From: Dromaius novaehollandiae
Lineage: Eukaryota; Chordata; Aves; Casuariiformes; Dromaiidae
Length of the DNA stretch: 64,000 bases
Assembly (NCBI RefSeq): GCF_036370855.1
Contig: NC_088108.1
Coordinates: 9,695,448 to 9,759,447, forward strand
Reading direction: 5' to 3'
Under the pieces are notes generated by a model. That model had not been told where the DNA came from. It did no database searches and saw only the letters and a program-made list of their open reading frames with translations. Shown here piece after piece: positions 1-64,000 of this stretch (the stretch's first letter is position 1; every line of letters begins with the position of its first letter). The translations under genes were made by a program, and so were the position numbers.

Positions 1-3000
1 TACTGGTAAGTCCGCTGCTAAAATTTAAAGCTAGAAGAAAAAAAAAAACAAAACAAAAACACAACCCCCCAAATCCACCCCAAACTAATTGCATATGTCT
101 TCTTTTATCTTGAATATTTTTCCTCATATTTTTTGTGCATTAATGTAGTGCATGTGATAAACTTCTGACTGCAGGTAAAATCATACAGTTTCCTTCTGAC
201 AGGACTTTTGAAGTGATTTGAGGAGAGCAATCTGCAGCTGTCTGCACAGAGGGAGAAGGCAATGGACTTCCACCACACCCTGATCCGGCACCGGCACCGG
301 CACCGTCTGGATCCCCTTTATCATGCCCTGGCTCTTTTATCCCAGGCAAGAGTAGGATTGAGGATTTAATCCAAGGTCTTTTACACTTAAGGGGGAGAGA
401 GCAGAAACATTTCCTTCTGTTTGAACTTCCTCACCAGTGCACCTGGTCTGTAACAGGGAGAGATCACATTCTGGGGGGAATAAGCAGTTTACTTGTTCTA
501 ATTGCTTTTCCCCTTTGTACCTATATCGACCTTGCTAACTCTATGGGGCTGTAGTTGTTTCCATAATTCCTAACTGTGGCACAAGCTCCCACAACTCCCT
601 CTTTCAGGGCTCAGAGAGACAGACATTACTGGATTTGTTATTTTGCAGTACTACTGGCCCTGCCATTATAGAAAGTTCAAGATAATGATGCTGGTCTGGT
701 AGCCGATAATCATGCACACGTTCACTTCTGCTCCTTTGCTACAAGGACGGGAAGCTCAGCTGTCTGCTTGACTCTGTCACCTAAGGGGTGTGAGGGTTTA
801 AAAAGCAATAGCTAAATCCAGCAGAAAGAAAGGGGAATCATTTTTCACACCCTGAGAATCTCCTGTACAAAGACTCTCATGACCATACTGTAAAAGATGC
901 TGAGTGCTACCACCCAGACCTCAGGGACCAGTTCCACTGAGAATGGTGATATAAACACCAGGGGTGCTTAGAACAGTACCCAGATGATGTAGGTACCTTA
1001 AAAACACACCACCGGTCACAGGAGAGCGGGGCTCAAAGCACGGCTCTGCCTCTGACCTGTCAGGCAGGTTCCATCAGCCTTTTGGTAAAGGCAGTTACAA
1101 GCAGTCAAGCGGTGAAGAGGGACAGCTTTTTCAGATGTCTGAGGAAAGCAGAAATGTTGCAGAACATATGATTCCCTTCCTTTTTCAGGTCTCTCTGTGA
1201 TAGGCAGGGCACGACCTGCAAGAATTAACTGCAGGAGTTTAACTTAATCCCCTTAGTTACTGTATATATATTGCAAAGGCACACATCAGAGAGTTTTGAC
1301 TGCAGCACTCCTGCATACAGCACAAATACAGGCTACGAGCACACTGCTCATTTCAGTAAGATTTTGCCTGCAGTGAAAATATCCAGAAGAACATTAAAAA
1401 GGTGCAGATAAGTCAAAAACCCAGATTTCTAATTTGCCCATAGACACTGATCTCTTAAGAGATTTGCTGAAAGATTATTTATAGTAACATTCACCACGGC
1501 TACAGCTGTTTTCAAGATTCCAGCCTGTGGGGTGAAGTATGCTTTGCTGACCTTTCTGCTGCATAGGAACAACGCGTTTCTAAGACCTTAGATACAGTAT
1601 TTAAATTACAATTGTCCATAGAATCGCAGAATCACTTACTGTAAAAGGAAAAAGTATATCAGTGTGTAGTTAGCTAAAAATTCAGTCTTTTGGAACACAA
1701 CTCAGCAAAGTTAGAATCTATTAATGAAAGAAAAAAATTAGGAAGGTGTTTCATTGCCACTGTTTCTAATGAAAAACGGTTGTGGGTTTTGGGTGGTTCT
1801 GCATCGTCTAAGCACGTCTGCAATCCTGGAATGCTTGCAACTGCCTTACAGCACAAGAGCCAGAAAGTGAACCAACCAAACAGATCAAACTAGTTTCTCT
1901 GCCCTGGTTTGGCAGAAACCTAGCATGACATACAAATCAAACGGCTAATCTCATATCAAAAAGATCATGTTTACGACTGAGATGTTTCACACCATGCACC
2001 TCAGCGCAGCTTGAATTCCTTTGTTTTGACACTACCTGACTGTATGGGCTGCTGAATGGAAACCCATATGCTGTGAACATTTTTGAGGACTTCTTTCCCC
2101 TCGCAGTTAGGGCTGTCTCACGCTGCGGAAGGCTGGAGGTACTGCACAGCTCACTGCACTGCTAACACCGAGCGCCAAGTTGTTAGTCATAGCAGCATTG
2201 TGTTTAAGTTGCTAATCTTCTTTTTACTTCTGATGGGTGATCAGTTCTCTAAATGATTAAAGTACATCAAATACAGAATTAGTTCTATTTGCTCTCTCGT
2301 AAATACAAACACTCTTTTAGTACACAGAGGCCACTGAATCTAGTCAATAACTGATACATTCCAAAAGTTAGCAGTTTGTTCTATTTTGACAATCCAAACC
2401 CAAGAGATAGTTATGTATGGACTGGGTAATAACCAGAAGACAACCCGCACTCTGGTTCAGAAGTATGAGGACAAAATTCTTTTCAAGGGAATAAATTTAG
2501 TTGTGACTCTTCAAACACCCTCTCTTCTATGGTCTGCAGTATGAGGTGAATGCCAGAACAACATAATGCCATTTTGAGAAGTAATCTCGCAGACCCTTTC
2601 AGAAGTTTCCCTTTTAATGACCTTCTCTAGCCCCAAATGCCTACTCTCTTCCTCTCAGGATTGAAGGATGAGTGTACTTCACTGTAGTGAGAACAGTGCC
2701 CATCAAAAGATTGATCATTTGAATCTTTCCGAGGCTCGCAGGAGCCCCACAGGGCCAGCGGGATCCAGAGCCTGCAGCCATGGTGGCTGGGCCACTGGAG
2801 TCTGTGCCCAGAGCTTTGCAGATGCGAAATCCTCACTTGCAATTCAGGACATCTTGGTTTGTAACTATGTGAATTCCTGCTTAAGTTCACAGGTAGTCAG
2901 AGGCTAATTTGCAAATACTTCCCTCTCAGTTCAAGTGTTTTTTCTACTCTTTCTTGTTCATAAAATCCCTGTTGACACAAAGCTTTGCTATTGTTAAGCA

Positions 3001-6000
3001 TGCAGCACTATTGGCACGGGGAGCATGACAAATCAATTAACAGTGAATAGCTCCCACAGCAGATATGCTATTCCGACGGGCAGACACAACAAAACCACTT
3101 GTTACTTATGAGTGCTCTTTGTTATTTACAAATACAATAGACTCAGGTATCCTGCTCTTCTGATCAATTCTATAAAAGCACAGGAAAGCACTTTACAACA
3201 CAGCTCAAGAGTTCACTCTCTTAATCTGGAATCTAAAATAAGAAGTCTTTACAATCTGGGTTAATAAGGACACATCCAACAGGCTAACTATAGGTCAAAG
3301 GAATCTGAAGGACAAATTCTACAGGTTTTCTCCAGGTAACTCCACTACGACCAACAGAAATTTCATTCAAGCAAAGATGAAAAACTTACAAGAATATTTC
3401 ATTCCACTCAAACAAGAAACAATTAAAATGTAAATAAGGATTAATATTGAAAAAAAAAAAAAAACCCAGGTATAATTACATCCAAATCAATCCTTTCTCC
3501 TGTAGGGCAGCCTGAGGAGGCAGCCACTGTCTTTCCTGCATCAGTGGTTTAGTACTGCTGACTTACCCGTGGACTGGAACATGAAGTCCACCAAAGGTAT
3601 TCAGGCACGTAGGAAGGTAAACGATGATGTGGTACTAGGAGGCTGATGTTTCCAGGGCGTTACAGTAGGGCAGCTGACCTCCAACTTCCTGCACTCGAGG
3701 AACATGTTGTCCTTTCCTCGGTAACCTGAACCAGGGCTAAATCCTTCTTGCCTTGCTGAAATCGATGGCACCGAGTGACCGCAAAGGACGAGTTTAACTC
3801 CTAGCTTTAAGTAGGTTATGGCCAGGCCTATTCTATCCTGTGACTTTATGGTTTGTCCCAGAATCTCTTCCTTGCTGCTGAACCTAAGCTCTCTTTGCTT
3901 TTAACACTTGCTGTATGAAGGTATCTTCAATATGGAATATAGAAGTCTCTCTCCTCAAGATAGTGCAGACCCCTTGCATGGACACTTCTGGGTGGTTTCA
4001 GACGGTTCAGCTCAGTCCTTACAAACAGGTACACCATTTTCATGCACGTTAGCACTGGTTTATTAAATGGTGCGAACCCTTAGGCAGAGTAAGCTTGGTC
4101 CCACACTCTACACTGTGAATAGCAACACTAGTTCCCACATCTCCTGCTCTCTGTGTAGGAATTGAGGCCAACGTTAATATTTCTACAGAACTGGGGCTTT
4201 ACAATGGACCTACTTCCATTGGCCTTATGTGGTTAGGTACAGAATTATGCCAAATCAAAACAAACCTAATGTAAAAGAAGAGAGTGTCCACGAAGTTTTA
4301 GCTCCTGCTTATGCAGTATTTTGCATAATTAATCATCTCATAAGTCACAGGAGCATCGTTCCAAACTGATACAAGACTCTCCTGTGTAAGTGACAGAGGA
4401 ACAGTGACGTTAGCAGGTAACAGCGACAGCTGTCATTCTGGAGGCATTACTGTTTCTCTGCCGAAGGTTGTGGCTGTAACAGTTGTGCCCACACAGCAGT
4501 GTGCCCTAACTTGTGTCAGGCCCTGCCAGCTGGGCTAGTTACCCAGTTTAAAGAGGTGGGTTGAGCTAACCCATCTCCTTTGCCCCAAAGCAGATTAGAG
4601 AGCTCTCACTCATACTGCACTGCTCACAGCCGCGGCGGCTGCGAGAGGCCGTGGTTACCCTTAACCGGCACTACCAGATCTAGGAAGGGGAGCAAGCCTG
4701 CCGCTTTGGCATCCGGGGGAACCATCCAGCGACAGCTACACTGGGCACCCCCGTACCTCCTGCGTTTCGAACGGGTGGCGTGCTGCGCCGCTTCTTCTCT
4801 TCGCTGTGCTGCAGTGCTAAACTACTGCCTTAACCCACCACAGAGCGAATATTATACACTTATCACACCACAGCTCCTTGGATGAACAGGGTTAAAGACC
4901 ACTAGTAGTAGCACTAGCTGTCACGAGGCAGACCTGGCTGTTAGATCAGCCCAGTCTTACTACTGATCTTTAATTTATGACTTCTGCCTTATTCAGCTTT
5001 TCAGTGGCGCTGCTCGGTGTTTCAGCTCCACGGGCGGTCAGCCTCTGCAATTCTCTCCTGTGCAAAAGGGGGAACTAAGAGAAATGCCTCTGAGATTTGT
5101 TCAGACAGACCAAAGCTAATCCAAGCTGCTACAGAAGGCAAAGCCCACATTACGCTCAGGTAGTTTTTGTCAGGCATCATGTCCCGACTGGTCACTGTAC
5201 TGAGCACTTCCCAAAGTAGCCTCATAGACAGCGGTATAAAATACCTTAAAAGCAACTTCAACAAAATAATAAAAAATGGTGGTAGCTGAAAGCAATTAGG
5301 CTTAATGGAAAAGAGGAAGGAAATGATTTCACCAAAAATACACTCCAAAGTCTATCTTCTATCTGTCAATAATCGAAGACGCCAAACCGGCCCCAAGTTT
5401 AAGTATGCCAGAATGTAGGATCCTGGCTGATGCCTGGCCCCAAGTGTCAAGGAAAAATGAAATCATGGGAAGGAGGAGGTAGAAGAGGCAGATTGATAGA
5501 ACACCTTCTATCATTTTGTAAATATACAGAAGAAGGGAAATACAATGCCCGTTGGGCAGTCCTTCTAATAACAGTGCAAATACATTTTGGGTGCATACCC
5601 TGAAGTACACTGCGACACACCAGAAGGCAACTGGACCTTTCACGCAGAACTCCTTTCTACCCCATCTCAGGACAACGGAGGGTTGGAAGATGCCAGTATC
5701 TTTTCATGTGTATGGAAACAGAACTGTCCAGTCCAGCTCCAACTGAAATACATAGACTGGGGTGTACAAATGAACAGGATGGGACTGAACAGAAAGGGCC
5801 ACTTAGTGAGCCCTTTCCTTAGTAAAAATACAATGCTTTATGTAATCCACTTTATACAGTATGTTAATGTAACAATTAGCCCTATGAGTACAAAAAGAAC
5901 TAACATGAGCTCCCTATGGATTTGCCCCTCATGGCTGACTGAGCCGTGTAGTGGAAGGCGCAAGCTCAGACTGGAATTTTTCTTGTGCCGACATGTTACA

Positions 6001-8685
6001 AACTCTCTTCCTCAAATAGGTTCTCGAGCGTCAGTTAATGTAAGACCTCGCGCTGCAGACTCCCTCTCAGGCAGAATAATTCTGGAGTTTCTTCTCTATC
6101 TGGGCACTTGTTTCACAAAACTTGAAGGACCTTTATATCTCTGAAACCTCTGCTTCTCTGTCAAATTTAGCTGAAGTTGGCAGCAGGATCAAAAGTTACT
6201 GGGAGCTGGGACAGACAGCTGGCAACCACATATACCTTACTTCCACATGAAATCAGACTAAAAGTAGTCATATTGCTCATTATTTGCTTCCACACTGTGG
6301 AATCTGCCACTCCGCATGGTCAAATGCCTTCACCTCTGCAAGCCTTCAAAACCCAGGCTCCCATGCAGTTCACTAATAAAAGGTCTCCCTGCACAATTTC
6401 AGAGCACGTATGTTTTTGAGATGGCGTGTGAACCACATGACCCAAAAAGCATTTCTTATTTTTAAACGGGGTCATGACTCTAATAACTTTCATATTCCCA
6501 GCTGACAAGAACACAAATCTCACAAACAGCAGGGACACCACAGCATGGGATCTTTCGGAGGCTGCCACGGCAGCAGCAGCGATCGTCTCCAATGACGGAG
6601 CGCTCTCTGCAAGCTGCTCATGTCGAAGCAATGCTGGAGCAGTCTCCTCATTTCAGCAGGGAGAAGGTGCTTTTCTAATGAACATATATAATTTTCTTTT
6701 CCAAAGCTTTGTTTTTAACCCAGCCACTGTGTTCTTGCTAGACCAACTTTCATCATACAAAAAACACAGTTATGAGACTGCTTTTCAATAGAGACTTAAA
6801 TATCTCCTTTAACAGACTTCAGACTAGAAATGTGCCAATAGAGCACAAGAATGCATTTACTTTAAACAGCCTACTTCACAGAGGGAATGACTGCTCACTT
6901 TTCTCAAGGTTACTGAGAACACCTAACATTTACATCATTTACAACAAATTTCACACTTGCAGAGCATCTTGTGTCTCAAAGCATGAAAAAAACCCAAACC
7001 CACACTGCCGATTGATAGGCAGCCTCAGCCTAATTCAGTTTGTCACTAAAAACCCGCCACTTCTTGGGTGATGCATGACAACAGTCCACACTAACAAAGA
7101 ACAGAGAGCCTGTTTGTTCATGGCAGGGGAGGGAATACACAGCCTGGAATTTAAAACAGAAAGATCAGACACTACTGAACGATGGATTCCCCAAGAGAAG
7201 TCTTCACAACAAAAGGATGCTGTGCAGTCAGCACCAAAAATATGCTGAATCCTGCAGTAAGCAAAAGTATGCTTATTCTAGATTACAAGGGTTTGATGGT
7301 AAAGCTATCCCTAAGTAGCAATTACTCAAAGGAAGAGTTTCAGCTAGTTTTAGTTACACTGATTAAAATAAATTATAACAGCAAAATATGGGCACAGGAG
7401 TGAGGTTCTGCAAACACAGCTACAGTTTGTTCATGTAAGGAGGTGAGGACTATCTGTACACTAGACCAAGCATCTGTGAAATTTCAGAGTAATTTTTGTA
7501 TATTTTGCCTTACAAAACTGCCAAAGTCGCATATCAATCTGAAATGAAGGCTAAGAAGTTCCCAGCCCTGGAGCATCTGAGTCTACCACTGATGGTCACG
7601 TGTAAAAAGGGAAATGCCAAACTTGAGTGTTGAGTTTGCACTGACCACTTGTATGTTTATAAATTTCCAGTCCTGCACACAGCCTAGGTTCAGTGCCAAG
7701 CTAATCATAATCTTCTGCATGGCATACAACAGCCCCAAATTCATCTTCCCTTGCTGAAATGCCAGGGCAGACCTATGAAGCTCATCACAGGCAAAAAGAT
7801 GATGTGGGAAAGTAGAAGCATATTATCACTGTTTCCCTTAGATCCAGACTCCTTTATAGTCAGATATGTCCCTGCGAAAGGTAAAAAGAGAGCGTTCTGG
7901 TATGCATAAGTCTGCGAGGTAAAAGCGCAGTACTTGAATACTGCTTAGACATTGAGCTGAACAAAGAACATAATATTGTGAATGAGGAAGAAAAGTCAAG
8001 AATAACAAGCAGCTAGAAGGATATAATGATCAGTAAGTTTTTGTTCCAGAGCTGATATAGCATGAAAGTGAGTCAGGAAAGCATTTAATATAGAACGTCC
8101 CTTTGAACAACCCTCTCCTTCACTAAACCCCTTCTACAGATGCACGACAAAAGCTATATGTCCATGCCAAAACATGCATACAGTACCTCTCCATTCTCTA
8201 ACATGCCAGTCAGGAGCAAAGTGAAAAAAGGAAGACAAAGGAATAAGATTAGGATAATCCCAACAAAGAGGACTCACATATGTGTTAAGATTCATTCATG
8301 TTAATTAACATTTTTTAAAGAAACCCATTCAAGTATATTTAGCAAACACAGCATTTTTGTTAAAAAAATGTAAACATGATAAAGATAATATTAACATCAG
8401 AGGGAGAAGCAGCCATGGTTACAGAACAAATGTGACATCATAAAGCATCACCAAAATACAGAGGAAGAATTGTTCACTGACAGTTAACTCCTACTCCCAC
8501 AGATGTCAATGACAGAAGCTGCTGACATCAGAAGTGTAGGATTCAGCTATGTAAAATGAGAAAGGATGGAACAAAGTGATTGTGACAGAGATTAGAAATA
8601 ACACCTTACTCCTCTCCCAGCAGAATATATTTTCCAGTCTATGTAAACATGTTGTCAAGTAAACATATATTCAAGTATTGTCTAG

Positions 8686-8815
8686 ATGAGGAGATGGATG
8701 GAGCTAACTTGTCTGAGGCTGCCCAGCATGTCTGGCGAAGATCTGGATCTGGGTGTTCTGATCTCAGGCCTGTCCTCAGTCCTGGGGTCAGAGGAGACTG
8801 CTTTAGGACCTAGCT
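8686..8815 (-). repeat. Old MIR/CORE-type SINE fragment
   Basis: The plus strand resembles the reverse complement of a MIR-like tRNA SINE: an aacttgtctgaggctgccca block (the usual gacttgcccaaggtcacaca), then gatctggatctgggtgttct (the usual gctgggattcgaacccagg region). The copy is heavily diverged and short, which fits an insertion that predates birds. The assignment rests on pattern memory of the consensus, not on an alignment. Confidence 0.5.
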
Positions 8816-10154
8816 GCTCAGTTCTGAAGCTCCTGGGACTGCCTTACAACTCCCTAGTTTCCCATTACCAATAGGTTCACAGGAAGAAAATTCTTTGGCA
8901 ATATACCATCTCCATCTGTCAGATCAGTGGGATGGAAAGGAGAGGAGAAGGAGGATTTATACTGACTTCCACAACATTCTGGGTTCTTCTTCAGTCGCCA
9001 AACTCATATCCAGGGCTTCAAAACAAAGCCAGCATTTCCCCACGTGCACTGCAGTGCTCTCACACTGGGTTAAAGGCTTCAGTAGACCCCCCTTTTTATT
9101 ACGTAGCAAATTGACTCACTAAATGGAGGCTCATCAGAACAAAAGAGCTAAGAAAAAAACAACACTGTGATCAATGGTATGTACTCCTGTGTTTTCTACA
9201 GAACACTGAGGTGTCTCGAAGCTCTGTTTTCTCCTTCTTTACTCTTTCTTTCTAGGTCCCTTTGCATGATGCCCATTCTGCTGCTATCCTTTCTCTCTTC
9301 TGACCACCACTCTGGGAACTGAACAGCCCATTTTGCCTTCAGAGCATCCTCAGCAGAACCTGTTCCCACAGCAAACTGCAGTGTCTTCAACAGGAGGTTA
9401 AACAGGCCAGCAAGGGAACGCAGCGTAGGGCTGATCCCTGCAAGGCTGGGACATATCCTGGTGATAACTGGGCCATAACCTGGTGACAAAAATAAACTTC
9501 TTGGATTACCTTACAGGAGTTCCAGCAAGCCCTCAATATCAGCTTGGGTGGGATCTTCAAGAGGTTTCATTTGTGGATAAGCTTCCACAAATTACCTCAT
9601 TTCCAATACCAGACCAAGAGTTACGGGTTTTTTTATACTTATTCAGCTATTTCTTCTGAAATACCCTTGCCTTCTCCTATGCCTTCAGAATAAATTACTC
9701 AACAAGGGTGTCTCTCCATGCTTGGGAAATCACTATGCAATTGTTGCAATGCACTTATGGGGAAAAAAACCCTCTGTTTAGCCTTTTTGCCTTCCAGAAT
9801 AATTTTTCTGTAAATCCATTTCCTATACTTTTGGGCAACAAATCCAGTTCCCTTCTTATTACAGAAGCCCCAGTCAGATGTTTCAAGCATCCCATTGGTG
9901 AAACAGTACAGCCTAGTGGCAGGAGAGCGAAAAATGGGCTCGTCTCATGCCTTCGCTTATCCGGCCGGACAAACCTGGGCTTTACAACATCGCATTGGTT
10001 ACTGCTGAAAGTTGCTTTTGAACTGACTACAAAAAACAAATGTCCAAAAAGTGATGTAATGAAATTAACCAATTAAAAGGGAAACACCATAGTAAATGTA
10101 TTTCTTTTCTTTATTCTTTAGGGCAACAGCGTTGCTGTGAGCCTAAGGATGTAA

Positions 10155-10250
10155 AGAAAAGGTGGACTTTAACAAGAGGTAATTGCTTTTTTTAGACCAA
10201 CTGATATAACTGGAAAAAGATTCACATTTACGTGCTCAGAATTTCTTCAT
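10155..10250 (+). repeat. Old interspersed repeat, left arm of an inverted pair
   Basis: The stretch contains gaggtaattgc, tttagaccaact and, about 40 bases on, gaatttcttcatc. It resembles the widespread amniote repeat text 'aggtaatatcttttattggaccaact ... cttcttcag'. A second copy lies in opposite orientation about 100 bases downstream. The family name is not certain; the arms could be termini of a DNA transposon or tails of two insertions. Confidence 0.5.
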
Positions 10251-10264
10251 CACTAAGACAGTTT

Positions 10265-10358
10265 GTGAGATACCTGGAGAAAGAGCTCAGCCCAAAGCAT
10301 GACTTCTCCCACCTCTAGCTACATGAGTTGGTCTAATACAAGACATTTCTTCTCCTTA
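10265..10358 (-). repeat. Old interspersed repeat, right arm of an inverted pair
   Basis: The reverse complement begins gaagaaatgtcttg, continues attagaccaactcatgtagc and ends near gagctctttctccaggtatc. It aligns by eye along its length with the arm at 10155-10250, with the shared core agaccaact. The two arms face each other and could fold into an imperfect hairpin. Confidence 0.5.
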
Positions 10359-11221
10359 GCTTAGGTCTTGTGTTACCATCTGAAGAGAGGGCAGTGAATG
10401 GATGCATCTGTGCCACTGGGTCTGAGCTCTGTCTGGAAAGGAGAACCCTGGGAGCAGACGAGGGGAATTCAGAGTTTCCCTGACCTTTTGCTAGCTTGAG
10501 ACTTCTCAACCAGGCTGTCACTTGATGGAGAGATCTATAATGCTACCACAGGAAACGATGACTGCTTTTTGGAGGTGATCATGAGAGGTTCCCATAAACC
10601 TGCCGTCCCATCAACTGGGGTGAAAGAACTAATTCATATGCCACAGACAGAGAGCAGTCAGCTACTCACTGCTGATGAAGTTTTAATGAAAATAAGACAG
10701 CATGAAATGAATTACGTCAATAAGATGGAAGCTGTCGGGTGTTCTTCTTTAAATTGTTATTACTAATCTTTCAGGAGAAAGAAGCAGCAAAATTATACAT
10801 AATGATGTAGTAACTCTAACAGTGCTGATGCTCCAGCAAAGCGACAGCACCAGCAACCGGAAAGTTGTCCATTAACTAGAGCAGTCAACAAGACTGAGGA
10901 CAGTTTTGACCTTGCAGAATTAATAACTGCTGTGCAAGTTTCCTGTGGCTGACAGTACACAGATCAGGCATAAACAGCAGACACAAAACCCTGGAGATGA
11001 CGCGGATCTCTTTCACCGGGCCCACCACCACGGGGACAGAATGGCAGCACATCACAGAACATTCGCTAGTTCTCAGCTGTGAGGATCTGATGGAATTACT
11101 ATGAAGAGGAGGAGAAATAAAGCTGAAGACACAGAGTCCGAGACAAAATATGTATCCCATGATAGTACTGTAACCCATATTAAAGACACAACAGCATACT
11201 TGTAACAATGAATTTTCAGAC

Positions 11222-11252
11222 ATTAAAATAAATAAATAAATACATAAATAAA
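11222..11252. repeat. AAAT microsatellite
   Basis: A run of aaataaataaataaatac and aaataaatc units in the intron after SLC25A43 exon 3. Confidence 0.9.
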
Positions 11253-11375
11253 TCAAAGCCTCTGTAGTCCCCTGGTAAGAGACACAGTGCAAGTCATGAT
11301 CACCTGGCTAGTCTTGCCCCAAACTCCTGAAACAAGCACATATAACAAAGTACTAGTAACAAGGATGCTCTGTAC

Positions 11376-11548
11376 CTGCATCTTCCTCTTTACAGTCTCA
11401 AAGGGGAAAGAAAGTGTCTGTGCCACACCAGCTGCTACACAGCCATTTATAAAGTTTTGAAGAGGAGTGAAATGAATTATGGGTTCTTGCCAGATTTTGT
11501 CCAGATTGATGTAAACAAAGAATGAGCCAGCAGAAAATGGGACAGCAC
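11376..11548 (-). CDS. SLC25A43: SLC25A43 exon 3
   Basis: Encodes residues 173-229, from VPFSAGSFFVY to SFPFETVKRKMQ. The acceptor is gctttctag|gt and the donor is atgcag|gtacag, leaving phase 0. It carries the end of repeat 2 and the third carrier signature PFETVKRK. The human gene has an intron at the same place, after KMQ. Confidence 0.93.
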
Positions 11549-14500
11549 CTAGAAAGCAAACCAGACAGGGAAGGTTTACATGGGCACACAGTACTACGAG
11601 AAAACAGGTGCTCATCACATAACCTAAACAGATGGCATGAACCAGTTCCAGTTTACACCTTGCGTTGCTCAAACCAGACCAACACATAAAAGAACTTAAC
11701 TTTTTGGCCAGTGGTTTACCATCAAAACCCCATATTTCGGGATCCAGTCAAGGTTCTTATATTTGCATATTAAAATTTGCATCTTTGGTCAGAATTTCTT
11801 ACTGCTTTGGTCTCATGACAGGTCACAGTTTTTCTCCAGCCCAACCCAATCCTAGCAGTTGTACACGTAAATAGAGCCAAGCTGATGAGGGATGCTTCTG
11901 TCTTCTCTTGCTTGTTTCATGCTCTCATCAATTTTACAGTGGGATTATACATTACAATGTATTTTTTTAAAAGCTCTAGAGAGTAAATAAATAATTAAAA
12001 AGTTACTTCAGGTAAAGAGAGAAAACCGCTAATTTTTCACCTTTCACATCACTTATATGTTACTGCTTACACTGGTTTCACTAAAAAGCCAGGGAAACAC
12101 TCTTGCACCTAGGAGTTAGAAGCTTTTTTTTTTTCTTTTTAAGAGGTTAAACAGAGGAAATCTTGCATCTGAGTACAACTAGATCATCTATAAAAGATGG
12201 ACAAGAGGATTTTGTTGAACTCTTAAGCATATGCAAATGTTAAGCATTCAGTTACAATTTGAAGCAATACAGTTGCAGCAAGGGTAATTAGTATTGTCAT
12301 GCTTTGCAGATCTAGACACCTTCTACAGAACAACATTACTATTCACTTTTTAAATCAAACACATGCATTACATAATTGCAATAATAATGTGCAATGATGC
12401 TCAAAAATGTGATTTTCCCCATTATTATTTTACCTAATATAGCTGGTGAAACACCACGGTAGAGTGCAAGAAATCCTTCTTGATGCTTAATTTTGCAAAA
12501 AGCATGAAGAATCCCTTCGTAAGATGGTTCCAGTCGGTTCTGCACAATAAGTCGTGTCTTAATTACATCAGTAGGGTAAGTCACTACGGTTGCAACCATG
12601 CCAGCCAGACTTCCTGCTGTGATGGCTCCCCAATGGGAAACATGACCCAACTCATCCGTGAAAAGTGTAACAAGTCTAGAATAAACACATGAAAGACATA
12701 CTATTAATCACAGTACAAAAAAAAAAGGGAAAAAAGAAAAAACAAAGGCAGATAACTCTTGATGTAACTGTTCTGCTCTTCTCCACAAACTTCTTAGGTA
12801 GTAAGACTTGAAATTTTAACACATATTTTATCTAAGAACCTCATTATACTGTACAACACCGTAAAAGCATCGGAACTTCTGCGAAGCAGAACAGTGGGTG
12901 TGCAAACACGAGCACAGTCACAATGACATGGCTAAGAGCCCAGAGAGATTTCGACACTGAACACAAGGTAAATCCACTCTGCAGTGAAGTGCCGAAATGC
13001 AAAAGTTAGAGTTAACAGCTGGGTCAGCCACTGGAATACAGAAGCCCGCAAATGCAATTTACTTTGCTTTTAGCGTTATTGAGCTAAAATACTTCCCGTA
13101 CCTGAACTAGCTTTTTCAGAGGCAGCTGGCATATCTATACCTGCAGCACAGCTCACAGCAAAGACTGAACTCGCACAGCGTGATTTCCAGTACCTTGCTG
13201 GAGGTCTAGAGCATCAATTCAACAACAAAAAAAATCTTCAAATATCTGGAGACTATTTGTTCAAATCATTTAATTAGTTGCTTCCCTTTAAGAGATTTTT
13301 ACATTAAAGCCATTTTAGTCTGTAGAATCCTCATTTATACTTCCACTTACAGGACAAAAATCACCATAACTTAAAAATATCAGCAAGAAATGCTCTGATG
13401 ATCAGAGACATTGGCCCGGTCTTCTACAAGGCCTTCCTCTAGTCAAAATAATCATACAAGAAATACATCGATAAGTTCATCACAGCCCTTTTGAGGGGCT
13501 GAACTGAACTGAACATTCCTCTGTTCATTATTTTAGAACAGGAGGGCCCACAGGGATACTTTCCTAGAGAAGATTTATGTGCAGGCACTACTATGCTCTG
13601 GAGGTTAAAACCTTAATTTGAATTTACTGAGTAACGCATAGAGTTTTAAAGGCTAACCTACAACTCATCCATTTGTGATTCACAGAAAGACTTTTCCATA
13701 TATGTAGAAGACTCCTAAATCAGTGAGAAGCATCACAGAGGCAGCAAAAAGCAAGCAGAGTTGAGAGGAGAATCTCAGCAGGTAAAGAAACCTACTGCTC
13801 TATTTCTGAAGCATTAGCTAAACTGCCTGAACAGCAGACATACATTTGGCTACACACTGTTAAACCATCTAGAACAAAATAATTTGCAAAGATTTACATG
13901 TCACTTCTTGCTCGGCCGATGTTTCTTCGCATCCAAGTGTGCATTTTCTACTGCATGACAGATCCCTGCATCTACTTGCCCTGTGCCCTGGACAAGCTGC
14001 AAAGCAGAAACACCAGGCAAGCAGAAGCAAAAGTGCCCAATTTTTTTTGTGCTAAGTGTCTTACTTAGTCCCTAGAGTTAACAGGGCTTGATTTTTCTGT
14101 GTGTGGGGGGGGTGTCTCTGAGCTCTACCCAGATAACATTTAAAACCGGCAAGGAAAGACAAAGCCTACACACAATAACCGCAGGAGGAGGAGTGCAAAG
14201 TCAGCTAAACTCCATCCCTTCCACAGCCAGCCTGGCTCCCTCCACGCTGCCTTTCCAGGGTCTGCTTGCTTTCTCATCATCCCACATCTTTCTGCTGTTG
14301 GCATTACCATTTAAGTTACAGTGTAACACTTCTCTTTCTGTGTTTCTTGCCTTTGTATACAAATCTTCCCCTAGGAAAAAAAAATGCAAATAACAAATCA
14401 GGGAATATGCGTAAGTAGCTTTTACTTAATTTTTCTGTTAGCCTACTTCTACTTGTAACTCAAAAGAACTCACTGAGCAAACGAGAGACATAAGCCATAG

Positions 14501-16107
14501 CCTTGCAAAGGGAATACAGAGTGCTTCAAGTTGAAGAAACAATCAAGTTATTTTGCCCAAAATTGGTTGCTCAAAATCAGCTGGTACAGACTAGTGCAAC
14601 ACTGACTCTTTGGGGAACTTCACGTAAGTACGTGTAACGACTGTTCCTGCTTCCACACTGTTGTTTTCCTACCCTTTTCTGACCACTTTTTTACAAGCAG
14701 AAGGACACAGCGAAGCTTCCCGCTTCCAAGACATCCTTGTCTATCACCGCCGGAGCGGCGCAGGCAGCGCTGGGAAAATGATTCTCGCCCAGCCCCGGCC
14801 ATGCCAAGCCCTTTGGCAGGGTGTGCAGCCCCAGCCCCGGCGAGGGCCGCCGCCGGCCTGATTGGCCAGCGCAGGCTGAGGCCATGCTTCTCCCCACCCA
14901 GCACAGCCCGCGGACTGGAATAACCCATCTCCCAGCTGGGCAGAAATGTCAAGAGCACACCATGCGCACAGCTGACCTCGGGGGGGAAAAAAAGAAGAAG
15001 AAAGAAAGAAAACGGCAAACACAGCCCCGCAAGCCGGCAGAACACAGTGGTGGGTGCGAACAGGCAGGCCATCCTCTCAAAGCCGAAAAAATACCGGCAG
15101 CAAAAAGCGAATCCTAGACAAACAGTGCAGGTGGGCAGAACAGCACTGCTCCACATGGATGAGACAGTCCTGCTGCAGTCACTCCAGTGTTTACATTAAT
15201 CAAATGGCTATGTATTATCCAAAAAGGAGATTTTAAAACACATAATGTCATACATCAACTTCAACATTATCAAAATAGCACAAGAGCAGCTGCACAACAA
15301 CAGGAAAAAAGATTTGAATCATGATTTTGTTAGGCTATTCTTTTCTTGAATAAAGACACATTTGATATAATTGCTCAAAAAACCATAAGTGACTAAAACA
15401 ATGGGTTGCAAACAACAGATGCCACAGTCACGTTTGTAGATAGCATTCTAACTTCATTTCTGGAGGAATTTCTGGCTGAGCAGAAGAGATTTAAGGCACT
15501 ATCAAGCTTTCATCATTTGAAGTACACACACGACGTTACATGCAGTTGCTACACCAGCAGCAAGAGTTACCGCGCTCCCTACAACCTAAATAAACGAAAG
15601 AGCGAAGTTACTAGCCAGGGTTCGGGCCTCTGGAAAGGGGGGGGACGTCGCGAACTGGAAATCCAGCCGAGCCAGAGCCTAGTAATACACATATACATAA
15701 CGAAGCTGCTCGCTTTCCCTTCCCTCTCCTTTTCGGTGGAACCGAAAGGAAGAAGTGAGGGCGCAGCCCCGCCGCTCCGCGGAGCCGGGTCGCCCGGCGG
15801 CAGCGGGCCGGGGCCGGGGCCGGGGTCTCGCTTACCGGCGGGAGGCGGCGAGCTGCAGCGCGCTGTAGGGGAAGAGGCGGAGGCAGGCGGTGAGGTTCCC
15901 CTTCCAGAGGGCCCGCACGCCCTCGGCGCGGCACAGGCAGCGCCCGGCGCCGCGCAGCCCCCGCCGGCAGTGCCAGGTGCCCACCTGCGCCAGCACCGTC
16001 AGCAGCTCCAGCGGCGCCGTGAGGCTCAGGCTCAGCGCGCCCGCCAGCCCGGCGCAGCCCAGCCGCTGCACGGCCGTCACCCGGCCGTCCCGTCGCCAGG
16101 TGGCCAT
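11376..16107 (-). CDS. SLC25A43: SLC25A43, mitochondrial carrier (exons 1-3 of the gene)
   Basis: This is the 5' two thirds of a solute carrier family 25 gene on the minus strand. Three exons (15836-16107, 12434-12675, 11376-11548) join with GT/AG junctions in matching phases to give residues 1-229 of a protein that is about 340 residues in mammals. The N-terminus MATWRRDGR and the match along all three exons identify SLC25A43. Mitochondrial carriers have three repeats, each with a PX[DE]XX[KR] signature. Repeat 1 has the degenerate APLELLTVLAQ (about residues 31-41), as in human SLC25A43. Repeat 2 has YPTDVIKTR (124-132) and repeat 3 has FPFETVKRK (219-227). The family sits in the inner mitochondrial membrane; the substrate of this member is not established. 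Exons for the last ~110 residues were not found in 1-11375 and may lie beyond the window. The start is the first ATG after a GGGGCC repeat inside a CpG island. Confidence 0.93.
11549..12433 (-). other. SLC25A43 intron 2
   Basis: Spliced sequence between exons 3 and 2. AT-rich, with a T-run near 12126-12140. No gene or repeat was recognised in it. Confidence 0.85.
12434..12675 (-). CDS. SLC25A43: SLC25A43 exon 2
   Basis: Encodes residues 91-172. The acceptor is ttattctag|a on the minus strand and the donor is attag|gtaaaa. The split codon with exon 1 (CG+A) gives Arg91, and the split codon with exon 3 (G+GT) gives Gly172. The second carrier repeat is here: GSLAGMVATVV helix, YPTDVIKTR signature, and the EGFLALYRG motif following it. 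Confidence 0.94.
12676..15835 (-). other. SLC25A43 intron 1
   Basis: Spliced sequence between exons 2 and 1. Mostly AT-rich. A GC-rich patch at about 14740-15110 keeps several long open frames on both strands that look like composition effects. It also has a purine tract at 14980-15012. No second gene was recognised. Confidence 0.8.
15836..16107 (-). CDS. SLC25A43: SLC25A43 exon 1, coding part
   Basis: Encodes residues 1-90 plus two bases of codon 91. The ATG reads on the minus strand from 16107. The donor is cgccg|gtaagc, with GT at plus positions 15834-15835. It holds transmembrane helix 1, the degenerate first carrier signature, and a WKGN motif near residue 68 that is typical of the matrix helix of carrier repeat 1. 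The exon lies wholly inside a CpG island. Confidence 0.93.
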
Positions 16108-16110
16108 GGC

Positions 16111-16160
16111 GGCCCCGGCCCCGGCCCCGGCCCCGGCCCCGGCCCCGGCCCCGGCCCCGG
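16111..16160 (-). repeat. GGGGCC hexanucleotide repeat, about 8 units
   Basis: The plus strand reads ggcccc in a perfect run of about 50 bases, so the SLC25A43 sense strand reads GGGGCC. It ends three bases before the SLC25A43 ATG. The same hexanucleotide is the disease repeat of human C9orf72, although in a different gene. Read in the SLC25A43 frame the run encodes alternating Gly-Ala with no stop before the ATG. Confidence 0.95.
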
Positions 16161-16450
16161 CGCGGCGGCTCTGCGGGCGCTCGCCGCGGTGCCCCGGCCC
16201 AGGGCCCGGCGGGGCGCGGCCAGCGCGGGGGCGGCGCCGCCCTGCGCCGCCAGGAGGCGCCGCGGCGCCTTCCCCGCCCGCCAAGCTACAGGCGCTTCCG
16301 CAGGGATCGCGCGACCCCGCCCGCCAGCGCTGCCCGCCCTCAGCGCCGCCTCCTGCGCGGGGACGTCGGCGCCGGGGCGCGGAGCAGGGCGCTCCTCAGC
16401 CAGCAGCACTGCCGAGGCCTGTCGGTTCAGGCTCTGCGGGTGCGCTACCA

Positions 16451-19400
16451 GAGAGAAGGGGAAACGGGCATGGGGAGGGGAGAGAAGGCAGAAGGGAGAA
16501 GCAGGCAGTGATCTGGGAAATGAGGCGGCAATGGCTGGTAAGGAGGCGATTGCAGTGATTTGCTCCAAAAAAGGACATCTACTCTGTTTCTCGTCTTTAA
16601 AAAAACCCAGCCCCCAAACTGTCATTAGTCTACACTCAGCAGCTTTTTTCCCCTACATTCAAACAGTGCGAGAAGATGCCCCCGTGCCCACCTCTGGTAA
16701 GTGTGCCCTGCTGCTGATCCACAGAGTATTCCCAAATCCGTAACCCAGCTAAAAGGCATTTCTCCAATTGCCAGGAACTCAGCTATTTATGGTGTTGTTT
16801 CACAGGGTGTTATAACAGCTTTGTGGAAGGAAAGTGGTTAATCACCAGGGAGGGGAAGAAGTTCATCTATTTAAAGGACAAATTCAAAACAAGCAAAAAT
16901 GGGTATAAACTTGCTATACATTAACCTCACTCGCAAACAGAAGGCTTCGAACTATAACACGGTGACATGTCCTCTAGGGCTTTGCCTTTCTTGCTAGTTT
17001 GCACAAGACAAACCTCAGCTTAAGATTCCTCCTGAGCTGCACAGGTTTTTTGCAACCCATCTTCCCGTTTCCATTACTCATTTTTGGTTGGGCTTTTACA
17101 TACTTGTTCTGGCTGATAAAATGAATCAGCAGATGACCTCAGCCGCTCACAGCACAATCTAATCCACGGAGAAGATGGTGGTTGCTGAGTCTGTCTGTTG
17201 TACTTTTTTCTCTTGTGTAAAGGGACCTGCCAAAATAAAACCAGACATTTTTAAAAACAACCATTAAGGGATGTCACCAGCATGATCTGAAATTACTAAA
17301 AATGAGTATTTTAAATTGTGCCTTCTTTTTGCCATTTCTGCCAGTCAAATCAAGTTCATGTTGTTTATGTACTATTCATTTTCTGCATCTTTCAAGCCAG
17401 TGCAATGCTGCAATCCTTGCAAAAAACAGTGCAACAGTGAATCCTCCAAGGGAACTGATTTTCTTTTTTTCTCTTTCATTATTCAAATAAAAACACATTC
17501 TTACTATAGCTGGAGCCAGAATTTCATTTAACGTACATTTTAAGCAATCGACTCCATTGTAAGAACTATCCTGAAAATAGCTTTTCTGTACTAGAAGATT
17601 ACTATATATTTCTTTATATCTTGTTTTGCACAGTCATAGTTAATAAAGAACAATGTACATTAGTTATCTTTAAAGTAGCTACTAATTAACTTTTATAATT
17701 CCTAGATTGATATAATTCTGTATTACTATATAAGCATGTTTTAAGCATTCATTCAGTCTTTGGAATCTGCCTCAGCATACAGCTTTGCAGAGCAAACATC
17801 ATCTTTTTTTTTTTTTTTTTTTTTTGAACTCTATGAATAGTTTGGTCATTATCAGAGTTGCTCCAAGATAATGTAGGTGTGGCTAAGATCAGGATCAGGC
17901 CTGACTCTGAAATCTGTCATGCTCTAGTTTTGTTAGTCAAGGTGCTGTTGGAGCTTCCTGTTGTCCTCTAAGTTAAATTATATTCTGCTTTTGCACTGTT
18001 TTCCTTGGGCACTTCAGTACCTAACAAATGTATGTTTGAAATCCCTCAGGAAGCTTCTCAGATCAGGGAGAGAGAATGAAAAAGGCTGACAGAAACCCAC
18101 TTTTCTGCCTGTGCCTCCCCCGAGTACTAGTTAGAACAGCTCTAAATTTAGCGCTGCTCTGAAGGGTTCGGCTGGCGCCGCTTTCCAGGCAGTCACTGGC
18201 GACTGCTGGAGTACAGCATGCTCTGGGTCCACTCCTTCCCCAGGGCTGGGAGAGGGAGCCCCTTCGGCAGCCAGACCGGCTTGTCCCTGTGGCTGGCGGT
18301 GAAAAGGACCAGATTTGCCTATGATAACGCAGGATGTCTGCGACTGAGCCAGAAATAGAGCCTTGCGCTCCAGCTCCCACTCCTGTGACTTAATCGCAAG
18401 CCTGTTTTTCTGAACTAACAGCGATTTACAGTGACAGCTGGCTTTGCCATTTGTAAAGCAGAGTTTCAAAAAAGGAAATAACCAAGAATCTTCTACAATC
18501 TCTAGGTCTACAACAAAAAACTCATGCTAGAACTAAGAGCACTGATACATACTCTGTGTAGCTCAGAAACGACACCGTTATAAAACAGAATCATATCAAG
18601 TAGGATTGTGCATTATGGACTTTCTGTACAATCATTACATTTTCTTAAATTGGATAGAGTATGGTCTGGCAAACTAATTCTCCTTACAGCCAAAAGTCTT
18701 TCGCTGGACTAAGTTTTTGGTTGTTTTTTTTTTGCATAGCTTCTAAGCAAACTCACCCACCTATATACAAAGTATCTCTGCGGCAACCTTGTTGTGGACT
18801 AAACCCTGATCAGAAAGTCCTGGCTGGTAATTTAAACGTGTAAAAAGCACCCCCCTCCACCAGTACCTTTTATGTATTCCCTAAAATAAATTTGAAGCTC
18901 CAACAAGTTTTCTGCGCAGCCAACCAGCGGGCGGCACTATTCAACCCATCATTTAGTTGATTCTGGCTATAGAGTACTTCTGCAGGTGAGTGCTGCTCAA
19001 TGGTAGTTGATAAAATCAGTATCCAGGGAGAAAAGTTTCAACAGTCCACAAATTAGTGTAATGAGTCAAACTTGCAATAACAGCCATCTGCAATAAACAA
19101 AGTTTCATCATGTTTATTTATGGACCAAGACTATGTAAGTGTTTTTTACTCTCCCTGGCAACAGGTCTCACTGTTCTATTTCAAGATTAAATACAGGATG
19201 GAGCTTAGATTTTTCCTATAGACTGTACAATCAAAAGGTAGGGAGATATATAGTCCTATGATGGAAAAATATCTTAGTTCTTTATTTACCTGAGCAGTAT
19301 GTAATATTTCAAGCAAAAGTCCTGGAAGGACATCAACAAGCCACAAGCAGAACCACAACCAAGATCCTTACTTGATGTACCTAAACTCCTTTCATGGCCA

Positions 19401-21950
19401 AAGCTTTCCCCAGTCATTATCTTCCCCAGCCCATCCCTGAAGCTCCCGCAGAAAGCTTGTCCACACACACTGGTGACTGAAAACCTAGTAGGTTATGTTG
19501 CTGCAATCTCTGTATGAACACTCTTGTGGATTAAAGATGATTCACATGGTGCTTCAGATCCACCCCAGCTATATAAGAAAAAATGGAGAATAAATCAGAG
19601 AGCTGTCTCTATACAGTCCTTTGCACTGGTTTACCTGAACTGATCTTAAAAGACACTCGAAGTTAAACTGCATGACTTCTGCAGGCAGGATTTCACCATT
19701 CCTAGGTGTCCAGCTTTAAGCAGTTTTTGTAAGAGTAGAAGAGACCCAGGGTCCATACAATCTAGGCAGGTAACAGATGGGATGGAGCCTGAAACAGCAG
19801 GTTGCAGAAAAAAGTGCAACTATTCTGCAGGAGGGAGATAGGGAATAATTATGGCCACTCAAGATCTCTTTATAACTTCTCAGTCATTGTGTTTTTCAAA
19901 TAAAATATGATAGTTAATATTGGCTCAAAACTGTATTTGCAAAACAACTCTAGATTTTCTTATTGCCTCTGTAAACATCCAATCCCCTTCTGAAGCAAGG
20001 TGCTTAGTCTCCCTTATTTGCTGTGGCAACGACTTCCGTGGTTTTATTATTCACCGTGCAGAAGTATTTCCTTTTATCGGTTTTGGATGTGGCGCATTTA
20101 GGTAATATTACATGGCCCTTGTCCTCAACATGAGAACGCTGCCAGAGTGTTTTCCTTAATAGCAGTTTTCATGGTCTCCTTCGCCAGATGAGATACGCAC
20201 CCCTGATACTGTTCATTCACAGAGTAACTCAGCATACTGCTCCAGCAACACGCTCTGTTCTAGTAGACTGGATTATTGTGCAATTGCAAAAGATCACAGT
20301 TTCCAGTTGTTTGCCCTCTGCAATACGGAATATAAAATACATTTACATATAATTTGCATAATTGCAGGAAATAAATTTTATTTTTATGCAACTGGGAGGT
20401 ATTGTATGAATTTGGGCAGGTCGGGTAGCAGACATACTAAGATGTGACAATCTTGGGTTGGAATAAATTGTGCTTAAGAAAGAAGACAGTATTCTTGTAT
20501 CAGTCACAAGCCTAAGAAAATCATACCGAAAGGCTCAAAGCCATTGTGCTGGCAACAAGAAAATTATAGATATTTGTGGCAAAGAGTTCAACAGCACTAA
20601 ATATAAAAGAAAAAAAATTCTATTTGTGTATTTAGCATCTCATTATTACAAAATAATTGCCAAAGAAATTAGAAAACTGAATTTTAATTTTTGGATGAAA
20701 CCCCTTCACACTAGGAAAAACAAAATATTAACAGCATTTTATACTAAATTAGTAAGTGTCTATCTTCTTATCTCTTATTTCTGTACTCCACACTCAGATC
20801 TTGTACGAAATACCTTTGCGGGGCCTCATTAAGCATTTCTTTACGTGTTAAAATGTAAACGCTTCTCAATTTATCACATCTTTGGAAAAGCAGCAGGTAC
20901 TGACTAAATGAATATAACCCTGCAGCTGCAAACTATTACCAAATTCCAATTTGCCTGTGTAGTTTTGGAGGAATATACGCAGAAAGGAAAAAAATACATA
21001 GCTTAGAGACACCATCTTTGAAATTTAACCTTTTGTACTATCAAAACACAGCTTTATCTTTTAAGGGAGAAGGAAAGATGCAGGCAAGTGTCCGTGTATA
21101 AAAGAGACTCCCAGAAAGTCTTCAGAATGCAAGGGGACCCACAACCGCAGAGGAGAGAACGAGCCCAAACGAAGGGCTGTGGGTAAAGGTGGTGTTCTTT
21201 ATTACACGGACTTGTATAGTGAGAACATGCAGACGTGCTCTGGGGCAAACAAAGTTTTAAGAGACAGCCTCCCACGCTAACTACACCCTGAACAACTGTT
21301 CTCAGGTTGTAATTTGACACATAGCAATCAGACCATCTGAGAAAAGGCGTGCTTGGTGCACACCTCTGCCTGCAGCCCTAGTCTCGTGCATGTCTTAAGG
21401 TCATCGCAGCTACAGCTGTGCTACCACACAAGACTAAATAATATCTGCTTTTAAAAACGTGGAGAAACAAAATAAAAGACATCATATATTTTAGAACTGT
21501 GTTTGGAAAACTGCAAGAGACAAAAAAACCCCACTGAAAACCGAGGGTATATTTGATGACTGCACAAAGCTGCATTTCCTTGGGGGCGTTAAAGGAAGAA
21601 CAGAAAGTGCTGGAAGCGTGGACAATGCCTGCAGCTGTTCACCCGAGAGCCCGTGGTATCCCGTGGGGCTGCTCCTGCGCGGGGAGCTGACTGTCACAGA
21701 GCACAAGTAGACACAGGCACTGTGCTTCCACTTGAGTAACATGCAGAAACTAGCACTAAAACAAACAGGCAGAAAGCAGGTATTAACTCTTGCACACGTA
21801 CTGCTCAGACTGGAGCCCTGCACTTTTCAGAGGCAGGTGAGGATAAAACAGCTTTTGTTACAGGTAGCGTCCTGCAGCCCTGGAACTAGGCCCTCGCAGT
21901 GCCTAAGCGAGGGACTGGCGACTGAAATGCCTTCATTTTATTTATTCATT
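16451..21950. other. Intergenic region between SLC25A43 and AKAP17B promoters
   Basis: SLC25A43 and AKAP17B are divergent (head to head), and this ~5.5 kb lies between their CpG islands. It holds a 20-odd-base T run near 17803-17825 and otherwise unremarkable AT-rich DNA. A mildly GC-rich patch at 18100-18400 has open frames on the minus strand without a recognisable domain. No exon was supported. Confidence 0.6.
17803..17826. repeat. Poly(T) tract
   Basis: An uninterrupted run of more than 20 T. It could be the tail of an unrecognised minus-strand retroposon or simple slippage. No element body was identified next to it. Confidence 0.9.
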
Positions 21951-21979
21951 TTTGTTTATAAAAGAGACACAGCGTGAGC

Positions 21980-22980
21980 AGAGGCCAAAGGCATCGCGCA
22001 GCAGGCGGGCGGGGGCACCTGGGGGCACCCGCGGCCGCGCCGCCCTCGGGGCCACGGCGGCACCGGCCCCACTGCTGGGGTCCAGCCCGGGCCCCGGTTT
22101 TCCCGAGCCAGTTTTCCCTCACGAACAAGCCCTAAACCCCGGACGACGTCGCCCCCGGGGGCCGGGGCGCCGCGGCCGGGCGCGGGCAGCTCCCGCCGCC
22201 TCCGGTGGGCACAAGATGGCCCCCGCCGCCTCGGCGCCCCCCGCTCGCGGCGGCACCGGCCCCAGCGGCAGCGCCGCGGGAGCGGGCGGGCCGCGGTCAG
22301 GGGCCGCGCCGGGAGGCAGCTCCCCCCGCCCCGCCGCGCCGTGCGCCGCGCTCCGCCCCGGGGGGCGGTGGCGGGAAGGGGCGCCCGGAAGTGTGTGCGG
22401 CCAGCGGCGGCCGGCGGCGGCGGCCCGTGGGGTAAGGAGAGCCGGCCCGCCTGCCCGCCGCGGCCTGCCCCCGCCTGCGGGGCTGCGGCGGGGCGAGGGG
22501 CGGCCGCGCGGCGGGGGGGGGGAGGCGGCCTGCGGCGGGCGGGGCGGCCGTTGGGCCCGTGAGGGGAGCGCGGCGGCCCCGGGGCTCCCGCTCCGCCCGG
22601 CGCCGCCGAGGCCTGCGCCGAGCCCGCCGCGGGGCGTAACCGTCTCCCGGAGGAGGCAGCCGCTGTCCGGCCTCGCGCGCGGCGCCTTCGGCCCCGGCAG
22701 CGGCGGGGAGGCGCCGCCGGGCCGGGCCGGGCCGGGCCGCCTGAAGCTCACCTGGCCAAAGAGGAGATGTATACACATATATTTATGTATATGTATATGT
22801 TTGTATATGTATTTGGGTTTTTTCCCTCGCAGTGAGGTCACTGTCGTGGCCCAGCTGATGGCATAGTCTCGGAAACGGCTGCGGGGGCCCGGGGCCTGCA
22901 GCGAGCGGCGGGCGGGGAGCCGGGGCGGTGGGGGCCGCTCGCCTTAGCCGTGCCGTGAGCAGGTACCAGCGGCGCCGCTG
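21980..22980 (+). promoter_or_regulatory. CpG-island promoter of AKAP17B locus
   Basis: About 1 kb of extremely GC- and CpG-rich DNA. It contains an ETS-like site cccggaagtg at 22384-22393 and a YY1-like acaagatggc at 22211-22220, both typical of TATA-less promoters. A strong donor-like site gtggg|gtaagg on the plus strand has its GT at 22432-22433, so a non-coding first exon ending at 22431 is likely. The first coding homology of AKAP17B begins 3.2 kb downstream on the same strand. The island could also fire leftward, which cannot be judged here. Confidence 0.65.
22766..22817. repeat. TATG/TATA microsatellite inside the CpG island
   Basis: An alternating purine-pyrimidine run (atgtatacacatatatttat, then tatgtatatgtttgtatatg) interrupts the GC-rich island. 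It is flanked by GC-rich DNA on both sides. Confidence 0.85.
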
Positions 22981-23444
22981 GGATAAAACTGTGCTTACGA
23001 ATTGCATTTTACTCGTATGAGCTATGTAGGTTTCATATTAAATATTGTGCTTTATGTTAAATATTGTCAAGCTGTTAATGATTCCTTAGAGTCTAATTTT
23101 GTTTTCAAGTGTGAACTTAGGTGATACGTTAGGGTGTTCGAGGATAACTAATGAGATATGGAAAGGACTGTATAGATATTTAGAAAAATCAATATCATAT
23201 TCAAATAATTTACTGGTTTATCTTTGTGGCTTTCCCTGAGGCTACGAAGGGGTTACAGTAATATGTTAGCAACAGCTTGAGTTTGCACTGCAGTGTTTGG
23301 GGGGCACGTTTAAGTGGGAAGGGAATAGAGAGTAGGCTGAAAGGGGTTAATTTTCCTCTGTGTATGGCATTGATCAAATTAATACTGTGCGTGGTTTTAG
23401 AGTTCATATGTTTTAAAGTTGGAGAGTGTTAGAATATTGTGAAA

Positions 23445-23905
23445 AAATTACTCAAGGGCTGGAGAAGGTGCCTTGCGATGAGAGACCAAGAAAGAGCTCT
23501 TAAAGAGCTCAGGCTATGTATTTTATATCAAAAAGATGTTTGAGAGGTTTTGAGCTGAATTACAGCACATAACAAAACGTAGATGCTAATTGGATGTGAA
23601 TCTAACAGAGGAAGACTTGGGAGGAATCAATGAATGGAAGTGGCTTCCATTTCAAATTGGAAATAGGGATTATTTATTTTATTTATTTATTTATTTTTAA
23701 GGTGAATGTGAGCAAGGAATGGAACAAACTGCCCATGGGAAGTGGCAGATTTTCATATCCTGGTGTTTTCTAATCAAGACCAGGTACCTTCTTGGAAGAG
23801 ATGCTTTAGCCAAATGCAGTGGTATATTCGGTACCGTGTAGCTGGGGGTAAGATCAAGGTGGAGTGCAGTACAGGCAGCACGAGAGAGCTGGTTGTCTAT
23901 TCTGC
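23445..23905 (+). repeat. Ancient CR1 (chicken repeat 1) LINE 3' fragment
   Basis: Matches the 3' part of old amniote CR1/L3-type LINEs. The markers in order are gatgagagaccaagaaagag, aaagagctcaggct, tttgagaggttttgagctg, tggaacaaactgcccatgg, ggtgttttctaatcaagacc and gatgctttagccaaatgcag. A TTTA-rich simple repeat (23670-23698) has expanded inside it. Divergence is high, so the insertion is old. Confidence 0.7.
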
Positions 23906-24704
23906 TCCTCATCAGCTTGAATCTATTCTAAAATGCCACAGTGTTTTAGGACCCTGAAGTATAAAAAATGATTGGGTTTCATAGGGTTTCCTCAACAGAC
24001 CTGGGAACTGAGCACAGATCCGTAGTGTCCCAGGGCTGTATCTTGAATATAAAAGCGTTTTTTTGGTCGCCTACCCAATGTGTTTCCAGTGCTTACGGTT
24101 TTAGTGTTACACTTGGTTTCTTCTTCTGCATTTAAATAACACCTTGTTTTGAGTAAATATCAGCGTTATCAGAATGTGTGATCACAGAAGACAGACATGC
24201 AGGTAGCAAAGGACAGTTGAGCCTTCAGTTATCATAGTTAGTAAACAGTAGTGCAAGGGCAAGTGTGTCCCTGATGTTATAAATGTGGCAGAAGGGCTAT
24301 AAGGAAATAGTTTGGTAATGGGGCAGAATGTCAGATTCCTTGTGGGTTTATCATTTGGCACAGTTAAAATATAAGATTCATCTAGCAGTGTATTAATATG
24401 TCAGGGTTGTTTCCAAATGGTCATGTTGCTGAGCAGCAAGCCTCAGTGGATCAGCCGGTAAATAATGCTGTTGCTTTGTACACAGTCATCTGATGAGAAA
24501 TACGTTTCTGATGCTTGAAAGGCTCCTGGCCATGCAGAAGAGCGAGGAAGAGCAGCGGTAATGGTACTGCACTGCCAAACCACTATCACGTATTGCAGAC
24601 ACTTCTGTGAAGAGACTTTTGGGCTTGTTTTTAGAGAGTTTATTGCAGCAGTGGAATGCAATCATAGCCATGATGGTGCAAGGATGTGAGTGAAGGAAGA
24701 TTTG

Positions 24705-24800
24705 TGGGGACAGCAAAGTACCTATTGGTTTAATAGAAGATGTGGTTGCAAAGACCAAGCTTTTGGGCACACCAGGCCTTCTTCAGGTCTGACTTACGTG
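24705..24800 (-). repeat. Old interspersed repeat (same family as the 10.2 kb pair)
   Basis: The reverse complement reads agacctgaagaaggcctggt, then aaaagcttggtctttg, then ctattaaaccaataggtact. This is the same order as the other copies in the window and the known amniote text 'cctgaagaagagctc ... gaagttggtccaataaaag'. The family is not named with confidence. Confidence 0.5.
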
Positions 24801-25624
24801 TCTCTTTCCACAGATTTCAACAGCGGTGTCCTAGGTGTTTTAACCAGCTGCACCTCAAATCTTGGTGTGATAATAACAGATAGCATGAGTAGCTCTTTAT
24901 CCCAAAGAGCAATGGATAGAAATGATTCTTAAGAGTTTTAACTTTTTCGGGTTTGTAATACTTTGGGTGTCTTAACAAGAAAGTATTTACTTTGCTTATA
25001 TGAGAGCTAAAAAAACTATTACAGGCAAATGCTCAGAATTTGTTTAAGTAAAATGATTTTGGGAACCTAAGTGACGGACGACTTTCGATTGTGTAGAAGA
25101 TGGAGGGCCCTAGACAGTGTTAGGAACAGAGTCTCCTGACAATGATAAAGAACTGGAAAAACATCCATAGACTGGTTTCAAGCTTTTTTTGAAAACATTA
25201 CTGAAAATAAACCTTTTCCACTTTCAGGAAGGATTGATTTATTATATACCAATTCTGATGATAAATGTCTTTTTCTGAAGTATACAGATGTTAAGCTGTG
25301 ACAAATTACATAAAGTGAGAAAGAACACATAAGCAAAGCAGTTCTTTTGTTTTGTTAGCTTTTGCCTCTGTAAATGCTGTATGACTCTTCCAGGGACTGA
25401 ATACAGAGGCTTAGCTTACAGCAGAGTTTCAGTATAAAAACAGTAATGCTTTAGAGAGTAGAGATTTACATTTGGTATAATTTTTTTGCCAGCTGAATTT
25501 AAATGTTAAATGACATTATCATATGAGGAAGCTGAGTACTCTTTAAAAAATCCTCAGGTGTGAAACTTTACATTTAGTATTCCATAGCATTTAGCTTAAA
25601 AGAATTTTAATTGTTTTCCTAAAG

Positions 25625-26350
25625 GACTTTGGAGACGGTGGCAATCACTGTATTCTGCGATAACTCGGAAACTGTGGAGCTTTGTGGTTCTCCGCATCTG
25701 TACCTTGACCCAGTAGCCAAACTGCCTGCCAGTGTGGTGTTCCCACGTTGTCCAGAATCTCTCGAGGGGGAGCGATGGACAAGCTGGAGAAAATGGTTTG
25801 TCCAGATTTCATTCGCTTTGAGGGAGAGGCAGAAACGGAAAGCTTGATCCTCACACTTAAGGAAAAACTGCCTGGAAAGGTGACAATACTAAATGGTTTT
25901 ATGGATGGCTTGAAGGTGATGGCTCCTGGAGCACATGCTGACCCTTAAACTGAGTAAGAGTGGGCATCTTTTCTGAGTAAAAAGGTGATGGATAAAGACA
26001 ATACTGAACAAAGTGGCGGTATTCCTGATTGCCTTCATTTTGCAGGGCTGCCAGGCAAATGGTTTGCATTAAAGAGATCAAATAGTGAAAAGCCAAGGGA
26101 AGATGCTTTAAGGTGGTATTTGAAAACTTTGGAAAGATTAAGAACATATATATTCCTATGCTCGAGCCTTACAGAGAAGAAAGAATGGGAGGAAGTGTAC
26201 ATAATTTCACTTCTGGAGGTCTACAGACTTTTAAGGCCTTTGTACAGTGCCAAGAGCATGCAGCTTTTGTGAAAGCTAGGTACTCACTTGTGGGAATGAA
26301 GCTGATGTTTAAAGGGGATGATGGAAAAATGGACTTGTAACACAGAGATA
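25625..26350 (+). pseudogene. AKAP17B: AKAP17B first coding exon, disrupted
   Basis: Pieces in different frames match AKAP17A in order: CDNSETVELC, then MDKLEKMVCPDFIRFEGEAE, then EWASFLSKK, then [20 protein letters not shown], then [19 protein letters not shown], then [16 protein letters not shown]. These cover the N-terminal domain and RRM-like region. The position of the AKAP17A start Met is ACG here. The pieces need at least three frame changes and cross two stops. The end of the exon, expected after a CNIK-like motif, has no GT donor in place (aaa|agcatc), so the donor is probably lost. Confidence 0.88.
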
Positions 26351-27894
26351 AAAAGCATCTAAAGTTGTATCTTTGGATGCTGCTGATTTTCCAAGTGTAT
26401 CATGATAAAACTCTATCAGTCTTTGGATAGGAACAGCTACGTAAATTCTAGCCAAAAAGTCTCTGAATCAATCAGTCTTTGAGAACCCTGTGGGTGTCCT
26501 GCATGTTCAAAACCTGCTTCAACAAGCGACAAAAAATGTTGATTGAAACTAGGCGATCTACTAACTGGGGTAGGATAGTTAAGCAACAGATGTTTGCTTT
26601 GGGAATTTACAGCTGGAGACTGTCCTTTAGGGTAGGATGTGGGTCTGCTGCTTCAGAAACTGTCCATCCTTCGATGCTCTACTTAGTCAACAAAGCTGTG
26701 GTGTATCTGTGCTCCACAGTTGTCATGAGGGACCACACATTTCTTAGCCTTGAAGGTTATGAAACATCGATTTGGTCTATTTATTTATGCAAAGACTTCC
26801 AGTTGGTGTGTACTAATATTGGGTTGTGTATTTTTTTTAATCTCTCACTGCAAACTTTGAAGTTTTCAGTCCTTTAATCTGAAGATGGTGTATTACTTTT
26901 TGATTTCCTGAAAAATTGTTGTGAATAAGTTAAAGATTGTAAATATTTTTGGTTTGATGGGCACTGAAGTTGAGAGAGAGGCTCAGGAACTGGAGAGACT
27001 CTTTGAAAGATGCTTTGTTTCTCGTTGTTTAACATGAAGTATCAGCAACACCTAGTTTTAATCACCTAATATCAGGTGATTGGATCTCAGCTAATAAAGG
27101 GTATCCTTTGTCTTCTCAGCACCTTATTTGCTTAAGTATGTTGAGGGATGAATCCATTTAAGTGCTATGCTTGGTATTACATTATAAAAAAAGCCTTGTA
27201 ATCTGCAAGATTCATTTCAGCAGCATGACTGTTAGTGTCAGTAAGTACTTACCAGGATGTACCCTGTTCCAGTGTTTTGTCCAGTGGATAATTTCTAAAC
27301 TGTGACCCTGAAACATTCCTCTGTGCTGGAAATAACACTTCACATTACTTATTTTTCCAGGGTAGATGCACCAAGATGCAATTTACTCGAATGCTTTTTT
27401 TTTTTTAATGTGCTCACATCTGGGCATTTGAAATGGATTATGTTGATGTGTGCTGCATTTATCAATCAGTTTTATTAGGTAAGCAAACATTTGATCCAAA
27501 AGATATTGCTCTGAAAGTAAGTGAACTGTAGTTTTGGCAGAACAACTGCATAAATTCACCATCTAGGAACTCTCTGCTGAAAATACTGAACTTTGAGTCC
27601 CCAGAAGAGCACGCCAGAAACAGGTTGCAGCCAAAGGCATGGTGTCAGCCTGTGAGCCCCTGATGTCACAGCAGAAGGTGACATTTGTGAGTGGGGTGTT
27701 TGAGCTTGATTGACAACTCTTGGTGTGAACTTCAGAAGACATGTTCTAGTATGCCTGGGCACCAGGAAATTCCTGTGGGTGTAGCAATATGTGTTAATCA
27801 CCTGGGGTCTCTCTCGTTTGTGTAGGTTGTCTGTGCTTGTATAAATACATGCCAAACTGGACTGGTAAGTTTGATTCTGTTTCTTCTGCAACAG

Positions 27895-28018
27895 GTGACT
27901 TTTGATAGAACTAGACATTTTAGTGAAGGAGCACAGAGGAGAGAAGTCGGGAAAGACCAAAGCTGCAAGAACAAGAGCACGAACGAAAAAGGGGACAAGA
28001 AAGAGAAGTGGTTGAAAG
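27895..28018 (+). pseudogene. AKAP17B: AKAP17B second coding exon, one frameshift
   Basis: Acceptor cttctgcaacag|gtg, donor gaaag|gtgaga. The first codons read VTFDRTRHFSE, matching VSFDSTKHLSD of AKAP17A right after its CNIK exon end. A one-base deletion near 27925 moves the rest to another frame, which reads RERPKLQEQEHERKRGQERE and matches the start of the AKAP17A charged coiled coil. The exon leaves in phase 2, fitting the next exon. Confidence 0.8.
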
Positions 28019-29335
28019 GTGAGAGTGTATTTTTAGTATCCCATTTTCTTGAGACTTACTACACTATTTCATTACCAGTAAAATCCAGAAGAGTGGCTAC
28101 TGTAAAAATCCAGGCTTTAAGGAAACATGAATCAGTGAACCTAAAGCGTTACTGTATACAGTTCCTAATTCATGTCTTACTGTAGGGAGAAAAGAAGCAG
28201 CATGATAATTCAATAGTAAGGCATCAGATGAAGGGTTATGAGAAAGAGGTTGGGCTGGAAACACCCTGAGATCCCTTCCAGCCTGGATTATTCTGTGGAC
28301 CTGGAGTGAAATCTGAGAGCCGTTGCTCTCAAACTGCTGTGAGGCTTGATTGCTTAAGATTCTGGAAGTGGGATTTTTGTATTGCTCTGCACTATAACAT
28401 GAAAAAATAATGTTATACGCATTTCTGTGTGCCTCCCAGTTGACTGGAAGGTCCAAAAGTAGAAATGAATGCCTTTCTGGCTTTTCTTCTATTCCTTTCT
28501 ACATGTTATTTTTCATTATTGTTGTAACACAGGACAGTGTTTTTAAATTTTGTATGCGAGGAATAGTAGTATGTTGAGGTTTTAACTCTAGAGAGAGTAT
28601 GTTTGGATTGCATCCTAAACTGTCACTGGTAATCAATCAAGTTACAGACCTATATCTCTCTTTAAAAAAAAAAAATTACAGTGCTGCATATAGCAACTCA
28701 AATGCTAGATCTCTGAAAGCATTGCTATTTTTCTGTTGTTCCTTTATATCTTCATATTCAACTACTTCAAAAATATATATTTCTAAACACCTGTGTAGAA
28801 TATCCTGGCATGTTCTGTGATGTGGCATGTTGGTTGTATAGTAGATCTGTTTTCTACAGGGCAAGGCTTCCAGCAGCTTCAACTGGAATTTTTAGGATAG
28901 TGCAGATAATCCTGTACTGTCTCTTTAGATCAGCACAAGGGTGCCATTTTAGGGGAAATTTGTTAACATAAGAATTAGGTCCAAATGATCAGTCTCCAGT
29001 TGTGTCCTTGGAGAAGAGATAATAATTTAATCTGTCTTCTTGAGATTGCTTGTAATGAAAACCCTAGGATATGAAGCATTTGAAGAGAGAAAGTAGAGAA
29101 CTTTCTAAATGTGTGCATCAGTTGGATGTGTGTCGCTTTGTGCCATGTTTGCTTGCCTTTTTTTTTTTTTTTTTAACATGTTATTCTAGAAACCAAGATT
29201 TCTTGTTAGCGGCATATGGATTCTTGGTGACTGGTTGCTTACTATTAGCACTTCAAAGACCTACATCTGATCCCCCCAAGGCTCAAAATGTAAAACAAGT
29301 GTCATCTAAATTGTCCCGTATTGATAATTACCTAG
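28019..29335 (+). other. AKAP17B intron between exons at 28018 and 29336
   Basis: Contains a short CR1-like tail at about 28236-28300 and a T-run at 29159-29174. No further exon was supported. The 114-codon frame crossing its 3' end (29071-29415) is mostly intron read-through. Confidence 0.7.
28236..28300 (+). repeat. CR1 LINE 3' tail fragment
   Basis: aggttgggctggaaacaccc followed by tgagatcccttccagcctgg and attattctgtgg is the usual 3' end of avian CR1 (ggttggactagatgatc ... ggtcccttccaacc ... attctatg). Only the last ~65 bases are recognisable. Confidence 0.7.
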
Positions 29336-29573
29336 AAAAAGACGTGGTGATGAAAAAAAGGTTCAAGAGAGAAAAGAGAAAGCTCAGCTCCAGAGGAGAG
29401 AAGAGAGACAGATAGATCGAGATGAAAAACATCCCCAAAAGCTGCAGAAGGTACCAGCTGAAGAACAGCAGTGGCCAGAGAATATGCCTGAATGGGAAGA
29501 AAGGAAATCCCTGCTAGCTCAGAGAAGAGTGGAGTCTGTCAGACTGCTTACAGTGCTGTTAAACCGAGTGAAA
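29336..29573 (+). CDS. AKAP17B: AKAP17B coiled-coil exon, open
   Basis: Acceptor attacctag|a and donor gtgaaa|gtaaga. Joined to the exon at 27895 through a split AGA codon, it reads KRRGDEKKVQERKEKAQLQR and onward without a stop to EERKSLLAQRRVESVRLL and LNRVK. AKAP17A has EERKLLLAQRNLQSIRLI at the same place. The amphipathic charged helix is preserved. An in-frame ATG at 29484 (MPEWEERKS) is the first Met available in the surviving frame. Confidence 0.75.
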
Positions 29574-30823
29574 GTAAGAATATTTTTAAAAATATTTCTA
29601 AGTTTGGAGGTTATTTATTAAAGCTTGAATAATTCATCAGATTTTGGTGGCTCGATGCTAATAAAAAGAATGCCTTGGGGCTGACTGAACAGTAAGAAGA
29701 CCTGAGGTCTAAGTCTTGAGACAGTTTGCTCTGAGAGGAAAGGTACTGGGATATCACCCAGAAAATTCTCTTTGATATATGTTGGAGGGCTTGTCATTGC
29801 TGAGTAGGAATAAGGATGGAAGGACTGTATCAGCAGTCTCAATCCAACGTTGCAAACGGGGAGTTTAGGGGAGGGGATGCAGAAGGAGAGTATCTCTGCT
29901 GGTTTGGTCTCAGGTCTGCAAGTAACAATTAAATTGATACTAATTATGCCATTTTCATTTCTAGTAGTCTCTCTTTTGAGGCCAACAGTAAGCTGTCAGT
30001 TTTATCTCAGTTTCATTCAGCTAATGTCTTGGGAAAGTCAGCAAAAGAGTGATAAAACTTTGAGTGTTTTGCACATAGATTCATGACTGGAGGCTTATTT
30101 TAGTCCTTTGGGCTCAAAAAAAATTGCTTTAAATGAAAGCTCAGGGATACTAACGTGACTTTGTTTTCACTATTTGCTAAAGCAAAACTTGCTAGCAGCT
30201 TTTAACAAGCAGGTGTTTTTCCTCAATTCTTAAAGTTTACAATTTTTAAAAGACTGTAATTCATGAAGAGCTGAAGTCAGAGGCTACCCTTGCCATTCTG
30301 CACGAGTTTTAGGGCCCTATTACATCTGACATTGGACTTCTTAATTGTGAAAGTGATGTGTTTAATAAACGTTTATTTCCTTGGTTTCATCACTTGGAAG
30401 GCTTTAGATTGGTTGTATTTGGAGCCATTAAAATAGTGTATAATAGAACAATTTAATTATTCTTAATAAAATATTCCAGCTATAAAAGTGCAGTAATTTT
30501 ACTGTTGCGTGCAACACATTGTGATGCTATAGTCAAACAAAGAATAAATACTTTCTTATGCAATTGCAGTGCGATAGATGAATTGGTTGAAAGGGCGACT
30601 ATCTTAGTTAAGAATGCAGCCTTCTGAGACGACGTCTTTAGTTCTGACTTAGGAATAGTGAGATTGTATGATCAAGCTCTGAATTAAGCCAAATTTATCC
30701 CTCAATTATACTGGTATAATTTTTCTGACTGTAGAGCTGCATATTTATGAGTTTGCAGTTTAGCTCTTTAGAGTTCTGTTCTCAATAAATGTACATAATC
30801 ATTTTCCTGATTTTTATTTAAAG

Positions 30824-32380
30824 GATTTTGCACAGTTGGCAAGTCAAAAAGTGGATCCTTCGTTGGGCCTAAGGAAGGACGATTCTTTTCCTGAAACAAC
30901 ATTAAAAGACACACATCAGGAAGAGATAAACTCCCATTGCCATACGCACAGAGAGTTGAAACCTAAGGAAGAGTTTACGTGTCAGTTAACCCAAAAAGGT
31001 AGCACCTTATGTAGTGAGGAAGGGGATGTGACTAACTTGTGTGCGTCCACCTGTCATATAGTCAGGACAATTTTAAATGATCCCACTAGAGCCCTGAGTT
31101 CTGACAGATTGACGGGCAGAGATGCGTACAACTCCTTTGGCTGTGGATCTTTACTGATTACAGTTACGCAAGACTGCAAGGTCATCGAATCTCTCGATAG
31201 AAGGGACTACCCAACATTGAATGTAGTTCACACGCAGACAGTGTCTGATGAAGACGGCTGCAAAAAGCAAAAGGTCTATGAGACTGATGAATTTATCCAT
31301 TATTTATTAAACTACTATCAGACACCGAGCTATGCACGCGTTTGCTTAGAGCCAAAAAGCACTGCGAGCAAGTCCTGGTGGAAGAGAGTGGTGTCTGATG
31401 ATGATAGTGGTTTTCAGATCAGCTTGAGTAACAAACATGGTCAGCATTTCAGAGAAGTGAGTCTTGTGCAAAACCTCAACAAGAGAAATTGTAGTAGGGA
31501 TGATAATTATAGACTGGTGATCACGGTTGGGGAATTTGAATCAACAGACACGGTGTTGAAAAACAAGACCTGTGCGAGTAGGCTTGCAAAAAAATTGCAA
31601 GTCCAGAGGAATGACTCACTCACTGTTGATAACTTACCACATGCTGGACTGAATCGTTTTTTGGATGGCGCTGCTGTTAGTCATGATAAGGAATTCAAAC
31701 TAGAAGACGGTAGAGATGAAGTTACTATACCACACAAAATGTGTAGATCTGCTTACAAATTAAAGGATTTGTTGGAAGAGATCAGTGACTCAGAGTACTT
31801 TGGTGAGGCACGTAGTGGTTCAATGAAGAGAACAGAGAGAAAGTGTGAAGAAATTCACAGCAATTGTAATAAAGGGTGCTTGCTCCCAGGAGAGGGGGAG
31901 AGAAAATTCCTGGTTTATGTTAAAAATGTAGCCCTGGAAGGTCAAGAAAAGGAATGCAGCAAATGTAGCTTCTGTTCTAATTCTGCCCGTGAGGGATTGG
32001 CAAGGCAGTGTGAACACAAGCTTAAAAAATCATGCAAGCGGTCTAGTAGTAAATTAAGACATGAAGGACAGAAAAGTGAGAGACAATCCAGGGAAGAGGA
32101 GAGAAATGCTCGCAAAAAGAAGAAAAAGAGAAAAAAGCTTTCTTCTAATCTTTTATCTGATGAATATGGCTTTTCAGAGACAGACAGTTGCATACAGCTG
32201 GAGTCACTCAGAAAGATACAAAGAAAATGTAACAAAATGTTCCACAACAAAATGAAATTCAAAACACTTCACCCAGTGACAGCAGCACCAGAAGATGTTA
32301 CCCCTAGTGATGGCTCACCACTTCAGGGGACCCTCCAGAGGGCAGGTGAGAAGGAGGTATATCAGAGCCCAGGCTACTGA
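30824..32380 (+). CDS. AKAP17B: AKAP17B terminal exon, 518 open codons
   Basis: The acceptor tttttatttaaag ends at 30823. The exon continues the frame of the preceding one in phase 0 (LNRVK|DFAQLASQKV) and stays open for 518 codons to TGA at 32378-32380. It is rich in Ser, Lys, Asp and Cys. A block around 31285-31460 (HYLLNYYQTPSYARVC ... SWWKRVV) looks folded. The last third is basic, with a likely nuclear localisation run ARKKKKKRKK near 32110-32136. The place and character fit the C-terminal region of an AKAP17 protein, though I cannot align this exon to AKAP17A confidently. Chance openness over this length in DNA of this composition is very unlikely, so it was coding until recently or still is. 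Confidence 0.75.
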   Translation, partial: DFAQLASQKVDPSLGLRKDDSFPETTLKDTHQEEINSHCHTHRELKPKEEFTCQLTQKGSTLCSEEGDVTNLCASTCHIVRTILNDPTRALSSDRLTGRDAYNSFGCGSLLITVTQDCKVIESLDRRDYPTLNVVHTQTVSDEDGCKKQKVYETDEFIHYLLNYYQTPSYARVCLEPKSTASKSWWKRVVSDDDSGFQISLSNKHGQHFREVSLVQNLNKRNCSRDDNYRLVITVGEFESTDTVLKNKTCASRLAKKLQVQRNDSLTVDNLPHAGLNRFLDGAAVSHDKEFKLEDGRDEVTIPHKMCRSAYKLKDLLEEISDSEYFGEARSGSMKRTERKCEEIHSNCNKGCLLPGEGERKFLVYVKNVALEGQEKECSKCSFCSNSAREGLARQCEHKLKKSCKRSSSKLRHEGQKSERQSREEERNARKKKKKRKKLSSNLLSDEYGFSETDSCIQLESLRKIQRKCNKMFHNKMKFKTLHPVTAAPEDVTPSDGSPLQGTLQRAGEKEVYQSPGY

Positions 32381-35300
32381 ATTTGATAGGCACAGGTTTC
32401 TGGCAGGTGAGGTTAGTTGCCACAGTTCTTCTTTCAGTGACGTGTGGTAAGCGTTCTAAAAATTTTCAGAACATGTAAATATGGTGTAAAAAGGGTGTGA
32501 CTGCCCTTCAAAACCCTTAATTGTCAGTTTAGCAAGAAATACTGAGCAGCTATGGTTGAAAAATTGTGTTTTTCCACTCAGTTGGATAGCAAAGCCCCTC
32601 TCATATGCATTGACAGATAGATGGTTATTCTGTTAATAACATGCATGCTAACAACCCGGCATGTTTTAAAAGGGCAAAATACATGCCTGAGTTTTAATGC
32701 TCAAAATAATATGCTGAGTTAAGGTATCGGTTGAGAGCTAACCAACTTTGGAAAAGATTAGTAGATGGCAACTCAGTGTGTGGTACTTCTGGGTGGGAAG
32801 TACTGTCTGAAATGAGTGGATTTTTATATAGGCGGTCATCTGATCTCCCTACAGGATTACTACGTTTCTGGAGATTGTTCCTCACAGCCCTGTCTCCATT
32901 TACTACGCTTTCAATTCAGTGGCAGCTACCTGCCTATGTCCTTCTCTTTCTTTTTTCTTTTTTCTTTTTTTCCCTCCTAACAAACTCGTTTCAAATAACT
33001 TTTACATATACTTATCTACAGGAGATGAGAGGAAATTAATATTGAGAAGAGAGATGGATGCTGATGTCAGAGGATGCCCACTTTTTCCTCTTGAGATAAT
33101 TCAGACCAACCCCTGCTCAGATACTTTCTGTGGAGCAGAACCTGGAAGAGGATGCTGAACAGCTACTATATAATAGCTCTTAAGCTTACTCACAGAAGTG
33201 GGAGAAAGTAAGTCCTTTAGTCATTAAAAGTTATCTGAAATATTGGGGCTTTTTTTTTTTGCTTAGATAATTCCTTCTGTATGGAGGAGTGGAATAATCT
33301 GACTGGTGCAATGAGCCACAATATGAGAATCTTTATCTGCCTTCTGGACAACAAAGGACCAAAAAGTTCCCCAGGGCCAGACAAACTTTCGTGGACCAGT
33401 TGCTAAGAATTTGAAAAGTAACAGTTTGATATCTTGGAGTTGTATCCAGATTAAACCTAGGGTACAATGTAAATATCAAAGTTACAGTTTTTGGTAGTAA
33501 TGAGTCATTGGAAAAAAACATAGATATGTAAATCCTAGAGCAAGCATACAAAGTGCCTCCTCAATCAGGTTGTTAAAATAGTGGGACTTTAAGATGTGAG
33601 GGACATTTATACTCACTTGTTGGGGAATAATGGATTTCCAAATATGAAAAAAAACTTCTGTAAAACCCACACCGGAAAAATATTTATTTTCTATTTACAA
33701 TTCTACAGATGTTTCCAAAAACTTGTTGGTCTTTGGGAGGGTTGATTTCACTAAACTTATGCTGGATTTGGTGCTCCTGGGAATCTGAATGAGGACAGTC
33801 TAAGCAAAGCTCTGAATCTTGGACAGTGGAAGGGGAATGCTTGTCAGCATGTTGACAGCCCACCCATATATGCAGGTTGAAAATTAGTTCGCAAGACTTC
33901 AAAAATGTGCCCTTTTGAAGGCGCATGCAGTGAGACAGCTATTTAGTATGAGTTAGCCGACAAATAATTTCCAGAGGAAATGTCAAATGTTGTTAAATTT
34001 CTGCTGCATGGAGGTAAAAATGTGAAAATGCAGTCTAGGAGCTTGAGTTATATCCATATTTATTCAGCTGGCTATATTTAGAGGACAGCCACAATTGCTT
34101 TTGGACAAAGTCCCTTAGGAAAATAGAGATGGAACAGTTCTAAGTTGAATACACTGATTATTTCCGCTTTCATTTTAGTATGCTTTATTTATTACATGTC
34201 AATATACTAAATTAATGTGATGATATTGCCTTCATTATACAGTATCTTACCCATGTTTGTAACTTCTGCTCTAATAAATAGTAATTAAAAAAGTTTGTAA
34301 TTGTTCATGGTAGATTGGTTTTCCCCTACTGTGTTCGATATTGGTGATTCCTACAGGCTTCTAAGCCAGGCTTTATATGTCTTCTCTGTTCACATGTTCA
34401 GATGTTGAGTGCCTTTTCAGGATCATGAATGACAAATGGTTGCTACTTAGACAAAGTACTGTTAATCTATTACTTTTATCTAAAAAGATCTTATTTTCTT
34501 GACAAAAATATTTTCTGACTATTTTGGAGAACATCTATGCCCGTCTTTAGTCTGCTTTTTAGTATTTTATACAGTTGTAATGAAGATCAACTATTGTATT
34601 TGTTGACCGTGTAAAATGTTTCAGTTGCACTGATATGACATACCAAGGGTGTTTTTCTCTATGCAATATTTACAGATTAAAAAAAAAGATGGCAAAACTT
34701 CCCCTTCTGATCTCTAGACAGTTCTGTGTGCATAAATATGCATTTCCCATGAGATGGTCTTTCACTTGCAGGTGAGGAAGTGGTTCTTTTTTATCTAAGG
34801 GAGCAGGAACTAAGGATTTCCTTCAGTGTAAATTTCTGGTTTTGTTTTTTGTTTTTTTTTCCAACATGTTGTCACAATATTCAGTAACAAATAAATACAC
34901 CGATTCTGTAACTGCTTCTCGCATTCACCTATATTGATTGAAATTAATAAAGCAAATCCTCTATCTCCAGGTCCTCATCCAGTGTAAAACCTTGTGTCAG
35001 TGAATAAAACATGCACACTTTAAAATGTGAGATACCAGTGTAATCTTCATACTGAAATATAACTTCTGTGTTTCCTTTCTGTTTATAGGTGGCATTATTT
35101 AGAACCTATTCTCAGGTATTTTAATATTAATTCCTCATTTTTCTTACCTGTACACTTAATTTGAGCCCAGTCCTTCCATTTGCTGGACTGTTTGGTGTAA
35201 TTTTGTTTATTATACTGAAGACATCTTTAAAGATGCATCTAACAGTTTGCTGTGAAACTCTTTAAATACATAGCTTCATAGATTAAGCTTCCATAGTGTT

Positions 35301-36840
35301 CAGGAATAAACATCACATCTCAATTATGAAATGTAAAGAATAAAATATATGTAATTTGAACATTTAATATGTGAAAAGATGCATTAAAGGCAGCAAATAG
35401 CTCAGTAGCAGAAATGTATACCTTACATATTTTCACATCTTTTGTTATTTTCACTGTGCTTATGCTGTTGTACTCAGCTGATGTTTCAAGAGTTTGTTGT
35501 TTTTCTGTCTTGAAGTACACAACTAATGAAAATGCTTAACAAAGGTAGTGAGAACATAAGTCTTCTCAGGAGAGCTGCCTGAACTAAGCTTTGTTAGCTG
35601 CAGTACTTTCTTGGTTTGTTGCACCTTACTCGGAAAGTGGTTTTTCAAGCAGAAATACACAATGACCATTATTATAGTGGTCCCTCTGCTTGAAATACAA
35701 GAATACTGCAATTATAACATAAAGCTCTTTCTTCTTAATCCAGTGATTCCAGACAATGCATAGAAATACCTCACCTTTTACCTCACCCTTTAGTAAAACC
35801 ACTTATATAACTCATATCATAATCACTTATTACTGAACTTTTTTATATAACTGAAACAGATAGAAGAGCTAGTAAAGATAATTAACAGCAGGTAGAGTCC
35901 AGGTTAAGGATATTTCTGAATTTTACAAAGCAGTTCAAAGTAAGTCACAACCGGTTCAAAATGAGATTGTTTTCATTTGTCCTAGAGCTCCTCACCTATG
36001 CCTCCATAACATGCACAGTCACTGGTGGTTGGCACTTCAGATGCGGGAGACTGCTGAGAGTCTCTACTCCTTGTTTTCATCATGTTCGACTTGGTTAATG
36101 TATAATCTATTAAACTACCTGGCATGGTTCTTTGTGCTTAGTCATTGCAACTGGTCACTGTTAAAGAAAGGGATCATGTTGCAATGAACAAAGAGCAAAA
36201 GCAGGATAGAAGATGTCCATTTTTCTGCCAAACTTTAGAAAAAAAAAAGTGTGCCTGCCACTTCATGAAATGGCTCCCACCTTCCCCTTTCACAGAAAAG
36301 TAGTGGTCTTATCCAAAGCATAATACTTCTTCCCCAGGAGGAATGCCTGCTTAATGTTAAGCTTTGTCTTGTGTTGCTTTGCAGTTTTCTGTGTAGTCTG
36401 CCATTTAACTTGTTTTAGTCTTTGTGATGGATAACAATCTTCATTTGGTAACGTACAGATTAATACTTGAAATAATGTTCAGTTCCTCAGGATATGTTAC
36501 GGACTAATTTAAGAGCCAGACTATTACGTCCACTGAAGGGCAGATAACAGCCTAGCCTTGTTCCACTACATCACAGCCTTCCAAAGCTCCAGGTTTTGCT
36601 CCGCAGTGTTAACAGTTACTTATGCGTAACTCTGTCCTTGCAACAGAAAAATGTATTTTATGGAAACTGAGCAAGTTTTATATTTAGTGTCCAGTTTAAA
36701 GTTAGTATACTACAGAGCCACATTTGCAGGCAGGACAGTCTGGAGAAAGACTATCTAAAATTTGAAACACTAAGAGAGGATTAAGCATCACATTTAATTG
36801 CAATAAATAAAAACAAACACCACAAGTATGCAAGACTAAT
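32381..36840. other. AKAP17B 3' flank / convergent intergenic region
   Basis: AT-rich DNA between the AKAP17B stop and the most distal candidate poly(A) signal of PGRMC1. A polypyrimidine tract lies at 32940-32978. It may include the AKAP17B 3' UTR. No exon or recognisable repeat was found. Confidence 0.55.
34273..34278 (+). terminator. Possible polyadenylation signal for AKAP17B
   Basis: The first clear AATAAA on the plus strand found after the stop at 32380, about 1.9 kb downstream. A further AATAAA lies near 34890. No cleavage site can be assigned. Confidence 0.3.
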
Positions 36841-38704
36841 TTTATTTTCTGCCTTAAACAAATAAAAGCACATTTCTGATTTGAGGTAAAACCATTAGAA
36901 GTAGTTTGCAGAGAGTATAAACGTCTCTAAAAATAAAATAGCAACGCAAAGGTCATGACTAGTTTTACATTTGTCTCTAGACCTTCATTAGGTAGTTCAT
37001 ACAGTAACACTTTATGCGAGCTATCTGGCCCGAACAACTGCACTCTTCATTTGAAGGCCCAGTGTGACCAAAAGACAAAATGCCATGAAAGTGTTAGGAC
37101 TGAGAGAAAGTCATCAGTTCTCACCACAGATGATCTCAGGCACTTTAACATATTGTGTTAACTTGTTTATGAGAGCTGCTGTTGTAGAATAGAGTCTACT
37201 TTTGAACAATTTTGCCTAGTTCACACACTCTTCCCCAGTTAGGACTCAGTTCATCATTTTGGTCTTGTTGCCAAATTGAAGTGACTCAGCAGAAGAGCTG
37301 AACCAGAGAAACCAGGTAAGGGGAGCTATACCAAACAGGTACCCACAACAAATCACTCTGATAAGAAAAACACTTCTAAGAGATCAGCAAATCCTTAGTT
37401 CTCTCCTTGAAATTCCTGCTAAAGTTTTGCAGAGGTATTTTGTATGATGAAGGACCATGTTTACATTTTTCCTTAGTCAAAACCATCTGCCCAGCCCCCT
37501 TTGGTATCAGACTTGGTTACACAGTCAGAAGAAACCTAGCTGTTAAGCATGGATGTGAGCCAAGAGAGCAAGTAAGAAAAAAATTCAAAGATCAGGCCCC
37601 CCCCAGGTATAACATTGCTGGTTATGCATGAGATTTTCCCATTTCTTTTTAAGAGCAATATTCCAAAGTAGCAAAAGCCTTGACACAGAAATGGCTTATG
37701 CCATTTTATTTTGTACGTTACATTGACCATAAATATTCTGCTAGTTAAAGCTGCATGTACAAGAGCACTTGTTAATCATGCCATACCAGCAAGTCTCTTT
37801 ATAGAACATACACCAGGCCTAAGAATCAATAGCAGTTGATTTTCACTGTTTAATTTCATTTTGTTGAAATTCACAGAAGAGTTTTGCTAAGAGTAAACGT
37901 GAATGAATAGTTGTCCTGCTGAGTCACACTTCATGGTGTCCCCTTTTTTGGGGGGATGCCCAGTTACACTCAATGTCTAAACCTTTGTAACACTTTAGAT
38001 GTGCTTTAAAAGTAAACAAAGAATGTTAATCCAGCTGCATAACTGAATACATCAAGTATTCATCAGTCCTTACTAATTTTGTAAGTCTCCAAGTGATTTA
38101 ACCTCTCAAAAATTACCTTTTTTAAAAGCAGTTAGTGTTTCATCTCTTTTTAACTCCTTAAAAAGCCAAATTATCTGACATTATACTGAATTATACTGTA
38201 CCACAAATGAGTATGATGCTTCATGGACAAGTAAAATACAGTCCCTTTTCTAAGGAAATCAGAATTATAACCCAATGCCCAGATCCTGCAAAAGCTAACA
38301 CTAGACCAAATTTAGTGGAATTTGGGTTACATATGTGAAGTTGCTCTTGTGCTTGTGGCCACAGTGCTAGGTTGTTAATGAAAAGCTTTGGATTTCAACC
38401 TACTCTGCACTAAATAGTGGTAGAAGAAAAACAGTAATAGTCCTTTATTGCAAAAACTGCAGTTTACTTTTGCACAAGCAATTTTTGTGCATACTTCAGA
38501 TTATGCAGGGTTAAAGGAAGACAGACGTTTAATCTTGACCAGTTTACCACTGAATTTGAAAAGGAGACCTTTGAAAAGAAATGCAATTTGCTGTGACCCC
38601 AGACCTTTTGTAAGCATTCTTGCGATTGGAACTTGTAAAACAGTAGTGGAATGTTACAAATAATCTTTTAAGATACAAAAATGGATTGTTCCTCACTATA
38701 TTCG
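36841..38704 (-). other. PGRMC1 3' UTR (extent inferred)
   Basis: Minus-strand AATAAA signals (plus tttatt) lie at 38444-38449, 37705-37710 and 36841-36846. Mammalian PGRMC1 has a 3' UTR of more than 1 kb, so one of the distal sites is plausible. The region has no other recognised gene. Confidence 0.45.
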
Positions 38705-38805
38705 CTACTCTTTCTTTCCATCTTGAGTGTTTTTTTCTTCTTCGTCAGAGTATATAGTAGGTTCCTCCCCTTCCTTCAGCAGCTTACCAACATGGTGATA
38801 CTTAA
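38705..38805 (-). CDS. PGRMC1: PGRMC1 exon 3, coding part
   Basis: Acceptor caattttcag|tt, stop TAG at plus positions 38705-38707. It encodes residues 162-194 ([20 protein letters not shown] and an acidic then basic tail). The 3' UTR continues toward lower coordinates. Confidence 0.95.
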
Positions 38806-41800
38806 CTGAAAATTGAAAAAAAAAAAAGAGAATCCCAAGTCATTATTCTCTTGTGAACACATACTTTTTGTACCTTCCATGTCTGTTTCCTGGATTCACA
38901 AAATGCTTGCATTGTAATAAAACACCTCTGAGCTTCTTGTTGCAAATGGGAGAGAAGGAAAAAAAGCAAAGGAACTACCTGAACTATTATTAATGTTGTA
39001 ACAGGTGTAAAAAATACCATGTAAAATGAACACAATAAAATTCTCAGTTTATTGCCTAAGCCAGAAGATGAATGAATATAAAGACACATCTAAAATGAGT
39101 GACTCATCCGGCCAAAGAAACAAAATCAGAAACAAAATCACAGATTACATTATTTCTCTTGTCAATGCCACAGCTAGTCTTCTGAATATGTCATTTTTAG
39201 AATATTTATGTTATATTACACATGCACACACATACACCTGTACATACATTCACACAGTACTCTCAAGGGCTTATATTTTTCACAATGTATGTTGTAAATA
39301 TTCAGTGAGAAAGAAAAGAAGATCCTCTCTCTCACAAAGATAAAGATGTATCTGTTATCTGATTATACAACTGGTAAGCCTTCTGCCTTATTTTATGTAC
39401 CTCTTTCTGAACATGTAAAAATATCAGGATTATATACATGTAAGAACTGAGAGCTATGCTAAGTTGCCCATCTGTCAACTTCAGCAAAATAAAAATATAC
39501 ATCTTACTACAAGAATTTCCTAACAGCATTGTTACTATAATTAGTAAGAATTTAAAGCAACTAATTGTCAAATTTGCTAGAAACACAGTAAGTGGAGTGC
39601 GTTCACAGTCACAGAAGTCATGGTGCCTGACTCTTGGAAAGGTAGATTTGAATGCTGGTTTAGGTCAGATACTTGGTAGCATAGTTCTGGTCTCTGGGAC
39701 ATACTTGTTAGCATCATAAAACAACTGTTCAATGTGGCATGATTAACAGCTTTGTTCAAGACAGGAGGAGAGCCAAAATAGTAGGGGCACGTCAGGTCAG
39801 GACTGAGACACTCTAATGCCATTATGTGGGGGAAAGCTCCATTCCAGCCACTGATACTCAATCTTTAATACGGGACACTAGATTTAAAAACAAAAAGCCT
39901 CTGATTTCCACTATACAAAACTTTCTTTTCTTTTCTTTTTTTTTTTGGTTATGCTGCTTCCATCACATGTATAACAGAGATTTCACCAAGACAAATAATG
40001 GGTATTTTTATTTTCTGTCTCATCAGAGTAGAAATTATCCCTTCAATTGATTTAGGCCTTCAGTGGCCTAAAAGGCCACATGAGATACGGAAGAGTTATT
40101 TTTCATGAATAAGGTACAATGATAGGAAAAAAATAATTAAAAAAAAAACATATCTATGGGCATACCCTCAGTACAAGTTCAACACAGCAATTCCCACAGA
40201 ACTGTGGTTTAAAATATCTCTATTTTAAGCAGCAAGTACAAAATATGTATATACACATACATGTTGAGACACACCTCACGAAACACCTGGAATTGCATTT
40301 TTCTAAGCTTTTAATACTAAGCATAGAAAAACAAGCAACTGTGAAAGTATTTTTTTTCTGTTAATTTTAGATCAATCATCTCAAGCAAGCAAGTTGCCTT
40401 TCTCCCTCTCCCAGCCCGGCCGTCACAGGCATGGTAGTGATTGGGCTGACTGCAAGCACGGAAGTGGCATTTGTCCATTCCTGATTACCTTCTAGGGGGA
40501 GAAAGTCAACTGGATACAGTTGTTTGTGGACCTGACCCAGCCGCCTGCCAGGCCATGCAGAATAATTTATTTGGAATAAAAATGTTATAGATCAAGAGCT
40601 CAGAGGGGAAAAGGACTAGTTTAAGCAGTCTTCAAGACTCAAAGGAAAACAAGTAGTAAATAAAATGTCACTCTTATTTCTGAGAAGCTGAGCAGGACAT
40701 AATCATCATTTTTCAGAACAGTAAATTTGAATTGTCTTTATAGATGGACTCTTAACTGTATCAGAGGCATGCTCTCAGCTTCCAATTCCTGCCAACTTTT
40801 TGGTAGTCCTATAGATCTCCTGTAACAGTGTTTCTCTCTCTCCTACTGTTCTGTAAAGATGGGAGGGAGGGAGGGAGAGCACAGAGGGCAAACATGACAT
40901 CTCTCTTAAATTTTTAAATTGCTGTACTCCTACTAATACTTAAGATTATAAGCAATACTGAATTATTAACGCAATCAAAAGAAAAGTTTCCAGATTGATG
41001 ACAGCCTTTTTGCTTCCCTTATTACACACTAGTTAGCTACTTCATTGTAAATAGGTTTAAAATTGCTTACAAGTAAATTGTGATTCCCAGTCCCTCAAGG
41101 TCTCTTGCTGTGTAGCGTTGAGATCAGAGAGGTCATCATATTCATCCCTCAGAGCCTCCTTATCCAAGCAGAAAGTGGCAAGGCCTCGGGATGCATCTCT
41201 TCCAGCAAAAATCCCATACGGGCCCTCTTTAAAATAAAAACACAGGCCTCATTATTACAGAAATGACAGATGTGTATCATCTTCCAGGATGAAAGGCCCC
41301 AAACCAAAACAGATGACATGTTCCTACCCTGACCCAAGCGTCAAGAAGTGTCTGAAACTTCTGAAATATTTTTAGGTTTTATTCTAGCTGGTAATAAAGA
41401 AGAAAAACAGAGGAAGAGGGCAAGAAATAAAATCATGGAAAGAGATACTGAGTGTGCTGGAACACCAGGACAATGAACCACACAACAGCGTGGGGAACAT
41501 AAAGATGGGGTAAGAATAAGTATACAGATCCAGAACCACGTCTGCAGAAAAAGGAACAACGGAAGGATTTGTAAATCTGTGGTGAAATGAAAGCTTTCTA
41601 AGAGCTGCTTCTGACTTAGAGAACTGAACCACGCAAGCAGGATCTAAAGCAGGACTTGGTGTTGAAAATGTGGAAGAGACGAAGAACTACCAACTTGGAA
41701 GCAGCAGCTACTAAAACTTTGAAAATGCAATATGAACTCGGATGACCCAAGCATGCAATTCACAATAGAGCAAAGATATCTCATTGAGGCAGACTCTTGC

Positions 41801-42953
41801 TAAACTCCATTAATCAGTAACTTGCTTGCATGACAAGCTGAAAATGGAGATATCACATGTTGCAACTGGACATTAAAAATTGCTCTTATGGGATCAGTCC
41901 AGAGCACGGCATCTCCCACGCTTCCCAGGGAAAGCTGTTTCGCAAAGCATCAAAGGTGACCCACGCAGCAATTACCGAATCAGATACAGCGTGCAGCTTT
42001 TAATGTTGTCAAGGAAGGTAACATCTGAAAGCCTGTTTTGTTTTGTTTTTTTTTTTAAGTCAAGGGGATTTTTAGTTGCCACGGATACAAAACCACACAT
42101 CTAACTCCGCTGTAGGACTCACCGCGCCCACTGCAGAACTCAAACCAGCGCTACTCAGCGACGCTCTCCCCCCAGACCAAAGGCAACGGTCCCACCACGC
42201 TCCCAGAGACGGGGTGCCTCCTGCCACCTTCCCGTGTCCCGCAGGAGCGGCTGCAGCTCACTGCGGCACCGGACGGCTCGGGCGGCCCTGCCGCACCGGT
42301 CCTCGCACCAACTGCCCAACCGCGGCGGGGCTCCTGCTGGGGAAGGAAGACCCGGCGGGAGCCGCTGCGCCCCCGCCCCCGCCCCTCGCCGTAGGGCTCC
42401 GCAGGCCTCTGCGAAGTCTTCCCAGCCTCGGCGCCCGCTCGCGCTGCCTGCGGCCCGCACGGGAAGCGGCTTTAGCCCGAGCTAATGCAAACACGGCGCA
42501 GCGGAGCGGTGGGGAGGGCGCGTAAACACCGCGCGCCTCGCTCCCGCGGCCTCGCGCGGGGCACGAACGCGCCCGGCCCGGCCCGGCCCCCGCCCCGGCC
42601 CCCGGCCCGGCCCCGCCGCCCTCACCGGGCCCGTAGAACTTGCGGGCGCGGGTGACGTCGAAGACCTTGCCGTTGACGGCCATGAGGATGCGCGGGTCGC
42701 GCACGCCGTCGTAGGGCCGCAGCTGCGCCAGCGTGAAGTCGCGGCGCCGCATCTTGGGCGGCGGCGGCGGGTCCGCGTCCCCCGCCGGCGCCGCGGACCG
42801 CTCGCCGCGCAGGATCTGGTAGAGCAGGAAGAGGCAGAGCCCCAGCAGGCTCAGGTTGAGCGGCGAGCCCACGATCTCCAGCAGCAGGCCGCCGCCGCCG
42901 CCCCCCTCCGCCGCCTCCTCACCGGCCGCCGCCGCCGCCTCCTCGTGTGCCAT
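38705..42953 (-). CDS. PGRMC1: PGRMC1, membrane-associated progesterone receptor component 1 (complete)
   Basis: Three exons (42626-42953, 41071-41226, 38705-38805) splice in phase to a 194-residue protein; human PGRMC1 has 195. PGRMC1 is a single-pass membrane protein of the ER and other membranes with a cytochrome b5-like haem-binding domain. It binds and supports cytochrome P450 enzymes and takes part in sterol and haem handling. Visible parts: an Ala/Glu/Gly-rich N-terminus (1-22), a membrane helix near 30-47 ([18 protein letters not shown]), and the b5-like domain from about RRDFT (70) to 170. Tyr107 and Tyr113 of KFYGPEGPYG are kept, Tyr113 being the haem ligand. Lys163 and Tyr164 (FKYHH) and the PTIYSDEEE site with Tyr180 are kept. 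The tail KNTQDGKKE differs from the mammalian tail. The start is the only suitable ATG in the CpG-island exon. Confidence 0.96.
38806..41070 (-). other. PGRMC1 intron 2
   Basis: AT-rich spliced sequence. It has a CA-rich patch at 39222-39260 and a pyrimidine tract near 39924-39946. No other gene was recognised. Confidence 0.85.
41071..41226 (-). CDS. PGRMC1: PGRMC1 exon 2
   Basis: Acceptor ttttaaag|ag, donor ttactt|gtaagc. It encodes residues 110-161 ([20 protein letters not shown] to DWESQFT), the core of the haem pocket. It is nearly identical to mammalian PGRMC1. Confidence 0.96.
41227..42625 (-). other. PGRMC1 intron 1
   Basis: The 5' part (42100-42625) is still CpG-island DNA and holds a C/G-rich tract at 42568-42616. 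The rest is AT-richer. Open frames seen here on both strands look like effects of base composition. Confidence 0.8.
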
Positions 42954-43620
42954 GGCCTCGGCTGCGCTGCGGCGCGGCGCGGCGGGCTCTGCGGCTCGGC
43001 GGCGGCAGCGGGGCGGGGCGGCAGCCGCGCCGGGAGGGGCCGGCGGCGCCCCGCCCCCCTCCCCGCCCCCCGCCCGCTCGGGACCCCCGCGCCGCCGGGA
43101 GGGGCCGGGCGGCTGCGCTGTGGTGCGCGGCGCCGGCGGGGGGCGCTGCGGGGCGGCGGCGGGGCCGCCGTGAGGGGAGGCGGGCGATTCCCCCCGCAAA
43201 CTTCCATGCGGGCAAAGAGAAGCAAAACGAGGCTTTCTCAGAAACAACAGGGAAACTGGCCGGTTTGGGACTTCTCTGTTCAGGCTTCTTCTCAACGGAG
43301 CTTTTCACTGAGTAAAACTTGGCGTCGCGGGCAGCCTGCTCCCCTGTTGGATGACGGTGTTCGTTAGCGCCCTCGGTATAGCTCAGCATGACGCGCATGG
43401 TCTGGTCCTGGCTGTCGGGTGCTGCAGGACGGGTCGGGTGTTCGGGGTCCTCCACAAAGTGCCCCCGCCATCGCGGCGCCTGGCCTGGTTATCGGTTATC
43501 TGCGCTGCGCAGAGGCGCCGTCCCTCGTCCCTCGTCCCTCCGGGAGGACAGGCCGCCCGGCCGGCCTTTGCCACACGCTGCAGCCTGGGTTCGAGTGGCT
43601 GCTCCAGGGAGTAAAGGCTG
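42100..43620 (-). promoter_or_regulatory. CpG-island promoter of PGRMC1
   Basis: Dense CpG and G+C from within intron 1 through exon 1 to about 0.65 kb upstream of the ATG at 42953. No TATA box was noticed. The transcription start should lie a short way above 42953 in plus coordinates. It could also drive an antisense transcript, which cannot be judged from sequence. Confidence 0.75.
42626..42953 (-). CDS. PGRMC1: PGRMC1 exon 1, coding part
   Basis: Encodes residues 1-109 plus one base. The ATG reads from 42953 ([18 protein letters not shown]). The donor is gggcccg|gtgagg. It contains the membrane helix and the first part of the b5-like domain up to KFYGP. The human N-terminus is less Ala/Gly-rich. 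Confidence 0.95.
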
Positions 43621-45804
43621 TTTTAAGTAGACCTATCCCTGGGGCGTTTAGTTAAGTGAAATCCAAAGCAGTGCACCTCATTTGCTTTCTAATTGTCAGC
43701 GTTAGGAAAGGAGTTAAGCTCCCTGTGGGCCACCAGGGCTACGGTTAGGAGAGCCGCGCCCTGTGGAGTACGCGCCAGGCCCCTCGGCAGGAAAGCGTTT
43801 AAACCAGCTTGCTGTGTGGGTGCGAGGCAGGGCACTTGGTGCTGCCCGCTGTCCGACCGGGGAAGCTCCCCATTTTCAGTCACCGGCACTTGGACATTGA
43901 TGGGTCCCTTCGTGTTGCGCACCTCTGCTTCCATCCACTGTGTAGCTTGAGGAACTCGTTGCTTCATCGATCTGAAGGCTGAGAGTTGCATTTGGTAATA
44001 AGGTAGGTCTGGATTTTGATTCTGTTTAGGAATACTAGATAAATCTCCTAAACTTCAGAATTTTTCAAACTGGGAACTGTATTACTCAGACAGCACCTAA
44101 CTCTGGTCAGTGCAGAGGTAACACTGTTGTGCTTCATCGTGTTGATATTCCATGGTAGGGACAGATACAGTACGAACAGGAACACAGCGGGAGATTTTTG
44201 TCTCATTCTTTACAATATATATTGTTCAAGAGAGAAGAAGAACCCAAACTCCAAAACAACTAACCGGAACCCTGAATTTGATTGTGAAGCAGATGCTGAA
44301 GGGAGGGAAAAGAAGCTGTGTTTATGCCTAGTGTCCTAGAGAAACTATGCAAGAACAGTTCATTCTTAGATAAGGAAGGGCCAGGAAATATTGCCAAGAT
44401 TGATAGTATCTCGACTTATCGGCTACACGAGCACCAGTACTACAACCTATGGTTGCTCAACTTCAAACTTTTTCTCTTAACATTATAGCATATTCAGAAA
44501 TATGCGTGTCTCAATTGCATCTTATTTAAGAAAAAAATAAGAATAAGTATTTAAAAATAAATGATCATAAAGAAAATTATGATTCCTCAGTCAGATTTAT
44601 TTACATTCATGGATCCTTTGCTACACGTTTCTTGTTAGCAGGCTTATTTGGCGATTCCTTTAAGTGGAGCGGAGGTTCTAGTCAGAACTGCGTTGACCCC
44701 AGCTCCAGTTAAATACCACAGGCATTAATTATGCTCCCACACAGTTTTTCTTGCCATTCTACAAACAGTAATAGTTTCCTCCGTGGAACCGTTCAGATAA
44801 AGCAGAACTAATATAAAGCCCTCTTCATACTAATCGAAGAAAATAGCATTGGAGCTCAGATAACTTTAATCTCCTTGCAAATCAGAGTAGTTCAAACAGT
44901 TTTAAATATTCCTACTTGATTTTTCTTTTTGAGAACCAGCATAAATCTGTTAGTGGTGAAGGAAAATTAACTCTATACTCCAGCATTCACCTTACTGCTT
45001 TATCTAGTTGCACTTTGGAACTTGAACTAGATCTAGGGAATGTTTTAGAGCATATTTAATGATTCTAAGCAAAGCATGCTTTGCTTACATGCTCCCCATG
45101 ACAGATTTTACCAGGGCTAGGGCTCAGATAAGCAGGGTTTGTGGGCACCGTTGTTGCCAAGCTCGTTTTGCTCCTCACGTTCTCTCACTGCAAACAATGA
45201 TATCTGGCCCACTTTACTAACTTCATTACTTGCAAGAGTTCTCTTAATGATTCTGCAAAAGGCAGCTGCGTTCATGCTAAAAGTTATTTCCTATACAGTC
45301 CTCCACAATAATTCTTGACTGATATTTTTAATTCAAACTGTGACTGCCAGGAAAGGTTTCAGGAGTTTGCAATGACACTGATGCCTAATTTGCATTGCTC
45401 ATGAACAGATTCCTGGACCTGCCAGTCTCTGGGACTGTTCTTGACTTTGGCTCGACCTGCAAGGACCCAGGGTTTCTGAAGTAGTGTTGAAGTATCTCTG
45501 GCTCTGAGTTTACTGAGAACTGGTGACAAGCAAAAACTACTGTCAAATTAAATCTCTACTGGTCAGTCTAAAGTCTCATTTGTAACTTCCCCTGAGAACT
45601 TGAGAAACTTCAGTAAAATAGCACAGAATTGCAGTACAAACAGCTTGTAGCATCGAGTACCAGCCATAAAGAGGGGTTGTTGCCTTGTGGTCCAGTGGCC
45701 TCTTGGAGTCTGTAGATTCCTCTGGAAACTGAGGAAAGAAACCAAGAAAAGCAAGACCGAATATGCCTGACGAGGACAGAAGGAGTTCAAGCCTTCTAGA
45801 AAGA

Positions 45805-45900
45805 GACAGCATGTTTTATTAGACCACCTAATACATTTAAGTAGGCAAGCTTCATTGTAGCTACCTTTTCCTCACAGCTGGTCTAGTATAGGTATTATAT
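45805..45900 (+). repeat. Possible further copy of the old interspersed repeat
   Basis: Reads gttttattagaccacctaat, then taggcaagcttcattgtagc, then ccttttcctca, in the same order as the repeat at 10155-10250 and the reverse complement of 24705-24800. Similarity is weak and judged by eye. Confidence 0.4.
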
Positions 45901-46274
45901 ATCCCTACAAGCCTTGCAGCTCTTAAGAAGAGCTTAAACTCTTTTGCATTGGGCAGGCATGGGAGAATCCTGTTCTTTTGCCTGGTAATAATTTAACTCA
46001 TCAACAAGGAGAAGGAAGGAATGATGAGGAGCTGTAATCTCACTCTCCCTTTACGCACTAGTGCCTATCTACACCAAGGAAACAGAACCACTCCCTAATC
46101 CGCAGAGGTCCCGTAGGTCAAATGTACTCCTAAGGTTGGCAGCAGACATAATACTAAGCTGTTGATAGAGTGGGTCTGTTCCAGGTGCGGAGAGCTGGCA
46201 TCTGGCCTGGGAACACTCTGAATTACATCTAGTTCTCACATCAAAAGCATAGATTGTCTTTGTGTTGGACTTCT

Positions 46275-46335
46275 CTTTTATTTTATTTTATGTTATGTTA
46301 TGCTATTTTAATTTAATTTATTTTTATTTTATTCC
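46275..46335. repeat. TTTTA/TTATG simple repeat
   Basis: Imperfect five-base units (ttttattttattttatgtta, tgttatgctattttaattta). It is a degenerate microsatellite. Confidence 0.85.
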
Positions 46336-48164
46336 ATGTCCATTACATTTATGCTTGTTTTCAGTTGCATCTTTTGATTTTCTAGCTACTTTCTTCCCCA
46401 TCAAGCCCAGTGCCAGAAAAAAGAACTCTGCAATGTGAAGATGACACTATGCCAAAGGCTATCAAAATCCTGTCATTCCTGGAGGTATATTAATCTAAAC
46501 ATCTGCAGCATAAAACAGCTCCAGATGGAAATTTTTACCAAGTTTTAGAAAATGTGCCAGAAAGGGGGGTTGTGAGGGCAGACCCCTCAGCTGGAGAAGC
46601 ATCCTGGAGAATTTCTTGCCTCGGTGACAGACTGATGTGACCTTGCAACTCAAACCTTCCCCCCAGCCACATCTGCAATGAGTTTTCTTACTGACTTGTC
46701 TGGTAGGCTGCCAGGGCCATGGCTTTTGGTTCAGTCACGCCAAAAGGGCTGACAGTCTCTGCAACAGGAAAGCTTGCTTGGTCATTACATACAGCAACCA
46801 CACTAGGAAGTTTTGGAGACATCTCATTGTCTTTTAACTGCAGATGGAGATCCTGGTGTGAGTTCTTAGTATGGGCTCTTTTCTTGAAAGTCAGTGGATG
46901 TCAGAAACAATCTGGACAAGCTGTAGATACTTCTGGAAGAGACAGGAAAAAAAGAAAACGTAGTCTGTGTGTGCTTCTTGCAATGTGACAGTCTCCGTAT
47001 CCTTAGAAAGCACACTGATTGACAGTGAAAGAGTCAATAAAATCCCTGCACTTCCCGAAAATAACTTCTTGGATTTGCTTAGAGGTCAAATGATCCAGGA
47101 AGGTTTTATGTATGGAAAATAACTGGACAACACGAAGGAAACTGAGCCCATTCACAAATCAAGTCAAGTCAGTAGCACTATTGGGGAGAGCAGAAAATAT
47201 TAAGAACTGTTCTCCTTTAGTGTTGGGAGAGGAAACGATATCCAGTGCCCATAAGTGTGTTCTTCACAGGGACCGATTTTTGCTTACACTGGAGATGTTC
47301 ACCTAGCACTTCTGAATGCATGAGCTGTCTTCACTCGTGTCGCTGCTTCCCTGAGGTAGGGCAAGTTATTTCTCTGCCACCACGAGGGAGTGCCAGTTAT
47401 GCTTCAGAATGGATCAGTCTGCTCTAATGTGAATCGGCTAACTAACTTCAATATTAATGGTTTTAAAGCTTAGAAGAAGGGAAGTATCAATAAACTAAGA
47501 TAGCAGAGTTTTCTCTGTGTAAACTTGCACCATTTCAGTTACAGAAATGCACCAAGATAGGCATGGATTCTCATCTCAGTTGAGTGACATTACTATTTAG
47601 CTGAAACCTGCTTCTGACATCCCTCACTGATTATGAAGAGTGCTCTGACTGCCTTTGGTCTGCTTTAGGTGGCCCAATCCAAAGCAGCACAGACAACGTG
47701 GAGGACTGAGTAAAGAGAAAAAAACAGCAGTGGGAAGATGGACATGTGGAAGGAATATCACTTGCTTTTTTTCCTAAAACATCTTAGATGTCTAGTTTGA
47801 TTGATACACTTCCAGGTGCAAGCCAGATTTATGTCTCTTCCACAAATGCTTCCTTTTATCTTTGGCTTTCTGATTTTATTGAACATTTGAATATCATTCC
47901 GTCGTGCTTGGTTTTGACACAAAGTTATATCTCTAAGTAGTGAATCCAGAGGAATCCAGTTTTCAACACACATGTTAAAGAAGCACTCCATTAATTTCTC
48001 ACCCTGACTCTTTTCCAGCTGTTCTAGTTATGCAACACCCTCAACAGGAAAATCTTTCAGACCCTCAGGGTCATCCCACAGCTGACACTGATAAAGGGCC
48101 TGAGAGGTGGTATGCAAATGACACATGTTGAGAAGATGCCTTGTGCTATGCCCCAGCTCCTCCC

Positions 48165-48710
48165 AGAGCCTGGTCCTGCTGCACGGTACCTAGAGCATGG
48201 AGCCTCATGCACGATTCCCAGCGCCTGGTCCCTGGTGCACGGTACCCAGTGCATGGGGTCCAGTGCCCGGTGCGCAATAGCCTGTGCACGGAGCCTAGTA
48301 CCTGGTGCATGATGTGTGGGGCCTGGTGCATGGCAGACAGTGCCTGGTACCTGACACACAGTACTGAGTTCATAGGACCCTGGTACATGGTGCACAGGGC
48401 CCAGTGCATGGGGCGTGGGGCCTGGTACCTGGTGCCTGATACCGAGTGCACGGGGCCCAGTGCCTGGTACCTGGTTCACCACACCCTTTGCACAGGGCCC
48501 GCTGCCTGGTGCACGGTACTGAATGCGCAGGGCCCTAGTACCCGGTGAACGGTGCCCGATACCCGGTGCAAGGTACCGAGCGCCCATGGCTGGGTGCAGG
48601 GTGCAGGGTGCACGGTACCTGGTGCACCACACCTGTGCGCAGGGCCCAGCGCCTGGTGCATGGTGCCCATAGCCAGTGCCTGGTGCCCCACACCCGGTGC
48701 AGGCTCCCGG
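48165..48710. repeat. Decayed GC-rich minisatellite with CCTGGTGCA-like core
   Basis: About 550 bases made of imperfect short units built on cctggtgcacggtacc, cagtgcctggtgca and similar words. Unit boundaries drift, so the period (about 10 bases or multiples) is approximate. It is open for long stretches in several frames of both strands, which follows from the repeat words and is not evidence of a gene. It runs directly into the CpG island at 48710. Confidence 0.8.
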
Positions 48711-49190
48711 CAGCCCGACGCGCAGCGCAGCCGCCCCGTCCTCGCGGCCCGTCCGGTCCCGCCCGGGGGCGCGCGCGGCGCTGGGCCCCGCGCGGCGGTG
48801 GCGGGCGGAGCGCGCGCGGCGGGGCCGCCCCGGGACGGCGGCGGGCGCGGAGCGGAGCGGAGCGGCGGCTGGTGAGAGGCGGCGGCGGCGGGGGGGGGGG
48901 AGTGGGGGGTGCGGAGCGGCGCGGTGCGGGTCGGAGCCCCTCGCAGCCGGCAGCGCGGTCCCCGGGCGGCGGCGGCGGCGCGGGGTGTGGCGGGCGGCCA
49001 GGAGCGGGGCGCAGGCTGCTGCGCGGAGGTGCCGCTCCCCGGGGCGGGAGCCACGCGGGCCTCTGGCCTCGCTGTGCTCGTCCTGCGGTCTTGGGAGCTG
49101 CAAGGGGCAGGTGCTGCTGGGAGCCCTTAACGCCTTCCTGCCTGCGAGTCCTCTTTTTCCCCTCACGCTCGCCGTGCCGTAAGCCATAGT
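48700..49190 (+). promoter_or_regulatory. CpG island, probable promoter of a rightward gene
   Basis: Extreme G+C and CpG with an agcgg tandem (48850-48865) and a donor-like site gcggctg|gtgaga (GT at 48872-48873). A G11 run lies at 48890-48900. The island is divergent from PGRMC1 and 5.7 kb upstream of it. In mammals the neighbour on this side of PGRMC1 is KIAA1210, transcribed away from PGRMC1, so the KIAA1210 orthologue is the best guess. No coding exon of it was recognised within the remaining 15 kb. Confidence 0.55.
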
Positions 49191-50289
49191 TAGGATGCCA
49201 GCGTGTTCGCAGGCATGTTACAGGGTGGGAAATACAAATACATGCGAGCCTTGCTGCTGTGAAACAAATGCCTTGAAGAATGAATCCAGCCGTTTCATGT
49301 GCGTGGAATCCCTTCCTGCCCAGCTGATTGCTTTTGGATTTCTAGCCGTGTAATGCGTGCACCGATACGCTGTTAGCGTTTTGGGCTAGTTCCTGAGGAA
49401 TACTGCACCCGAAAAGTCTTGCTAACTTAGTGAAATCACTCACATTTCTGAAGGATATCTGTAAGTGACTGACGAGGAGATCGAGACAGCGACACTTCTC
49501 CGGCAGAGCCCCTTACATGCTCATTGCGAAAGGCAGCCCCGCGGCAGGCATGGGGCGCGAGGTCCGTGGGCGTTGCAGAGCTCTCCGGCCCCACGCTGAA
49601 ATGGGTCCGTATCTGCAAAATTCACAGTGGGCTCACATCCCATTCACCATGGTATGAGAAGTACAACGCACTTCTCACCTTGGGCTTGAGAAGGGACTCG
49701 AGTTTAGTGTGTACACAGATTTTTGCGGTTAGAAGTATGCATTCAACGTACTTTTCCCACTATGCAGGACTAAGTTACTTGGATGTTACATGAACCAAAA
49801 TTATACTTAGGTTTTAAAAGTAGAAGGTAGTTGTCAACTGAAAGATTTTTCCTCTTGTTTGCTTGTGTTTTCATAAAAAAAATTTGATAGATGTTTTCTG
49901 AAAGTGAAATGTCTCAGATTTCTGTGACCAAAGAGATGGAGACGTGCCCGGTGCTGATTTGATGACTCAAAACTCTTTGTCCTTCGGAATCCATAACACA
50001 GGTTTTTGTCCATCTTCAGATATTTGGGAAGTAGCTATCTGTTCGTTTTAGTCTTTCTGGGAGCCAGTAAGCACAGACATTACCAGCATAAGTTAAGTTT
50101 CACAATGTAAGAAGTTTTAGTGGCATTGGCTTCCATTTAAAAATTTTTGTCTCCAATGGAAATATGCCTTAATTTACCAGAGAATTTGCTGCAGACAAAG
50201 GCATAGCTATATTTTCCTTTGCCAGAAAAAGATGTGTGGCAGTGAATGAAGAAATGAGAACTTGTGCTTGGTCCAAAGGCCTGTTCAAT

Positions 50290-50352
50290 ACAGGTCCCTT
50301 TATTTATAATCTATTTATTTATAATTCATTTATTTATAATCCATTTATTTAA
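50290..50352. repeat. Tandem repeat of TTTATTTATAATCC-like units
   Basis: About four imperfect units of roughly 16 bases (tttatttataatctat, ttatttataattcatt, tatttataatccattt). AT-rich and probably slippage-derived. Confidence 0.85.
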
Positions 50353-53300
50353 AATGTTTCACAAGACAGCACAAGCTACAAATGCAAATATTGGGATCAT
50401 GCAGGAACAGCTAAGGTGTTTAGTTTTGAGCAGCTGTGAAAATGAGCACACAGTGAACAATATTGTACGATCATTCCATGTGTACGTGGGAGAGAGTCTA
50501 ATATACCTAATACTCACAAACCCTCTTTAATCATTACTGCCTAATCTCTGCTTTAATGCTGCTAAAATTTTGATCAGAATGCTTACTGTGTCTGATACTG
50601 CTGAATTTTGTTAAAGATGCGTATATATATATATGTGAACTCTCTAAGCTAAAAGAAAGCGCACAGTGGTCTAGCAATCTGGAGAGGTTGATTTATTTTA
50701 TTATTCCTGAGGATTTTCATTAATCCTTGTGTTTATGCTGCAGACAGTGTATGTGAAATGGTTGGTCTCGAATATCTTCAGTTATATAACATAAACATCA
50801 GGCTGTGTAGTGAGTCAAACAGGGGACATGAAGCAGTGTGACTGCAGCCGTTGTACATCCAACTGCGAACGTAAGTTATGATACGAAGAGCTGAACTCAG
50901 TGGAAAGACTGCCATTGGTTTGAGTGAGCTGTGGATACGGCCCGGACTCAAGAATTAGTGGCTTGGCTTTATTGGAATACCAGCAGCATCGTGTTGAGTC
51001 ACGTGTATATAGATATGTCTACTCTTAAAATCTAAAACAGCTTTCAAAAGCAATGGCAGTGCCACAAGCGTAGATGCCGTGTGAATTTCATCAGAGCGCT
51101 TGTTACTTGCCGTTGGTTTTAGTGGATATGCAGTCCTGTCCCCCCATCATTTCCTCAGATGCGTTTCTTGAAAAATGTCACTTCTTGTTTAAGGCCAGTC
51201 TATTTAGTTTAAGCACAGAGCTAGAATTTTTTTTCTCTAGCTGGAGATGTTTATCTCCCTATCTTTGGTTGACAGCTTTTATGCGCAATGGAGGGAGTGC
51301 TGCAGGTTAGGGCTTGAAACCGGCTCTTTGGCGAGAGCGGCAGACACTGAGATTCGCAGCTGATGGTTGTAACAAGGATCATTTTAATTAATATTCCTCC
51401 CTCACTGTTGCTAACTCTTGCAGGTCCCCCCATAAATCTCATGAGACCTCATCAGGTCTTAGCTCGCAGAGCCACGCGGCCATGCAAGGCTCCAAACATT
51501 CTTCCAACGAACTAACCAACCAAAACCAGGCAAAACTGCCAAAATATATTTTCAACCACAGAGCTTGAAACAAGGATCTTTAAATGCTCACTAAAAACTG
51601 AAGAGAGCCCCAGATATTATTATCGCAAATATACCCACTTGTTTAAGCCATCTCATAGTTTAGCTAACTCTTGAGTGTTGAATTTAGGGTGACTGCACTA
51701 CCCTAAACTCTTAAAACTGTCGGAAGTAATGAGGATCTTATTTCACAGCTTCTTTTTAAATTGCTCCTTAAAAGCCTGTGGGGGAGAATGGAGGTTAGTG
51801 CACATACTTTTATTTTGCTTACAGCTTTGACGCCATCCCCAGAGCTAACGTCAGCAAGATGGCATGTCAAAGAGCTACGCAGCCTCTCCTGCTTTCCCAG
51901 CTATTCTTTGAAAATACCTGATCTTCGTCTGCTGTTCAGCCCTTTCTTCCTTCTGCCAAACATGTGTCTCTTAAATTTAATTGATATTTACTAATGAAAG
52001 GAGGCTGCCATCATTTGTAGAAGTCTGTTAAATATTACTGCAAAAAATTCACCAGAAAAGGTTACAGTAGTTTGCAGCAGAGTGTGACCTTTCCTTTCCC
52101 CCAATTTACACTTTACAAGAACATTTTTTTATTTCACTGGGTTAAATGGGAAGGATGCTTGTCATCACACAGGGGATTAATGCTGCTGTAGTTTGGCTGA
52201 TGCTTTGCCAATCTTTGCTTTTTTGAGTGCTTTTTTCTAGCTTAGGAGAGCTGTAGTTGCAGCCCATACCATGCGATCTGGGGACATTTGTCTTGCACTG
52301 GACCACGGTACCTAGCAAACCAGCGCCTTTTCCCAGGCCTTCTGCTGACTGGCTGCACGGGACTGCAGCCACATAGCAGGGGTCTAGTGCTCCTCCTCCC
52401 CGTGTCAGGAGAAGTTTTATCCCAGTGGTTCAAGACACCATTTGTATATTCCTAATCACTGGTAACAACGGGGAGGAGCAAGGTTTAGAAAAGATATATT
52501 CTCTCATCCTGTTTTCTTTCACAGTAGGAGCAGGATTTTTGAATTCTCCCGAATTTACCCTATATTCATTTTTTTGAGTGGTACATTTCTTTACATCATT
52601 AGGGAGAGGTGAAAGGGTGAGGGAAAGAAAGCAGGGGAGGTAGGTTCTGTGGTTTACATAACATCTGAGAGATGGTCTAAGAGCTCCTCTGTAAGCTTTG
52701 AGTATACTCCCATAGCATAATTATCCAGGAACATGCCACAAACTGGGAGCATGTGTGGAAGGTGCTTGCTTGATTTTGTTGCTTTTTAAAGCTATATATT
52801 ATGTTTGAGTCTGCTAGGAGATGATTTAACACCTCATAGGGAGCTTGTAGATTTATATAACTGACTCTTTAAATCTCAGTTTAAAAAAAGGGAGATGGGA
52901 ATGTGATGTTATAGAGAATGGGGCATGGAAAACCTCCCATGCGTTAGAAAAGTCAAGCCAGCTGGAGATCCCATTTCAGCAATGCCTTGTGTACGATACT
53001 AATCAAAGTTCTTTCCAAAATCCTTCAGTCTTTCTTTCCAGATGTATGAAGAAAGACCTTACCTATACTTAAAAGCATAAAGCTTTTAAAGTTTTAAAGA
53101 CTTGAGTCTTTTGAAAGTGATGTAGCACACAGCAATTTCGTGTCAGAGAGTGAATTTCAAAACCACAATGCAGCATATTTGCTTACTCTTAAGAGTTTAG
53201 GAGCAATAACGATACCATGAGCAGAGGAACATTGGACTGTTTACACACGCGTCGTTCACTGCCAGCATGTGCTTCTTTAAGCATTTATTTTTTAATGCAC

Positions 53301-53621
53301 ATTTTATTTTTTGGGATCTGTATTTTATGTATTATTATTTTGTTGCTACTGTGATGACTGAAGAGTGGATTTAATGAGTGTTAAACTCCTAAAGCTGTGG
53401 GTTCTGCAATAATTAAAATGATGTCTTATTATACGAGAAAATACATTAAAATGTTAATGTTCTTATAATAAATCAGCTTAAAGCAAGAAACCTGAATCAA
53501 GGAAAGACTATCGTTTATCTCAGAAGTTCTTGCTTTAGTTGATTTGTCAAGCTCCTAGATGATGTAAATGGTTTTTTATTACCTTTTTAATTAGAAGTAG
53601 TGTAAAACCATGTTTGAGGGA

Positions 53622-53644
53622 AAGAGAAAGAAAGAAAGAGAGCA
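53622..53644. repeat. GAAA microsatellite
   Basis: Short run of gagaaagaaagaaagaga units. Confidence 0.85.
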
Positions 53645-55346
53645 AACCAGCTATTATTGTTGTGATGAGTCTGAAAAAACTGTATTGTAAGCTATCCCGC
53701 CACAATTTCTGTGGATGTGAATAGGTGGAAAAAAGGAATACAGGAAAATTATATGCTTTTATTCTGGTGATTACATTTCTTGCTCTTTACTGTCCTCCAA
53801 ACTATGGCCATTGTCACTACTGTTCATTCTGCAAGAGGGATAAACACAGCCATCAGGTGTGAGTTGGATTTTGTTCTACTATGTGCTACACAGCATCAGT
53901 GCAGTCATTGTGCTGTCGCTTCTCCGAAGGGAAAGTAGTTTGGATTTTGAAGGGTTTTTTATTTTGGTGAGGGGGTGTTACATATGTACTTCTCTCTTTG
54001 AAGATGACATATTTGCTATTTTTATAACTGATTCCAGTAAGAATAAAAATTTCATCGTATCATCAGTAATACTGTTTTTATGGATGACCAGTGGTTATTC
54101 CACAGCATTTAATGGTATTTCGTTTGCATGTCTTTTTACCGAAGTTCCATTATATTAAGCAATTACGTAACAATTTATGGTGAAAAAACTTTGCATAATC
54201 TAGGAAAAAATATTCAGAAGTCTCATTAGTGTTGTACTTGGTTATAGTTGCCTTAGTGAAATACTAAATCTCATCCACAGTGAGAATATATTGCAATATA
54301 GATATTTTGAGATCTAGAAAGAAATGCAAATCCACCTTGTAATTTAGCTCAGCAACATTTTGTTGCTTTTAAATACTATGTAGTCTGTAACTCACATTAT
54401 ATATAAACAGTCCTTAATAAACTGAAGGCTTGCTTAGTATTTTTTGAGGAAGGGGAGCTGTCTGTGAGGGCAGAACAAGCATACCTAGTCTTCGGACTTC
54501 ACACCAGCTTGTCTGCAGGTGATACAGAGTGCCGTGAGGACACAACTGATGCTATGCCAGACAATATCAGTTATATTAGTCTCTCTGATCTGAGTTTGTT
54601 TTCTTATGTAGGTGCTGTAGAAAGCTGTAGGTATCGCCTAATTCCCATGGTAAAGCAGAAAGATACTAAGGCAATGGACTTAAGTTTGTCAGTGACTCTG
54701 CAGCTTTTTCAGATACGTCCGATCCGGGGATGATAGGTAGACCTGTCAGCTCAGCACATTGCTTAGCTATGTGCCCAGATCTGTGGTTATACCCTCTGGA
54801 ATGGGAAGGACCAAGCAGAGATCTGATTTAAGCATATGATTAAGTGACTTGGTGACTCAGAACCATAGTTTATTCAACAGTTTTAGGTAAAATTCTTCTG
54901 CAATTAGTGTATTTCCAGCCTCTGGATATTTATTTGATATTTTCCCTTCCCATTATGATGGGAACAAGGCTAGCATATTTAAGAGACAATTGGGAACAAA
55001 CTGTGGATATTTGAAGATTCCCAGGACTTGAATCTGAGTAATGCATCGGGCTGCTGTGCAGGGAACTCTGCTGTGGTGTGGGACTGCTCTGGTGAAATTG
55101 GCTCAGTATGAGGTATATTTTATTATGTGATGATTTTAAATCTGGACAGAAGGGGCTAAATTGTGAGGTAGAGTCATTGATTTCTAGTTTAACTCAACGT
55201 TTTGGTGCCAGTGATCCTGTAAAAGTTCCCACAGCTGAAGGCTGGTTAGTAAACTCGAAGTTATCTTAGATATTTATAGAGTGCCTATTCTTATAGTTTC
55301 TTTCTGGCTGTCCTTATTGAGTGAGGGAGGGTGGGGAAAGACTCAT

Positions 55347-55475
55347 GGTCTAAATGCAGTTCCAGGCACCAGGAACTCTGAGTTCAGTTTTAGTTTATGG
55401 TTTCTGGAATAGTCACTGAATTACTCTGCCTCAGTTCTCCCAGCTGTATCTGCAGAATGGAGTAATACTGTATTC
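55347..55475 (+). repeat. Old MIR/CORE-type SINE fragment
   Basis: Words in MIR order: catggtctaaatgcag, aactctgagttcag, agtcactgaattactctgcc, tcagttctcccagctgtatc, tgcagaatggagtaatactg. They correspond to the MIR 'gggttcgaatcc ... caagtcacttaacctctctg ... cctcagtttccccatctgta ... aaatggggataata' series. The copy is strongly diverged. Confidence 0.6.
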
Positions 55476-58400
55476 TGTGCAGAAGGGGTACAGGGTCTGA
55501 TGTTTGTAATTAATCTTGCACATATTGAGTACTGGTAGGTAATTTATTATTACTCAAGATGTACTACTTAATCTTGCAGTTTATGAAATGAACCAGGTTC
55601 AATGCTTTTGCGTCTTTATACAGAGGGAAACTAACAAAGAAAGCAAGATATTACTGTTGCCTACAAATTTGAGTTAAATGTCGATAATACGCAGTCTTCA
55701 TTTTCATTTTCTGTCCATTTCCCTTTGGAGCAATAAAGCCTGCAGGCAGGACATCCTGGGACATCACTGCCCTTCTCTGGAGGTTAACGGTCACTTTATC
55801 TTTAGCCTTGTGTTTGCAGGCACTGGAGTCAGGCAGCCTTTTCCCCAGAACTGTGCTTTTGTGCTTTCCTCTATTATTATTACTTCGGCTGACAGCCAGT
55901 GAGATGGTATCTGAGATGACCTTCGCTTTTGAATTTTTATTTCAGTGGCAGTTGAAATTCAGGATATTGATGGTTTTAGGAATATTATTCCAGATGTGCG
56001 AGTCCCTGATTCTCCTCTTGCTTATACCTGTACAAATAAATCAGGAGTAATTTTGTCGAAGAGGTGGGTCTACATTAGTGGAAAACTAATATACATGGGA
56101 AGTCATTAAACTTGATTGCTATTCACAGCACAGGCATTAGTGGCGATGCAGGTCTGATCTGTCTCCAAGGGAGTTTGGCGGGAGTGTTGCAAGGACATCG
56201 ACTGAATCTATCCCTAGAGGTGGGTTTGAGACGAATGAGGTGTAGGGGGACAGTTCATTATTCAAGTTGTCTCGGGATATTTGTTTAGACTCAGTAACCG
56301 TTACCTCTGATGTTCAACATCTAGACTAGGCAATGATCCATGTGTCTGTAGCTGCATACTGTGTTCTCACATTTCTTTCCAGATGGTCTTGCATATTGGT
56401 GTCTGCCTGGACACCGAGAAGGAAAAGTTGTGTTGTTGGAACTTAATATTTTTTAACATGGTATTTTCTTAAGTCAGAATGTGTAGAAATAGAGCTCCTT
56501 TGTTCAACTTCTGTGCTATCCAACCTTAGACAAAAGAACCACAGTTTCCCAGTATATAAAATATTGACCGTGCTAGTATTTTTACAGGAAATACCAAGCT
56601 CTTCCACTCTGTCAAAAGTATTCCACTTCTCACTCAGATTCATTTAAAAACTTAGATTTTAGATTTATGATCTTGCGTCAAAAAAAGCAGATACGTGAGA
56701 GGGAGTACATCCTGGCAATATTGTCTGCATATACAGAAATACTGGTATTTTCTCTGTAAATAAGTTACATATCTATATGCGAATCAATCCTTGTAAATTT
56801 GTGAAAAGTAGAACAAACACTTCTTTCTCTTTCTCGCTTTCTGTATTACTTGTTTGGCAATTTATGTTTTCTGACTCTGGGGTCTGAGGTTACATCTGTG
56901 ATCCTGTTGCAAATCTAGGGGAAATTACCTTTTGAGTGACACATGGCCTGACCTTCATCTCCACATAATCCAGGAAGAGTTTGCGTTTGGCTGCGAGGAC
57001 ACAAAGGAGGCACAGACTGGCGAGGACAGATTCAGAATACCAGGGTCTTTTCTGCTGTGTTTTAGAATTCAGTAACGTGCTGGATGCGACATGCTGGAGT
57101 TTATCCTCACTCCTTCCTCAGAGGTGGAGAGAGTGTGTTTGTGGTAAACTTCAAGATATGATTCATACTCAGAATTACCAAACATTGGAATCAAAGAGAT
57201 TATATGTATTGCTGCTTTCTTTAAAATATTCTTTTTATTGAAGGAGCTTGCAGAAACTCCTCTAACAGTGATTAACAGAACAAAACAAGAAAAACCTAAC
57301 TCCAAACCCCAGACATTGCACACAGAGTGTAAAAATAGACGTAATTAGATTAACATACAGCAATTAGCCCCCAGAGCAAGTATCATGGCAAATTCCTCCG
57401 GCTCGTATACATTAATAAAAGGCTCGTACAGTGCACAGTTAGAGGGGCCCCTGACTATGCTCTCTACTTTCAGAGACAGGATTTGACCCTCATTTTCCTC
57501 CTAATATTAATCACAGATGGATGTATAAACTCTGAAAGGCAGAAATCCTCTTATCTCGACTTCTTTGTTTTCCGCAGAATACTGTGCTTGATTCCAGCCC
57601 AGTCTGTTTAAAGCTCTGATGCTGCAGCTTTTAACAGTGATGCATGTTTAGTTGTTTCTTTAGTAATGAAGGCTTTTCTCTGAAAATTTCCAAGCCAGGC
57701 CCACTTGCCAGCCAGGGAATCTCACTTGGAACAAAGCTGAATCTGTTTCTGCTTCAGAAAAGTGTTTCCTTATAGTCACATTTATGTTAGCACACAGTTA
57801 AACAATCCACACTCCGAATGCAGAGAGCCATGGTATGAGTTATGGAGGGAGTGACTTGCAGTGTCGCAGCTAGATTCTTGTGCAGGATTTATTGCGGGTT
57901 ATAATGGAAGGAGTGCACTTCAGCTGGAGTGTCACATTTTTATAAAAACTTAGGTGAGGTCAAGTGCAGTGTAAAATCTGGTCTGAAAGTTCTCAGTTAA
58001 CACTGACTTCTTTGCCTGCTGGCAAAGACGTGAGGGCTGGAGGCTAGACTTGGATTCAGCTGCTGGATTTACCTCAGATACCTCATTTGATATCCAGACA
58101 GTGACAAGGTTACTTCTTCAGAGATACACAAATGAATAGAAAATGTCAGTTGGTTAAGGGTAGGGCAGCCCTGCTCTAAAAGGAGCAGAGGATCTGTGCA
58201 GCTGCATAGCTTCAGCTGCGCTAAGGGATGCAGGAGGGCACGTGGTGCTCAGGCAGGCCATAGCTGGGAAGGGTGGAGAGGAGGAGAATTAGTCACTTCA
58301 GTTTATCCAGCCCCATCCCCTGCTCCACAACCTGATGCTTTCATGTAACCCCAGAACGCGAAGCCTCGGCAGGCCACCCCGTTGGGGAGCAGACTAGCTG

Positions 58401-60109
58401 CTGGCGTGCAAGCTGCGGCACCCACACCAGCTTGCTCACCAGGTTGCACAGATGCAGACCAGGGTGCTTCTCCGCTCCAAGGTCTGGGTGGTGTGGGGTG
58501 CGTGCTCTGACACCGTGAATGTTTCCTTGGAGACCCCTGCTTGACGTGTCCTTGTGCAATGTAGGCAAACTTTAAGTGCAAAATGTTATTAGGGGTCCAA
58601 ATGCAACTTTTGTGTAAGAAATACACAGAATCTTCACTGTGTAAAATCCGTGTTCTTATAGATAGGTGCACGTGACAGCTCACCCTATGGCCATGGTGAC
58701 GGGGGGCTGCAGAGCTCATCCGGTGAATTCACTCCTGTTAGATACCGTGTTTCTCACAACAGCAAAACTTAGTAGAAGAATGCCGTCAGAACAGGACTTT
58801 GTTAGTGTTGGGAAGAGGGGGAATTAACCTGGATTTTTACAGAGGCTAATGGTAATAATGAGAGACCAAAGTCTGCCCTTTGAATAGGAAGTCAGTTCAG
58901 AGATGGCAAAATATACTGGAAATCCAAAATGCTAGAGTCTATCCGTTTGCTGTAGGTTTCCCACTCCTGCCCCCATATTTGCTTGGTGAAAAATTCACAT
59001 GACACTTTCATCCCTTTTTGAAAATAAACAGATAAAGAGTCAAACAGCCACGTTTAAATGCGGCTGGTGAATCATGGGATTTCCCAACGCCACGACATCT
59101 TCTGGTCCGTCCCTGCTGCTTTGCACTGTGCGTGTGCCCTGATCCCACACAGCCAGTGTCGAATGGGCATTTCGAGGAGTCCGAAGTGCTTGCTAGCCGA
59201 GAGCAGAGGAGGCGAAGATTTGGTCAGTCCTTAGAGATCTAGCTGCAAGAGGCTGCAAGAAAAGCAGTAGATCCGTTGGACACGGAACATATTTTGAATT
59301 GCTGGCGATGTGTGTAGCTCCTAACACCTCTGCTGCCAGGCTGCTGGCATGTACCCTGTGTACGTGTGTATGTGTAGGAAGTGACTGTGGAAACATGCCA
59401 GCGTTTCTAGTTCATTTTGAGTTTCCCCCATTGGATTACTAGTTATTGTTGGTTACTTTGCAAAAGTGTTTTTTGCAATGATGCGGGTAAAAGCACCTGT
59501 ACAATGAGTAACTTTTTCTCAGATTTTAGGATGTATATTTTAGTGCAAGCATTTCTCAAAGATTGGGTTGCTGAGCCTTGCTCAGACTTGCCTCCCTCAC
59601 TCCCGTTGGAGGAATTAAGAGACTTGTTAGGAAGCTGAACAGGCGCTGGAAGCTGTGCCCCTACCCCTCCACCAGTGCCGGTTCCGCTGAGGAGGGCAGC
59701 TGCCGCCTGGGCCGCTTGGTCTGCCTGCAGACGCAGGAGGCAAAGCCAGGCAGGTTTGGATGCACAGTGCTCACCAGAGGGGTGGTGTGATGCTGGGCTG
59801 TTGAGGGAGAGTAGTGACAGTGAGTTTGAAGAAGTCACGGGGGAAGTCCCTAATCTGCAGTTAGAAATGGGCCTAAACTGGGTTATTTCAATCAAGCCAA
59901 ACCACAGACTTCAGGGGAAGTCCAGATCTGATTCAGCATCCAGGTGTCTAAACTTGCCCACTTCCATATCTTTAAGGAACCATCTCTGCTTTGCCAAAGT
60001 CTGCATTCTGTGGTTATTTGGTGTTCACCCACCTTCCAAGCTGAAAGCAGCTTTAGTTAATTAACGGGCAGCAGAGTAGCCCACTTGTTTTAGTACTTAA
60101 CAAGCAGAG

Positions 60110-60225
60110 AAGCTAATGGCAGCTCTGCCACTGTTTGACTGATGACCCACAGCTTTGGGTACATCACTTAACTGCTTTCCTGCACTGATTTACCCATGAA
60201 CTGAGAGCTGTGGTATTTACCAATG
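60110..60225 (+). repeat. Old MIR/CORE-type SINE fragment
   Basis: Reads ggcagctctgccactgtttg, then ttgggtacatcacttaactg, then gatttacccatgaactgaga, then gtggtatttacc. The order and spacing match the MIR core and its 3' part. Confidence 0.6.
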
Positions 60226-63200
60226 TGTACGATTTCAGATCTGTACTCAGAAAGCTCAGTGTGGAGCCATGTGGAGCTGTGCTAGTGATGAAGAGTCAGA
60301 GCAGTAAATAATAAATGCTACCATGAAGTGGCTTCGAGACTGATATGAAGATAGACAATCAAAAAGGATTAAATCCTGAGGTGAGGTAATTATTTTTAAT
60401 GACTGTTTACCAGTCTGTGCTTCTTGGAAAGTAAAGGTCTTTCTACGTGGTGCAACGTGTGTTGCTAAACTGCCAGCTCCTGGGAACAGAACTATGTTTG
60501 GCCGCAATGAGAACTAACAGATGAAGATTTACATGCTCAAGTAAGTAATTTCAAGACCAAGAACAAATACATGAAACAAAAAAAAATTAGCAAAAGGAAA
60601 TATATTCTGAAGGTGAAGCTCACATCTTGAGTGGATAGAAGAGGGGGAATCTGTTTTATGTTTAGCAAAAAATCTGATCTTTTGAAGCTTGTGGTCCCCA
60701 TTCTACACCAGTTGAAATGATGAAATTCTTCCAAAGCCATGAGGATTACACCCTACCACTGGATTTAGGGATTGGGCCTTCCCACTGCATTTTGTGCCAT
60801 TTGATCTCTCTTGCTTTTAAATCCAAATTTGATTTTCTGATGAGGTTTCCTTTATTTTTTACTATAAATGTTTCTGTTGGCAGCGTTTTCTGAACTTAAT
60901 GCCAGTCAGATTTCAGATGAAATCCTACATCCAAGGTTTTGTACCTCAAGCCAGTCAGAACGTTTCCCCGGTAATCTCTGGGAATTCCTTCTTGGTGCTT
61001 GTTATCCTATAACCATAGTCTTGATTTTAACCTTTTTTTGTGGTCTTTCTCTGCCGGGTGGAGGCTAATGCTCTCTAGCTAGCCTTTGCCTGTTTGAGCT
61101 AGGAGTTCAGCACCTTGTCATCGTTACAAATGCAGTAATTCAGGACAACAATGAAACTCATTTAGGTAAAACTGTAACTATTGTTACTGCACTTTTGCTC
61201 TGTCTTTTCCAGAGGCAGAGGGAACTATCCTCTTGAGGTCAGGTTTGATTTGCAGTTCTTCTGTGGAAAACATTGAACTTGGCTGTATGTAGAAGCTTTC
61301 TCTTTTCTGCTAGGTGGGAAACTAGACTTGAATATGACTTTGTTCCTGTTTGTGATGGCCATGCATTTACTGTCATTTGACATTTGTGTAATATGCCTTT
61401 CCTTTGTGTAGGGGGGCTTCACAGAGAATAAAGAAATGGAGTTGTCCTTTCTGATTTCAGATTTCTACACCATTATGAAACTGCTCAAACAGAGAGGGCT
61501 ATGGGACTCCTAGGTCAGGCTGCAGGAGACCTCCTCCAGAGTGCATTTCTCAGGCGTCATGCTTCTCTGAGGAAAAAGCTGTTAAAATAAAATATTTTTT
61601 CCTAGTATTCCAGAAGAACTGATCCACCTTAGATCTAGTCTTGCTAGTCAGCACTTTTAAGAGGAACTCAGTAGCAATGCTTTTATAATACTCCTTATTG
61701 TACTGCCAGATCCAAGTATTCAAATACCATGTACTAGCTGAGAAATATGAATAAGTGTGTTTTTCTTCTGATCTTTTAGGAGTCAGTGTAAGTCTTTCCT
61801 TTACAAATTTACTGCATTAAAATATGCATGCATTTTTTTAATCAAAAGCTGAGATTCTTACCAAGGCATGCAGCAGGAACAGGCTAACACTTTATTGCTG
61901 GCTGCTGATGCTCCCCAGCTGTATGCAGGCAGCACAAGCAATATCTTGCCTCACCTCTCTGCTTTTACCTCAACAGGGGTCATTAACTGCTCTTTGGAAA
62001 TGCATAAAATACGATGCAAATTCATTTGCATATGAATTTAATGCAATGTAATGTCAGAAATATGAGCAGCTATGTTGTCCCCAAGGCTTGGGTGACCCCA
62101 ATGAATGTAGCTGCTACCCAGCATTAAATGGTGGGCATTTTTCTCCCTCCACAGCCAGTGAGGGTCCCCTTAGCATGTTGTTGTGAGTAATAAGGAAACA
62201 GTACTGTTACGTGCATCTGAGGGCATCACCAGGCAGTGTTTTTCTAATATGGGTGTGCTGGCTACTATAAAGACTAAAGTTTCCTGCCTTGCAGTATTGC
62301 AGGGTTGTAGTGTTTCTGTTAATGTGCAGAGTGGCTTGTTAGAATAGATTGTGATTTACAGTGAGATGGGATAATGACTGTTCTGGAAGGTCCCATGCAC
62401 TCCTTATGTGCTGGAGAATGACTACGGTTTCTAATGGTTATCTCAGAGAGGTTACAAGTATTTTCTGTAGCCTTTTTCTGTTTAAAAATAACAGTATACT
62501 CCTCAGGGCTTCTTCACATCCTAATTACAACCAAGCCTCTCATTAGTCCCACAGGGAGACAGAATCAAATGCCATATGGTATTTTGCACTTAGGATGCTG
62601 TGCTTACCAAGAGCTGGAAGGAGACAGGAAAAGGGGGAGTTAACAATTCATAACCATGTATGGAACAAGCACAGCCCTCCTTGGACCCAGTTCAGCAGAG
62701 TCTGAGGGCCTCAGATCAGGAACTTTATCTGGCTAGTAATTGCATCGGCATGCTGGCTTTCTTGAGTGTGTGTGTGGGCATCTGGTGAGCAGGATACGAA
62801 GCTGCAGAATCTTTGTGCTGGCATCCACACACAAGGATGAATTAAATGCACACACGCCTCCCGGGAAGGACCATGGCTGGATTCTACAGTTGCCTGAAAA
62901 GTAAAAAGTAAGTGCCATGCTGAGCCCTCCCTCCACCTTTCCAAAGTGCGCTGAGTTTAGTGGGTACTTTAAAATTCTGCCTCTGTTCTACTGCATCAGC
63001 AGCTGTGAACAAAGTGTTATGCTTTGATCCTGAAGCACCACTCTGAGTGCAAAAGTGCAAAAAATCAGTTCTGACTGAAATACCAAACTAATGAAAATTG
63101 AGCATGTTTTTTCCTTCACAGGTATAAGTCCAGTGGCAGACACTAAATATTGTAAAAGGAATTAAGAACCTTTTCTTGTCTAATTATAGCAAGAGGAAAA

Positions 63201-64000
63201 GATATCCTCTTCCTTGCTGATTAGCTACATTGATTATATATTAACAAATAAGAAGAGAAATATAGAAATGCACATTGGCTTTTAAAAATGTTCCGCTACA
63301 AACGTGGCATTATATGCTCTTTGAGAACTTGATGTGCTCGGTTTTTGTATAAGCAACCTGAGGTTTGTTTCTGTAATTGCTCCCTGTTGAGGGATTTGGT
63401 TTTATTTAAAATAAATACTTTGATTGCTTCATTGTCATGTTCTGTTGGAGCAGGCTGCAAAGGGAGAAGAGGATGGGACAATGCATGTTTGTATTTATGC
63501 TTTAAACAACTGTGAAGACACATTTTATTTTTCCTGTGACATTCTCACTGCTAAGGAATGGAATGAAATTCTCGGCTGCAAAAGCTGAGCAGTGGTTTTT
63601 GATAATGTTTTGCATCAGCAGACTGTAGAGGGCTCTATTCTTGCATACAATATGGGATTGAAGAGAGGGAAAAAGGCTTGCAAAGTAGTATCTTGAGGCT
63701 TAGGATATGAATTAGGATATTTAAATAGATGGATGAAGTCCTGGTTAGCAGAGGAAAACTCCAGTTCAAAAATGAAGCTGTCAATTCGCTCTTTCTCCTT
63801 CTCCCTCTCCTAAAGATTGTATCCTTCATACCAACAATTTGACTCATATTACTTTGATGGAAACATGGATTTTCAAAGGCACCCAATTCCTATTGTATTT
63901 CAATTAGCATTTCCATCCCATTTTAACTCTTCTCCTTTGAAACTGTGAAGAGCACATATGAGAGGGATCTAAATATTTGGAAAGAAGGAGGATGTGAACA

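Follow-up and report, generated by a model that had tools for sequence, protein, structure and literature searches.

AKAP17B of Dromaius novaehollandiae is broken in its 5′ half and open in its 3′ half, and the 3′ half most likely remained under constraint for longer than the 5′ half did. The best explanation of the locus as a whole, for which we judge the chances to be even, is that AKAP17B was trimmed to a selected, N-terminally shortened protein under a persisting promoter.

The AKAP17B locus and its 5′ coding exons

The window is the whole 64-kb stretch of DNA analyzed here (9695448-9759447), and all positions below are counted from its first base. AKAP17B lies on its plus strand, between mitochondrial-carrier exons and a PGRMC1-like exon:

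11256-16395, minus strand: three mitochondrial-carrier exons (Mito_carr E values of 4.9e-8, 1.7e-21, and 6.8e-13)
42261-43304, minus strand: PGRMC1-like exon, recognized by eye

The exon at 42261-43304 had no Pfam match. The slot between the carrier gene and the PGRMC1-like gene is the AKAP17B locus. Its position fits AKAP17B because mouse Akap17b adjoins Pgrmc1 (PMC6604198), a likeness of neighborhood that compares the two genes by place alone; the gene order next to PGRMC1 expected of an AKAP17B orthologue is present, and an AKAP-17A-like RNA-binding domain is recognizable there but broken.

We searched the genome (1.468 Gb in 271 contigs) with PF25015 and found two pieces of AKAP17A, two pieces at the AKAP17B locus (25.9 and 21.5 bits, below the cut-off of 27), and one weak match (E 5.5). 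AKAP17A is intact on C1, where its first coding exon scored 171 bits and its four coding exons together encode 694 residues. A scan of viral contigs gave five pattern matches, none of them a relative. Lesions were called by frameshift-aware alignment against the genome's own intact AKAP17A. The coding features of AKAP17B are as follows:

25625-26347, plus strand: decayed first coding exon with the AKAP-17A-like RNA-binding domain, from alignment to the genome's own AKAP17A
25635-25637, plus strand: lost start codon, ACG, aligned to Met 1 (ATG) of AKAP17A
26348-26349, plus strand: lost donor, AT for GT (TGTAACACAGAG/ATAAAA aligned to TGCAATATAAAG/GTGAGA of AKAP17A)
27895-28018, plus strand: second coding exon with a net frameshift, 124 nt versus 149 nt in AKAP17A
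29336-29573, plus strand: third coding exon, 238 nt versus 241 nt in AKAP17A, phase kept
30824-32380, plus strand: terminal exon, 518 codons open and in phase

In the first coding exon, 115 of 234 aligned residues are identical to AKAP17A, and a PF25015 fragment spans 26089-26337 (E 1.5e-5; 25.2 bits, below the cut-off of 27). An earlier note on this DNA had described the exon as lacking its ATG, as apparently lacking its donor, and as carrying at least three frame changes, two stops, and a deletion of about 14 codons. The alignment bore this out: beside the lost start and donor, there are frameshifts near 25746, 26111, and 26332, TAA stops at 25946 and 25955, and gaps of 13 and 4 codons relative to AKAP17A. 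These calls were unchanged across three frameshift penalties. The donor scored −3.8 versus 10.7 in AKAP17A, and the acceptor at 25625 is still good (7.2). Viewed by eye, the two TAA codons could alternatively be a compensating frameshift pair, which leaves the lesion count at two.

The second coding exon aligned to AKAP17A with gaps of 1 and 24 bases, giving the single net frameshift that had been claimed for it; being 25 nt shorter than its AKAP17A counterpart, it is out of frame. Its splice sites are the strongest of the locus: the acceptor (10.4) is at the 99th percentile of intronic AG, and the donor (10.7) is at the 100th percentile of intronic GT. The frame that would lead from this exon into the third holds TAG TGA just upstream, and the second exon is therefore not translatable into the third.

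The open 3′ half and the clustering of lesions

From the third coding exon onward, frame and splice phases hold, as the earlier note had read them. No lesion was seen in the third coding exon in the AKAP17A alignment, where 44% of 82 aligned residues are identical; its acceptor is weak (3.6, 83rd percentile, versus 9.7 in AKAP17A), and its donor scored 7.5. The terminal exon is open for all 518 codons claimed for it, with 27 and 60 stops in the other two forward frames. An open frame of this length would arise from base composition alone with a chance of about 3e-16, which proves that the exon was coding in the past, not that it is coding at present. Splice sites are kept at the second, third, and terminal exons, and the first-exon donor is lost.

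Neither Pfam nor PDB sequences gave a match to the terminal exon at E values up to 1, and a single-sequence structure prediction was unusable (mean pLDDT 34.2). Searching the genome for a second copy of this exon, we recovered only itself at the DNA level, and itself plus one chance match (E 3.08) at the protein level. One mark of a unitary pseudogene, a disabled coding frame that has no intact copy, is thus present, in the broken 5′ half and the single-copy terminal exon; on the other mark, neutral evolution across the entire gene with no product, the lesion clustering described below bears.

AKAP17A (XE7, SFRS17A) has been characterized as a dual AKAP with a role in the regulation of splicing (PMC3468582). 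The two genes share intron phases at all three introns compared, the RNA-binding exon, the coiled third exon, and a helix-like motif in an equivalent place; they differ in that AKAP17A is intact, whereas the first half of AKAP17B is broken. They also differ in the terminal exon, which in AKAP17A encodes a 309-residue arginine/serine-rich tail. Similarity between the two terminal exons was undetectable: 14 of 300 shuffles reached the local score of 66, and 203 of 300 reached that of the first 395 residues. For this reason, the terminal exon is named AKAP17B by place, splice phase, and strand footprint.

We then asked how the lesions are distributed, counting only those of frame or stop (five in the first exon and one in the second) and excluding the loss of start codon and donor as well as the gaps that keep the frame. 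All six fall inside 0.32 of the coding length (P = 0.001 under uniform decay), or inside 0.34 to 0.35 of the mutational target (P = 0.0015 to 0.0018 across four assumed parameter sets). The bound for a clean gap of that length anywhere is 0.007 with six lesions and 0.02 with five. The claim that uniform neutral decay fits poorly is thus supported, and the clustering at the 5′ end is suggestive, not overwhelming. Under the four assumed mutation-parameter sets, the implied neutral divergence is 4 to 7% for the 5′ part, with an upper limit of 1.1 to 1.9% for the 3′ part (95% limits); within each set, the two ranges are close but do not overlap, which disfavors clustering by chance. The clustering probabilities were computed after the locus had already been singled out for its pattern.

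Promoter, strand footprint, and a possible short product

Two further features lie on the plus strand, the first upstream of the coding exons and the second extending over the whole unit:

22000-22900, plus strand: CpG island, likely the promoter and 5′ untranslated exon of AKAP17B, with a donor-like GTAAGG at 22432
20955-34851, plus strand: G-over-C strand footprint of transcription, running from the minimum (20955) to the maximum (34851) of the non-coding cumulative G−C count

The island, which we assign to AKAP17B from its place and the strand footprint, has a GC content of 0.79 and 136 CpGs at an observed/expected ratio of 0.96, next to 0.92, 0.99, and 1.02 for the islands of SLC25A, PGRMC1, and AKAP17A, respectively. 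With a CpG mutation rate assumed to be 10-fold higher, 5% neutral change would be expected to remove about 40% of the CpGs from a methylated island. Exon CpG content is alike in the two halves of the gene (0.34 in the first coding exon and 0.38 in the terminal exon).

The footprint was measured outside exons and the CpG island; when the 86 blocks of 250 nt were shuffled 10,000 times, no shuffle reached its rise. The pooled AKAP17B introns hold 1478 G versus 1067 C; GC skew is 0.22, 0.11, 0.09, and 0.17 in the four introns and −0.04 and −0.03 in the flanks, and T exceeds A in all four. AKAP17A introns have skews of 0.08 to 0.10. In the carrier gene, on the minus strand, two stretches gave −0.11 and −0.02, the second not significant alone, and the region below PGRMC1 gave −0.035, also not significant alone. 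Transcription-linked substitution bias is reported to build such skews in vertebrates (PMC2927911). Continuing transcription of the locus would fit both the undecayed island and the footprint, two indirect lines of evidence; the footprint reflects past transcription over a long time and gives no date for its end. The same source reports negative skew at gene 3′ ends in most species (PMC2927911); this is absent at the AKAP17B locus, and birds are nowhere mentioned in the text of that source.

Two features of the third exon bear on a possible short product:

29484-29486, plus strand: earliest ATG in the retained frame, giving a 549-residue product if used
29535-29570, plus strand: PKA-anchoring-helix-like motif SVRLLTVLLNRV; AKAP17A has SIRLIAELLSRA in this position

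In the spliced second and third exons, two out-of-frame ATGs, at 29350 and 29422, come before Met 29484; both have a purine at −3, and the short frame from 29422 overlaps 29484. The first Met inside the terminal exon comes only at 31739. A short product would therefore depend on an alternative first exon or on leaky scanning. Seven ATG-to-donor candidates could join the third or terminal exon in frame, no more than expected by chance; alternative first exons were rejected as evidence, since a third of such joins are open by chance.

Both SVRLLTVLLNRV and SIRLIAELLSRA fit a PKA-anchoring pattern. Each is the sole match in its protein, and a match also occurs in 21% (AKAP17B) and 23% (AKAP17A) of shuffled proteins; by hydrophobic moment, the AKAP17B helix ranks 54th of 579 windows. 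Taken with the dual-AKAP character of AKAP17A, the motif would make PKA anchoring without RNA binding the likeliest role of any surviving product. PMC4963476 was considered as a source for the motif and rejected, since the peptide in it is unrelated.

Competing explanations and significance

The preferred explanation would run as follows. The promoter and transcription of AKAP17B would have persisted as the RNA-binding first coding exon lost its start codon, frame, and donor; lacking all three, that exon would presumably be skipped or remain untranslated. For the second exon, out of frame yet flanked by the strongest splice sites, skipping or use as an untranslated leader is plausible. Once the 5′ half was freed, selection would have kept the 3′ half open from the third coding exon onward, and may still do so. 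The shortened protein, translated from Met 29484 or possibly from some other exon, would presumably retain the long C-terminal tail together with a predicted helix of the PKA-anchoring type, and RNA binding would be left to intact AKAP17A. A more specific form of this explanation, in which AKAP17B was cut from an RNA-bound PKA anchor of the splicing compartment to a selected free PKA anchor of at least about 549 residues once its RNA-binding half had decayed in place beneath a living promoter, we put forward only tentatively, as falling somewhat short of probable.

Simple pseudogenisation of the entire gene at a recent date, with the 5′ lesions clustered by chance, is a real possibility, albeit one that we hold to be on the improbable side. 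Loss of AKAP17B can evidently be tolerated, because the human copy, AKAP17BP (HGNC:38514, Xq24), is listed as a pseudogene (PMC6861388); this likeness, the same gene listed as lost, is one of listing. Counting five lesions rather than six raises the chance of the clustering to 0.003 to 0.005, or 0.02 for any such gap, and the short product has no good start codon. Against whole-gene loss stand the probability of 0.001 to 0.002 for six of six lesions, the undecayed CpG island, and the kept splice sites of the later exons. The earlier note had offered a choice between recent loss clustered by chance and continuing selection on the C-terminal half as a separate product. Decay of the 5′ end first, beside a clean 3′ half, stood up; the choice is tilted toward constraint and not settled by it, and the separate product did not turn out to have a clean start.

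It is also conceivable, if rather unlikely, that the loss came in two steps, with a short product outliving the 5′ half and then itself recently losing function. This would account for both the lesion-free 3′ half and the absent clean start, but no observation separates it from a short product still in use. We give little credence to the idea that the terminal exon was kept for a purpose other than AKAP17B protein, for example as a non-coding RNA or as part of a gene with its own first exon. The exon has no detectable similarity to that of AKAP17A, and an ATG at 22216 with a donor at 22431 would join it in frame to give an open product of 590 residues; however, this join is one of the seven candidates, a third of all joins would be in frame by chance, and selection on RNA alone would not preserve 518 stop-free codons. 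Assembly or sequencing errors can be set aside almost entirely, as two stops, a 13-codon gap, and base changes in the donor and start are not of the kinds that indel errors make, and the terminal exon, twice as long, has zero lesions.

Within the literature on AKAP17B (titles and the abstracts shown), loss of the gene in birds was not found as a subject, and a broad search on truncated bird pseudogenes returned no title on AKAP17B. In chicken, an AKAP17B-like gene, AKAP17BL, is reported among muscle transcripts and called chicken-lineage-specific (PMC10591418); it resembles the locus described here by name, the lineage-specific label marks a difference, and the comparison is one of names only.

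Should AKAP17B merely be dying in D. novaehollandiae, the case would be one more independent loss, of an ordinary sort, in a gene whose human copy is a listed pseudogene, and it would serve as a dated example of decay that proceeds unevenly. Should selection still act on the 3′ half, the gene would be shedding one domain by exon decay and retaining the other, the ruined exon remaining in place, and PKA anchoring would have been separated from RNA binding within the AKAP17 family.

A candidate first exon in the CpG island

The CpG island at 22000-22900, likely the AKAP17B promoter, contains a candidate ATG-to-donor piece:

22216-22431, plus strand, ATG within AAGATGGC context, inside the CpG island; donor at 22432

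If spliced to the AKAP17B terminal exon (30824-32380), this piece would be in frame and give 590 residues; it may reflect chance or a promoter motif. The terminal exon itself holds only 4 Met in 518 codons, the first preceded by 305 codons.

A GC-rich repeat

The stretch at 48057-49217 is rich in GC, and its minus strand carries a long frame of repeated HAPGT-like peptide. TpG+CpA is in excess (1.38), and the stretch looks like a minisatellite within or adjoining a CpG island without an assigned gene.

Related sequences

Searching the emu genome with PF25015 also returned a weak match (L006, G000:C1:19536448-19536558; E 5.5, 15.8 bits). In a chicken paper, AKAP17BL, an AKAP17B-like gene, is described as lineage-specific (PMC10591418), a label that fits poorly with a locus adjoining PGRMC1 in mouse too.
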